A DNA stretch of 64,000 nucleotides from Tricholoma matsutake (Eukaryota > Basidiomycota > Agaricomycetes > Agaricales > Tricholomataceae), in NCBI GenBank assembly GCA_026075535.2, contig AP026539.1, forward strand, positions 11,160,001 through 11,224,000, written 5' to 3'. Position 1 is the first letter of the stretch; each line of letters starts with the position of its first letter. The translations under genes were made by a program, and so were the position numbers. Below the pieces are notes generated by a model. That model ran no database searches, was not told the origin of the DNA, and worked only from the letters and a program-made list of their open reading frames with translations. Shown one piece after another: positions 1 through 64,000 of the stretch.

Positions 1-2
1 TC

Positions 3-2033
3 AAGTGGGAGGACAAGCTGATCAGTCGGCGTCTGCATGTGGTGACCGACCACGAAGCATTGGAGTTCTTTCAAACCCAATGCTGCCTGTCTGCATGACA
101 GTCACGATGGATGGAATACCTCTCTTGTTTCGACTTTGATATAAGGTATATCAAAGGAAATCTCAACAAGGTGGCAGACACCCTGTCTTGATATTACCAG
201 TTTGACAACTGGGATGATGCTCCCCTGGTACAGCATTACATCTTTGCCGATGTTCACCTGGATCCCATGCATGAGGACTTGCCCTGGGATTGGCATCTCG
301 AGATCAAGAACTGAGTCATAGAGACCCGGTCGGCCAGGTCACAGACCAGGTGAGTACAGGAACATTTGGGTGCACTATGCGAAAGAGTTGAAGCGTGAGA
401 CTTGGCTGCCTCCGCCAAGGTGGAGGCACAGTCAGGGGACATGGTTGCCACTCCGGGAACAACCCGAGTGGATGACCCCATCATCTATAATTCCATGGCT
501 AACCCCAAGGACTTGCGGGTGACCATATCTGGAGAAGACCCCTTGGATGAGGACATCCGAGGGGGATATAAGGATGATAAGGTGTTTAGTAAAATTATGG
601 ATGCACCAAATGATCACCCCAAATTCGAGGTGAAGGATGGAAGAATATGGATGAAGAATCGAGGCAGAGACATGGTTGTCTGTGTACCCTCCGCTCCCTC
701 TAAGGACTCGACACTGCATGGACAAATAATCGACCAAACACATTCCATTGTTGGGCATTTTGGCCCAGTGAAGACCTCAGAGTATGTTCGACATTGGTAT
801 TGGTGGCCCCGCCTCCAATACAAGATTGATAAGTTCTGCGAGTCCTGTGAGGCCTGTGTCCGGTCCAAGGGGGAGTACCGCTCTCCCTTGGGAAAGCTCC
901 ACTCCCTCCCCATACCCTTGCATCCTTGGGAATCCATCAGGATGGATTTCATTGGCCCTTTCCCAGAATCGGAGGGGTTCGATTACCTCTGGGTGGTGAT
1001 CTGTCACCTGTCATCGATGGTTCATCTGGTGCCAGTGAAAACCACCACCATGGCGACAGCACTATTGTCTCTTTTCATCAAAGAGATTGTACGATTACAT
1101 GGGCTGCCAGGATCAATAGTATCTGACAGAGACTCCAAGTTCACCTCGCGATGGTGGCGAGAGATCCATAGGATCCTAGGCATAAAGTTGCTGATGTCCA
1201 CCTCCTTCCACCCTCAGACGGATGGAGCTACCGAGCGTGCAAATCGTTTGATAGCACAGATCCTGAGGTCCTTTGTGGCTTCTAACCAGAAGGACTGGGT
1301 GAAATTCCTTGCCTTGGTGGAGTTTGCAATAAACTCCACCATTAACTGAGCCACTGGTATGGCCCCTTTTGAGGTCAACTACAGATACCTACCCAGGATG
1401 ATGAGGGAGGTTTCGGATCCAGAGCAAATCCCGCCTGGAGTACATACCTTCGCGATGGAGGTGCTGCGCAATATGGCAGTGGCTCATGACAACATCATCG
1501 CAGAATGGGTGTTCCAACGATATCACGCAAACAAGCATTGGAACAAGGAGCCCAACATCAAGCTGGGAGAGAAGGTATATCTCTTGACTAAGAACTTAGC
1601 CTTGCCAAAGGGCAGGGCCAGTAAACTTCTCCCCAAGTTCATAGGACCCTACAAAGTTTTACAAAGCTACCCAGAGACTTCCAATTATGTATTGGAGTTA
1701 CCCGCTGGACTGAAGAGTCGGCGGTTGCATAACAAGTTCCATGTGGGCCTGCTGCAACCGTATATTGCCAGCGATGATGACCTGTTTCCCAACAGGCACC
1801 ATTATGACTTTGGCACTCCTGACAATGCTGAGTGGTTTGTGGAGGAAATTATGTCCCACCGATGGAAGGGACGTACTCTGGAATTAGAGGTCAAATGGAG
1901 TGTGGGTGAGTCCACTTGGGAGCCACTAGCCGTTTGTAACGAGCTGGCTGCTCTGGATTCCTACTTGGTGCTGGTGGGTGCCAAGGATTGGATGGATCTG
2001 CCCAAATGTGCTCCTGCACACAAGGGACGATGA
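3..2033 (+). pseudogene. Gypsy pol C-terminus: RNase H tail, integrase, chromodomain
   Basis: One frame runs from base 3 to the stop at 2033 and is broken only by TGA codons at 96, 189, 312, 351, 396 and 1347. Several replace an expected Arg; the one at 189 falls in the conserved RNase H end motif (DTLS-R). Integrase copies the element cDNA into the genome. Its HHCC zinc finger is visible around 740-850 (HSIVGH, then CESC). The DDE catalytic residues follow: D in MDFIGPFP, D in VSDRDSKF and E in TDGATERANR. The C-terminal residues around 1826-1920 (WFVEEI, EVKW, STWEPL) form a chromodomain, which in chromoviruses is thought to direct insertion to marked chromatin. All catalytic residues survive, so loss of function here comes from the stops. 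Confidence 0.92.
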
Positions 2034-2240
2034 GGCTTCCCGACTACATGAGTTGGGGAAGTGGGTAGCCAAGTCGAATGACTTGGGAAGTGCCCTTGCA
2101 CGCACCAGCATGTATAGGGCAGAGAAGTTTCTTGACTCGGAGTCAAGAAGTTGAGTGATCACAATGTTGTGACTTGGCAATGATCACGCAGAAGCAGATC
2201 ATGGGAACTTGGTACTGTACAGTTGACAGGTGGAGTTAAA

Positions 2241-2276
2241 ACTTTTTTTTTCTTTTCTTCTTTCCTTTCTTCTCAG
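2241..2276 (+). promoter_or_regulatory. Polypyrimidine tract and candidate 3' splice site before ORF3
   Basis: An almost uninterrupted run of T and C ends in CAG at 2274-2276, and the ORF3 frame opens directly behind it. This is the shape of a strong intron acceptor. If real, ORF3 would be made from a spliced subgenomic RNA, as env-type genes of retroviruses are. No donor was assigned. It may instead simply be a T-rich leader. Confidence 0.45.
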
Positions 2277-2747
2277 TGCACCCTATTCTGATGGGTGTGT
2301 ATTTGGAGGACGATCCCATGGATGACTCACCACCACCTGCACCACGTTCTCATGAGGCTGACGCGCCTCACAGGGGGAGAGAGAGGAGAGAAGGAAGAAG
2401 AGAGAGGGATCTCAAGCTGCAAGGCTCGAGAAGGGGAAATAACCTCGAACTGCAAGGCTCAAGAAGAGAGGAGTTTAGGGGATGCTTGTGGTCATCAGCA
2501 GGCTCTAGAGAACCTGTCAGGGATGACAGACGGCATGACCCAGAGAGGAGGACATGGATGGCTCCCCCTACTGATGAGTGGAGGTACGACAGCCATCTTG
2601 GCATTGTAGTTCATAGGGGAGGCTGTGGAACTTGCAAGTCCTACATGATGCACGTGTATCAGCACGAGTTCGACCAGGAGCGAGAGTACCTCGAGGCCCA
2701 GAGTCAGCGTGACCGGGACCTCACCACTGAAGCCAGACGTGCCGCGG

Positions 2748-4532
2748 TGATGATGCTCAACCCGGAAACCCAAACAAAACTCACAAAAGGCTTCGGATGG
2801 TATAACATGAGTCAGAGGAAGGATGTGAGGCCCTCTAGACTTCACCTGTCAGACCGACCGTCAAATAGTCATAAAACAACTGCTTGTCGAAGCAGTTCGA
2901 GGCTAAAAGAATGTGTTTTGAGACTTTGCGATGATTTTCGAGGTGTTGCGATGATTTTCGAGACTTTGCAATGATTTTCGAGATGTCGTGATATTTTTCG
3001 AAGAGGTTTCGAGGAATTTCGAGTGTGCAGATATGTTTGGATGCAAGATTGGGGGACTAGACGAGTAGTAGAACTGACAAAAAGGCTAATCGAGGGAAGC
3101 GAGAGCAAAAATAGCGTAATGCGAGAAATTTTGAGGAATTTTGAGGAAGTTTAGTGTAAAACACCAAACTTCGGACTGAATAAGACTAAACTGTACTCTC
3201 AAATCACTGTGATCTGGGAGGAAGACAACGACTTTCTTGTTTTTCTTTGTATCTAGTACATCTTTTTATATAAAATAAAGAAAGTACCTAAAAAGGCTAG
3301 AGAACATGTGTAGAACATGAGGCAAAAGATATGAGTTAAGGCACAAGGCCAAAAAGGAGACTGGAATCTGAACAAGAAAGATATATATCATATGATGAAA
3401 GAGTAATAAAGGGTATAGAACTAAAAGGGGACTGTCCTTTGTGTATAAACTGCACTAAGTCTTGCAATAATGTGTCCAGCGGGTTCTGTGAGCGATAGGG
3501 ACTTGGAACGAGGCTGACCTACTATCAGCAAGTTTGAGCACGAGTTGGAATACTTCCTGGCGCATGTTATTCCACCATATAGATAACAAATGTGGCGCCC
3601 GATGTCGCTCGCAGTCTCTTGATATCGATCGATGATGCTCGACGATGCTCGACGATGTTCGATCACATTTGATACGATGCTCGACCACGTTTGATGATGC
3701 TCGACCGCGTTTGACAATGCTCGACCACGTTTGACAATGCTCGACAATGCTCGATGATGCTCGTCCACGTTCTACAATGCTCGTCCACGTTCTACAATGC
3801 TCGTCCACGTTCTACAATGCTCGTCCACGTTCTATGATGCTCGTCCACATTCTACAATGCTCACAATGCTCGACTGCGTTTGATTGCGTTTGATACAATG
3901 CTCGCAATGCTCGACAATGTTCGATTGCGTTTGATACGATGCTCAACCGCGTTTGATACGATGCTCAACCGCGTTTGATACGATGCTCAACCGCGTTTGA
4001 TACGATGCTCAACCGCGTTTGATACGATGCTCAACCGCGTTTGATACGATGCTCAACCGCGTTTGATACGATGCTCAACCGCGTTTGATACGATGCTCAA
4101 CCGCGTTTGATACGATGCTCAACCGCGTTTGATACGATGCTCAACCGCGTTTGATACGATGCTCAACCGCGTTTGATACGATGCTCAACCGCGTTTGATA
4201 CGATGCTCAACCGCGTTTGATACGATGCTCAACCGCGTTTGATACGATGCTCAACCGCGTTTGATACGATGCTCAACCGCGTTTGATACGATGCTCAACC
4301 GCGTTTGATACGATGCTCAACCGCGTTCGATACGATGCTCGACCGCATTCGATACGATGCTCGACCGCATTCGATACGATGCTCGACCGCATTCGATACA
4401 ATGCATATTGCACTTGGTAGACTTGGTTGGGAGTGGTCACGCTGCTTCTGGAACCTCGTGCAAGTTATCCGATGTGATTAGAATGTGGTCAAAATGGTGA
4501 ATCGGCCTTTGAGCTGAGGAGACAACCTATCA
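2748..4532 (-). mobile_element. Solo LTR of the A family, expanded to 1785 bp
   Basis: It begins TGATGATGCTCAACC and ends CCTATCA, the same termini as the two LTRs of element A (8076..9196 and 24642..25737). It also shares internal blocks with them, such as the AAACCCAAACAAAA segment near its start and a TAAAACAC segment around 3155. GCGG is present on both sides (2744..2747 and 4533..4536), a target duplication. No internal coding sequence is present, so this is a solo LTR left by LTR-LTR recombination. It is about 660-690 bp longer than the A LTRs because of the tandem array at 3634..4394. Orientation follows element A. Confidence 0.88.
3634..4394. repeat. Minisatellite inside the solo LTR, 22-bp unit
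   Basis: From 3933 the unit GATACGATGCTCAACCGCGT plus TT repeats 18 times with almost no change to 4328, then three copies of a variant with CTCGACCGCATTC follow to 4394. The stretch 3634..3932 holds older, uneven relatives of 20-23 bp built on GATGCTCGAC and AATGCTCGTCCACGTT. The unit core resembles the LTR terminus (GATGCTCAACC). At about the same place the A LTRs have short 10-bp TTTGAAGTCG-like repeats, so this array looks like a local expansion within the LTR. Confidence 0.95.
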
Positions 4533-6535
4533 GCGGAGTGGGCGTATGACAGTTATGAGGATGAGATAGTGGACCTCAAGGCAAAGATCCACAGCCTTGA
4601 GGATCAACTGGACCGATCGTGTGAAGACTGGCCCTCCAAGAGGTCTTGAACACGCAAACCCTCCCCCATAGCTGGGCCTTCAGATTGTGTTTCCAGTTAC
4701 GCAGGAGCTGCATCAAGGCCTGCTGTGAAATCTGAGGGTCCACCTCCTCCTCCACGCTCCAGAGTGGACGCCATGGAGGTGGATGACAGGGACACTCGGT
4801 ATCCGCCTCTCCCTCCTCCTTCACCGAAAAATCAAATAAATCCATATATCAAACCTCCCACTCCGAGAGTGGCCCCACCATCCAACCCAGACATTCCCTG
4901 GAGTACAGCGGAATTTGATGGTTGGGCCACTGGCACCCAACGAGAGGGAAACGAGCTGGACCTTTGATGGGCCCAGTCATTCACTCATTTAGCTAACCTG
5001 ACCCCTGTTGCAGATCAAACATCGTTGATGAGTTACACTCTTGCCACTTGGCAATTACCCAAGTGGCTGCCCATTGACTGCCAGTTGGCCAAGGGAATAT
5101 GCCGAGTGCAAGAGCCCGATTGGATGCCTCAGCCTCTGATCAATGACACGGCGGAAGCATGGGCTTGTTTCATGCACCGTCAACTCTTTCAATTCCAGAA
5201 TGCGCCCGGGTTGATATTAGACCACTCACGAGTGAGCCTTCCCCATGTCCGTGGGATGCTCCTTATGAGACAACAAGTTTCAGCTGGGTTACCCCAGAAG
5301 CAGAAGCAGCTCTTGCACTTGCGCCTGGTGGAGATATTCAGTACTCCTGGCTTATACCGGAGTACCCGACAAAAATTACATATATCCATAAACATTCACC
5401 GTGATTGACACGCAATGCTGAATGCCTCCCCGAACATCAGCATCGAGGACATGGTGTGCCACCTTGCTTCCTTAGGGGTCTCAGACCATGAAGTAAGGGA
5501 AGCCTACCATTACAGCATGGATTGGTTGAATGAGACTGCAGGGTCTCGACGTGAAGAAGATTCCGCCCCCACTTTAGACATTCTCCAATGCCTGAAGCAG
5601 TTACCCCCTCCTGAGGTGGACGATGCACCGTTGATGACCGAGCCTCGCTGGTGGATTGCCCCACCAGGATCTCGTTGCTTGACCCAACCACCACCCCCCA
5701 AGTGGAAACGGGGCTCGGAGGTACCTGAGGTGTCCCATACCCTGAGTGAAAACCCAGGACTCTCTGCCTTGGTGCATGCTCCCCCCCGTGCGTCCACGTC
5801 TTATGTTCCCAACCCTCACCCAGAAGCCGGTCCATCCATGGTGCCCCCTGGTATCCATGCCCTATCCATTCATCTGGACTTGCCTATGGCCCAGTTAATC
5901 ATTACACCTTCAACGTCCAATCCTCCATTATGCAGTGAGGCCTCAGACTTGACTCCTGACCCAGGTCAATCAGAACCTGGGACGAACTCTACCTCTCTGG
6001 CAATTGTTATGCCAGATTATGCAGATGGAGGTTGGACCTACACAGGCCCACCACGTCGAATGAAGGCCGAGAAAAATAAGGCAAAAAAGGAGAGAAAAAG
6101 GCAATGCGAGGCTGCCACGGGTATCCCTCCTGCTGAGACAGGTGGGATCAAGTTGGTCATGGCATGCTTCACCCGGAGTCATCGCAAAAACCGAGGCTCC
6201 GAAACCGAGGAAACCGATTCCATCTCATCTGACAGCAAGTCGGAAAATGAGACTGTGCCCCTTGGAGGGGAGCAGTCGTTGGTGCCCACCCAGGATGAAG
6301 CAACTCCGGCGACTCCAGTATCCCAACTCATGTCGACTCCCCAGCCTATTACTCCCACCATTCTATCCATACCGCTCGGAAGCAGAATGGATATCGACTC
6401 TGCAGATCTGGATCTTTTGCCACTTACTCCTCCTTCAGTGGGTGGAGTAGACTCATCATCTTGAAGACGTGCCATCATGTTTCTCATTTGCTTTTATTAC
6501 ATCTTGGGTTTTGGTTTGGACCATGGGTCCAATCC

Positions 6536-6547
6536 AGAAGGGGAGAA
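6536..6547 (+). promoter_or_regulatory. Polypurine tract of element F
   Basis: AGAAGGGGAGAA lies immediately before the 3' LTR start. This is the position and composition expected for the plus-strand primer of reverse transcription, and it confirms the plus orientation of F. Confidence 0.85.
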
Positions 6548-6748
6548 TGTAGTGATCTGGGCCTGTGGCCTAGATGCTTTATATATATTTACATTTATGT
6601 ACTATAGTTTTGACACTAAGCCACTGGTTCCTTTATAAGGGAACCAGTCCATAGTTAGGAGGTGACTTTTTTACCCCAAGCAAAATATATACGTTATACG
6701 TGTTCTTGCTGCGGGTGATCTAAGTCAATATCCCTCTGCTTTACTACA
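6548..6748 (+). mobile_element. 3' LTR of element F (201 bp)
   Basis: It starts TGTAGTGATC and ends TTTACTACA, so TGTAGT and ACTACA form a perfect inverted terminal repeat. It follows the polypurine tract directly. A T/A-rich TATATATTT segment lies near 6581. The partner LTR is outside the window, so age and target duplication cannot be read. Confidence 0.85.
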
Positions 6749-6988
6749 TGCGGGCACTAACTGAGTTATGCACTCATGATGCAGTGGACGACACGTCTGC
6801 TGGTCTGCATCACTTGCGCGGATTAGCACACAATGTTTCTTGCAGGTTTGACTTTGCATCACTCATCACTGTGCTCCTTGCTTGTGCTGCCCCTCGCTCC
6901 AACCTCATCTTAACAGCTCCTGTAAGCCAGACAGCAAGCAATTGCTTGCTGCTGTACACCAGGAGCTTCCAATAGACAAAGGGAGGAG
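6749..6988. other. Unassigned spacer
   Basis: About 240 bases between the F LTR and the hAT-like repeats. A 75-codon plus-strand frame at 6748..6975 has no recognisable motif. It could be host sequence or an old repeat. Confidence 0.4.
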
Positions 6989-7315
6989 TAGAGATGGTGC
7001 ACAACGATCCTTGCTGATCACAGCCACAAAGCCAGGGCTTAAGGGCTCGGCTCAGGCTTCAGAAACATTGAGCTGAGCCCTGAGCCCTACCAAGCCTGCT
7101 CCAAAGGCTCTGCTCAGCTCAGGCTTCTAGGTAGGGCACAGCATGGGTAACCCTCAGGTATATTTCCTCATACCCTTACCCATACCTGTGAACACCATAC
7201 CCACATGGGTACGGGTACGGTGTTACCGCGGGTTTCCACAGGTTACCCATGGTTATTTGTGGGTTTTGAGAAGAATACATATTTTAATAACTTATCACAC
7301 TAAACTAAGTTAATA

Positions 7316-7606
7316 GAAACCCCCTCGCTCACATTTGGAGTGAGGGAGGGGGTGGTGGACCTATTCTAATAAACAAATTACATTAAATTAATATAGAAAC
7401 CCCCCCCCCTCCACATTTTGAGTGAGGGAGGGGGTGGTGGTGCCTGTAGTCAATGAAAACAAAACAAAAAACCCCCCCTCTTGTGTTTGGAGCGAGGGAG
7501 GGGGATGGTGCCTGTAGTCGCCGAGAACAGAATGAGTAACCCCCCTGCTTGCATTTGCAGCGAGAGAGGGGGGGGTGCTGCCTGTAGTCGTTGATCCCCG
7601 TTTCCA
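7316..7606. repeat. Four imperfect 70-80 bp units with C-run/G-run hairpins
   Basis: Units begin near 7318, 7397, 7470 and 7539. Each has a C-rich arm (AACCCCC..) followed 20-30 bases later by a G-rich arm (GAGGGAGGGGG), and the last three end TGCCTGTAGTC. Each unit can fold into a hairpin, and the G runs could form a quadruplex. There is no coding signal; frames that cross it are low complexity. Confidence 0.7.
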
Positions 7607-7760
7607 CCCCACGAGCAGTTGCTCATGGCAGCAGTTGGGTCCTCAGGTCCTCCTCCTGGTCATCATCATCATTCCACCCGCTATCCACCCCAGAAGCAGT
7701 TGCTCATGAGGCCGGGGTGGGTGGTGTGCCATCGTAACGTGGCGGTGTTGGCGTGGGGTC
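7607..7760. repeat. Dispersed repeat with GAGCAGTTGCTC palindrome
   Basis: CCACCCC followed by GAGCAGTTGCTCATG occurs here (palindrome 7613..7624, and a degraded copy near 7693) and again at 31829, 49810 (inverted), 50943, 51104 and 51282. The core is a near-perfect palindrome flanked by CCACCC on one side and GGTGGGTGGTGTG on the other. Function unknown; probably part of a non-autonomous transposon family. Confidence 0.6.
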
Positions 7761-7858
7761 ATTCCATGTGAGCTCCTCATTCCTAGGGAATTCCAATCTA
7801 GGAAATGAAAGAAACAAAATCAAAAAACAAGAAATGAAACACAAAAAAACTTACTATA

Positions 7859-7889
7859 GGCCCAAACGACGATTCACGTCGTTTGGGCC
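7859..7889. repeat. 12-bp-arm hairpin (copy 1)
   Basis: GGCCCAAACGAC and GTCGTTTGGGCC form a perfect 12-bp stem around a 7-nt loop, behind an A-rich tract ending in AACTTACTATA. A second copy at 52042..52072 has the same stem length and loop length with one base pair exchanged. Confidence 0.7.
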
Positions 7890-8075
7890 ATGCTATGGTG
7901 GTGGTTGGATCATCATATAGTTTAGAATCAGACATGTCGTGAGTATTCAACAAGGTCAGATGATTACTCACCTGACCAAAATCTGGGTACTGGCATACCC
8001 ACACATACCTGTAACACCATGGAAAAGGGTACGGTGTTGCCTGGGTATGGCAGTCCCATACCCGTGCATACCCAT

Positions 8076-9196
8076 TGATGATACTCGACCAGGAAACCCA
8101 AACAAAACCCACTATAAGGGCTCAAATGGTATAACACTAGTTAGAGGAAGGTTGCCAGGTGGTACTAAATATCACCACTGTAATCCAAGGCTATGAAAAT
8201 GACTCTAGAGGGTGTGTGATGAAGTTTGATGAGGTTTGAGAGTATTCAAAGCATTGCGATGATGTTCAAGAGAAGTTCGATAACAATCGAGAGTGTACAA
8301 AGCCCTGCGATAGCATTCGAGGGAAATTCAATGAAGTTCAGGAGTGTGTGAAGAGATGCAATGATGTTTGAAGAGTGTGCAAAGAGGTGCAATGATGTTC
8401 GAAGAAGTTCAAAGGCCTTTACAGAAGACAAAGACGCTTTCGATGATGGCTGAGGATAGACTATAAGGATGTAGAAAGGCGTTGAGAGAGGATAGACAAT
8501 ATGCGATAGTTTCGAGAAGCTAGTATGAGGAGTTCTAGGAAATTCAGCATAAAACACTGAACTTCGAGACTAAGTCGAGATGCTTGGACTTAAGAGAATG
8601 GCTCTTAAATCAGACGATTGGTGTGAGAGGACAATATATTCTGTTCTTCTAAGTAGCTAGTACAAGGCTATATATGTTTGGGAGAAGTGATACTAAAAAG
8701 GAAATAAAACATGAGGAATACATGAGGCAAGATATAAAACAATAGAGAATCTTTGCAAATCATAGAATAAATGAAAGAAGATGAGAAGGTAAATGTATAG
8801 AGTCATGATTTATCATGGGTACCTGTCCCCATTGATCCAATATATCATCAAGATATCAAAGCGCCACAATCACATCCTAAAATCCCATCATTATGTCTCC
8901 TCATGTCCGGTGGTGCTTGATATGCGATGCACTAACTCTTACAAGGTGTGCTGTGTGTATCTGAAGGGTGGTGTGATAGGTGTACAGTGGCCGAAGGCGT
9001 TTGAAGTGCTGTGAAGTCGTTTGAGATCATTTGAAGTCGTTTGAAATTGTTCGAGATTGTTTGAAGTCATTCGAAATCGATCGAAGTAGTTTTGGAGTGG
9101 TCTAGCGGGGTTCGTAGGTGTTGGGAGCATGTGTGTTGATGTGTTGATGCCTCTGGAGATGCTCCCAGAGCTTAGAGCACACAGTGGACCTATCAT
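8076..9196 (-). mobile_element. 3' LTR of element A (1121 bp)
   Basis: Plus-strand reading begins TGATGATACTCGACC and ends GTGGACCTATCA. It is closely similar over its length to 24642..25737. Around 9008..9082 it holds short degenerate 10-bp repeats of the type TTTGAAGTCG, and around 8225..8410 GATGTTCGA-type repeats. It could also supply antisense transcription for the plus-strand gene that starts 147 bp downstream. Confidence 0.92.
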
Positions 9197-9210
9197 CCTC
9201 CCCCTTACTG
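9197..9210 (-). promoter_or_regulatory. 3' polypurine tract of element A
   Basis: On the minus strand AGTAAGGGGGAGGA abuts the LTR. The 17-nt string at 9196..9212 occurs again, unchanged, at 12361..12377 inside pol. Confidence 0.85.
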
Positions 9211-9343
9211 AAATCCTGACTGTCCCAGTCAGCCAATCAGAGTCACATGCAAAATGTGTGATTGTGTTGAAGCTGTAAACAAAACTCAAAAACTTCTCGT
9301 TCTCATTCCTCAACCTCTAAACTCTCGATACTAGCTTTTTGAA

Positions 9344-10676
9344 ATGTCTCTCCTCGCTGAACTCAATACTGACATCTTCGACTACACCAAATCAATGCCT
9401 GAGCGCAATGCCACCGAAGATTTGGGCTTCAAAGTGTGGGGGAAGGGTTTTTGCGACAGAATAGTATGTTCCTGCATTCATTTTGTCATATGGTTGGCTA
9501 AAACGTTTGGTCTTAGGCTGAATATGATGAGCTCGCTGACAATCTGGGCAAAGAGCACAATCCGGCCATTCAAAAGGTTGTTGATGAAGTTTTCAAGCTG
9601 TATCAGCCATTGGCCCAGTGCGAATGGCTTTCATGGCGTGACAAGCTATTGTTTTTGGAGTTGCATAAAGAGGTGGATCGAGAAGCTGCTGAGGCAAAAG
9701 CAAGGGCAGAGGCTGAGGAAGAGGTGAGGCACATTCAAGAGGAGGAGGAACTAGCTTGAGAGGTGGCAGCTGCTGCTAAGAAGGCGAAACTGGATGATCA
9801 GAGGGCCATTCTTGCCAAGGCTTGCAAAATGGCGCTGGGTGAGTTTTGCACCAAGACCCTTTTGAAGGCCGAGTTGTTGCGATGAAACGAGCAACTAGTG
9901 GCCAAAGCTAAATTGATCGAAGAGGCTGAGGCAGGGGTTGAGGACAAGGACAAGGATGAGGATGAGGAGGAGCTACCCATTGTGCGGGTGACTAAACGAA
10001 AGGTAGTGGAGATCGAGGAAGGCAAAGATGGGGAGGACAAAGTCAAGGACTCCATGGAGCCAAAGCGAGCGAGGTTTGCAATGAGCGGACTGCTCAATTT
10101 CGAGGGTCCGGTGAGTTTTTGTTTTGTTTTCGAAGGGTTTTCGGAGTACTAATCATTTTGTAGTGCGATCAGTGTGCTGGGATGAGATCTCAGCCACACT
10201 GTGTGGTCAAAGAAGGGGCCCCAAAGTGCGTCAAGTGCACTGACACTCTGCAGGGATGTTATTGGGAGGGGGTGTCAAGGAAAGGCTTTTGAAAAGGCGA
10301 GGCAAGGAAATTTGGGGCTGCGAAAGATGTTTCGCAGCTGAAACCAGGTGTGTTTCTTGTTCAGACTATGCAAATTTTTTTCTAACTTTCTGATCAGATT
10401 GTTTTAGCTCTTCACATTCGAGTTGTCGGGCCAGTTGAGCCAGAGGAGATGGTTGCGGGACTGTCAAAACTGTCTATGCCAAAATCAAAGCACAAAAAGC
10501 GGTTGAAAGGGAAAGGCAAAGCAAAGGAGGTATCGTCAAATGATGATATCGAGGTCATTAGCAACGAATGGGTCATTCGACAGAAGATGCTTGTGGCCAA
10601 ATTGGTGCAGAAGAAGGTGGAGATGGAAGTTCTAGGTAGGGAGATAGAACTTTTAGAAGTTATGATAGAGGAGTAA
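9344..10676 (+). pseudogene. Antisense spliced gene of element A: coiled coil, Zn2Cys6-like cluster
   Basis: The gene lies between the integrase end and the 3' LTR, on the strand opposite gag-pol. Four exons are proposed: 9344..9463, 9517..10110, 10164..10347 and 10408..10676, 388 codons. All three introns are GT-AG, 53-60 nt, and two have a clear branch site (ACTAAT, CTAAC). TGA stops at 9757, 9883 and 10290 all fit CGA to TGA decay. Codons from about 100 to 150 are charged and helical (VDREAAEAKARAEAEEE). An acidic stretch and PKRAR-type basic motif follow. Exon 3 opens with six cysteines spaced C-x2-C-x8-C-x8-C-x2-C-x6-C (codons 239-270), close to the fungal Zn2Cys6 cluster. Exon 4 has KSKHKKRLKGKGKAK and a C-terminal helix (VEMEVLGREIELLEVMIEE). 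I infer a nuclear, possibly DNA-binding accessory protein. Element B carries a counterpart. Confidence 0.78.
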
Positions 10677-10929
10677 AAAAAAGACTTCATTGTATTTTTG
10701 TATTTTTCTTTTTCTTTTCAATCTAAATCTTGTGAGTCTTGAAAAAAGTAGTGAATAAAAGTAGAAGAAAAAGAAAGAAGAATGAAGAGAATAAGGAAAA
10801 GGCTCAGTAGATCATCATGGCCAAAAAACCCTTTTGGAGTTTGCACGACCATGCTATAATGCAATATCATGACTTGTATTGTACACTAAAAGAGATTGAG
10901 GTCATAGGTAAGTGATTGCAAACAAAGAA

Positions 10930-12290
10930 AGGGAATAATCATTCATCTTCAAAGTCCAGAAGGTCTTCGGGAATATCTTCGTCGATGTTTGAAGTGTTTC
11001 GAAGATTTTCGAGATGTTCAGAGTCAATATCGAGGAAGTTTGGCAGCAGGGGAATTGATTTTTGTGCAAAATAGGGAAGGAGTTGGAAGGCTGCAACTGA
11101 TCAGTGAAATACTGATCCATTGAGTTCACAGATGATGTAGGCTCCTCCATAGTTTCGATCGATGACGATGAGTGGACCTAAATATTGAGGTCGCATCTTG
11201 CGATTGAGAGATTTCTGGATTTGCGTGTTGCGAAGTAGGACCAGGTCACCTTTTTCGAGGTCATAGTCATGCATTGTTCATTTGTGATTGAGTTTGAAAT
11301 GTTTCGCAGCTTCGAGTCGAGCAGTATAGACTTTCGAATAGAGAATTTCAAGGTCGAATGATCATTTCTGTAGTGCTATTGCTCTTCGAGCAATGAGATT
11401 GGTTGTCGATAAAATAGAATCAGGAGGGGGTTGCAAGTATGTTGCTTCGGAGATGTCGAGCGGGATTAGGGGGTGTGATCCTGTAATTGCAAAGTAAGGA
11501 GAGCAACCCATGCATCTACAAACCATAACTCATTCTGCCCAAAACACCGAGTGTGCTCCAGCTGACCATTTACTCTGATCTCCATCAACTGCTTTGAATA
11601 ATGATTGTTGAATATCAAAGTGAGCTTGTTCGACGATTCCATTCGCACGAGAGTTGTAGCTGGTAATTTGAATGTGGTTAATGTGATATTGTTTTGAAAG
11701 GTACTCCAACGCTGCGATGAATGCTGATCTATTATCTCTCACAATTTCGTATAGCGAACCCCATCTTCAAATGATATCTTCAAAGATCCAGTCCCTGAGG
11801 GTCATGGCATTTTCTCGTCGAAGGTTTCGCCACTTGGGATAAGTCATTAGTGAACATCAACCTTGTACAATATACTTGAATCCGCTCGAGGCAGGCATTT
11901 GCATGGTATCGATGTAGACTTTGCCGAATAAAGGTGCAGGTGTGGCGACGGTAGGTGGGATAAGGAGATTTCGAGTTTGTCATAGTTGGCACAGGTGGCA
12001 CAGGTGGCAAGTGCGAATATACCATGCAATGTCTGCTTTCATGTTAGGCCACCAGAATCATAGGGAAATAATGGCTTTCATTGTGAAGACCATCTTGTGT
12101 CTGATATCATCGTGAGCTGCATGAATAACCTCAAGATGACGTTCGGGAATTGCAATGATTTTGTGAGCTCCATGCAAGTCTTTCCTCCAAAGTTTACTGC
12201 AATCTAAGAAGAATTCAGTGCAATATTGAACAAAGGTAGCATATTCGGAATCTGATAAATCTGGAGGTCGTACCAAATCCTCTAACCATT
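10930..12290 (-). pseudogene. Integrase of element A, degraded
   Basis: The HHCC region lies near 12100-12180 (RHLEVIH, HDDIRH). The core is recognisable at 11780-12000 (cDNA-binding segment before KWR) and at 11530..11742, where HIQITSYNSRANGIVEQAH gives the region of the third catalytic residue. The C-terminal domain at about 11000-11280 reads [13 protein letters not shown] and [10 protein letters not shown], and the frame ends with an acidic tail (LLDFEDE) and TGA near 10930. No chromodomain is seen, unlike B, F and G. Several stops and at least two frameshifts make it non-functional. Confidence 0.82.
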
Positions 12291-12360
12291 TTCAAACGCG
12301 AATTAATCTTTCATCTTCCTTTTTCGCATTGTTTGTTCATGGGACATCGTCATAGGTCAG

Positions 12361-12377
12361 ATCCTCCCCCTTACTGA
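12361..12377 (-). promoter_or_regulatory. Internal (central-type) polypurine tract of element A
   Basis: The 17 bases at 12361..12377 are identical to 9196..9212, which span the 3' polypurine tract. It falls between RNase H and integrase. Lentiviruses and yeast Ty1 use a second, central polypurine tract in a comparable place. Whether this one primes is inference from the exact match. Confidence 0.6.
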
Positions 12378-12423
12378 GATCTGAAGAGAGGGAGAGTGTC
12401 GAAACTCGATAGGAAGTGAAAGG

Positions 12424-12954
12424 TCAAGTCGTAACAGGATTGATTTGGTGTACAAAACCATGAAGATGGTCGATCCAGTCTCTGAAATCATTTTTGTTAT
12501 CGAACTGGTCATCTTCATCTTGTGGAGGACATCTTGAAAGTCCGTCTGGACCATGATGTGTACCTGCAACATGAACTAACGTGAAGTGAAAAGTGAGGAT
12601 TGAGACGATCCATCGATTGATGCTAGTGCTAGGTGTGATATCAGGGTTCAAGAGCATGCCTTTGATATACCTTGCATCAACTTCAACAATGAGGTTTCGG
12701 ACCCCTATTAGGTACAATTGAAGTGCTCCGAGAGCGCGATATAGACCGTAGAGTTTGAGTTTTGCTTGCGAAAATGTGGATTCACAGTTGTTAAGCGTGA
12801 TCGAGCTGAATTGACTGTAATATCGTTTTCGAGGGTTGTCGGGATCGCATTGCGCAAGAAAGAAACCAATAGTGATGTATGAAGTATCAACTGATAGGAT
12901 AACTGGGGCGTCGGATGAGTAGTCGATAGCGCAAATTGCTGGGGAATTGATCAA
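12424..12954 (-). pseudogene. RNase H domain of element A
   Basis: An open stretch of 176 codons. ILSVDTSYITIGFFLAQ provides the first catalytic Asp region, NNCESTFSQAKLKLYGLYRAL the Glu helix, and VEVDARYIKGML the next Asp. It ends with the typical linker THHGPDGLSRCPPQ. RNase H removes RNA from the RNA-DNA hybrid during cDNA synthesis. It belongs to the same polyprotein as the RT upstream, but no single frame links them now. Confidence 0.88.
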
Positions 12955-12999
12955 TGCTTGCTTCAGGTCTTCCTGTGCTGCGATTTGTTTCAGTCCAAA

Positions 13000-14115
13000 A
13001 TTGAAAGGGACATCTTTTCGTGTAAGGTGTATTAGAGCTGTAGCACATTGAGCGAAGTTTTGAATAAAGATATGACAAACTCCAATAGTTCCTAGAAATG
13101 TCTTGACTTCAGTAAGGCTTCAACAAGGCCCCCATTTGCTAACCGCTGCGATGCGAGTGGGATCAGCCATACAACCTTCGATATTGCATTGATTATTTCA
13201 GGGATGCAAAGGTAAAGCTTCGGACCAGAAAATGTTCCTCCACAATACTTCATGCGTTGGACTATACGATTTAGATTCCCGAAATGTTCCCAAATGAAGC
13301 GTCGAATGCCTGGATTATTGGCGATCATTTTGTAAGATCCTCCGATAGTTCGATATTCTGATTTTGGACCCTTCATCGGTGTGTCGTTGATGTAAGGGAT
13401 GGTGATATGAGGGATTTCGGGTTGTAGGATAAACATTATGTCGTCATGTAAGATTGGAACCGAGTTTGTCCAACCCATCGGTAGGGTGATGATTCAAAGC
13501 ACTCCAAATGGTGTCTGAAACATCATTAGATCTCGAGATGATTCTGCAACTTTCCTTTCATCGAATGCAACATATAGGTCCAACATTCCACCACAAGCGC
13601 ATCCTACAAATTGTTCAGCTAGATGCTCGGGAATTGGGACGATGCCAGAGTGCTGAATCATTACTTGATTAAGAGGCTCGAGACTGTGAATGATTCAAAG
13701 TGATTTTGCATCTTTCTTTGCAACGCAAAACCATTGCGACCAATATGACAAGTTCAATGACTCATATACTCCTGCTTCTATCTTCTTTTTCAGCATCTTG
13801 CAGATCTGTTCGTACAGACCAGGAGGTATAGGGATATTACGTTCGACCCATGGAGTGTGAGGAGTAACAGGGAATTCGATAGGAGGAAAGAAGTTGGGGC
13901 AAAAGCTTCCTTGTTCTTGTTCAGTCCATGCAAAACCCGTTTCGTGATTTCGAATACAATCGTGTATAAGCTTTTGTTCTTCTGGCCATAGGAAATTTCC
14001 AGGATGGTTTTTGTCGATAATAGCTTTGCATTCGAGTGTATATCAGGGAGAAGGGACGAATGATGGGGGGTGAGGATTGAGTTTTGGCATTTTCTCGAGG
14101 GGTCGCCAGTGATTG
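13000..14115 (-). pseudogene. Reverse transcriptase of element A, catalytic Asp lost
   Basis: RT fingers and palm are spread over several frames; the best piece is 13092..13478 (MGWTNSVPI, then PYINDTP, RRFIWEHFGNLNRIVQRMKYCGG). The active-site box reads Y-I-N-D at 13383..13394 where Y-I-D-D is expected. The Asn codon arises from GAC by one G to A change in a CpG context. This removes a metal-binding Asp, so the enzyme would be dead even without the stops. Confidence 0.85.
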
Positions 14116-14481
14116 TTCGAATGATGCAAAATCAATCAGGTAGTTTAGTAATAACTGGTCGAACTTTCTGTGCAACTGGTTTGTATTTCTTCTTCGAGGC
14201 TGCAAAGGTTGGGTATATAGAGTTGGTTGATGAGACGTGGGGAGGAGAAATGATAGTGGAGTCATGCATAGAGGTGGCCATCGAGGCTGATAAAGACATT
14301 GCATACTGGCAACTAGCCATTAAGTATAAGTTTGCAAGGATTGAAGAAAAGGAAAAGGGGTTCGAAGAGCTCGAGGAGTCAATATCGGGAATAATTGCAG
14401 TGTACTTGATAGTTATAGAGGAATTAGAATGGTCAAAAGAAATAATGAGGGTGCACTGGTTATTCTCCGAGATTTTATTCT

Positions 14482-15153
14482 CTAGTTGCGAAAATCTTTG
14501 TGAACTACTCTTCTTCGTTGATTAGATTGGGGAATAGTCAGAATAGTGCAGGATTGTATCGAGTTTGGAGTGAATATAGTTATCGTCTGCACTTCATTTC
14601 GATAATTCTTGACCGTACTCTCTGTGAGAACGTCGAATGGTCGTCCAAGCAGAATGTCATATGCTGGATTGCAGATGATGTGTATTTGCATATAGAGAGT
14701 GATGCTACCGACTTTGCAAGGTACGTTCCGTGCTAAATCTAGACTCTGGTCAATACCACTGTTAGCCGATTGTAGAGGGATGTGTATTGAAGGATCATAT
14801 GTGAGACCGAGTTCATGACAGACTTCTTCCGACATTGCGATGATCGATGAACCCGGATCGACTACGCTTTCGACTGGATTTCTGCCATTGATGTTCATAA
14901 TAACCAATCTAATAGAATGTGATTCCTTCACTGCAATAAAAGGTTCAGGTATTTTTCCAGGGCGAAGACTGCTAATATAGGTTTCATAAGGGTCGTCAAT
15001 TACAAATATGTCATCGTGAAGGAGATTCGTAGTGTTATTTCCTTCAGGTTGCTGGATACGATGCGCAGTGACCTGTTCCTTCCATTTCATATGAACTTCG
15101 GGCAATAGCGAAAGTGATTCTTCAGGGGTTAGAGTGATAATTGGTGTTTTCAT
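14482..15153 (-). pseudogene. Aspartic protease region of element A
   Basis: A 223-codon open stretch. VVDPGSSIIAMSEEVCHELG is the active-site region, with D-P-G in place of the usual D-[ST]-G. ILLGRPFDVLTES is the second conserved loop (LLGRPF). I think D-P-G is usual in this fungal lineage and not a lesion, but that is from memory. The protease would cut the Gag-Pol polyprotein. It lies just downstream of the gag region that element B split. Confidence 0.82.
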
Positions 15154-15452
15154 TGATTGGGTGAAGACATCTTCAGTGATTTTGTCCTTTTAAATGGGGG
15201 CTTGGGTATGGTATGATGGGCCATCTTTCGCTTTTCCTGTCGATGTGAAGTTGCATTCGTGAGGAGGTAGGTATGAATTTTCTTTAGCGCCATTGTAGGG
15301 ATGTATTACTGGTTGTGATGATTTCTCGGAGGTCGAAGATGGTGCCAAATTCGAAGTAGGTGGGTTGGTCACTGTGGACAATATTGATGGTGCAGGTAGT
15401 TGTGGGACGAATCATTCGACCGATGCAGGGATCAAGGGCCGTGAGGTAGGAG
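15154..15452 (-). pseudogene. Gag-protease linker of element A, left of insertion B
   Basis: The minus frame at 15190..15381 is Ser/Pro/Thr-rich (NPPTSNLAPSSTSEKSSQP) and ends at TAA 15190. It is the continuation of the gag region on the other side of element B (23206 onward). There is no motif of its own. Confidence 0.6.
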
Positions 15453-15457
15453 CTGTT
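15453..15457. other. Target site duplication of element B, left copy
   Basis: CTGTT here and CTGTT at 23201..23205 flank the B LTRs exactly, proving that B inserted into A as a complete unit. Confidence 0.95.
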
Positions 15458-16197
15458 TGTTATGAACTGATCCTAGAGGTCGCTTTGGAATCCAACTGGA
15501 CACTGCGGGTGATGATAGTGGGAGTTGTCAGGTCGATGTGGATTCTGCAAGAGGGGAAACAGAAAGGACTTGGCTTCAGCTTGTAAGAAGCTGGGCCCTT
15601 CACTTCATCTGGTATCCTAATTTCAAGTTGAAGGTCTGGAGGTAGGAGCAGGAAAGTGTGGGTAAATGCAGGGAGGAGTACGGGGGGACTTAGGTTAAGT
15701 TTAGATGAGACTAGAACTTCAGAGGGAGACTAGAGGTTGAGTCAAATGGAGTTCAGACTCTTAGAGGACAGGGGTTGGAGTAGGAGGAGGTTTTAGATTG
15801 GCAGGGTAAAGTCAAGTCTATGTCAATATACGAACTGAGGAGTACAAGGCGAAACTAACTAAGCTTAAATACTGTAGTCTGGAATAATGCGGAACAGGAA
15901 CGAAGACTGCGGCAGTGTCTCAACTGCGGCAGTGTCTCAACTGCGGCAGTGTCTCAACTGCGTAGATAGATTATCTAGTGGGAGCCACACAGGAATCCGT
16001 AGTTGAATTTGCAATAGAGACGGCAGCCCTGGGAAGGCAGCCATGGATGCTGTACAAGGCGGCCTGGTGCACAGCAGTGTGGGCAGTGCAAGGCAGCTGG
16101 GAACAAAAACGGAAGGTGTAGACAAAAGTCGGGTTCAAGGTGCAGAAAAGGATTGGACAGATGTGGGTTCCAATCAGGCGAGGAACGGTTCTTGACA
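15458..16197 (-). mobile_element. 3' LTR of element B (740 bp)
   Basis: Plus-strand ends are TGTTATGAACTG and GGTTCTTGACA, near-perfect inverted repeats. It matches 22518..23200. It has a short triplication of a CGGCAGTGTCTCAACTG unit at about 15911..15960 that the other LTR has only once, which explains much of the length difference. Confidence 0.95.
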
Positions 16198-16210
16198 GTA
16201 TTTCCCCCTT
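16198..16210 (-). promoter_or_regulatory. Polypurine tract of element B
   Basis: On the minus strand AAGGGGGAAATAC runs into the LTR start TGTCAAGAAC. This sets the minus orientation. Confidence 0.85.
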
Positions 16211-16331
16211 AGTGCCGAGCCTACGAGGCACATGAGGGTTTGAGTCCAAATGAGGAAGTTGGTTGAAAATTCCGAATGCAGCAATTGGTTGAAAAATTTT
16301 GTTGACTTCCTACTCCCATCACCTATACAAA

Positions 16332-17314
16332 ATGTCCCCCCCAGCAGGTTCTGCTCAACTCAAGCTGGCCGCAATGAAGGCTCAGTATGAACAGAGGGAG
16401 TGGGAGATGAAGGAGCAGATGGAACAAGAGGTGAGGGAACTGGAGGAGGCAGCAAGGGAGGAGGAGTGTAGGGCACAGGAGGCACAAGAGGCAGCAGAGG
16501 AGGCTGCGAAGGTGGAGGAGGCGCGCCAGGCAGCAGTGTGGAGAAAGGAGGCTTTGGCCACAAAACGAGCGGAGAAAAAGCGGGCAGCTGCGGCCGCGGG
16601 TCTGGAGGATGAGGCAGAGGGGAGCAAGTCCCCAAAGAAGAAGAAAGTTGCCAAGTCCACGGTGTGAGTGGGGTCGGAGGAGTCAGAGAGTCCAGTGTGG
16701 GTGCAGGCTGCCTTGCCTTGCAAAAGGTGCGTACTGGTTACCTTTCTCAGTCTTCTCTTACTGACAAGTGGCCCAGATGCAAATATCAAAAGGTCACGTG
16801 TTTCAAGATGGGTGCGAGGGGATGTGTGTGCAACAACTGCATGCACATCAAACATAAGTGCGAGGAGGTAGTGTGGGAGGGGCAGGAAGCCCCTGCAGCA
16901 AAAACAGTGGGAACAACAGGGGCAACCGGGGATAACCCAGAGGTAATGCAACAGATGATGAAGGTGATAAGGAAGGGATTCACTGAGGTGGCCAATGCAG
17001 TGCGGGAGTCGATGGGGGAGATCTGGGATGCTTTGGACCCAGAGTGGGTGGAGGAAGAAAGTGCCAAGGAGGAGAGCGACGAGGGTGACGAAGAGGTGGA
17101 GTGAGCAGTGCGAGAGTCCCAGCAGGAAAGATGTGGGATCTGCAAGTCCAGAGATGACTGGGCGGCCTTCCAGAGGTATCTGGAGAAAAGGCGGGTGGAT
17201 GATGGGGAGGAGAGTGAGAGTGGAGGTGAGGAGGGTGAAGAGAAGGACGAGGGCAGAGAAGAGGGCAAAGTTGGGGAGAGGGTGATGAAGACAGAGAGGG
17301 AGAAGCAGAGGTAG
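16332..17314 (+). pseudogene. Antisense spliced gene of element B: coiled coil plus Zn2Cys6 cluster
   Basis: Two exons, 16332..16726 and 16777..17314, give 310 codons; the 50-nt intron is GTGCGT..CAG with CTGAC as branch site. The gene is convergent with pol, which ends 90 bp away. Codons about 10-95 form a long charged helix (EQREWEMKEQMEQEVRELEE and onward), then KSPKKKK resembles a nuclear signal. Splicing places six cysteines at codons 130, 133, 140, 150, 153 and 160: C-x2-C-x6-C-x9-C-x2-C-x6-C, exactly the Zn2Cys6 spacing of fungal transcription factors. The C-terminal half is acidic with a CGIC pair. TGA codons at 16665 and 17102 fit CGA decay. Without splicing a frame runs through the intron (16664..17104), but then the first two Cys are out of register. 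I infer a nuclear regulatory or integration-partner protein; no function is shown. Confidence 0.8.
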
Positions 17315-17403
17315 TGTAGGGATCCAGTTGGATCCAAAAAAAAACTTTTTAATGAATTTTGTTTCTGAGTTCAGACTGAGTGAATAAGTAACATGAATAG
17401 ACT

Positions 17404-18873
17404 TTAAGTGGGTAATGGTCCAGGTTTCTGCGGGTAGTGAGTGTGAAAATCTGCAAGGAGTTCTTGGGTGTGGTCAAGCTCTGTAACAGGTAGCCAGGAG
17501 GTCTCCTCATCGGTTCCCTGGTAGCCTTCCCATCGGATGAGGTAGAGAATCTGGCAGCGATGTCGGTTGTCAACTTTGGAGTCGAGGACTTTGGCGATCT
17601 CATATTTGAGCTCGTTGTCGATGGTGATTGGAGGAGGTGGAGGTTGTACTCGATTTGGAATTGTGTTTGGGGAGTGTTTCTCTAGTTGAGAGACATGGAA
17701 AACAGGGTGAATGGCCCGCATGTGATCCGGGAGCCGCAGGGTGACTGAGTGAGTGCCCGGGTGGGCGATGATTTCGAAGGGGCCATGGTGCTTTTCAGAA
17801 AGTTTCTTGGAAGGACGAGTGGTGCAGATATTTTCCACAGTGACATAGGCAGAGTCACCAACGTTGAAGTCAGGTGTGGGTGCCCGATGTTTGTCCACAG
17901 GACCTTGATAATGCTCTTGAGTGGCTGCAAGCTGTTTCCGAAGCTCCTGATGAAGGTTGTCTAAGTCAACAATGAACTCATGGGCGTGCTGTGAAGCTAA
18001 GCCGCATTCTGGAAAGACGGAAATGTTCGGGTGATAGCCTTTGTTGGCAAAGAAAGGGGATACACCTGTAGAGGCAGAGGGAGCATTGTTGTAGGCAAAT
18101 TCGCCTAAGGGAAGGAGATGGGACCAGTCGTCCTGCTGGTAGTTACAGAAAATTCGGAGGTATTGCTCCAAGGTCTGGTTGATCCGTTCTGTCTGGCTGT
18201 CTCCTTGCGGGTGATAGCCAGAAGTGAAGTGGATCCGCATGTCGAGCACTTTTCTGAGGGAGTGGAAGAAGTGAGAGACGAACTCGGATCCCCGGTCGCA
18301 AGTGACGTGCGACGGAACGCCATGCTTGGAGAAGACGTGGAGGACAAACAGGTTGGCTAGTTCTTGGGCTGTGATTTCATTGACAGTTGGGATGAAGATG
18401 CCTTGTTTGGTGAGACAGTCAACGATGACCAGGATAGCGGTGTGACCATCAGAGTCAGGTAGTTGCTCAATGAAATCCATGGAGATGGAGTTCCAAGGTC
18501 GTTCCAGAACTGGAAGTTGCTTTAGAAATCCATAGGGCTTGTGTCAAGGTGATTTGGATCACTTACAAGTCGTACAGGATTTGCAGAATTCCTGCACAAA
18601 GGTGTGGAGGTTTGGCCAGACATATTCCCGGCAGACAAGCTGCTGGGTTTTATTTTGTCTAAAGTGGCCAGAGAGGATTTGATCATGTTTGTACTGAAGG
18701 ACCTTGAGGCAAAGATCCATGACGTCTGGAACATAAATCCAGTCGAAGTGGCGGAGGAGACCTGCCTCGTCTATGGTCCAGTTGGGGTCGACAGGTGTCG
18801 GAAGATGTGTGGATGATAAGGGGTCAAGGGGTAGGGAGGTGCGGATGTCGTGGTGAAGTTTCTCAACATCCAT
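17404..18873 (-). pseudogene. Integrase with chromodomain of element B
   Basis: The HHCC zinc finger is in 18559..18873 (HDQILSGHF, then CKSCTTC). TGA stops fall between it and the core at about 18500-18560. The core 17404..18480 is open for 358 codons with D in MDFIEQLPD, D in VTCDRGSEF and E in GDSQTERINQ, so the DDE triad is intact. The C-terminal chromodomain reads YEIAKVLDSKV, then LYLIRWEGY and ETSWLP, with the aromatic residues expected for binding a methylated histone tail. The frame ends at 17404. Confidence 0.93.
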
Positions 18874-18954
18874 GATTACTGCTTGTTGAAGGATGGATGT
18901 GGCGAAATAGGTGGCACAAAGGGAAGAGGTGAGCTGTTCCTGTGTGAATACAGG

Positions 18955-20145
18955 TCAGAAGTTGGTTGGGTTTATGGAGGCGAAGTCGCTATTTCCCCCT
19001 TTGCGGTAGACGTCCCAATGTCTAGTGAGCACGTCTGGCTTGGCCCCTAATTTTCCAGGGCAGAAGTGGATGATGAAATTGAACTGGGAAAGGTACTTAG
19101 ACCAACAGGCCTGGCGGTGGGTGAGCAACTTGGTAGTGCTGAAGTACTCAAGATTTTTGTGGTCGGTGACCACATCAACTGGGTTTGTGGAACCCTCAAA
19201 GTACTGCCGCCAGTGTTTGAAGGCTTCAAGGATGGCCAAGAGTTCCTTGTCATGAATGTCATAATTTAGTTCAGCGGGATTGAAAGAGTGGGAATGAAAA
19301 GCAACCAGATGGATTTCTCCATCCGCAGTGTAAACCGAAAGGATAGCAGCTAGGGCATAGTCAGAAGCATCGGTTTCAAGTACCATCTGTGAGTCGGGTA
19401 CCCATTGAGTTAAGATGGGTGCATGAGTGAATTCTTGTTTGAGCCTTTCAAAGGTGTCGCGGCACTTCTTGTTGAAGTCCCAAGGTGTGGATTTCCACAT
19501 CAAGCGGGTAAGTGGGATGACAATGTCTGAATAGCCATTAATGAAACAGCGGTAAAAGTTGCAAAAGCCTAAGAAGGATTGTATATCCTTAACTTTCCTA
19601 GGCTTGGGCCAGTCAAGCACGGTTTTGACTTTATCCTCGGACATCCGCGGTCCATCTGGTGAAAGGATGAAACCTAAATATTTGATGGTGTCTTTGTGGA
19701 ACTCACATTTCTGTGGAGAGGCATAAAGTCCATTTTCCCGGAGACGGCGGAGGACTTCTTTGATGTGAGCCCCATGCTGGGACTTGTCGTTGGAATAGAT
19801 TAGGATGTCATTGAGGTATACTATGACACAAACATCCAGCATATTGCTGAAGATGTCGTTCATAAAACGCTGGAATGCTGCGGGTGCATTAGTGAGTCCA
19901 AAGGGAACCACCAACCACTCGAAAGATCCGTAGCGGGTGCGGAAAGTAGTTTTCCATTTGTCACCGTCTGCAATGCAGACTAAGTGGTAAGCGTGCTGCA
20001 AGTCTATCTTGGTGAACAAGCAGGCTTTTTGGGGAGAGTCGAGGAGGTCAGAAATGAGAGGAAGTGGGTAGCAGTCTTTCTTCATAAGGCGATTAAGTCC
20101 TCGGTAGTCGACACAAAGTTGGAGACTACCCTCCTCTTCTTGACG
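18955..20145 (-). pseudogene. Reverse transcriptase-RNase H of element B
   Basis: From MKKDCYPLPLISDLL the frame is open for 376 codons. The active-site box is Y-L-N-D (19807..19818) where Y-L-D-D is expected, again one CpG-context transition. RNase H follows (VLETDASDYALAAIL, then NYDIHDKELLAILEAFKHWR and VVTDHKNLEYF), ending at PDVLTRHWDVY. Immediately upstream, near 20146, one G is missing from a run of purines, which throws the protease frame and RT frame apart. Both lesions would abolish cDNA synthesis. Confidence 0.93.
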
Positions 20146-20960
20146 AAGAGAATCGGAGTGCCATGTGGAGACTTGGATGGGCAGATGAAACCTGAGCAGT
20201 CATTTTCATCAATAAAGACTCGTAAGGCTTCTAATTCAGAGGGGGAGAGAGAATACATGTGGCCTGGAGGCGGAGGAGTATTGTCTTCTGTCTCTATCTT
20301 GAGGTCATAAGACCGATGCAGAGGAAGGGTATCCGCTTTAGTCTTATTAAAGACATCAGCGAATTCGTGATACTCGGGCAGAATATCAGAGAGGTCAGAT
20401 GAGTTCATGGATTGGGTGGAGCGGGCAGATAACCCTTCTGGAGCGAAGGTCATCTGAAAAGCTACTGCCCCAGGAAGTTTGCTAGCATGTGCATAAGCGG
20501 CAGCGTTGATGAAAGAGATGTCGGGAGGTGTAGACTTAGGAGGAATGGGGGATTCAGAAAATGCAGAGTCGAGGATTTCTACCGGAAGATTTGGGGACAA
20601 AGGTGACGTCAGGGGTGCTGGACCTCTATGATCTGCAGAGTGGAAAGCGAGTTGGCTTGAAGACCAGTCAATCAACAGATTGTATTGCTTCAGCCAGTTA
20701 TGACCAAGTACGGCAGAACAGGAAGAGTCGAGCGAGGTTACATAGAATGACAAATTGAATACTTCGCCGGCAGGGAAGGTGACTGGAAGTTTGATGATCT
20801 GAGTTATGGTGGAGTTGCAAGATCCATCAAAGAGTCGTAAACTGATCGGGTTAATGGATTCCATGCTGAGTTGGTTATTCAACACGAAAGAGGAGTCAAG
20901 GAAGCAGTGGGAGGAGCCAGAGTCAATAAGGGTTCAGAAAGGGGCGGAAGAGTCAGGAAA
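20082..20960 (-). pseudogene. Protease and RT N-terminus of element B
   Basis: The active site LIDSGSSHCFLDSSF lies at about 20890-20930, in frame with the open stretch 20082..20885. CSAVLGHNWLKQYNLLIDW is the conserved loop after it. The C-terminal part (PEYHEFADVFNKTKAD, then SGFICPSKSPHGTPILFVKK) is the connection to RT. A TGA precedes the protease box. The gag frame differs from this one, so either an indel or a programmed frameshift lies between 20960 and 21220. Confidence 0.87.
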
Positions 20961-21119
20961 GGTTAAAAGAATGGTTAGGGAGTCAGGGTCAGAAAGAGCG
21001 GATGCGTTGAGACAAATGTAGGCAGCCAAGTGGGTAAGGTCAACGCAACCCCCAGCCCCAGTGGCAGTATCCTGAGGGTTGCAGACTATTTTTCTGAGTC
21101 CGTAGTCTCAGGAATGACA

Positions 21120-22285
21120 GTGGACACACAGGCTTTTGCGGCTTTGGATTTCGGGCAGTTTCCTGCTATGTGCCCTTCCTCACCACAGTAGAGACAAAGT
21201 CGTTCTCTCATGCAACATTCTCATTCCTCCCCAGTAAGCTTGCCGTTCTTCCCCAACTTATCGGAGATGGACGACTTGGGCTTGTCCCGGGAAGTGTTCT
21301 TTGTCGTGGAAGACTGCTGGTTGGAGGTGTTACCATGGGCAGAGTTTGAAGAGGCTTGGTTTGTCGATGGGGAAGGGCTTTTGGAAGAGTCCTTCCGACT
21401 AGAGTTAGTGATGTTACTGGAATTCTTTGTTTCGAAACAGGATTCATCTTCTTGCATCCAGTAGATGTCATCACTGTCCTGCGCTTTCAAGTGCAGTTCT
21501 GCAAGAGTATTGGGTTTACCACCCTGGAGAACTTCTATGTGAAGCCGGAGCGGAAGACTGTGGAAATAGCGGTCATGAAGGGCTGCTTCATTCCAGTTGA
21601 CCCTAGAAGCTAATTCCCAGAAGTCAACATTGTATTTCGTGATACGACCACCTTTCTTCATTGCTAAGTCAGAGAGAGCTTTTTCCGCATCTCCGACTGG
21701 GTTGTGTGGACCAAAGTTGCTTTCCAGCTCGGCGAGGAAAGCTTCATAGTCCCACATCCAGTGTGTGGAATCTGTCAGGTCATTCAGACCAGGCTCAAAC
21801 CAACTGAGAGCTGATCCCTTAAGATAAGAAAGGATGAATATGATCTTTTTCTCATCAGAGGAAAATACATGCGGATGGTCATGGAAATGAAGATTGCAGG
21901 AGACTAGGAAGTCTCTAAGTTTCTTCGGATTGGCGCTGTCAAAAGTGTCGGGGTCGCGAACTTTGATTTTCTCGGTCTTGGGTGTGTTATTCTGATGAAG
22001 GGTGTGGATACTCTCCGAGAGGTTGTAAAAGACATCTATGAACCTATCCCCTGGGTCAGGGTTTTCCCCTGCAGGAGGTTGATCCTCAGGATCATTGGGA
22101 TTGGGGTCACCCCCAGGGTCATCAGGACCGCTAGGGTCGTCGGGTCCGCCGGGGGGTCCATCCTCTAGACCAGGATCTTCCAACCCAAAGGGTTCAGGCT
22201 GGCTGATGCCCCCTATGTACTCAAGGGGAGTTCTTGATCGAAAACCTTCTGGGTTGCCAGAAGGTTGCAGGGCATGGGTGGACAT
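21120..22285 (-). pseudogene. Gag of element B
   Basis: ATG at 22285 opens 354 codons. The N-terminal third is Pro/Gly/Asp-rich (GPPGGPDDPSGPDDPGG). The capsid-like region contains FILSYLKGSALSWFEPGL and WDYEAFLAELESNFG, characteristic of Ty3-type Gag. After a TGA at 21221 the same frame gives a zinc knuckle CLYCGEEGHIAGNC (about 21155-21195), CX2CX4HX4C. Gag packages the element RNA. Confidence 0.92.
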
Positions 22286-22504
22286 GAGATTGGCACTGAT
22301 TGAGGGGGCTCCTGAGCCGATTTGTCAGAAGATGTTTGAGGGTCTGGAAGACACTCCAAACGTAGTGGCGGGTCGAGGGTCAGAAAGGGTGGATCGCTGG
22401 ATTGCAGAGATCCCTGGAATAGTACTGGCACGTTGGGAATTTCTTGTTGCGCGCTGGCGGGTCTCGGTAGGGGTCATAGAGAGGAAATGGATGAGTGAAG
22501 TGTG

Positions 22505-22515
22505 AGTTTGTATAT
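22505..22515 (-). promoter_or_regulatory. Self-priming primer-binding site of element B
   Basis: Two bases inside the 5' LTR, the minus strand reads ATATACAAACT. The predicted transcript start in the LTR (22873 downward) reads AGTTCGTATAT, complementary at 10 of 11 positions; the one mismatch is a CpG-type change. There is no TGG as for a tRNA 3' end. The arrangement copies that of Tf1. Confidence 0.6.
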
Positions 22516-22517
22516 AC

Positions 22518-23200
22518 TGTTAAGAACTGATCCTAGAGGTCACTTCGGAATCTGACCGGACACTGCGGGTGATGATAGTGGGAGTTGTCAGGTCGATGCG
22601 GATTCTGCAAGAGGGGAAACAGAAAGGACTTGGCTTCAGCTTGTAAGAAGCTGGGCCCTTCACCTCATCTGGTGTCCTAATTTCAAGTTGAAGGTCTGGA
22701 GGTAGGAGCGGGACAGTGTGGGTAAATGTGGGGAGGAGTACGGGGGGACTTAGGTTAAGTTCAGATGAGACTAGAGCTTCAGAGGGAGTTCAGACTCTTA
22801 GAGGACAGGGGTTGGAGTAGGAGGAGGTTTTAGATTGGCAGGGTAAAGTCGAGTCTATGTCAATATACGAACTGAGGAGTACAAGGTGAAACTAACTAAG
22901 CTTAAATACTGTAGTCCGGAATAATGTGGAACAGGAACGAAGACTGCGGCAGTGTCTCGACTGTGTAGATAAATTATCTAGTGGGAGCCGCACAGGAATC
23001 CATAGTTGAATTTGCAATAGAGACGGCAGCCCTGGGAAGGCAGCTGTGGATGCTGTACAAGGCAGCCTGGTGCACAGCAGTGTGGGCAGTGCAAGGCAGC
23101 CAGGAATGAAAATGGAAGGCATAGACAAAAGTTGGGTTCAAGGTGCAGAAAAGGATCGGACGGATGCGGGTTCCGATCGGGGGAGGAACAGTTCTTGACA
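22518..23200 (-). mobile_element. 5' LTR of element B (683 bp)
   Basis: Plus-strand ends are TGTTAAGAACTG and CAGTTCTTGACA. On the minus strand a TATTTAAG box lies about 35 nt before the AGTTCGTATAT start proposed at 22873, giving a compact promoter. It is followed on the right by the CTGTT duplication. Confidence 0.95.
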
Positions 23201-23205
23201 CTGTT
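23201..23205. other. Target site duplication of element B, right copy
   Basis: CTGTT, identical to 15453..15457. Confidence 0.95.
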
Positions 23206-24600
23206 GGCACATTCGGATCAGTTCACATAAAAGGTCTACCACTTTGCAAAGCTTATATCTCTTGTTTGAGTTGTGCAATACAATCTTTGGCCATTGTGGA
23301 TAAGTCAGTAATTTGGTAGACACCCCTGGATGGCGTCAAAGAAACTGTTGAAGGTGCGATATTATACATTAGCAAAGGGGTAACATTAGATGGAGGGTTT
23401 CATCAAGTCCATTTGTCAATCCTGTCCTTGATAAAACGACTGGGGATGCTTCGAGGAGTGAATTGACCATTTGGGAGAACAATTTTGCCTTCAGTGTTCT
23501 TCTTACACTTTCCTTCATTGATATAAGACTGGCAAACCAAGCAATCACTAATAAAATGTCCTGTAAGCCCACAAAAGATGCAAACTGAAGTTTCGAGCTG
23601 GTCCAAATGAAATCCACTGTTAGGTCGAGTAGTGTTTGTGGTCTTTGAACCTGCTAAAGCTGTTACAAGAGTGGCTGTGAATTTCTCAAGGATTGCCATA
23701 AGGTCTTCTGATTTAATTTGGGGTGAAGATGTCGAGGTTGTTGGGATTGCCAAAGGTGCTGAAGAATGCAAACTGAGTAGCAATGTCGAATCCGAGCTGA
23801 TAGATCCTGCTAAAATGAATTTTGCTGCTGCATGAATATTGTTGAGTGGGTAGGGGTCATCAGGGTAGTGATCGGGGAATTTTAGTTCAAGTCATCAAGT
23901 GATTCTAGCCCATAAGCCTGGTTGGAAACCCCAGACAAAGGCTCTGCTTTGTTCCGCATTGGAAATCCTGCCTTTAGTAGATAGAAACTTTGCAATGTTG
24001 TAGAATGACCGATAGTATAATCCCAAATCGCTTGCATTGTAAATACCTATGCAAAGTTGTTTGCCAATGAGTTTGTCCATGTCCAAAATTGACCATTTCT
24101 GATTGTCTTCGGAACCAGGGTACAGTTGGTGAATAGTTCTGGAATGAAATGCCAGCATCCTATTCTGGAATCGATTCCCAGAGTTTGGAAGTGTCGATAT
24201 TGAGGTAGCGACAAGCATGCTGCTTCATATCTTCCGAGTTCGTGACATCGCATGCTGAGAAAAGCAATTCGAGCTTGTTAAAGTATCTGCAAAGTTCTTG
24301 CGGCTGGGTAGGGTCGAATTTCAGAGCCATGGAATGACCATGAGCTGGCATCATTGCTTGCATAGTCATGAATGCAATGTTTCTAGGGGTAGGGGTTAAA
24401 GCTTGTGTGAATGATGGTAGAGGAGTCAAAGTTGTTGGAAAGATTGGTGAAGGGAATGGTCAACGATGAGTCGATTCTGCTTCAGAAACAGGTATAAGAA
24501 TATCTCCTGATTGTTTGAGAGATTTGAAGGTGTGGCGAGTGTCGATTTGTAGGTTTCTAGCTTGTGTTGGCCTAAGCCAGGAGATTGGAGATGGATTAGG
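23206..24600 (-). pseudogene. Gag of element A, right of insertion B
   Basis: Gag reads leftward from about 24600. Recognisable parts are MALKFDPTQPQELCRYFNKL (24160..24429), then a frameshifted segment 23895..24218 with YPGSEDNQKWSILDMDKL and ISNAEQSRAFVWGFQPGLW, then after a TGA LKFPDHYPDDPYPLNNIH. The stretch 23403..23783 has a zinc knuckle CIFCGLTGHFISDC and ends with RSIPSRFIKDRIDKW. At 23205 it meets the duplicated target site and continues at 15452. Gag would form the virus-like particle. At least one frameshift and several stops are present. Confidence 0.88.
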
Positions 24601-24621
24601 CGATGAAATTATTTAGAAACC

Positions 24622-24641
24622 CCTCATGGTGGGCTCCAAAA
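24622..24641 (-). promoter_or_regulatory. Primer-binding site of element A
   Basis: On the minus strand the LTR end is followed by TTT and TGGAGCCCACCATGAGG, which starts with the TGG that pairs to a tRNA 3' CCA. It would fit a tRNA ending GGTGGGCTCCA. The tRNA species is not assigned. Confidence 0.6.
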
Positions 24642-25737
24642 TGATGATACTCGACCAGGAAACCCAAACAAAACCTACTATAAGGGCTCGAATGGTATAA
24701 CACTAGTTAGAGGAAGGTTGCAAGGTGGTACTAAATATCACCACTGTAAACCAAGGCTATGAAAATGACTCTAGAGGGTGTGCGATGAAGTTCGATGAGG
24801 TTCAAGAGTATTTGAAGCGTTGCAATGACGTTCGAGAGAAGTTCAATAATGATTGAGAGTGTACAAAGTGCTGCGATAGCATTCAAGGGAAATTCAATGA
24901 AGTTCGGGAGTGTGTGAAGAGGTGTGATGATGTTTGAAGAGTGTGCAAAGAGGTGCGATGATGTTCGAAGGCCTTTATAGAAGCCGAAGACACTTTCGAC
25001 GATGGCTGAGGATAAACTATAAGGATGTAGAAAGGCGTCGAGAGAGGATAGACAATATGCGATAGTTTTGAGAAGCTAGTACGAGGAGTTCGAGGAGATT
25101 CAGCATAAAACACTGAACTTCGAGACTAAGTCGAGATGCTTGGACTTAAGAGAATGGCTCTTAAATCAATTGGTGTGAGAGGACAATATATTCTGTTCTT
25201 CTAAGTAGCTAGTACAAGGCTATATATGTTTGGGAGAAGTGATACTAAAAAGGAAATAAAACATGAGGAATACATGAGGCAAGGTATAAAACAATAGAGA
25301 ATCTTTGCAAATCATAGAATAAATGAAAGAAGATGAGAAGGGAAACATATAGAGTCATGATTTATCATGGGTACCTGTCCCCATTGATCCAATATATCAT
25401 CAAGATATCAAAGTGCCACAATCGCATCCTAAAATCCCATCGTTGTGTCTCCTTGTGTCTGGTGGTGCTCGATATGCGACACACTAACTCTTACAAGGTG
25501 TGCTGCGTGTATCCAAAGGGTGGTGCAATAGGTGTATGGCGGCCAAAGGCATTCAAAGTGCTGTGAAGTCATTTGAAGTCATTTGAAGTTGTTTGAGATC
25601 ATTTGAAGTCGTTCAAAATTGATCAAAGTAGTTTCAGAGTGGTCTCACAGGGTTCGTAGGGGTTGGGAGCATGCATGTTGATGTGTCGATGCCTCTGGAG
25701 ACATTCCCAGAGCTTAGAGCGCACAGTGGACCTATCA
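24642..25737 (-). mobile_element. 5' LTR of element A (1096 bp)
   Basis: It begins TGATGATACTCGACC and ends GGACCTATCA, like 8076..9196, with scattered substitutions of mostly transition type. It is flanked on the right by the short remainder of the hAT-like host element. Confidence 0.92.
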
Positions 25738-25784
25738 CCGTGACCAGAAACACACGGTTTTACCCATACTCATGCCGTGCCCTA

Positions 25785-26057
25785 CTTCTAGGGCTTGGCA
25801 CCTGGGGCTTGAGGGCTTTGGGCTGAGCCTTGCACATCGCTAGTACTCAAGAAGTACTTTTTGAATTTTGAGTGTGATCATGATTACATATGTTTGGCAT
25901 CTATTGTGGTGCCAGCCACAGCTGCACTGCTTGTCAACGTCAACTTCAACATCGGCAGCTATATTCTATGCATCATGTCCCATAATAGCAATACTAGTAG
26001 TCATGGTGAGTATTAAATTCTGAACCATGTTATGTTATACTCATTTTATCACATGTA
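25785..26057. other. Right flank of the nested stack
   Basis: It holds the CTTCTAGG duplication, the GGGCTTGAGGGCTTTGGGC subterminal repeats of the outer hAT-like element to 25842, then plain A/T-rich sequence with no motif. Confidence 0.5.
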
Positions 26058-26627
26058 GTGGGAATACAAGTGCCAATCTCTCACAATAATGGTCATTACA
26101 TTGATTGTCATTTACTGTCAACTCCACATACTCACGCTCAACTAATATTAACCAGAACTATTCAGTCCTTTCCTGGGCCTGTCATAACAACATCCCATGA
26201 CTCTAGCTGCTCTCAGGCTCCCATGATGAATGTTTTGCTCTCTGACTTAACATTTATGTTTACTGTGCAGCTTGATATGAAGATTGATCCATGGATGTTA
26301 GTCCTATTGGTACATGTGGATTGTAGGAGAGAACAACTTTGCATTCAGGCTGGTGACTGGCTGGAAACAGAAGAGAGTGCATAATTCTCAATTTTTATAA
26401 TATCCAAAGCTGATGATACTGTGGTCTTGGCAATAGATCACCTGCAGTGGAACATAATGTTTCCCCACCTGCAAACTAAGATGCAGAACTCAGCTCATAT
26501 CCAAGCACATCTCATTGTGTCTGAGGATGATAGGATCAACAGGAAGAGGCTTTTATGGGTGGAGGTTAAAAGATTCATTCCTGTACCACCGAGTTCATTG
26601 CCTGAGATAATCCTTGTACAGCTTTGA
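26058..26627 (+). pseudogene. Unrecognised ORF convergent with the Plavaka-like transposase
   Basis: One plus frame is open from 26058 to a TAA at 26382 and again from 26385 to 26627, 190 codons in all. Segments such as LDMKIDPWMLVLLVHVDCRR and KRLLWVEVKRFIPVPPSSLP look like real protein, without low complexity. It ends 10-20 bases from the end of the opposite transposase. CACTA-type elements often carry two genes, so it may be the second gene of the same transposon. No domain recognised. Confidence 0.45.
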
Positions 26628-26639
26628 AAATTTCATCAT

Positions 26640-27509
26640 ATCTACAATAAATTAAAATTCTATTTCATGTGTATGGTAGTCTATATACTTGTTTACATAG
26701 AATACTTTGAATGTATCAAATGAATGTGAAAAATTAAACCCCTCTCATGGTAGGAAATCACCACTGGTAACTCCAATCAGATGTGCCCCTCACAACATAC
26801 AATCAAGATGGACAACCACTAAACATGGCTCATGGCAATAAAAATCAGGCTGAACCATCCATAATCCTGTCTTGTCACAAGGCTCTTCTCCAACCCTTCA
26901 AAATTATTGAATCAATGCACATGAATAATCAACCCCATGAAAGGTGAAGGAGAAAAATAAAAATACTCATGCAACTTCAAGGCCATGAAAAACAGGTTCA
27001 TCTGATTCATTTGCAATGAATACACAGTCTCACTTTGCAGGCCCTCCATACCATGACTTGACAGAGCAAATCCATTCATGATGCATCCCACCAACACCAC
27101 AGAGGTAACTTGGGGCATAAAATGTTGCACGAGCTGATGAATGCATGTACACAGGACCAGAGAACTCTGGACAGCTATCCAGAGGAACATGAGCCCCATT
27201 GACCTCAGTGTCAGGATTAAGTTGATTACAAAGAAATCTTTGGATGAGCTCAGGTAGTTGTGGCTGATTGATGTAGTGTGCCAAACACATCATGCAGAAC
27301 ACCTCACGCTTCAGTGACAGATGAGATACAACACCCAAAAAAGTATCTGATAACATACTTTTAGTTTTTAATATCTTAACTTTGCCAAGAGATGGTGGAC
27401 TGTCAACAGTATCTTCATCAGGGTCTCCATCCTCTGGATCAGGTACAAGAGGATTTGGTGCAGTGGGGGTAAGAAATGGTACATGTGGCCCTTCCATCAA
27501 GCCACACAT
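26640..27509 (-). pseudogene. Plavaka-like (CACTA superfamily) transposase, C-terminal fragment
   Basis: The frame 27030..27509 contains ATFYAPSYLCGVGGMHHEW and SWYGGPA. Reading on through TGA at about 27030 it gives DCVFIANESDEPVFHGLEVA, FLFFSFTFHGVDYSCALIQ, GLWMVQPDFY, VVHLDCML and AHLIGVTSGDFLP. This order of blocks is, to my knowledge, the C-terminal part of the large basidiomycete Plavaka/CACTA transposase ORF. It lacks the catalytic N-terminal half. Several stops show decay. Copia D inserted, or was joined, about 430 bp upstream. Confidence 0.72.
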
Positions 27510-27938
27510 AGTGAAATCAACCCAAGCAGCAGTGAGCTTACTGTTTATCCATACACTGATTTGTTAACAACATCTGGCCAAGTGGTTTATTGTGGCTGGA
27601 GTGCCTGTATGGGCACTTGACAGCTCAAATATGCTTTGACTCAGTAATTGATGAACAAAGGCCATTGGGAGCACCAAACATTTAAATGAGGTGTCGATAA
27701 TGAACCAGAGAATGTTGTTGAGGAAGTGAAAAGCCATCAGGCCGGATGCCAAGTTGACAAGATTTCATGATTCATGTGGAACTGCAGAAGAGTGGCATCA
27801 AGCACAGCAAATGTATCTTCATTGAGTATGGATCGCCAGACAATATAACAGAACTTGCTTATGGCCTGCACCATTTGGGGAGGTACATGACCAGAAATCG
27901 CAGGGAGGTATACCTATTATGGAGATGGCTAAAGTAAG
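27510..27938. other. Unassigned, probably upstream part of the Plavaka-like element
   Basis: Minus-strand frames (27564..27752 and others) are short and broken; nothing convincing is recognisable. The interval ends exactly at the LTR of element D. Confidence 0.4.
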
Positions 27939-28300
27939 TGTTGAGAATGACACTGTGAGCACATGCAAATGCCGTATTGCCAAATACGGATCTTGGCATG
28001 TTAGTTGATGCATGTCCTATATGTGGTGCATCCCTTTGATGCACATGTTTGTATCTGTGTCATGGATACCTTTATACCATTCTCCTTTATCTAACATGAA
28101 TCATATATATACAGTAGACAGATACCAGATCACCTCAGTCACTTATACAGAGACTGAGGTGAGTACCGACTTATTATTCAGTAGCAAATGATTACTTACT
28201 GTACTTATAGTTCACTTTTGTTGTACTAGGTACAGTACTAATACAGTCACTTATACAGAGACTGAGTTCACTCTTGTTGTACTAGGATTAATTTTATACA
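27939..28300 (+). mobile_element. 5' LTR of Copia element D (362 bp)
   Basis: It starts TGTTGAGAATGACAC and ends ATTTTATACA. It is homologous to the LTRs of element C in opposite orientation. It carries the same internal duplication of a CAGTCACTTATACAGAGACTG-type segment as C's 3' LTR. A TATATATA box lies near 28105. Confidence 0.9.
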
Positions 28301-28311
28301 GGTTATGGACC
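28301..28311 (+). promoter_or_regulatory. Primer-binding site of element D (initiator tRNA-Met anticodon region)
   Basis: GGTTATGGACC follows the LTR directly. GGTTATGGGCC, the form in element C, is complementary to the anticodon stem-loop of initiator tRNA-Met. Drosophila copia primes from a half-molecule of that tRNA in the same way. Confidence 0.7.
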
Positions 28312-28518
28312 ACTCCCGTCGCATTTAGACAACGGTAGAAAATCTCCTAGCCACTCGGCGTTTATCTATGTCATTTTTGATTGGACCCCTAGATCACTTA
28401 GGTCTCAGATCACAACTTGACGGGATCAGACTACCCGACCCATCTCCCTCCCCTTTGTCTTCCTTGACATCGCCCTACTCGATGCCCGCCTGCCATTACC
28501 ACTTCCGCTTTCTCCACT

Positions 28519-30428
28519 ATGGTTGCTGAAACAAACCCACCTTCTATTTCTCTCATCAAGTTGTCAGTTCAGTACTCAGGGGAGAAGTTGGACAAACTTA
28601 AGTCTAATTACAAAGAATGGTGCAAGGAGATCACAATCGCCCTCTCGCTGAATGGACTCTATGAATATGTGACTGGTGATATTACCTCACCTACATCTAC
28701 AGAAACCTGTGCTCTTGCAAACTGGGCAGCTAACTCATGTCTCACATATGCCTTTCTTGCTTCCAGTGTTTCCCCATCCGAGCACCCATTCCTTGATATC
28801 AAGAAGGGCCCTGATGTAAATTGGAAAACTCTCCAAGATCATCATCAGAAGGAAGGTCCAGTCTGCCAGGTCCAATTGCTTCAACAGGCGCTTTCCATCC
28901 AGTGCTCAAAGGATGTGCCACTCCCTGAAATCGCAGAGAAGATTTGCACTCTCATTGAGCGTGCTTTTGCCATGGGGGACATAAAAGTGGACCTATTCTG
29001 TTGTATTGCCCTCCTTAATTCCCTTAGCGACAACTGCCCACATGCACAATCCATTATATCCTGCGACATTGCCGCCTCAACTGCCAGTTCCCCATATGGG
29101 TCAAAGGACATCCGCCTGTTCCTGGAGAATGAACAGTCACTCCTTGAGAATGACCAGCATCATGATTCCTGATCCACCATTGCACTTACTGCTTGGACCA
29201 AACCAAACAAAGTATCTAACACGCCCACTTGTGGGAATCCTGTCTGTAAAAAGACTGGGCATACTACAGAGTACTGCATCAAGCCTGGAGGCGGCATGGC
29301 CAGGAAGACCATCAATGAACCCAAAGCCACATGGAAGCTGGCACTCAAGAAGAAAGCACTGGGTACTGCTAGCTCCAGGATCTCAATTACAGGAAAGGAT
29401 GTCAATGGATGTGCCTTCACGGTCATGGTTGATTCTGAATCCCCTGTACCTGCCACCTCCAGCCCGGAATTTGCTGGCCTTGCATGCGACCCCCTTCCCA
29501 CTGCTTCCATCAAAGAGGTTGAATATGAGGGATGGATTGTTGTTGAGGAGGAGGCATCTACCACTCTTGACTGGAACCAACATACATCCATGCATACTGA
29601 TGGCGTGTTCACTGTTGAACCACTTACTCAGACCCATCAATCTCACCTTTTACTGGACAAGCATCCCTTTATTGTCGACTCTGGTGCAACTGTACATATC
29701 TCACCTGACAGATCAGATTTCCTTACCCTTTGTCCGACTCAACCACGTACCATTAGAGGGGTGGGAGGTTCCTCCATAGCCACCATTGGTGTCAGGGATA
29801 TCAAACTCCAGATAGCCTGAGGTGCATCAATTCTCTTACATAATGTGCTCTATATCCCAAACTTGACTGTCTGACTCATCTCCATAGGAGTTTTGGCTGA
29901 TGACTCGACCATTGCCACACACTTCAATAACATGGAGTATTGGATTACGGACAAGTCCACCAGTGCACTGGTTGCACGAGGATCCAGACTCTCCAAGAAA
30001 CCTGCTCACTCAACCTCCACTCTGCCGCTGTTGACCATGCTTTTTCCATACACAAATCCCCAAACTTGGAAACATGGCACCACCATCTTGGCCATGCCAA
30101 CTACCAATCCATCTGGGATATGGCCAAGAAAGGGATGCTCACAGGTGCACCTCTTGTTTCCTCACCAAAACCACCTAAGTGTGAATCATGTGTGCTTGGA
30201 AAACAGATGAAGATGCCTGTCCCAAAAAGACGTGAGGAGGGGCCTGGTCACAAGGCGACAAGGAAGTTGCAGAAAGTATGGGTTGATTTGTCAGGACTGC
30301 ATGCAGTGAAGTCTCATACCAGGAATTCATATGTAATGGATATAGTTGATGACTACACCTCCTTTCCTTGGTCAATACCCCTTTGCAACAAAGATGATTC
30401 TTTTCCCAAACTTAAAGCCTGGGAACTT
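28519..30428 (+). pseudogene. Copia element D gag-protease-integrase, 3' truncated
   Basis: ATG 28519 opens Gag (VQYSGEKLDKLKSNYKEWC, LNGLYEYV). A zinc knuckle with C-x4-C spacing (CGNPVCKKTGHTTEYC) follows. Protease has FIVDSGATVHISPD. Integrase shows HHHLGHANYQSIWDMAKKG, CESCVLGKQ, then VDLSGLHAVKSHTRNSY and DIVDDYTSF. TGA codons at 29170 and 29818, and a +1 shift near 29995, interrupt it. Homology to element C stops at KAWEL (30428), just before the second catalytic Asp; the rest of integrase, RT and the 3' LTR are missing. Confidence 0.92.
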
Positions 30429-30569
30429 GTGTTTGAGTGGATTCCACTCAGAGTCCAGTCGGACTGGACTGGGACTGGACTGGCAACTTTGCAGCAGTTG
30501 GCTGGTGACCAGTCCCAGTGGACTCCAGTCAGACTCCAGTCGGAGTCCGACGGGAAAGGTGGGGGAGTG
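30429..30569. repeat. CACTA-like terminal/subterminal fragment
   Basis: Packed with GGACTCCAGTC and its complement. It ends GGGGGAGTG followed by TAAAGACCTC. 52611..52615 has GGGGCAGTG followed by the same TAAAGACCTC, and 50317 starts CACTGCCCC. CACT ends with many subterminal repeats are a CACTA trait. The other end is not identified. Confidence 0.45.
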
Positions 30570-30574
30570 TAAAG

Positions 30575-31123
30575 ACCTCTTGGGAACCCGGCCAAGCCAG
30601 AGGTTTTTGGCCATGCAAGATGTGGCACTTTTCCTATTCTGATACTCTGATGGCAAACATCACAAAACTTGTCATATTGGTAGTTGAGGACAGGACCATT
30701 GAATTTTGTAATTTTTTGACTGCTTGACTTGCGCTCAACCTGAGTTACATCTGGAGCTGCTAGAATACCAAGCATGGTCTTTATGGCCTTGAGGCGACTA
30801 AATTGGAGCATGGATGTCAACTGACCACATACAGCACAACCAGATTCCTCAAGCTGTGAGGGTTGGGATGCTTTGCACCAATCTTTGATGACAGTTTCAC
30901 CCAAATCTTCTGTCAAGGCAGGGGGAGGGAAAGGAGTAGGACTCAGAGGAAAAGTTGTACCATTTACATGTTTCAAATTGCGCTTGATGGTATTTTTCAC
31001 ATTGTGTGCAATCTTATCACCTTTTGTGAGGTTTACAAATGCATTTGCCAATGCCATTTTCTTTTGAGGGAAGGAGAACATTGAACTTCTGGAACAGACA
31101 TGTAGAAATTGCAGTTGACACAA
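30575..31123 (-). pseudogene. Helitron-type (DUF6570-like) fragment
   Basis: The frame 30353..31123 contains WCKASQPSQLEESGCAVCGQ, TQVERKSSSQKITKFNGPVL, and CDVCHQSIRIGKVPHLA. After a frameshift, MAKNLWLGRVPK follows. This pattern (CxxC, GPVL, CxxC, GKxP, NLWLG.VP) matches what I know of the N-terminal region of fungal Helitron helicase proteins. Helicase and Rep motifs are absent, so it is a fragment. It abuts the CACTA-like end. Confidence 0.6.
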
Positions 31124-32204
31124 TCATGTCCATCAAAGGCTTTTATAAACTGATCTTTAGAGTGATGTGAGCTAAGAGATATTTTATGGATCTGTGCAAT
31201 TTTGTTATCATTTTCTTTGAAATATGTGGTACTATGTCATGGAGTGGCAAGTCAGTATATACAAAGCCATGGTCTATTGGGTAATTCAGGCATCCCACTT
31301 CATCAATATCGTCCACATAATGAAACGCATGAGCAGCAGACACTCAATCCTCACCTCTTTTAATAAATGATGCAATGGACTGATATGAAAACATGTACGG
31401 CCTCCCACCACCAATAGGTGCCAAGGAGGATTGCACTGGTTTTGCATGAAACCAAGGGCTAAATGACGACAGGCCACTGAGTCATTTACTTTGCTTTTAT
31501 TCATTTACCATCCTGATTCACGAATCCCTTATTACAGTCCTGCATGGTTTGATCATAACACTGTCAAACAATGACCCAGGAGTACCCATCAATCTGTTCC
31601 TCAGTCCTCAACACTGTTGGGTAAATTTCACAACTGGTATATGCTCCATATACACCTTCTGAATCATGTCATGAACTCCATTTTTATTCATTTACCATCC
31701 CCAACTCACAAATCTCTCATTACATGGTTTGATCATAACACTGTCAAACAATGACCCAGATTGCTGTCAAAATGGGTCAAGTATAGTTGCCGCTATCCTT
31801 GCCCCTGTTGCTCCCCATGTCCACCCCATGAGCAGTTGCTTGCGATGGTGATTGAGGGTGCTGTGGTGGTGATTTGTCATTCATTGTTGTTGTTCTTGTG
31901 CCTTCATCCCTCGCATCCCCATCTCCTGTTTGTTGTCTATCATTCCCTGTCCCCTCCCCATCCTGCTGTGGTTGACATGTTGTTGACAAGAAGTGAGCGG
32001 GTTGGATTATCTCCAGGGAGATTATGAATTTGAATTACATGGCAGTCTAGGGGCAGGTTTTAGACCATCCTTGAATTGTCAAAAGGATGTGAACATGGAC
32101 ACTTAGAACTGATAAGGCCTAAACTGAATTTCACTGCACATTAGCAATCACTGGGTTGGCTATCCTTTTTGGTTCAAAAGTTGTGTGTCAGTAATACCTG
32201 CTGC
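31124..32204. other. Unassigned repeat-bearing stretch
   Basis: Minus frames 31143..31343 and 31286..31504 (AFHYVDDIDEVGCLNYP) look partly coding but are not recognised. A near-duplicate of about 80 bp containing TTTGATCATAACACTGTCA occurs at 31496..31580 and 31685..31762. A degraded GAGCAGTTGCT palindrome lies near 31829. Confidence 0.45.
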
Positions 32205-32514
32205 CTTTGAAATTCATGAGCAACTGACTTTGAAATGAAAGCCTGCGATATTCACACACTGACCAGCTATCACCGCACTGATAGATGCTGACTCCTTGTT
32301 TTCATGGGGGCTCAAGTATATAAGACTGAGTCCTCAATACTGAGAACTCGGAAAGTCACATGTTGGTACTTTGAAATTTGTGAGCAACTGACTTTGAAAT
32401 GATAGCCTGCAATATTCACACACTGACCAGCTATCACTGCACTGATAGATGCTGACTTCTTGTTTTCGTGGGGGCTCAAGTATATAAGACCAAGTCCTCA
32501 ATACTGAGAACTCA
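32205..32514. repeat. Direct duplication of about 147 bp with a TATA-like box
   Basis: 32205..32352 and 32369..32514 share GAGCAACTGACTTTGAAATG, CACACTGACCAGCTATCAC and CTCAAGTATATAAGAC. The TATATAA segment followed by CCTCAATACTGAGAACTC looks like a promoter, perhaps an LTR remnant. No LTR ends were found. Confidence 0.6.
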
Positions 32515-32659
32515 GAATGTCCTTGAGAGTCATTTTAGAGATTTTTCCTCCCACAGTGCATTGCAGCTGTATTGAGCCTTGTCCAGGTGCAGGGGCCTTT
32601 CCAAATACAGAAATCTGATGTCCAGGGGTAGGGTGTAGTCAATAAAAAACTTTCAGTCT

Positions 32660-33115
32660 CAAGCAATATGAGATGTGCATACTGAGTCAGCCAACCAAGA
32701 GTTTGGAGAGACAGCCAGTACTATGTCCTCCCTGGAATCCCCATAGAATGTGAATTCCTTATTGGCTGCTGCATTTACTTCTGTTGTCCCCTTCTGCTTC
32801 CCTCCCAATCTCCACTTTCCCAATTTGGACTTCTTCTTACACTGCCTACCTATGTGCCCCTTTTCCCCATGTTCAATGCAAGTGATGTTGGGATTGTACT
32901 TCCTTTTCCCAGGCTTTCCTATTAAGGCCATATCATTTGTGTTACACATGTTAAGTTGTTGATTGTGTTTGAGAATGCATGTGATCAGCTTTGGTGCATC
33001 CATTAGGGTTGATTGTGTTTGAGAATGCATGTGATCAGCTTTGGTGCATCCATTAGGGCTGTGGTGTCAATAGATGCAATGTAATTGTTCCAAGCTTCAG
33101 GGAGTGAGCTTAGCA
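32660..33115 (-). pseudogene. Copia-type gag-protease fragment
   Basis: LPEAWNNYIASIDTTALMDA is a Copia Gag segment; the knuckle CIEHGEKGHIGRQC and the protease start SWLADSVCTSHI follow, with Val where Gly of D-S-G is expected. A 49-bp tandem duplication (GATTGTGTTTGAGAATGCAT and onward, 32957 and 33006) lies inside. It belongs to a different Copia lineage from C and D. It joins a Gypsy RNase H on its 5' side. Confidence 0.75.
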
Positions 33116-33124
33116 AAATTCCTC

Positions 33125-33915
33125 TCCATCAATTTTCTGTCCCAAATTGTGCCCTGATTGGTATAGACTTCAAAATGGGTGTTGAGAAGGTGAGATCTCC
33201 ATTTCTTCAGAGATTTAACTATAGCAAGAAGTTCCTTCTCATGAACTGGATAATTCTTTTCAGCATCATTGAGTTGATAAGAGTTGTATGCAACTGGGCA
33301 GGCTGTTTCCCAAGTTTTTCTGAAACTCAGGACAGCTCCAGTTTGATGGTCACTTGCATCAGCAGTAACATAGATGTTGGAGGTAGGATCATCATAGTTG
33401 ATGACAGTGAGACAGTCTACCGCTAACACTAATCCCTTGATGTGTGCAAATGTGGACTAATGTTCACTCATCCAGGTCTTGTCACATTCCTTGGTGGTGA
33501 GTGGGGTGAGGATACTGGTATATTCTGCCAGTGCAGGTAGTAAAATGGCAATGTATTGGGTCAAGCCTAAGAACCCATGGACATTAGTAGCAGTTGATGG
33601 TTGGGGCCAGTTTGTGATGTGGTCAGTCTTTTTGGGGTCAGGTAAAATACCTGTCCCAGAGACAATATGGCCCAGAAAGGACAATTCAGTGGCAAACAGG
33701 TTTGATTTGTCTGGATTACAATAGATGTTCACATTTCTCAGTGCTTCCAGAATGAGGGTACAGTTGTGTTCATGTTCCTCAAGTGTTTGTGATCAAATGA
33801 TAATGTCATCAAGGTACACATAGCAGATACTGCCTATACATTCTCTAAGAACATCTGTCATTTGGCATTGGTGAGTGGCTGGGGCATTGCAGCCACCTTG
33901 GGGCATAACATTCCA
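33125..33915 (-). pseudogene. Gypsy RT-RNase H fragment
   Basis: Reading from 33915: [29 protein letters not shown] (active site intact), then FATELSFLGHIVSGTGILPD and TNVHGFLGLTQYI in 33457..33732, and RNase H YVTADASDHQTGAVL and EKNYPVHEKELLAIVKSLKKW in 33097..33429. It stops at HFEVYTNQGTI and runs into Copia gag. It is a remnant without LTRs, of a lineage different from A, B, E, F and G. Confidence 0.85.
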
Positions 33916-34161
33916 TTTGTATAATCCCCAGGGAGTTCATACAGCAGTGAGGTGTAAGGGCAACCTTATGATCAGAGCCTGGGCTTGATACTTGTAAGGG
34001 AAATCCAAAGTTAGATTGAGGAACTATGAATACAACAATCCTACTCACCTTGTAAGGGAAATACTCTAAGGATCCCCTACAAGGTGTCAACTACTTAACT
34101 AGACTACCAAGGCTGACTAAGCTAATAAGATGGGGCCTGAAACTGACAGGCAAGAACATGG
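33916..34161. other. Unassigned spacer
   Basis: Nothing recognisable; it contains a repeated CTTGTAAGGGAAAT string at about 33990 and 34050. Confidence 0.4.
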
Positions 34162-34660
34162 TGTTGGCAGGATAGGGACACCCACTATCTGCTAGCTAAG
34201 ACCATGTGGGTTCTCTCTACAAGAAGGGGGCAGGATGCACCCACATGATGGGGAAATTGATGGTTTTGATGCAAGGGGTTATTAATAGAATAGTTGGTTG
34301 AGAAAGGCATTTCACACCACAAGTATAGGTGGAATACCTAAGAGAACACAACTGGGGTCCCCTAGGTGTGTATTCAAGGTTTCTATACTATGTTACATAT
34401 ATTGTACATTGTTGCTACTGATGCACACATACATGCAGGTACATATTGATGCATGCATCAGAGAAATGGATCGTAGCTAAGTGAGTTAGCTGAGTGATCT
34501 GTACCAGTCTGTACTGGTAGATACCAACACCCAATTTACTGATGTGTGAAATAAAATTCTCATCCTAGCAAAGTGTAGCATAATTCAGCATAATGTAGCA
34601 TAATTCAACATAATAAAGTAAGAATGAAATTTTATTAGGTAATGAGGCTGTTTCCTAACA
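34162..34660 (-). mobile_element. Solo LTR of the G family (499 bp)
   Basis: It begins TGTTGGCAGGATAGGGACAC and ends TTTCCTAACA, and shares most internal blocks with the G LTRs (GTGGGTTCTCTCTACAAGAA, ACACAACTGGGGTCCCCTAG). About 90 extra bases lie at 34450..34535. No target duplication (CATGG against CTGCT). It is more diverged than the other family members. Confidence 0.88.
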
Positions 34661-34733
34661 CTGCTGACTGTAGCCATACTAACCCTGAGTCATAAAGCCT
34701 GTACACACACCCTCAACTTCGTCAAACACACAC

Positions 34734-35030
34734 TTGGTGAATAGTCCACACCTACCACCTCTGTGTCCTGCTTTGACTAGATGTCCTGTTGGTGTTGCAC
34801 TTTTGCACAAATTCCACATGCGTGTAGAAGCACTTCCACCAGATGTGGGTGAAGCCAACCTGAACCATCCACTTGCAGTATTTTTGGGGGATCCTGTGGG
34901 ATGTGTTGGGGAGGATGAAGATGGATGGGAAAAATTTGATGGACCACTCAACACATTACTTCAACAGCCACCTGTGTACAGCAGAATCACTGGGTTGATA
35001 GTGCATCCAGTACCACCTACAGTGCATTAA
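34734..35030 (+). CDS. Unrecognised open frame, about 98 codons
   Basis: An open plus frame with varied composition (HKFHMRVEALPPDVGEANLN, EDGWEKFDGPLNTLL, VYSRITGLIVHP). It looks like a fragment of a real protein, not a random frame, but I cannot name a family. No intron or partner was found. It could be an old transposon gene piece. Confidence 0.35.
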   Translation: MVNSPHLPPLCPALTRCPVGVALLHKFHMRVEALPPDVGEANLNHPLAVFLGDPVGCVGEDEDGWEKFDGPLNTLLQQPPVYSRITGLIVHPVPPTVH

Positions 35031-35855
35031 TCTGGAGTATGTTGTCAATGGCTGGGCTTGTGAGGCATGTGAGGCAAGTAGGAACAGTCAGAGGCATGGT
35101 GGAAAGCAGCGGCAAGGATAATGTGACAAGGGCAGTGTTAAAATTTCCTTATATAGTAACTGATTCCCACACCCAGTTAGCTAGTTCCCCTACCCAGGCC
35201 ATTAAAAAAAAATTCAACCTGATATGCTTAATTTTTTTTCTGACACCCCCTTGGTAACAACCCCTGCAGGTACAATGCTGGGACACCTGTGGGTTACCCA
35301 TGCTAATCCCTATGTGGTGGCCTTCATCAGAAAAATCTAGTTTTTCTTAATAAGACTTAGCCATGCTTATCATGGTTTAATAATTATTCTAAGCACCATT
35401 AAGCAGGGAGTCTCTAAGCCCAACTGTGCTTGGGCTAAGCCAAGCCATCCCATGAATTTGGCTTACTGGAGGCTTATTGTTTGGCTTAGTCTGGACTTGG
35501 GCTAAGCACAGATCAAAGCCACCATTTAAGTCAATCTTCAACTGAACTTTTATGAGTAAGCTGAGAGTCCAAGTGTCTTAAGAGCTCAATAAGCAGTCGA
35601 AAGCCCAAATTGAGAATGACAAAAACCCGAAAACTAGAGTTGAATCTGGAGGACAAAGGGACTGTGAAAGGAAACAAAATAGAAGTGGAAAAATATCCAT
35701 GCTGGAAGCACCAGTAGATCAGGAGGCATCCATACCCACATGCTGATTGAGCCTACATCCCTGCCATCGGCCCCATCTCCACTCCCATTCTCATTGGCAT
35801 CGTTGCTGCGATCACTGAAGGTGCCACCACCATCACCATTGTTCCTGCAGCTTGT
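35031..35855. other. Unassigned, with GGCTAAGCC repeats
   Basis: 35390..35560 is dense in GGGCTAAGCC, GGCTTAGTCTGG and complements, like the subterminal region of a non-autonomous transposon. 35270..35300 has a GGTTACCCATG motif as in the hAT-like elements. No gene is seen. Confidence 0.45.
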
Positions 35856-35860
35856 CTTGT

Positions 35861-36235
35861 TGTAGAAAATCAATCCTAGTGTAAACAAGAATGAACTCAG
35901 TCTCTGTACAAGTGACTGTATTCCAGATATACTGTACCTAGTGTAAACAAGAATGAACTATACAACATACAGTAAGTAACGATCCATGTCTGTAATAAGG
36001 TCGGTACTCACCTCAGTCTCTGTACAAGTGACTGAGGTGGTAGGGTAATTATCTACTGTATATATATATGTATCATGTAAGATAAAGAGGAGTAGGCATA
36101 AAGGTATCTATGATATAGATCTGGACACACACCTCAAAGGGATTGCGCTAAATATAGTATGTGCATCAAAGGGCATGCTGGGATCTGTATATGGTAATAT
36201 GGTGCTCAGGTGTGTTCACGGTGTGATTCTCAACA
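35861..36235 (-). mobile_element. 3' LTR of element C (375 bp, long form)
   Basis: Plus-strand ends are TGTAGAAAATC and TTCTCAACA. Compared with the other LTR it has 62 extra bases at 35897..35958, a duplication bounded by CTAGTGTAAACAAGAATGAAC. Element D's LTR has the same duplication, so the long form is ancestral. Confidence 0.96.
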
Positions 36236-36246
36236 CTCCTCCTCAC
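36236..36246 (-). promoter_or_regulatory. Polypurine tract of element C
   Basis: On the minus strand GTGAGGAGGAG runs directly into the LTR start TGTTGAGAATC. Confidence 0.85.
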
Positions 36247-36257
36247 ATGGAATCGTA

Positions 36258-37883
36258 TTAGCATAACCCTAAAAAGTTGCAAAGGTAAGTGAATTGTTTG
36301 ACGTCTAGGGCCTTCATGAACATGTCTGCAGGGTTTTCACAGGTATTGACGTATGTGAGTTGTAGTTCATTTGATTGAATGCGTTCACGAAGGAAGTGGT
36401 ATTTTATATCAACGTGTTTGATGTGGGAATGGAGAAGGGAATCCTCGGATAGGGACTTTGTTGCAGTGTTATCACAGTGTATAGTTGTTGGAAGATGTTG
36501 TTGGTAATCGATAGATTTGAGTAGTGCTTGCAACCAGATACACTCCTTGGCTGTTTCAAAAGCTGCCACATATTCCGCCTCGCATGATGAGGTTGCAACA
36601 ACTTTCTGCTTATGAGCCATCCAAGAAACAACTCCTGAACCAAGGGAACATACGTAACCACCGACACTATGGCATGTGTCAAGACAATTTGCCCAGTTGG
36701 AGTCACTGAATGCTTGAAGGTTAATAGGGTGATCGCCTCCAAGGTAAAGTTTGAGGTCCCTTGTCCCCTTGAGATATCGTACCAATCTGATAGTTGCACG
36801 CCAATGTTCAAATGAATAGCAGTTGAGGTATTGCGAGAGTTGTTGGACAGCATAAGAAATATCGGGGCGCGTTGATATGGACAGGTAAAGTAGACAGCCA
36901 ACTAAGGATCGGTATGGGAGTTTATTGAGTTGGAGTTGATCTTCGGAAGACATTGATTGTCGATCTGGGCGGCGTAATTTTGAACCCAGTTCTAGAGGTG
37001 CCGACACAGGGTGAGCATCCTTTTGACCAAACTGTTCAATTATTTTGTCAATCAAAGCAGTCTGTGAGAGTGCGACTGTCCGGGTGATCCTGTCCCAGGT
37101 GACTGCAATCCCAACAATGAAGCGCGCTGTGCCCAATTCAGAGATGGTCCATACTTGCCTCATCTGGTCTTTGAAACGTTCATTTTCAGCCTTGGAATCT
37201 GTGATAGCAAGGTAGTCATCAATGTGAACAGCTGCAATGATAATACCCGAGTTAGATTTTTGGTAATAAATGCACGACTCGCACGATAGGCAGGTGAATC
37301 CCCAATCAATCATTTGGGCGTTAAGCGTCTGATTCCCTATGCACCCACTCTGCTTCATACCATATAGACCGCATTGAATTTGCCATACCCAGTCTTCCTT
37401 TCCATGCTCTTCAAAACCTATCGGTTGATGCATGTATTGTACCTCATTGTCTGGTAATAGGCCATAGAGGAATGCCGTCTTCACGTCAATCTGTTGAGCG
37501 TCCCAGCCAAGTGAAGCTGCTAAATGTAGGAGTATTCGCCACAATTCCATGCGCGCAGTAGGTGAGGTGGTCTTGGTATAATCCTTGCTGTAGATCTGTT
37601 CAAAACCTTTAAAGACTAGATGGACTTTCCACTGTATGGCTTTTCTGGTCTCATCCCGCTTAATGTGGAAGACCGGTTTCCCCTTTTGGATCTGGTTCCC
37701 CTGTGGTACATCATTTCTCGGAATGAGTTTGTAGACGCCCATGTCCTTTAGTGATTTCAGCTCCTCCAGATATCCCTGTCTCCATCGTTCCCCATCAGTG
37801 GAATTCCTGGCCTCCTCCCATGTCTTGGGGTCATCTTCAAACTGAAGTGATTCGGGATCAAAGTCTGTCATCTCCAAGATCAA
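36258..37883 (-). CDS. Copia reverse transcriptase-RNase H of element C
   Basis: 541 open codons without a stop, ending 22 bp from the LTR. RT has WEEARNSTDGERWRQGYLEE, AQQIDVKTAFLYGLL and the active site AAVHIDDYLAI with both Asp present (about 37212..37226). SYAVQQLSQYL is the typical Copia block. RNase H has LQAFSDSNWAN, TSSCEAEYVAAFETAKE and IHCDNTATKSL. It is the C-terminal part of a polyprotein; the linker upstream (37932..38130) is in the same frame, behind a TGA near 37930. The enzyme itself looks intact. Confidence 0.95.
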   Translation of the reverse strand: MILEMTDFDPESLQFEDDPKTWEEARNSTDGERWRQGYLEELKSLKDMGVYKLIPRNDVPQGNQIQKGKPVFHIKRDETRKAIQWKVHLVFKGFEQIYSKDYTKTTSPTARMELWRILLHLAASLGWDAQQIDVKTAFLYGLLPDNEVQYMHQPIGFEEHGKEDWVWQIQCGLYGMKQSGCIGNQTLNAQMIDWGFTCLSCESCIYYQKSNSGIIIAAVHIDDYLAITDSKAENERFKDQMRQVWTISELGTARFIVGIAVTWDRITRTVALSQTALIDKIIEQFGQKDAHPVSAPLELGSKLRRPDRQSMSSEDQLQLNKLPYRSLVGCLLYLSISTRPDISYAVQQLSQYLNCYSFEHWRATIRLVRYLKGTRDLKLYLGGDHPINLQAFSDSNWANCLDTCHSVGGYVCSLGSGVVSWMAHKQKVVATSSCEAEYVAAFETAKECIWLQALLKSIDYQQHLPTTIHCDNTATKSLSEDSLLHSHIKHVDIKYHFLRERIQSNELQLTYVNTCENPADMFMKALDVKQFTYLCNFLGLC

Positions 37884-38806
37884 AGTCTGGAGGTGATGCG
37901 CTTGATCACTGAGGTCAAGGTTCCTGAATGATCAATTGAGGTTGTCGATGATGTCACGATCATGATCGATCGGAGGATCTAATGGAACTTCATCAGCTGT
38001 CCAGGCAGCTACTGTGGCGGCCCTGCATTCCCGCCGTGCCTGCTTGACTTGAGTAGCACCCTCTCGAGATTCTTGAACAGCTGCAGCGGTTCTAGTGATG
38101 GCCAGTCCACCATTTGGGTTCTTCTCAGCGGGGATAGGTATGCATGATGGGTGGTGGTAGTGGATTCTCATGGATAATTTCATCGGGTGGATCAACAACG
38201 GGTTGGTCTGTGCCAAAAAGTTCATCCTCACTATCATCATCCTGGGGCAGTATATTGAAAGATGGTTTGTCATTTGCAAGGTTGTCCAGGGTGTTGTCGC
38301 TGACAGGGTTAGTGGGTGTGGATGACAAGTGACCATCATGACTCTCGAGGAACCTGACATGGTAAGAGCTATGAATTTTGTGTGTGGCATGATTATAGCA
38401 TCGGTATGATTTAGACTTCGAATCGTAACCCACCAATACACACTCAATGGAACACTCAAATATTTTGGGATTATCCTTCTTGGGAATAAGTATGAAGGCA
38501 TGGCACCCAATCTCTCGTAGGTAAGAGTAGTCGGGTTTTCATTCGTTCCATAGTTCCCAAGGTGCATATATGATATCCCTGGAGTGAGCGAGTCGTAGTT
38601 TTTGCATGTAAATGAGATGCTGTAAGATAGAATTTGTCCCAGAGATATGGTGGTAAGCACGAGTAGATTCGCATTGTACGAGCTTTGGCCATAAGCATCT
38701 GGTGCATGCGCTCAACGCAGCCAATGTGTGCAGAAGTGTGAGGGGCTGTAAATTGATGATCAGTCCCTTGTGTCTTCAGCCATGCTTCCATCTCATGCGA
38801 CTTCAA
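37884..38806 (-). pseudogene. Integrase C-terminal half and linker of element C
   Basis: 38471..38806 holds the third catalytic region (SAHIGCVERMHQMLMAKART). It then loses frame: 38125..38436 reads VGYDSKSKSYRCYNHATHKI, the integrase end, and the linker 37932..38130 (AEKNPNGGLAITRTAA) is in the RT frame. So at least two indels lie between 38125 and 38520. The linker is basic and helical, as usual between integrase and RT in Copia polyproteins. Confidence 0.85.
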
Positions 38807-38817
38807 TTCACCATTGT

Positions 38818-38893
38818 CAGTGACATATGTACCGAGTCAGTGACATATGTACCGAGTCAGTGACATATGTACCGAGTCAGTGACATATGTACC
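38818..38893. repeat. 20-bp tandem repeat, 3.8 copies, inside integrase
   Basis: CAGTGACATATGTACCGAGT repeats at 38818, 38838 and 38858 with a partial copy to 38893. On the coding strand the unit spans VGTYVTD, where the second catalytic Asp lies. Three extra units add 60 nt; each is read in another frame and one gives the stop at 38837. Confidence 0.95.
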
Positions 38894-40831
38894 AACTTTG
38901 AGACCAGTCTCAGCGTCACGAGCAAGTTCCCAAGCTTTAAGTTCAGGAAACAAATCATCTTTGTTGCGAAGGGGTATCGACCAAGGGAATGATGTATAGT
39001 CGTCAACAATGTCCATGACATAAGAATTCCCAGTATGTGATTTCACAGCATGCGGTCCAGACAAATCCACCCAAACTTTCTCTAATTTCCTCATCGCCCT
39101 ATGACCCAGCCCTTCTTCATGCTTCTTTGGAACAGGTGTCTTTGTCTGTTTACTGAGTACACATGATTCACATTTGGGCAGTCTAAGAGAGGACGTAACA
39201 GGTGCACCTGTGAGTGTCCCTTTCTTGGCCATATCCCACAATGATTGATAATTTGCATGACCAAGGCGACAATGCCATGTCTCCAGAGTAGGGGACTTGT
39301 GTACGGCAAGAGCGTGATCAGTGGCTGCAGAGTGGATGTCGAGTGAGTAGAGTTTCTTGGAGAGTCGAGAGCCCTGGGTGATGAGTGCACCAGTGGATTT
39401 ATCAGTGAACCAACAATTATTGTTGTCGAAATGAGTGGTGACATTGGAGTCATCGGCCAGTATGCCCACAGAGATGAGGCGGGCTGTCAATTGTGGGATG
39501 TATAGGGCATTACGTAAGATGATTGATGTGCCCCAAGCTATTTTAAATTTAATATCACTGATGCTGACGGCGGCAATAGACATGCCTCCCACACCTTTGA
39601 CAGAATGGGGTGAAGTCGGACAAAGTGTAAGGAAATCACCACGGTCAGGTGAAATGTGTATGGTTGCCCCTGAATCTACTATAAATGGGGAGTCGTCTAG
39701 GGAAAGTTGTGACCGTCAAGTTTGGTTAAGGGGTTCCACAGTGAAGACGTTGTCAGGAGGTGTGGAAGTGTATTGATTCCAATCAATGGAAGTGATCGCC
39801 TCTTCCTCAATGGCAACCCATCCATCATATTCCACTGCTTCAATAGACATGGAGGGAAGGGGGTCACAGGAAAGGCCAGCAAACTCGGGGCGGGGGGTAA
39901 GAGGGTTATCCTCGGAATCCACCATAAATGTATAAGCCTGCCCATTGATGTCTTTCACCATAATTGGAGTTTTGGAAGTGGCAGAGCTGGGGGTCTTCCT
40001 CTCAATCGCCAGCTTACGAGCAGTCCTAGTCTCCTCAATGGTCTTTCCTGCCATACCACCCCCAGGTTTGATACAGTACTCCGTCGTATGCCCAGTCTTT
40101 TTACAGGCTGGGTTTCCACAAATTACTGTGCTGATCGATTTGTTGGGTTTGGTGTGGGCAGTAAGGGCAATGTGAGAGTGTGAGTCCGCGCATTGATTAT
40201 TCTCAAGCAAAGACTGCTCATTCTCCAGGAACAAACAGATGTCCTTGGACCCATATGGGGAGGAATCAGTCAAAGCAGCGATGTCACGGGAAATGATGGA
40301 GCCCGCGTGAGGAAAGTTAATGCTAAGTGAATTAAGGAGTGCTATGCAACAAAGAAGGTCAGCCTTTATATCCCCCATGGCAAAGGCATGTTCAATGAGA
40401 GCACAAATTTTCTCCGCTGTTGCAGGAAGTGGGACATCCTTTGTGCATTGAATAGAAAGTGCTTGTTGAAGTAGTTGGACCTGGCAAACCGGCCCCTCTT
40501 TCTGATGTCAGTTCTGGAGTGTTGTCCAATTGACATCAGGGCCTTTCTCTTTGTCAAGGAATGCACACTCGGGTGGAGTAATGCTGGATGAAAGGTAAGC
40601 GTGCGCAAGATGGCGGTTGGCCTTCCAATTGATGAGGGCACGCAGCTCCGCTGAAGTAGGTTCAGGGATTTCATTCATGATGTACTTGTAAAGGCCATTC
40701 AGGGAGAGAGCAATACTGATTTTCTCGCACCATTCTTTGTAGTTGGACTTGAGTTTATCGAGCTTCTCACCAGAGTACTGAACTGAGATTTTGATAAGGG
40801 AAATGGAAGGCGGGCTAGTTTCTGTAGTCAT
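38837..40831 (-). pseudogene. Gag, protease and integrase N-terminus of element C
   Basis: ATG 40831 starts Gag (VQYSGEKLDKLKSNYKEWC). One frame runs to 38837 with TGA at about 40508 and 39716. The knuckle reads CGNPACKKTGHTTEYC. Protease is FIVDSGATIHISPDR, at about 39650-39690 behind the second TGA. Integrase has the zinc finger (ETWHCRLGHANYQSLWDMAKK, CESCVLSKQ) and VDLSGPHAVKSHTGNSY with DIVDDYTSF. It is about 70-80 per cent similar by eye to element D over this stretch. Confidence 0.93.
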
Positions 40832-41038
40832 AGTGGAAATATGGTGGGTGGGGATATCAGAGTGGCAAATAGGTGGATGGTGAAAGACAAAGGGGGGGGG
40901 GGACGTGTCGGGAAGCCCGACTCCATTAAGCTCTGATCCGAGATCTAGATGATCGCAAAAAAAAAACAATCAAAAATGATGTAGTTAGATGTCCAGTGGC
41001 TAGGAGATTTTCTTCTGTCGTTTAAACGCGATGGGAGT

Positions 41039-41049
41039 GGCCCATAACC
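41039..41049 (-). promoter_or_regulatory. Primer-binding site of element C
   Basis: On the minus strand GGTTATGGGCC follows the LTR end TTTTCTACA. It fits the anticodon stem-loop of initiator tRNA-Met, which contains GGCCCATAACC. Confidence 0.75.
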
Positions 41050-41362
41050 TGTAGAAAATCAATCCTAGTGTAAACAAGAATGAACTATACAATGTACAGT
41101 AAGTAACAATCCATGTCTGTAATAAGGTCGGTACTCACCTCAGTCTCTGTACAAGTGACTGAGGTGGTAGGGTAATTATCTACTGTATATATATATGTAT
41201 TGTGTAAGATAAAGAGGAGTAGGCATAAAGGTATCTATGATATAGATCCGGACACACACCTCAAAGGGATCATGCTAAATATAGTACGTGCATCAAAGGG
41301 TGTGCCGGGATCCATATATGGTAATATGGCACTCAGGTGTGTTCACGGTGTGATTCTCAACA
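41050..41362 (-). mobile_element. 5' LTR of element C (313 bp, short form)
   Basis: Same ends as 35861..36235 but without the 62-bp duplication. A TATATATATA box lies near 41188. CTTGT follows at 41363. Confidence 0.96.
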
Positions 41363-41367
41363 CTTGT

Positions 41368-43411
41368 CACTGCACTGATGGCCAGGAATATAATCATAAG
41401 AACAAGAGGGAGAAACAGAGAGAAACATACTGGTGGGCTTGTGCTATTGTCATTTCTCTGGCTACCCCTGTCACTGTGGAGGATGCACCTTCCTCTGGTT
41501 GGAGCGTTGCCTTCTCGTGTTGCTGGTGCTCACATCATCAGGCAGAGTCATTTCAGCAACTGTCTTGTTTACTGGCACTGACTGTTGTTGCCATTGGTGT
41601 TCCTGTTGCTGCCTGAGTCCCAAACCTATCGTTACTAAAGCAGAATAAAAAACAGAATGAGAAAATATCAACTTACTCAGGGAGAGACAGTTCCCCATGG
41701 CAATTGGATGGGGCCATTGTTTCTGTTGGGCTTGTACTTCAGGGGTGTCACTTTTGGCAGGGTTGTTACTAGTCCTAATAAGCTATTAGTGTCATAACAA
41801 ATGATGGGAGAAGAAAAAACATCCCCCCCTTTGGAGATGCAATGGGAACACATGCTTGTTGAACGTTGGTTGAGCACAACATGCAACTTCAACCAACTTG
41901 TGACATTGGGCATGTGATATGTGCCTGGTGGAGTTTGAACAACCTTGAGCAGTTTCGTTTGCTCCCTTTATAGACGTATGTGATGGCTGTCCCCTCCATC
42001 TGCCTTATTCGAATAGTACCAGTGCTGACTTTTTCGACCTTTTCAAGTTGCTAGGTGTGCTGTGGGGCTCTTCAAGGCTGCAGGCAAGTCATGGCACATC
42101 TCAGGCACTGGAAACACACCAGCTAACTGCTTTATAGGCACCCTGCTGGAGAGAGAGAGGCAGCAGAGATAAAACTCCTGCAAAAATGGCCAAGGAATGG
42201 CTCAAAATGGACCATGGTGCATAGAAGAGGGAGGTCGAGAGGTGTGGCACAGATGGAAAATGGATGTCTTGTGTCAAAAACAGTCAACAACCCCATCATT
42301 GTCAAATCCATCTGCTTGCCATTTTTTTATGCACAAGTGTACTGTCCTGCTCATGGCTTCCTTCTCTGCTTGGCAACCATTCCTCTCCTTGTCAAGCCCC
42401 CTGGTGACATCCTTGTCTTTGCACGTTGACACATTAAGTGCAGCGGTGCTGTAGAGCTTGATATGGCACGGTTCTTGTCAAGCATAGTGAGTTTCTTCTT
42501 ATTCTTGTTCTGCCACACAGGAGGTGAGGCCCTCAGCCTTGTCTCTGTTCTAATATTTTTTCTCATCGTTTAGCAGTTCCTCCGTCATTTTCACAATGCA
42601 TTGACTTGTCAAGAAGATCTCGTTTATACAAGTGCTCAGCAGGGGAGGGTACAGCAAATAATGGCTCATAGGGAGGACTCAGGTGCGCTTCTGAGCATGC
42701 TAGGTCTCAGAACACAGGCACATTACTTAACTTAAACTGCATGGGGTGGGATCGAGTGCTTCTCAGCCTACTCATGCCCATGTGCTGCTTATGCAAGCCT
42801 TCTTTTCAAACAGCTACCTTTGACATGTGCATACTCTTGCAGCCCAAAAATACTTGATGCACGAGCTACAGAACAGCTGGCCAAACTCATTGCTTGGGCT
42901 GCTTTCCTTACTTATTCCCAAATCCAAGTACGATTAAGAAACTTGATGACTTGACACTATTGCTTTCACTTAATAACCCTGCGTACTTACATGCTTTTGC
43001 TACTTATTTACTTACAACCACTTGACATCCTTACAGCATGCTTAGGTTTTTGCTCACTCTGAATAACTAATTCGCTAAGTAGAAAATAAGTGACTTGAAC
43101 AGCTTTGCATGCTTATCCATGAAATAAGCAGTCTAAGAATTTTCCACATTTCCTGATGTTGGACACCAGTCAAAGTGACCAAGGACATCTTAGGCCCTGC
43201 ACATCTGTCCAAGGAGGTATAACACAATTATATTATCAATTTATGATGAGGCAAATCATAAACAAGCTATCTGTTTTCTTTTGATAACTGAGTAGAGGAC
43301 TTGTTCATGCCAGGCTTTAGCCATGGCCCAATTGGACAAGTACATTTATGTATGAAAAGGATGGTATTGCCTCATTCTAAGTGTTTCATGGCCAAACAAC
43401 ACCATTCTGCA
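41368..43411. other. Unassigned intergenic stretch
   Basis: Two kilobases with only short frames (41200..41616, 42197..42454) and no recognisable motif. Some segments are A/T-rich with AAGCAGTC and AAGTGACTTG motifs near 43060-43140. It may be degraded repeats; no gene supported. Confidence 0.4.
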
Positions 43412-43419
43412 TCAGCAAA

Positions 43420-43726
43420 TAGTGAATGACATGGGTACACAAACCTGTGCGGGTAAACACTGCAGGTAAGCATGGGTATGGATACAGGTACAGATTCCTG
43501 TACCTGCAAAAATTAATTAAATTTTTTGATCATCCAAAATGGTCAGGAAATGAATGAGATCAACTCAATGTAATGCTATTGAGGTGTCTCCTTCATTTCC
43601 CAACCATTTTGGAATTTTCCCGGCATATTTTTTGTAAAAAATCCATGGGTATGGCAGGTATGGGTATGGTGGGTAAGGGTACGGGTATGCCTGAAGGTAC
43701 CCAGAGGTTACCCGTGTCATTCACTA
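43420..43726. mobile_element. hAT-type MITE (307 bp)
   Basis: The left end TAGTGAATGACATGGGTA and right end (minus strand) TAGTGAATGACACGGGTAA are inverted repeats. The 8-bp TCAGCAAA flanks both sides (43412..43419 and 43727..43734). Subterminal GGTATGGG and GGTACGGG repeats fill both arms. Ends and duplication fit hAT. It lacks a transposase and probably shares one with 7132..25784. Confidence 0.88.
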
Positions 43727-43744
43727 TCAGCAAAACACAAAAAA

Positions 43745-44110
43745 AAATTCTGGGTTTTCATTGGTTTCCATTAGTTTCTCAGTTCCTAGAAACGGACACT
43801 GGGAAACTGAGAAACTTGGGCAGACATTGGAGTAATGCATACCCTACATTTCTATTACATTACTGAATAAAAATGGTCCAAACTGGAGGAAATTGGGATA
43901 AACACTGCTGGCAACATCAATAAATTTCTGGGTGTGCCCCAGTTATTGTTATTTACAATTACATACAAGTGCTCGAAATAAACAAAGCATTAGATTTCAG
44001 TTTCCGGGAAACAGGACATGGGTTTCCCAGTGGCCCAGTTTCCCAGTTTTCTCTCGTTTTTTTGGTTTCCTGAGGTGAGAAACCGATGGAAACTAAAATC
44101 CTGATGTGTA
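43745..44110. repeat. Inverted GGTTTCC-rich repeat
   Basis: 43750..43820 (GGTTTTCATTGGTTTCCATT, CTGGGAAACTGAG) and the complement of 43995..44105 (GGATTTTAGTTTCCATCGG) form two loosely inverted arms. Probably a small transposon, but no target duplication was found. Confidence 0.4.
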
Positions 44111-44640
44111 TCATTTACATGTAGGTCATATATATTTTTTCAGCCTCCGGCGGCCCCCCCCCCTACCCGCGGTTCGGGATTCCTGTTCGGCCAGCCCCTT
44201 GCAACTCAGCCTCAACCGTGGATGGTTTATGACAGGGTACATATTGCTGAGGGGAAAACGGTAAGAGACAGCGACCAGCTGTGACGTGCGATGATGATCG
44301 GGCCATCAACTCATCATTTGATCACTGCCAAGCGGCACATCGACCAAAACTTGTCGGCCAAAGCCTGCTCGGACTACTCACTTAACAAATTGGTTAGAAG
44401 CATGATGTATCTACACGGGTGAAAATTGGAAGGGAGACCGAATACGTTACATGGTATAGTAAAAGTTACTGTACCCCGAAGTCGCTAAAAGAAATATAGA
44501 GATAATCATAAAATCAAGTCCAACTAAGAAATTCTGTTTCTTCTTGACCTCGGCTCATGCACCAGAGACGGCTTGCCCATGGCAATCACTCCCCCTCTGG
44601 CCCAGCTAACACTAGCTGTTTTGAGCCGCAAGACGTAATA
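44111..44640. other. CpG-rich flank of the secreted-protein gene
   Basis: It has many CpG sites (for example CGGCGG, CGCGGTTCGGG near 44150-44180), unlike the CpG-poor transposons. It includes the 3' side of the gene at 44644; no other gene recognised. Confidence 0.5.
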
Positions 44641-44643
44641 TGT

Positions 44644-45003
44644 TTACGGGATAGAATAACATATCACCGACCTCGGTTCATAAATCATCTGACCTGTGTT
44701 TGCACAGTTGGTTCCAGGTAATGTTACCAATCCCGTGTTGCCTGTGCAGTCCCCATTGGTGAAAAACTCGCACTGGCAGACTCTGTCTCCAGCGTTCGGG
44801 GTACAACGTGCTATGTTGAACGATCCCGCGCCAGCAACGTAATATCCCAGGCATGTGTTCGTTGGTCCATACATATCCCACTGTCCTATATAGGACGTAC
44901 AGGATTGATCATAATAATATTGGATGTCGGCATAGTACGCCTCCGTGACTTGTAAAAGTGGGGCCGCTACTGACAGTGCCAAAGTTAATGACCACAGCTT
45001 CAT
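44644..45003 (-). CDS. Small secreted cysteine-rich protein (119 aa)
   Basis: ATG 45003 is chosen because it gives a textbook signal peptide: MKLWSLTLALSVAAPLL, then cleavage likely after VTEA. A longer frame upstream starts only with GTG. The mature part of about 97 residues has eight cysteines, an even number that could form four disulfides, and is rich in Tyr, Gly and Asn (YYADIQYYYDQSC). No enzyme motif is visible. Such proteins are typical fungal secreted proteins, and some act as effectors; that role is not shown here. The gene is single-exon in its coding part, with a probable 5' UTR intron. It sits in a CpG-rich, non-transposon island. No stops or frameshifts. Confidence 0.72.
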   Translation of the reverse strand: MKLWSLTLALSVAAPLLQVTEAYYADIQYYYDQSCTSYIGQWDMYGPTNTCLGYYVAGAGSFNIARCTPNAGDRVCQCEFFTNGDCTGNTGLVTLPGTNCANTGQMIYEPRSVICYSIP

Positions 45004-45008
45004 GTCGC

Positions 45009-45062
45009 CTGAAGTAATATGAGCTATCACGAATAGCAGTCAAGGCTGGACTCGTAACTTAC
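45009..45062 (-). promoter_or_regulatory. Probable 5' UTR intron of the secreted-protein gene
   Basis: On the minus strand GTAAGT (from 45062), a TTGACTG branch-like site and ACTTCAG (to 45009) bound 54 nt ending six bases before the ATG. A TATAAAG box near 45246 would drive the transcript. Confidence 0.55.
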
Positions 45063-45945
45063 GACGATTTTTATTGGAGAAACGATTATGACTGTATGAC
45101 ACGGGTCCTTAAAGTGTGATCGGAACGTCTAAGTGAGAGTCAACGAGTTGTCGAGTAAGAGGAGGAAGCACCTAGGTGGCTGGGGCTCTTGGGGAGGAAA
45201 ATATATTGAAGAGTATAGTTCGTAGTTTGTGAACCAGATGTGTGCTTTATATCTAGGACGTGGCGGTAGAGGCGAATATGATAGCACTAGATTGCTCCCG
45301 TTTACCCCTGCCATGCTGGCACAGGCCACACAACGATGATGTCGGAGAGAGCAAATGACAGCTGATGGAAAACAAGCCTGAAGAGAACATGCTATCAGTT
45401 ACCATACAAGTTCGGCCCCAGATAGAAGAGTATTGACAACCTTTCAGCACGCAGTACCCAGAGACCGTGCCCTGCCAGTTCTTGGTGGATGAGGGATTTC
45501 TTCTCATCCTGATCTATTGAACACGAACAGATTAGCTCACCTCTGACCATAAATCATGATGTTCAGTTAATACAGTCATTGGGGACATACAATCCAATTC
45601 ATCATTGGGAGTGACTCGGATGCGGCGCAGAATTCGAATGGCCGCACTGATTGCGCTCGCTATATTTGTGACTTGACATTATTTTGAACTATTTTGACTC
45701 ATACCCCAATTTTTTTCCTGCATCGGTCCACAATGGCGATTTTGGTTCAAGTTATCATGTAGAGCTAGGAACCACAGAGACCTTCCAGGTCATAAGATGA
45801 TAACCGTATCAATGGGGAGTTCCGAGGAAGTTAAGGACACTGACATCCATCAAACGGATGCTTACAATTTACAAAGACAAATATTTTATATACTAGTACA
45901 TATCACCCTCACGTTCGCATGAGGGGGCTAATAGTGTAGCCGATG
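45063..45945. other. Upstream region of the secreted-protein gene
   Basis: Contains the TATAAAG box. A minus frame 45253..45507 with four Cys in its first half (SGYCVLKGC, GRTC) might be a broken second cysteine-rich gene, but there is no signal peptide or clear start. The rest is plain sequence. Confidence 0.4.
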
Positions 45946-47245
45946 CTGTGATATCGATGCATCATTTTCCGATAACTATCGAGAACCTGTGGACCTGTGG
46001 TGCAAGTACACCTGATAACAAGTGTACAGGGAGTGATGCATCACTGTCCACATGATACATCATTCCCCTTCGCAGAGTGAGGACTAGCTGATGCTTGTGA
46101 TGTATTACACATTGCAGTCGACGTCCCGCTGTAGACACAAATAGTGCATCACATACACTCAGCATGGACTGATGTATCATAAATTAAAATAATGCACTAA
46201 ACTGGTAATATTTGAATGGCAAATTTCTCTGCAATGTTTTCCATATGTCAAAATGGCTTCAAGATCATCCTCAGTTCTCAAAAACATTGATTTTCTGGCC
46301 TCAAATCAAAAACATCACCCAGGTCTGCATGCCGACGCGGCGACAATCACTCAACAGCCCTTCCTAATGCGCACGAAGAGGGCTGAGCATTCAATAATCC
46401 CTGACCCTACTAACTGCTAACCCAACCCTAACTGAAGTACACTGAACCCTAAGAAACACTAACCGAACCTGCTATATGACCGGTCCCAACTGGTACCCCG
46501 CCGTGTGTAAACAAACCCTAACTAATCCCAATTGGCGGCGTGTAAACAGACCCAAACAGATCCCAATGATATCTGGTATGATATAATATGATATGATATG
46601 ATTCTGTGGGCGTGTAAACAGATCTTGAACCCGGCACGTGGGGGCGGACTTACCAGCGTGTGAAAACAAACATCGCATAAACATGTGCACGGAAACATGT
46701 GCACAACATCCGCTAACATCCGGCTGTTACATGTTCCACCGACGGCCACATGGTTTGATGACCACTTTTGGATCGCTAGTAGATCGCATAGTGGCCCGTT
46801 GGGCTGTTATGTCGTGGCAGGATGGTAATGAGTTCTTGCCACCTCTCTTGATGTTAATTAATTTCTTACCACTAATCTGTGAGAGTGAAGTATCATTTCC
46901 CGATAACTATCGAGAACCTGTGGACACCGATACTAAGTGTACGGAGTGATGCATCACTTCCTGCATCTCTCCCCCTTACCGGCCTTACCACACTGATATT
47001 TGCCCTGTGGAAGCCACATTCCGCCCTGGTAGGAGATCATAACATTGTTCAGCCAGAAATAGCGATGCCAACTTTGACATAAAGCTTAAGAGTCATAGCA
47101 CCGGGCCATACGTTCTCAATGGCCTGCTGACCTTGTTGCCGGTCTTTCAACGGTCTTTCCACTCCGCATCAGCAAACCCTGATTTTTCCCATAACAAAAT
47201 GTAGCAAATACACCAAGCTCATAGCAAACAGTAGCAACTATGCCA
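45946..47245. repeat. Mixed short repeats
   Basis: CGATAACTATCGAGAACCTG with a following AGTGTAC and GTGATGCATCAC occurs at 45968..46043 and again at 46896..46960. GTGTAAACA occurs four times at 46496-46680. Several ATGCATCAC/GTGATGTAT words are inverted between 45955 and 46180. These look like two or more small transposon remnants. No gene. Confidence 0.5.
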
Positions 47246-47253
47246 AGCCCATA

Positions 47254-49062
47254 CACCTGATAATCCCACCAATCACCTCTTATTAGAGGTGGAGCTACAT
47301 ATGAGGTCCTCCTCTAATAAGAGGGAATTAAATATTAATGTGTATGGCCCTCCTCTGAATAAATATAGTGTAGACTCCTCCAAGACATCTACGGCATGTG
47401 CCGGACATCAGTACCTGCCATCAATGTCATTGACTACTGTCACCATCAAGGCCATCAATCTCTCCCATCACTGTCGGCTTATGTCCGCCCACGTCGATCG
47501 GCTAACGTTGTGCTCACTGTCTCTGACAGCAAGCTCACTATTCATTCTGCCCCGTTTCCCTTGGTTTCTTTTGCTTACATTAACTACATGTGTACATAGA
47601 ATGACTACCTGCCATCCTTTCCACTTTACCTGCCCTGATAAGCCTGCTAGAGCACTCCCTTCTTGAAGTGAGAATGAGAGATTGTTGTACTTATGCATGA
47701 GGCTCTCCCTTGATATCCAGGCCAATAAATCATGTCAAGGTCTATGTACATGATAGGGATAAGTGCTCTAGCCCATAAGGCAGTGACTACAGTGGGAAAA
47801 AAGCGAAAATGTAGGGGAGGAAGAGAGGGTACCCACTGCTGAGCTGGCATGCAGATCAGGACCAAAGGTGTACAGCCAAAAGGGTGTAATGGTACCATAT
47901 AGAGTTGTATACCAAGTATAGAGACTAGGGGGCCAGTGGGTGGATGTTAAATTATGTGTTAGTGTGATATTAGAGATGGTGACTCACCAGCTCTCCTGTT
48001 TATCCCACTGCATGAATGAGCATCATAAATGCATCATAGAGACCTTACAAACGATGGGGAGAGCCTACCATCAAAGCTACATGGGATAAGATAGTCAAAA
48101 AAGCGAGCTAGGGGTGGGGAGGAGGAATACTTGCTGCATGAGATCCGTGGCACAAAAGCGTTCGCTTTCTTCGTTTTCCAGGTCTATAGGTGAAGTAAAT
48201 AAAAGGTATGTATGTCTAATGGGATGGGACTGAGGTCCTGGCTCACAGGGGCATGGGTTTCCCATCAACAGAACAGAACTTTGCTCATAATTGGTCACAC
48301 ACCTTTCCTATTGTCCAAATCTCCTTCTGAGCAGTTAGGGTAGTCACCTACCCTATATTTATAGCCTACAAGTCAACTATATAGTCAATACTTCGAGCTA
48401 CAGAATAGGATCTACACCTACTCACCTAATCTCCTTGTTACTCAATGCCAGGTCATAGTACCCATTAGTGGCAATATATACGAACATACCAAGGTACTAT
48501 AAGTAGAATTAACACCTTGGAATGGTCCATGAGTCTGTACAAGAGGGATGGAGAGTCAATATATTGAGATAGGTTATACTCACTCACCAAAGGCCAACAG
48601 AGCTTCAGATTCTCAATATGGTACATAAAATAGTGCATAGTAATTCAATATGGTACATAAAATAGTGCATAGTAATTCAATATGGTACATAAAATAGTGC
48701 ATAGTAATATATCTTATGAAGTTACCTTGAGCTATAGTCCATCCAGATAGCAGGAGAGGCCATGCCATACACTAGAGAGGTAGGTTGAAGCAAGTGTTCC
48801 AAAAAAGGCAATGACTCGAACATAGCTCAACAGTGACACAACGAGATTGATGGCTTTGATGGTGACAGTAGCCGACGACATTGATGGCAGGTACTGAAGT
48901 CTGATGTCCAGCACATGCCGTAGATGTCTTGGAGGAGTCTACACTATATTTATTCAAGGTTTATCAGAGGAGGGCCATACACATTTAATTCCCTCTTATT
49001 AGAGGAGGACCTCATATGTAGCTCCACCTCTAATAAGAGGTGATTGGTGGGATTATCAGGTG
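47254..49062. mobile_element. Non-autonomous DNA transposon with about 240-bp inverted repeats
   Basis: CACCTGATAATCCCACC starts the left arm (47254..about 47490); the same sequence, inverted, ends the right arm (about 48815..49062). The 8-bp AGCCCATA flanks both ends (47246..47253 and 49063..49070). The arms contain short hairpins (CACCTCTTATTAGAGGTG). The interior has no transposase. 8-bp duplications are known for hAT and P superfamilies; the ends are not typical hAT, so I leave the family open. Confidence 0.9.
48614..48708. repeat. 32-bp tandem repeat, three copies
   Basis: CAATATGGTACATAAAATAG and the next 12 bases repeat at 48614, 48646 and 48678, identical to within one or two bases. 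It lies inside the element 47254..49062. Confidence 0.95.
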
Positions 49063-49070
49063 AGCCCATA

Positions 49071-51532
49071 GTATCTCATAAGTATAGTGCCATAGCTTAG
49101 CTGGGCTACGAAGTAGAACATTATAGCGCTGGATAGTTTTTTCCCAATTTATTTTTTTCAGTATCCAAGTTGAACAAACATTCAATGAAGCCTAGAATTT
49201 GAAGCCCATGCCGAAATGCTGCTGGATGGTGCCATTAACTCATTTTGCATGGTCATGTTGAAGAAGTTTGGGCTCAATTTCCATTGTCTGCTCATTCTTT
49301 CCCTTCACCATCAACACTGCTGCTGCCCTCCCTCCCTCACACCTCTACCACCACCACCATCCGCCACCACCACTTCCACGGCCACTTACACAACAGCAAG
49401 GACTGCCACTGGTTCCAACTGAGCCATCTTGGATGCATATTCTTTTTTTCTTCTTCATTTGTTTGTTGTATATAAAGTAAATAAGAGTTTGTTTTTTGTC
49501 ATTTTTAGGATCTAAACTACTCGTATTGACAGATGCCACGATGCACCACGACCACGCATGCCTCCTCCCCATTCAAATGGGATATGAGGCTCAATATGGG
49601 CTAGGAGGCTGCAGAGGGGAGCGTGGAGGCCTGCAGAGCAGGGTACCCGCCAGGTAAGTACCTAAACATATCCGAAAATGCGCCATGCCACACTGAACCC
49701 CCAAACTCCCCCAAAACAGGCCCCTCTGCCCCAGGGCCCCACAGCAATGAAGAACAGCTGCAGTACCCACCAACCACAATGGACAACACAGCACCTGCCT
49801 CATGCCTGCGAGCAACTGCTCGCTGGGTGGATCGCAGGTGCTGTTATCTAGCTATGTCAACCGGGATCAAACAACTGGGAGAATGCAGACAACACAACAA
49901 CCCAGAACCCCCCAGCAACAACCACCACCTCCACCATGCAGCACCCAAACCACCTTCACCCCAACAAGTCACTCACAGCTCATCAGCAATACCAGTGGTG
50001 GACTGTTTTTGACCATTGTTAGTTATATCTGCCCGTAGTCAGTGTAATTAGTATTCTTGCTGTACAGTAAAATCTGTAGTTAGTACATAGTTGTAGTTCT
50101 TCATAATATAATTGGTTTTCTGCTTTACTACTTGAGACATCTATCATATAAGCTGGCAAGGTACTAAGGACCTGGATGATTTTCATAAATGGTTAGACTA
50201 CCCTACTATGGAGTGCTATGTAGAGTTCAGGGCACACTATGTCACACTAAAAAGGTAAAGAATCATGCTTTGGCACTATGGCACTATGTAGTGCTACTGA
50301 GCTGGCCAGTAATTTACACTGCCCCATATGTTCCACACGGATCCATGTGGAGTCCAACCATCTGGTGACCAAAATGCAAAATTACACCCCTTTCAGCATG
50401 GACTCCACCCCAGTCCACCCCAGTCTGCATAAGTCTGTGTGGAGTCTGCATTAGTCCACCCAGAGTCTGCATAAGTCTGTGCTGAGTCTGCACTTGTAAG
50501 GGTCATTGCATAAACACTACTGACTAGCTTACAGATACAAGGATCAACTACATGTCACTATCATCATCAGTGTCATATGATATGCACACTTTTTTGCCCT
50601 TCTTGGCCTTAGGTTCCTTCCCCTTGCTTCCCTTTCTCATTCTTCTTTTCAGTTGCTTTCAGCTCAGTTTTCTTCTTCTTGGCTTTTGTAGCCTCATTGT
50701 TAACTGTTGAGATGGCATGCTTACAGCCAGTAGGAGTCATTGTGTCATTGGTAGCAGTACACAATTAAGATCAAATAAAATTTATTACCTACATCCCTCA
50801 CATCTAATGTGAGGGATACAATACAATTAACTACATAAAAAACACCCTCTGCGATGTGGTGCTCCTCATCGTGCTCCCCACTGTGTGTTCCCATTGTCAT
50901 TCCCCTCATCATCATTGCCATTCCACCTGCAATCCACCCCCCGAGCAGTGGCTCATGGGGCTGGAGGTGGGTGGTGTGTCATTGGCCCTGTCATTGTTGT
51001 CTGTTGTGGTTGGTGGCTGTGCTTCACGTTCTGGGGGTTCTGGTGCTGGTAGACAGCGGCATCATTGTTGTCATTGCCTGCACACACTCACAATCCACCC
51101 TATGAGCAGAGGCTCACAGGCATGGGTGGGTGCATCATCCGTTTCAGGGGTCTCCCAGTTTGGAGGGGTTAGGGGGGGGGGTAGGGGGGTGCTTACCTGT
51201 TGGGTAGGCTGTGGGCATGCATTATGCGTTTTTCATGGTTGGCGGTCTTGTCGTCATCATTCCACCCACCATCCACCCCACGAGCAGTTGCTCATGAGGC
51301 TGGAGGTGGGTGGTGTGTTGGCATTGTCATGGGATTCTACTTGGGGGGGTTGAGCATGTCAGTGTGATGTGGCATGCGTACGGGGTTGCTGGGTGCTTAC
51401 CACATGGGTATCCCCCTTCTGGGGTCTCCCAGCATCCCTCTGCACCCTCCTAGCCTGTGTTGACAGCCTCACATCCCATTTGAATGGGGAGGAGGGGATT
51501 GGGTGGCTGTGGGTGTGCGTTACGCGTTTTTC
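49071..51532. repeat. Repeat region with inverted copies around GAGCA-TGCTC palindromes
   Basis: 49557..49620 (CCTCCTCCCCATTCAAATGG, then GCTAGGAGG) is inverted at 51430..51497. The palindrome family occurs at 49810, 50943, 51104 and 51282. A perfect hairpin ATCCCTCACAT/ATGTGAGGGAT lies at 50794..50820. A CACTGCCCC end starts at 50317. Frames here are Pro/His-rich low complexity. This is most likely a large non-autonomous element or several merged ones; no gene supported. Confidence 0.5.
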
Positions 51533-51537
51533 ATTGT

Positions 51538-51939
51538 TGTTAGGAAACCACCCCATTACCTAATAAAATTTCATTTTTATTTTATTATGTCGAATAACAC
51601 TACATGACACCAAATGACGCTACACTTTGATAGCGTGAGAATTTTATTTTGCACACATCAAAATGTACGCGCATGTACGAGTGCATCGGTAACCACAATG
51701 TACAATATATGTAACATAGTATATAAACCCTAAATATATGCCTAGGGGACCCCAGTTGTGTTCTCTTAGGTATTCCACCTACATTTTGGGTGTGAAAGGC
51801 CTATCTCAACAAACTCACCTATTAATAACCTCTCGCATCAAAACCATCAATTCCCCCATCCCGAGTGTGGATCCCGCCCCCTTCTTGTAGAGAGAACCCG
51901 CACGGTCTTAGCTAGCAGATAGTGGGTGTCGCCCTAACA
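51538..51939 (+). mobile_element. Solo LTR of the G family (402 bp)
   Basis: It begins TGTTAGGAAACCACCC and ends GTCGCCCTAACA, the reverse complement of the G LTRs, and is 402 bp like them. Flanks are ATTGT (51533..51537) and ATCGT (51940..51944), a 5-bp duplication with one C/T difference. No internal region, so it is a recombination product. It interrupts the repeat region on both sides. Confidence 0.93.
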
Positions 51940-51944
51940 ATCGT

Positions 51945-52269
51945 GGCAGGTCATCCCCAGTAGTAAACAACCTAAAAAGCAATAAAATACAATTAGTTCA
52001 TTGATAAAAACGAAAAGAAAAAAGAAAAAAAAACTTATCTGTGGCCCAAATGACAGTTGCCGTCATTTGGGCCCGCATTCCATCCAGTCGGCTTGTTTGA
52101 AGGTGTTGGTGGGAGTGGGTGGGAATGGTGGTGGTGTGCGTGCACACAGTGGTGGCATCAATGGTGGTGGTGAGTGATGAGCTGGCAACCTTGATGATGT
52201 GACTGTGTGCTTTGTCATACAAAGCCAAACAGTGGTATGTAGTTGCATCAATGGCCACAAATGATAACA
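51945..52269. repeat. Continuation of the repeat region, with hairpin copy 2
   Basis: An A-rich tract to 52034 precedes the hairpin 52042..52072: GGCCCAAATGAC and GTCATTTGGGCC around a 7-nt loop. Compared with 7859..7889 the arms differ at paired positions only. The rest is GGTGGTG-rich low complexity. Confidence 0.6.
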
Positions 52270-52345
52270 GCTGCATGGTGTAACGGTAATGCATGTCTGT
52301 ACTCTCTTACTTAGTCATGAGGCTACAGGTTCAAATACCATTTGT
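52270..52345 (+). ncRNA. tRNA-like Pol III promoter motif (SINE head or tRNA relic)
   Basis: TGGTGTAACGG (52276..52286) fits an A box and GGTTCAAATACC (52328..52339) a B box, 52 nt apart. A T-arm does not fold well, so it is not a functional tRNA. It may be the head of a tRNA-derived SINE extending toward 52615. Weak. Confidence 0.35.
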
Positions 52346-53072
52346 GACATTATTTTGCTAAGCTCAAATGGTCTGTTTGGATGCATGCAGACTGTCCTTG
52401 CTTGTCCAACCTGGTTGATCACGGATGCAGATGGATGAAATCCATGGAATCCAAGTAAAATCTGTGGAATCCATGTTAGTCTGCATGGATCCATGCGGAC
52501 TGTCACACTCTGTTGCACAGCTAAAATGGTTTATTCAACTTTATTGTATGGATTGCAAATCTGCATGGAGTCTGTGCAATTCCACACAGATCCATGTGGA
52601 ACATATGGGGCAGTGTAAAGACCTCGAGCTGGCCCAGAGTTTGCTGATGCGGGGTAATGGCTGTAGTATGACAAGAGAGTATGGCATCTTATAAGCAAAG
52701 TTCCAAGTTCTAAGTATTGAAGACTCAGTCTTATTAAAAAAATTGGAATGTCTGAGTCACTAGGATCTATTGGAAGAGAAGCCACACCCCCCATTCAGAA
52801 ATAACAACCCAGAAACTTGAAGCAAGGCTGGGACACATCAAGTACAGAGTAAGAAATTCCTCATGATGAGAAGGGTGTAATCCATGGGTTAAATAAAGAT
52901 TATCTCAAGAGGGGGAAGGGTGCAGGAGCTAGTGGACAAGTTGATTCTACAAAATCTGTATGGGCCAAGTAACAATTTGCATATTGTTGTCAAATGTTCC
53001 TATCCATTGCCCTATCTGTCCCACAGCCACACCCAAGCTGCACCATGTGCATGGAGATACAACCTTTCACAC
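52346..53072. other. Unassigned, with CATGGATC/GATCCATG repeats
   Basis: 52378..52615 is dense in ATGGAATCC, GTGGAATCCATG and GATCCATG words and ends GGGGCAGTG, like the CACTA-type end at 30569. The remainder to 53072 shows nothing recognisable. Confidence 0.45.
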
Positions 53073-53474
53073 TGTTAGGGCGACACCCACTATCTGCTAG
53101 CTAAGACTGTGTGGGTTCTCTCTACAAGAAGGGGGCGGGATCCGCGCTTGTGATGGGGGAATTGATGGTTTTGATGTGAGGGGTTATTAATAGGTGAGTT
53201 TGTTGACAAAGGCCTTTCACACTGAAAGTGTAGGTGGAATACCTAAGAGAACACAACTGGGGTCCCCTAGGCATATATTTAGGGTTTATATACTATGTTA
53301 CATATATTGTACATTGTGGTTACCGATGCACTCATACATGCGCATACATTTTGATGTGTGCAAAATAAAATTCTCATGCTATCAAAGTGTAGCGTCATTT
53401 GGTGTCATGTAGCATAATTCAACATAATAAAATAAAAATGAAATTTTATTAGGTAATGGGGTGGTTTCCTAACA
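53073..53474 (-). mobile_element. 3' LTR of element G
   Basis: Begins TGTTAGGGCGACACC and ends TTTCCTAACA on the plus strand; TGTTAG/CTAACA are inverted ends. It is nearly identical to 57638..58038. Confidence 0.96.
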
Positions 53475-53487
53475 TTACCCCCCTTTT
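53475..53487 (-). promoter_or_regulatory. Polypurine tract of element G
   Basis: On the minus strand AAAAGGGGGGTAA runs into the LTR. It overlaps the TAA stop of pol (53486..53488). Confidence 0.85.
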
Positions 53488-54535
53488 ATGCCTCGACTTC
53501 CAGGCGAGAAAATATTACGTCTGTCCCCTCTGTGAAATTTTGGTAAGGCTGGAATTTCATCCCCTCATACACCATTCTCGCAATGCGATGCAGAGCATTC
53601 GGATTACGTTTAAAGAATTGGGCGATTGCGTTATGTGCTCGCTTACAATTCTCTTTGGGTTCCCACAAATTATTTTTGTCGGTATAGTTTTTCCACTTTA
53701 TTAAGACCTCCAATTTGTTCCGTCAAAGACGTGAGTCTAGAATTTCTTCAACTATGTATTCTGGAGCACCTTCTACTATTACTGGAGGTTGTGGAGTAGT
53801 TTGTTGGCCAGGAATAGTGGGTGGGCAATAAGGGCATAGGCGGGATACATTAATCTTGGGATCAATCTTGAATGATTGGGGTAATTTTAGCACTACTGCA
53901 TTAGGCGAGATTACTTTAGAGATTGCATATGGGCCAACTTGTTTCTCCATAAGTTTCCTTGAAGGTCATGGAATATTCAGGTCTTTGGTACTTAGCCACA
54001 CCAAGTCACCAGCTTTGTACTCTGGAGCGCATGCTCAAGTATGATCCGCATATTGCATCATGTCATCACGTGCTTTCTTCAATGCTGCCTCTGCTTCCTC
54101 TTGTACCTTTTGCATCTTAGATACAAAGTCTTCTACCGACTGTACTTTGACTTCCCTTCTGGGTTCCACTCCCATGCGAGGATGATATCCATAATTCGTG
54201 AAAAAGGGTGACATATGAGTAGCCGAGTGGAATTTGTTATTGTGGGAACATTCGGCAATTGCCAGCCATTCGGGCCAGTTGGTTTGTTGGTAGTTGACAA
54301 ACATATGTAGGTACTGCTCCAACTCCTGGTTCATTCTCTCTGTCTGCCCATCAGTCTGCGGGTGATATGCTGTAGATAGTTTAGTTTGAATTCCCAATAT
54401 CTTGTTCAGTTCTCACATAAATGCAGAAGCAAATTGTGGTCCACGATCAGAGATAACGGTATCGGGTAACCCATGTAACCGCCATACCTGATTTAGATAG
54501 AGGTGTGCCAAGCCCAATGTCAATAACCCTAGGAA
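53486..54535 (-). pseudogene. Integrase core, C-terminus and chromodomain of element G
   Basis: It starts at the deletion junction with LYLNQVWRLHGLPDTVISDRG (second catalytic Asp). After a TGA near 54410, 54035..54397 has LSTAYHPQTDGQTERMNQE with the catalytic Glu. 53723..53950 carries the C-terminal domain, and APEYIVEEILDS, then past a TGA LEVLIKWKNYTDKNNLWEP, form a chromodomain. The zinc finger and the first catalytic Asp are lost. It ends at 53486 in the polypurine tract. Confidence 0.92.
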
Positions 54536-55263
54536 CTCAATCTCGCTTGCCCCAAACACACACTTCTCTGGTTTCAAAAATAGATCATTCTCTGCCAACC
54601 TCTGTAGCACCTCCTGCACTATCGCCTCATGATTCTCTTCATCCTCCATGAATATCAGAATGTCATCAATAAATATTATTACCACACCTTTGTCTATTAC
54701 GTCCTTGAAAATGTTGTTCATCATATTTTGAAAGGTTGGGGGACTATTAGTCATCCCAAAAAACATGACAAGCAGCTCGAAGGATCCTCGACACGTGGCA
54801 AATGCAGCCTTCCACTCATCTCCTTTCTTTATTTGTACATTGTTGTATCCCCATCATAAATCCAATTTTGTAAATTTCCCACCTTGTCAATTATTTCTGA
54901 GATCAACGGCAGGGGGTTTGCATTCTTCACTGTCCACTCATTCAGATACCTATAATCTGTACACATCCTCTTCCTTTGGTCTTTCTTTGGCACGAAGAAT
55001 ATTGGTGATGTCTGTGGTGATTTCGAAGGTCGTATGTATCCTTTGCGCAATTGCTCCTTCAGGAATGCATCCACTTCTTCTTGTTCCATCAGAGATAATG
55101 GATATACCTTCAACTTCTTCGGCACAAACTCTGGCTTCATCTCAATTGCATGATCCCATGGCTTCCACACCGGCATTCGCTCAGACTCCTTCTTCTGGAA
55201 CACTGACAGATGTTCGTGATACACTTTTGGCACCCATTCCTCCACTGGCTTCTCCACCTTCAC
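54530..55263 (-). pseudogene. Reverse transcriptase of element G
   Basis: 54829..55263 gives the N-terminal part ([34 protein letters not shown]). A frameshift near 54880 and a TGA follow, then GDEWKAAFATCRGSFE and 54413..54766 with MFFGMTNSPPTFQNMMNNIF and the active site IIFIDDILIF, both Asp intact. At EIEFLG (about 54530) the frame passes straight into integrase. RNase H is absent. Confidence 0.92.
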
Positions 55264-55314
55264 GATATTCTTGTCCCACGACTGTCCTCCACAAATTGCT
55301 CTAAAGGTTTGCTT

Positions 55315-56055
55315 CTACTCTTCTTTCTTGATCATGACTGGAACTTCCTCATTTGGCATTTCCTCATCCTCCACTTCCTCCATCACAACAGAATACTTTC
55401 TTGCATGTTCTTTCTCTTTCTTTTTCCTTTTTTCCTTCTTCATCTTCCTCCCATACACATTACATTCCTTAGGACAACAAGTCATTTGTACTTTCCCAGT
55501 TTTCCAATCAATTTTGGGATTATGCTTCCATAACCACGGACATCCTATTATTAGATTGGTTTTCCCAAGATCGCACACTTCAAATACGGCTCGCTCCTGA
55601 TGCTCCTGATACCTTAGTACCATAGTCACCTCCTCCTTGATAGTTCTTCCATGATTGACTGTTCCGTCAATATTGTACACCATTATAGGTTGCGCCAGCT
55701 TGCATGTGTTAATACCATTTCCAGTAATTAAGGACCAATTAATAAATGATCCTGTAGCACCACTATCAAGCAATGCTTCCACATCAGTAGCTGCATGCAT
55801 GTCCACTGTCTTCAGTCCCACAGTCAAGGTGATTTCGGGTTCTATTCGCGCAGAGCAAATAAAGAATTTAGGGGTTTTTGGAAATGACATGTGACAATTT
55901 TCTTTGTCATGTGATTGACAACAGTTGTACTCCTTTTTGTCATGTGATTCAGAATGGTTGTACTCCTCCTCAATTTCCTTTTCTGATTTGCTCTGGGTTT
56001 CCTTGGATACTAATACATTGTAACAATTCTGGGTCACCAATGGGGAAACCTTCAC
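55315..56055 (-). pseudogene. Protease region of element G
   Basis: Open for 246 codons. EALLDSGATGSFINWSLI is the active site, TNLIIGCPWLWKHNPKIDW the second loop. The C-terminal part is highly basic and acidic in turn (KMKKEKRKKKEKEHARK, EEVEDEEMPNEEV). The upstream part has two imperfect ESHDKKEYNCC-type repeats. Confidence 0.9.
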
Positions 56056-57149
56056 TGGGACTCTTCCACAAAATTCTTCTGCTTGCCTTCCTCCAGCTTC
56101 ACTTCCTTGATTGTAGCTTCCCTAATCTTTCTTTTCTGCCTACAATTCCTAGAAATGTGTCCTAACTGCCCACAGTTAAAACATTTAAGTGGGGCTCATC
56201 TCCCTGCTTGATCAACCTCCATTGCCTCTGCTGGTGCTGCTGACTCCATAACTATAGGTGTCACTACCATGGCCAGTGGCTGTGCCCTAGGAGCTTGCGC
56301 CTGAGGCGCCTTTCCTTTCTTGGACTTTCCTCCTGATGACTTTCCAAATTTACTACTTCCGTACATCAACTTTGACTCTGCCTGTTCCTGCCGATATTGC
56401 CGGTCAAGGCACATTTCCTAATTATACCACTTGTCCAACTTCTCTGGCATGGAAGGTAGTCGGTAGATAGACTTGAATAAGGAGGGATTTAATCCTGCTT
56501 TCAAAAACTCTACCAATGCGGCTTCTCCCATGTCCATTTGCAAAGCTTCTGCTTTGAACTGCAAAATAAATTCATCCACCGTTAGGGAACCTTGGCACAT
56601 GGTCTTTAATTTAGCATTGGCTGTCGCCTTTGGATTAGGGTCTCCAAACTGTGCCTCCAATCTCTCCAGAAATTCCTTGAAGGTTGCAAATCGTTTATTT
56701 CCCGCAGCAATTTGATTAATAGCCTCGTTTCTCCAGAACTGTGGGTTCCCCCCCTGAATGTATGAGAGAGCAAACATAATCCTAGACTCAGCTGTACAAA
56801 ACTCTGGCTTCCTCCCATGGATGTACAATACTATACAGCTGATGAAGGATTTTGTATTCTCCATGGTACCATCAAAGATTTGTGGGGGCACGTACTTAGG
56901 TAAGCACGCTTTTCCATTTCCAGATTTCTCCACTGTCTCATCCTCCTGCGATATCCACTCCACCATCTCCTCCATCTCATCATCTCTTTCTCCTATCGTC
57001 TCTGGCTGTACTTCCGCTTGTCTGGGCTGTGATGCTGCCAACACTGACACTAACTGCGACATTTGTGCTGTGAGCGCATCAATTTTCGCCTCTAGTGCTG
57101 GTATGGGAACAGGATTAGGACCAGGATTAGAAGTTGAAGGTTCGGACAT
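56056..57149 (-). pseudogene. Gag of element G
   Basis: ATG 57149 opens 243 codons: a helix (ALEAKIDALTAQMSQLVSVL), then capsid-like blocks (FALSYIQGGNPQFWRNEAI, FLERLEAQFGDPNPKATAN, FKAEALQMDMGEAALVEFLK). A TAG at 56418 replaces an expected Trp; 56196..56414 continues in frame. After a TGA a zinc knuckle CFNCGQLGHISRNC lies at about 56150-56190. The leader from LTR to ATG is about 490 nt. Confidence 0.93.
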
Positions 57150-57624
57150 AATTGTAGAATCTGTGATGAATCACTTCTTTGACAAATTCAAAATTTTTTC
57201 TTCGAGACCTCTCCAAACATTTACGGGTCACGTGATAAGGTTCATCGACTGTTTGTCGATCGTTCGTCGTTTGTCAGGCGCCTAATTTGACACTTCGGAT
57301 CAATAACCCTTCCAACAGTGCCTGATCTCTGAGATATCACTGAATTTGGCTTGTAACTAAAATAGTTGTCCAAATAGAGTAATGTAAATTGTAACTAAAC
57401 CAGATCCAATCAGTTGTCTGGTTGCAGCTGTCCTAATGACGAGCGCTGCCTCTCGATCACTGGCAGTCGCAATGTAAGGCAAGGCCTGGTGTCAGCTTAT
57501 GAAAGAAAAGGTAGATTATGTATATACAAGTACTTCCAGCTCATGCCAAAAGGATGAGTAATTGGATGTGGCATGGTGAAACAATGACATATGCACAAGT
57601 AAGAGAAGGCACACTGATATGGGA

Positions 57625-57635
57625 AGTTGTGTTCT
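57625..57635 (-). promoter_or_regulatory. Self-priming primer-binding site of element G
   Basis: On the minus strand, two bases after the LTR, AGAACACAACT is perfectly complementary over 11 nt to AGTTGTGTTCT, the predicted first bases of the transcript (minus strand from 57823). The start lies about 34 nt after a TATATAAA box in the LTR. Tf1 of fission yeast primes itself with the first 11 nt of its own RNA. Confidence 0.75.
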
Positions 57636-57637
57636 TC

Positions 57638-58038
57638 TGTTAGGGCGACACCCACTATCTGCTAGCTAAGACCGTGCGGGTTCTCTCTACAAGAAGGGGG
57701 CGGGATCTGCGCACGTGATTGGGGAATTGATGGTTTTGATGTGAGGGGTTATTAATAGGTGAGTTTGTTGAGATAGGCCTTTCACACCGAAAATGTAGGT
57801 GGAATACCTAAGAGAACACAACTGGGGTCCCCTAGGCATATATTTAGGGTTTATATACTATGTTACACATATTGTACATTGTGGTTACTGACGCACTTGT
57901 ACATGCATGTACATTTTGATGTGTGCAAAATAAAATTCTCATGCTATCAAAGTGTAGTGTCATTTGGCGTCATGTAGTGTAATTCGACATAATAAAATAA
58001 AATGAAATTTTATTAGGTAATGGGGTGGTTTCCTAACA
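57638..58038 (-). mobile_element. 5' LTR of element G
   Basis: Ends TGTTAGGGCG and CCTAACA. The minus strand carries TATATAAACCC, then the proposed start at 57823, giving an R-U5 of about 186 nt. Confidence 0.96.
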
Positions 58039-58792
58039 GGTACCAGCATCTTCATTCCATTTTCATTCACCTTTTATAGTTTTATTTCTGTACCTAATTA
58101 CTATGACAATCTGCAACGTCAAGCACATCAACACTTTGGCCAGCTAAAATCTGAGACAATGGGTTGGACCACTGGACAGTAGGGTTGAGAGTCTCATTCA
58201 GGTGTCCTCTACACTTGCTGGGGGCACAGGTGATGTACTGTCAATAGAGGTGCTCAACAAAAGCCTCTCCCTGAGTCATTCCCAGTTGTGAAAACCCTGA
58301 GATGAGGATTCAATGATGCCACCTCGGCATCATTTGCCACCATGATGCAGACTCAATTGTTATCTTGAAGACCATAAACACATTATGAAACTGATGATCC
58401 TACTTCTTTATTACTTTATCTTTCTTGTTGTTTGTTCCTGTCAGCACGAGAGAACATTTTTGCTTCATAGTTACAATGTTTGTATTAAGGTGTCCTCCCA
58501 CCTGTAATGGATACTTCTTACATATGACTTGGCCCCCAGCCTATCTTAGTTATTTGTTGATAGTTGTTTACTGGTACTTTGTACTTCTATTTGGTAAGCT
58601 TGTAGCTTCCAATAGCTGGTCAGCTCAAAAAAATGTAACAGGCAGTTACTAGCTTGGAATACTTGAGACTTATGTTGCACCTAACAGAGCAGAATCCAGT
58701 CTATTGGTTGCTATGTCGTGTATGTTGTAAGTAAAAAGTAGTTTATTACTTATATTAGATATACTCAACCAGCAAACAAACATAGTGACACA
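58039..58792. other. Unassigned spacer between G and E
   Basis: It should contain the 5' LTR of element E, but I could not define its ends. A 75-codon plus frame (58425..58652) is hydrophobic and not recognised. Confidence 0.4.
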
Positions 58793-60388
58793 ATGCCTTT
58801 GACAACAAGACAGATGACAACCATGACCACTACACAACAAGCCCCAACCCAAGCAGAAGTAGGAGGGTTGAGAGTAGACGAGAGTCCCAGAGTGGACTCT
58901 CTAAAGGCAAAGGCACACAAAACTGGACTGAGAATGATGATGCAAGCTCCATCATCACCGATACCAGTGCGGATTAGACTCGCTACACAAGTACCTAAGC
59001 CACAGGGATCTGGTCATCGAGTAGGTGACAGGCATGCACCCAGCACGCCGAACCCCTTCATCTCAGAACATTGAGGGGATATGCAACCGCCCTTCCCACT
59101 GGCCCTGGCATTCGCATCTTTGCACCAACTACCCAAAACTCTGGAAGCTCAGACTGGACGCCAACACCTAACTTCAAATTCCCATTTGCCTTGTATTCCG
59201 GAACACTTATGGCCTACCATTGAGACTGCCCATATTGACACAGATGGGAATGAAGTGTCAGACAGTGAAATTGAGGTTGAAGACCCCATGGAAATGCTCA
59301 ACTGATCTGAAGGTCTAATATGGGATGAAGGCCCATTCATGAACCAATATCTACGCATGAAGATCAGGAACATAGTGCACAACCAAACAAGAGAGGTCTT
59401 AACCCTCACCAAGAAAAAGGTAGACCCATCTTTGATGGTCTACAAGAACATATACCTCGATATATTCAAGGCGCTCATAGCGAAATGGGTCGCCTCAAAG
59501 AAAAGGAATACAATAACGTCAACTCCATCCATAACAAACCTAGAAGACTATATGGAACAACAAGCTGAGACCCCTCAACTTCAGCTTAAATGTGAAACCA
59601 AAGATATTTGAGTACCCTGAGATGTACAACCAGAATACTCCTATGTGGACCCTGCTGTCAAGATTGCGATTGCCAGTATCAATGCACCTCAGCAATCAGG
59701 GGAATCAAATGACAACTACTGCTGCCATCGCGATGTGGCTAATCAACATTACCATGTTACGTTCAACAAGACACCATCCCCAATGACCATTCACCAGCCA
59801 GAACCAACTGAAGACATGGACTCTATGTGGCCCGCTGCACAGGGAACATCCAAAATGTCTGGACCAACAATTCAAGTGCCCCATAGAGCACGAACCCCTA
59901 TGGCAACCACCATCGAGGACTGAATTGCTTACCAATGTCTTAGAAACGAGGACCTTGAGATAGCTGGGAACTTGTTGTATGATGATCAAGGAATAATGTT
60001 CAACAGATATCGTCACATCGATATGTTAGACCATTGCTACACACGGACAGCAAGACTGACCTGACCATCCAGTAATCCTAATGGTGATGATGATGGGACA
60101 GATGACCAAACTAATGGAAATCAAAGATGACCCCCAGACCCACCATTTGTCCTGTGTAACTCCTCCCAACACCGTAATCCCTATGGTACAACCAGCAATG
60201 GCAGAGGTGGTGGAGGCAACGATGATGAACCTCCCAATGGTGGAGGAGGTTTTGACCCTGGAGGAGATGACCCCAATCAACCAAATAATCGATGCCCTTT
60301 ACATACGGGTTATTCTATGCCACCCATGGATTGAGCCAGGTTACACACACCTGGTGTATGTGCTACATCTGAACACCATCACACTCAG
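58793..60388 (+). pseudogene. Gag N-terminal region of element E, degraded
   Basis: Open pieces 58793..59074, 59081..59305, 59339..59611 and 59645..59923 are separated by stops. They are Pro/Thr/Ser-rich at first, then contain an acidic segment (NEVSDSEIEVEDPMEML) and a helical basic one (LTLTKKKVDPSLMVYKNIYL). They precede the conserved capsid part. Real boundaries are uncertain. Confidence 0.6.
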
Positions 60389-61390
60389 ATGCATGATCGC
60401 TTGCTATGGCTCTGTCGAGAACACCTCACTGTTCAACTCAGAATACCTGAAGGAACAAAAGTCCATAGAGCTGACCCCAGCTCTGTAGGACATTACAGTG
60501 GATCACCTAAGTTTTCAGACTTTGAAAATTGGCTCATCAATGTGGTCATAATGCTTCAAGCCATCCAGTATGGAGGAGACAATAGTGACCAGGAATGCAT
60601 GCTATGTGTTCCCAAATTCTTGGATGGTGAAGCAAAGAAATGGTACTCTCGCCATGTCATCCATGTGAACCGATCCCAGCTACACTGGACTTTCAAGGAT
60701 GTAATTATTGGCCTATATGATCGCTTTATGCACCCAACTACCATGCAAGATGCTTGTGAAGCATATGCTGCCACGCGTTACTTGGACAAGCTTGGTATTC
60801 AAGGATATTATGATACTCTCATTGATCATGCCCAGAACATGTTGGTATACCTGGATGCATACAACATCATGGACACCTTCCTACATGGCCTTCCTAAGGA
60901 AATGCACACGAAAATGCTCGAGAATGGTCTCATGCCAGAAGCAAATACCATTGAGGATTTTGTATCTGAAGGCAAAGCATTGGAAGCGGCTATGAAAATT
61001 ATGGAACATTACAATCAGCATTCAACAAGTACTACTCATACTATGGAAACATCGAAGGCCCAAGGCCAACATGAGGATAAGGCAAGGAAGGTTGGCGTAA
61101 CCTTCATGAAGAGATCAGACCTGAACCAGGACAACAGCGGATCAAAGCCTAGAATCTTTGTAAATAACCATGCGGACAACTATAGATCGAACTTCAAGCC
61201 CAGGAATAATGATGATCAAAAAATGTCCAAGGCACACCATGACAATGACAAACTTGCACCCATACCTGCAGGAGTGGATGTGAATTGTTTCAATTGTGAT
61301 GAGCCAGGGCACTACGCTAGGGACTGCAAGAAACCAAAACAGAATAAGTCACATGTCCAAGCAGCCCACACTGCTATAGCTGAAGGATAA
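60389..61390 (+). pseudogene. Gag (capsid-nucleocapsid) of element E
   Basis: Open for 333 codons. GSPKFSDFENWLINVVIMLQ, FLDGEAKKWYSRHVI and LYDRFMHPTTMQDACEAYAA are capsid-like. The nucleocapsid has CFNCDEPGHYARDC (61288..61329), CX2CX4HX4C. A TAA ends it at 61390, and the same frame resumes at once, which suggests a true Gag stop with read-through or a later mutation. Confidence 0.9.
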
Positions 61391-62785
61391 AATATGGATG
61401 ACGACAAATGGGACAATCAAATATCAGAGCATAGTGCCCAACAGTCTACTGGATCTCAAGGCTACCAGAGTGACAAGGAAGAAATGGTCAAGGTCGACAT
61501 TTATGACAATAATGACTGGTACGACCATGTATCTGACACTGAACATATGTTTGCGATCAGAGAAATGGACTGAACTCTGGTCACAAAGTCTCGCAAGGAC
61601 GGACCGGCACAGGATATAGACAAGGCCCGCTTTCGAAAGGTACACTTATGGATAAAACAACAAGACCCCGACCAGACTACAAACCTGAAGTTAGCCATGC
61701 TGATATCTATTGGTGGATGCAAACCAGGGACACTCTGGGATTCAGGAAGCATGACAATGGGTCTTACCCCCACATTTGCTCAAGTTGCAGACATTTGAGT
61801 CTTCCCATGAATGAACCCTCATGTACTACAATTGGGAACTGTAGGAAGTCGGGCAACAGTGAATTATGGTGCAGAGGTTAGACTGGAAGCCCTGGGCATA
61901 AGTGACAAGACTTATGTAGATATCGCAAACTTTGACCATTATGATATGATCATCGGAACCCCATTCATGCACAAGAATCAAGTAATACTAGACTTTGAGA
62001 GTAAACAAGTCATTGTCAATGGCAAACTGACACCAGCTGTGAAGATACTGTTGGACGACAGTGACAAACACTTACACTGATATCATAGTGTTGACAAATG
62101 TAAGAATTGACTACATGGTAGTAAGCCAACCATAGAAGAAATACCGGATGATGACAATAAGAATAATTGATGCACACTACCTGAAGGAGTTCCTGCACTC
62201 CTCATGGATGATGAAGAGTTTAAAGATCTTCAACAGGGGGAAAAACTGGCACTGAAACTGTCAAAACCTAAGAAAACTTGCAGAAAAACTAACGTTATGG
62301 AATGTCAACCTACATCTTCTAAAGTGAAAGCAGAAGATATGACTATGGACAAAGAGGAGAAGATCTTCAAGGAACAAAATAATGCAATGATGAGTCGAAG
62401 CACTCATTCATTTTGGGGTAGACCAATACCTCAACTTCAACATGACTGGCTACATGACCCCAGAATGCCAGATGAATAGAACACTGTAGTAGCATCCATG
62501 AGAGCCTATGAAGGAAACCATACATCACCGAAGGGAGAACAGTACTGAAATGCTCTCAAGGACGAGACATCTGATCCTTCAGAGTTCATGGAACGACAAC
62601 CCAGCCCACTGGACTATGTCAGGAAGCAATCGTCCATACAATTGAAACCTCAGAAGACTGACTCAGAACAGGACTTCAAAACCCTCCGTTCTAGGTTCCA
62701 CAAACCTAAGAAGCCACCAGAACCACATGAGAAACAATGTGAAGAATGCCAGGGAGAGAAAGAAGAAGACTACCTGCAATTATGA
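61391..62785 (+). pseudogene. Protease region and linker of element E
   Basis: LWDSGSMTMGLTPTF at about 61733 is the protease active site; MNPHVLQLGTVGSRATVNYG and YDMIIGTPFMHKNQVILDF (61811..62080) follow. The frames 62204..62479 and 62588..62785 form an acidic/basic linker before RT. TGA stops occur at about 61574 and 61796, among others. Confidence 0.85.
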
Positions 62786-63693
62786 CAACAATGGTATGAT
62801 GAGTTCTCAGATATCCTAGGGGGAACTTGGGACCAACTACCACCTTGGAGAGAGGTGAATCATGAGATTCACCTTATCAACGATAACAAGCAGGACCACT
62901 ACCACCTACCTAAGGTACCAAATTCCTTGCATGAACAGTTCCACGAGAAGGTCAACTGATACATGAACGCTGGATGGTGGGAACCACAATCTGTGAACCA
63001 AGCAGCTCCAATGCTCTGCTTGAGCAAGAAGGTGGGAAGATATGAACCGTGGTAGATGCCCATCAAAGAAATGAAAATATGATTAAGGACGTTATGCCCT
63101 TACCAGACCAAGATATTATTTGCGAAGATGTGGCCCGAGCCAAGATTTGTTCAAAAGTCAACTTATCTGACGCATATGAACAGGTCCGAGTACAGGAAGA
63201 AGATGTATGGAAGACTGCATTTGCCACAATTGCAGTGACCTACATTAGCAATATCATGCAACAAGGAGACTGTAACGCACTGGCAACCTTCCAACGACTT
63301 ATGACATCCATATTCAGAGATGTCATTGGTAAATTTATGCACGTATACTTAGATGATATCTTCATCTACTCAGACACTCCCGAGGAGCATGAAGCCCACC
63401 TTCATATTGTTTTCGAACGCCTTAGAAGCAACCAGCTATTCCTCAAATGGTCAAAATGCAAACTGTATGCAGAACAGATAGACTGCCTTGGTCATGTTAT
63501 TGACAAGAATGGCATACATGCAGATACTGACAAACTCTCTCATATCAGGGAATGGCGAACACCACAGAACTACAATGACATCCAACATTTTGTAGGCTTG
63601 GTAAACTACTTAGCCAACTTCCTACTGGATATCATGCATTATATGGGACCCTTATTGGCTATGACACAAAATGTAACCCCCTTCCATTGGTGA
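62786..63693 (+). pseudogene. Reverse transcriptase of element E
   Basis: After a frameshift near 63035, VVDAHQRNENMIKDVMPLPD and KVNLSDAYEQVRVQEEDVWK lead to the active site HVYLDDIFIYSD (YLDD 63346..63357), both Asp intact. ADTDKLSHIREWRTPQNYND and HFVGLVNYLANFL are the usual thumb blocks. It ends in a TGA at 63691, beyond which RNase H continues. Confidence 0.92.
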
Positions 63694-64000
63694 CCGATTC
63701 ACCAATGTTGCTTTGACATGATCAAACATATATGCTGCAAGACACCAATCATCGCACCTATCAACCCCAAACACCAGGACAAACCAATCTGGGTGATATG
63801 TGACACATCTAAATCAGGCATAGGAGCGATGTATGGCCAAGGACCTATGTGGCAAGGATGCCGCCCCACAGGATTTATGTCAAAGAAATTTACCATCACC
63901 CAACACAACTATGCTGTGCATGAGTTGGAAACTCTTGTGATCCTCAAGGCATTATTGAAATGGGAGGATAAACTAATTGGATATCAGGTTCACATCATTA
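63694..64000 (+). pseudogene. RNase H of element E, cut by the window end
   Basis: WVICDTSKSGIGAMYGQG contains the first catalytic Asp, FMSKKFTITQHNYAVHELET the Glu helix. It reaches LLKWEDKLIGYQVHII at the window edge. Confidence 0.88.

Follow-up and report, generated by a model that had tools for sequence, protein, structure and literature searches.

The stretch of Tricholoma matsutake DNA considered here (the window, 64,000 nucleotides long) contains a minus-strand Gypsy-type element, element A, delimited by self-BLAST from a pair of LTRs that are 90.3% identical (Table 1). With its LTR pair, and with aspartic protease, RNase H and H2C2 integrase following one another in order, it is a Ty3/Gypsy element. 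Of 1096 aligned sites its LTRs differ at 85, the differences being 77 transitions (36 of the CpG type) and 8 transversions, and inspection of its ends by eye revealed no target-site duplication. The element is interrupted by a second Gypsy-type element nested within it (15458-23200), which has a repeat pair (15458-16197 and 22518-23200, about 91% identical) and carries long open frames at 17404-18543 and 18955-20199.

Between the integrase and the 3' LTR, on the strand opposite to gag-pol, lies a further gene. The four exons and three GT-AG introns (53, 53 and 60 nt) given for it in a preliminary description of this DNA were correct on re-checking, as was the spacing of six cysteines directly after intron 2 (C-x2-C-x8-C-x8-C-x2-C-x6-C), and the reported convergence of the gene with the integrase, which ends at about 10942 on the minus strand, was borne out. 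The same description spoke of an open frame of 388 codons: the length and the limits hold (ATG at 9344, TAA at 10674-10676), but the frame is not open, being broken by in-frame TGA codons at 9757, 9883 and 10290. Because of these three codons and the stops in the integrase, the window copy is a pseudogene in a decayed element, although the gene as such is real. The gene frame has three stops in its 388 codons, against 9-28 in the other five frames. The N-terminal block of the protein is well conserved. Exon 4, which is Lys-rich and by eye ends in a heptad-like helix, occurs in different versions, and the difference in exon 4 type between copies with like exons 1-3 (L036 and L042) suggests recombination; L042 resembles a mosaic of the groups I and II discussed below.

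Table 1. Coordinates of element A, its antisense gene and the intervening control region (positions in the window)
Feature	Position	Strand	Remarks
3' LTR of element A	8076..9195	-	self-BLAST; starts TGATAGG on the minus strand
Polypurine tract AAGGGGGAGGA (minus strand)	9196..9206	-	directly inside the 3' LTR; from sequence
Perfect dyad TGACTG-TCC-CAGTCA, 15 nt	9217..9231	.	candidate operator or RNA hairpin
TATA-like element of putative antisense promoter	9274..9279	+	TGTAAA; about 70 bp before the ATG; proposed from its position
Exon 1	9344..9463	+	ATG; 40 codons
Intron 1	9464..9516	+	53 nt, GT-AG
Exon 2	9517..10110	+	helical/coiled-coil region; TGA at 9757 and 9883 in the window copy
Basic motif KRAR, possible nuclear signal	10063..10074	+	just before the Cys cluster; from sequence
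Intron 2	10111..10163	+	53 nt, GT-AG
Exon 3	10164..10347	+	six-cysteine cluster, then QGCYWEGVSR; TGA at 10290
Cysteine codons of the cluster	10164-10259	+	within exon 3
Intron 3	10348..10407	+	60 nt, GT-AG
Exon 4	10408..10676	+	Lys-rich stretch 10482-10526; C-terminal heptad-like helix by eye; TAA
Integrase of element A	10942..12480	-	tblastn; Pfam Integrase_H2C2 on a piece; in-frame TGA stops
RNase H region, element A pol	12427..13119	-	Pfam RT_RNaseH_2, E=6e-10
Aspartic protease region of element A	14485..15189	-	Pfam Asp_protease_2, E=3e-8
5' LTR of element A	24642..25737	-	self-BLAST

The T. matsutake genome (161,040,721 bases in 13 contigs) has at least 96 places that match the window protein and at least 51 more that match a query from a second group of copies, 147 places being listed in all (the window-protein search scored 106 of 1318 candidates, the second-group search 110 of 1385 and the integrase search 150 of 658). 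The merging of gene matches into places was manual, and those on contig C4 at 5.386 and 5.388 Mb may represent a single interrupted copy. The C-terminal part of the integrase gave at least 150 matches. Gene and integrase lie within 4 kb of each other at 67 of the 96 and 29 of the 51 gene places listed and at 96 of the 150 listed integrase matches, and the two are convergent in all 96 of these listed neighbours, with no other orientation seen. They are likewise convergent in all of 20 ten-kb loci that were fetched (those ranking highest as gene matches, to place 22, without place 17 and without the window, which is place 2), and in 17 of these an LTR begins 139-155 bp before the ATG; in the exceptions the LTR is inverted (L023), displaced (L013) or was not found (L017). 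Locus L013 holds a group I gene and, some 6 kb away, a second gene belonging to group III, for which protein identity is 30% along most of the sequence. When ten of the 54 listed integrase matches that had no listed gene were fetched, eight proved to have the gene in some version and the other two no more than remnants. These ten, like another 14 loci, were picked by hand for divergence or for few stops, and none of the fetched sets (20, 14 and 10) is a random sample. Two more groups of copies, III (L043, L044, L046 and L049) and IV (L045, L048 and L050), have the exon sequences in the same order and, where intact, the same cysteines. That the antisense gene is real is hardly open to doubt. 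It appears in at least four divergent element groups of this one basidiomycete; with the constant distance from the LTR and the single orientation, this shows an old fixation inside the element, so that a Gypsy-type lineage of T. matsutake has the gene as a fixed accessory.

Evidence for selection on the protein comes from an alignment of 34 copies (L020, with its large insertion, was left out), of which 18 from group I and 13 from group II entered the counts after L027, L039 and L042 had been dropped; pairs of copies and recurring indels are non-independent events in all of these figures. The three introns lie at the same places throughout, their GT and AG ends intact in almost every copy, and their positions are common to groups I and II at only 41-48% protein identity. 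Differences between the two groups fall on codon positions 1, 2 and 3 in shares of 0.27, 0.23 and 0.50, and once CpG-type transitions are removed it is still the third position that contributes most, whichever exon or comparison is taken. The dN/dS ratio is 0.13 between groups I and II (80 of 234 pairs with finite dS), 0.28 within group I (153 pairs) and 0.33 within group II (73 of 78 pairs); the other five frames give 0.31-1.48 between the groups, the lowest value belonging to the reverse frame that shares third positions. Relative to the window copy, indel length is divisible by three in 111 of 135 cases within exons and in 8 of 136 within introns, every one of the six cysteines survives in 31-33 of the 34 copies, and stops occur at 0.75 per 100 codons in the gene frame against 1.9-6.6 in the others. 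Two of the findings that, by the preliminary description, would refute its reading are contradicted: other copies, both the aligned ones and those of the divergent groups, do carry the frame, and substitutions have a strong codon-position bias. The proposal that the element encodes an antisense protein gene of a spliced type is upheld by the introns, dN/dS and indel phase; purifying selection has maintained the gene, whose protein has about 370-390 residues. Nineteen of the 34 copies are in frame, and a single one is both in frame and free of internal stops, which indicates that most copies have decayed after insertion (some of the frame losses may be misplaced ends, since exon ends were set by alignment to the window copy). 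The gene diverges much more than the integrase: in groups II-III, protein identity to the window copy is about 29-48% for the former and 64-82% for the latter.

What kind of protein is it? Zn2Cys6 proteins have the canonical spacing C-x2-C-x6-C-x5..12-C-x2-C-x6..8-C, with a first loop of six residues, and a binuclear zinc fold of two short helices. The matsutake spacing, which is found in groups I-IV (the cluster is also present in the database relative P0004), departs from this consensus in having a first loop of eight residues instead of six. The cluster is like that of Zn2Cys6 factors in its six cysteines in two C-x2-C halves and in having a coiled coil and basic residues nearby, and differs in the longer loop, in its mid-protein position and in the lack of a match to PF00172. 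The label 'Zn2Cys6-like' thus suits the layout of the cysteines and not Pfam membership. Membership in Pfam Zn_clus (PF00172) is ruled out, as the cluster reaches no curated Pfam cut-off: the Pfam search of the family proteins gave no PF00172 match above the curated cut-off, all matches being sub-threshold (zf-CRD, at E 0.046 and 0.097, among them), and none of 81 genomic Zn_clus matches, among the matches listed, lay within 4 kb of the 147 gene places. A search by sequence for a related solved structure in the PDB found none. AlphaFold models of two database relatives (P0004 and P0006) contain a long helix, the coiled coil, with pLDDT 90-98; the cluster is modelled at a pLDDT of only about 40-60, as a beta hairpin instead of two short helices, a fold that is not reliable. 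A basic motif like KRAR is found in most of 11 copies compared and in the relatives P0002, P0004 and P0005, the stretch concerned being missing from P0006.

These relatives belong to a set of thirteen (P0001-P0013) found in database searches, with jgi, lgn or ena as source label and for the most part from short contigs; among viral contigs no relative was found. P0004, from a contig of 111,691 bases, has the full cluster after what appears to be an unspliced intron 2. In P0006, exon 2 reads directly into exon 3, with FEGL joined to CDRC at the predicted junction; this matches what a spliced message would give, and is suggestive only.

The 148 bp between the LTR edge and the ATG in the window copy (the ATG being 149 bp from the edge) have several features of a control region. 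Most of the polypurine tract with adjoining bases (CCTCCCCCTTACTGAAATYCTGAC, at most one mismatch) occurs at 473 places in the genome, and its reversed control at none. The dyad, 10 nt from the polypurine tract and 113-127 bp upstream of the ATG, keeps its exact sequence in 30 of the 34 copies of the alignment; the whole genome has 384 occurrences of TGACYGTCCCRGTCA and one of its reversed control. Among the matches listed, the dyad stands just upstream of 33 of 40 gene places checked, and 67 of 100 listed dyad sites have no listed gene just downstream, the gene lists being lower bounds. Of the four group III copies that include the dyad region, two have changes in both of its arms and the other two have lost the symmetry, and a hand tally of the 100 listed sites found 19 unsymmetrical; covariation is not proved, because the change involves CpG sites and because of these 19. 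In sense RNA the region can fold as a hairpin (-14.5 kcal/mol, z -1.83), and since this hairpin lies beside the polypurine tract the dyad could also have a role in reverse transcription. The TATA-like element keeps a constant place, reading TATAAAG (the canonical form) in two copies of group IV and TTTAAG in copies of group III, and the region includes a pyrimidine-rich leader. Between groups I and II the 148 bp differ at 0.17 per site, compared with 0.50, 0.25 and 0.50 for introns 1, 2 and 3 and 0.55 for third codon positions. The LTR is about as similar (matches between element A and L026 or L052 are 81-86% identical), so that the conservation of the leader may partly reflect shared or recombined ends and not a regulatory site. 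The suggestion that an antisense promoter lies in or near the 3' LTR gains from the promoter-like sequence between polypurine tract and ATG, where the TATA-like element and the dyad are the basis for a putative promoter of the gene's own.

How might these parts work together? The explanation that we prefer, with a probability of roughly 0.55, is that a spliced antisense mRNA gives rise to a nuclear, dimeric, nucleic-acid-binding regulator of the element. A promoter between the polypurine tract and the ATG would yield the spliced message; the protein would dimerise through its coiled coil and enter the nucleus by means of its basic motifs, and the six-cysteine, probably zinc-binding, cluster would bind nucleic acid. 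A plausible target is the conserved dyad upstream of the gene's own ATG, binding to which may regulate both that promoter and expression of the element. The protein, in short, is predicted with a slight leaning to be a nuclear DNA-binding regulator. Introns would persist through retrotransposition since only their complement is present in the genomic RNA, and in that form the spliceosome cannot remove them. An origin of copies from sense RNA predicts that introns are not precisely lost, and such a loss is seen in none of the 34 aligned copies (in L027 the exon 3 region is missing). A bolder version, which we put forward only tentatively and regard as doubtful, would have a self-contained antisense module: a promoter, an operator formed by the dyad next to the polypurine tract, and a gene with three introns whose product, a six-cysteine DNA-binding protein of a new type, binds the dyad. 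This would be an HBZ-like circuit that evolved independently in mushrooms.

The Lys/Arg-rich stretches and the cysteine cluster would also suit general nucleic-acid binding, and the main competitor, rather unlikely in our judgement, is a genuine accessory factor that does not regulate transcription: a chaperone of genomic RNA or cDNA, a protein for import of the preintegration complex, or one that steers integration. The dyad, only 10 nt from the polypurine tract and able to form an RNA hairpin, may serve reverse transcription, and a review, in its available parts, proposes such roles for plant antisense ORFs (PMC7264820). A factor needed in the particle would, however, be more simply made from sense genomic RNA, and this gene is preceded by its own promoter-like sequence and, unlike gag-pol, cannot be translated from that RNA. 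It is improbable, on the present evidence, that the protein instead counters or exploits host silencing, as an anti-silencing factor or as part of an antisense RNA and protein system tuning copy number. The heavy decay of copies in this genome and the transition-rich LTR differences make silencing pressure likely, and the protein diverges much more than the integrase; but no Pfam match indicates a silencing factor, and fast divergence has other causes too. The spliceosomal type of the introns, and the lack of a tblastn-detectable copy in the other Gypsy elements of the window, might suggest a host gene captured once or recently, or a host family hit by element insertions, which is very improbable because the constant LTR distance, the single orientation of 96 out of 96 listed neighbours and the four divergent groups contradict it. 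As for a chance open frame or a non-coding antisense transcript, which the three stops in the window copy and the internal stops in most aligned copies might favour, codon-position bias, intron conservation and indel phase refute it for the family, and a chance ORF is ruled out.

LTR retrotransposons are usually viewed as gag-pol machines. Boty elements occur in ascomycetes, and Boty-like elements with a gene called brtn, from Botrytis cinerea and Sclerotinia, are said to have been described by Zhao et al. in 2011. To the extent of the text available, the sources place brtn of Botrytis and Sclerotinia Boty antisense between pol and the 3' LTR (PMC7264820, PMC8365987) and give Boty a chromodomain (PMC4227169). 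This is, as in matsutake, an extra gene antisense to gag-pol in the pol-3' LTR interval of a fungal Gypsy element; Boty differs in its chromodomain and its ascomycete host, and the comparison is by description only, not by sequence. The accessible parts of PMC7264820 and PMC11963269 describe plant genes termed aORF-3R in maize Grande (gene23), rice RIRE2, Silene Retand and PvRetro13; the Grande product is nuclear and has its own promoter, and Retand TRP28 is predicted to bind DNA. The matsutake gene shares with these its site between integrase and 3' LTR on the opposite strand and its presence, conserved as a protein, in many copies of the family, the plant genes being found in most copies of a family. 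The likeness is again one of description and not of sequence, the plant domains being different (TRP28, SMC and others), and the word 'intron' is absent from the main text, as available, of PMC7264820 and PMC11963269. HBZ/APH of HTLV is made from a spliced antisense message arising on the 3' LTR side, and the proteins act in the nucleus and on proviral transcription, in the portion of the source available (PMC10186651). The resemblance (spliced antisense RNA and a nuclear-acting protein) is a functional analogy only, whose matsutake side is predicted, and HBZ/APH are bZIP or non-bZIP proteins of retroviruses.

The preliminary statement that no Gypsy element with such a gene had been described accordingly fails for the antisense placement, in which Boty brtn, Grande, RIRE2 and Retand have precedence: an antisense gene between pol and the 3' LTR was already known in plant elements and in fungal Boty, on what is available of those sources. 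What is new here is the presence of three introns, the conserved six-cysteine cluster that the Pfam Zn2Cys6 model does not recognise, and the occurrence in at least four basidiomycete element groups. Judged by title and the start of the abstract, with subscription journals mostly uncovered, no paper listed describes an antisense gene or a Zn2Cys6 gene in a Gypsy element of a basidiomycete, which is weak evidence of novelty. A selected, spliced accessory gene in four mushroom element groups would be a fungal counterpart of retroviral antisense regulators, and its 147 or more gene places are an abundant natural data set on which the function of such genes can be tested. The introns record the passage of copies through sense RNA, and a fast-evolving protein next to a slower integrase invites tests for conflict with the host. 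Annotators should be cautious, as such exons could pass as host genes.

Finally, we draw attention to other repeats in the window. A minisatellite (3656-4404; about 20 repeats of 22-bp units) is preceded by an LTR-like sequence, which at its end (2748-2825) shares 82% identity with the end of the element A LTR, and a string resembling a primer site, TGGCGCCCGA, lies between that end and the minisatellite. A repeat of about 400 bp is found in four places (51538-51939, 53073-53474, 57638-58038 and 34177-34660), with three of the copies 94-95% identical, and is a candidate MITE or solo LTR. The regions 28265-31123 and 35937-41365 contain several pol-bearing retroelement fragments and repeats in opposite orientations, 72% alike and by eye Copia-like.
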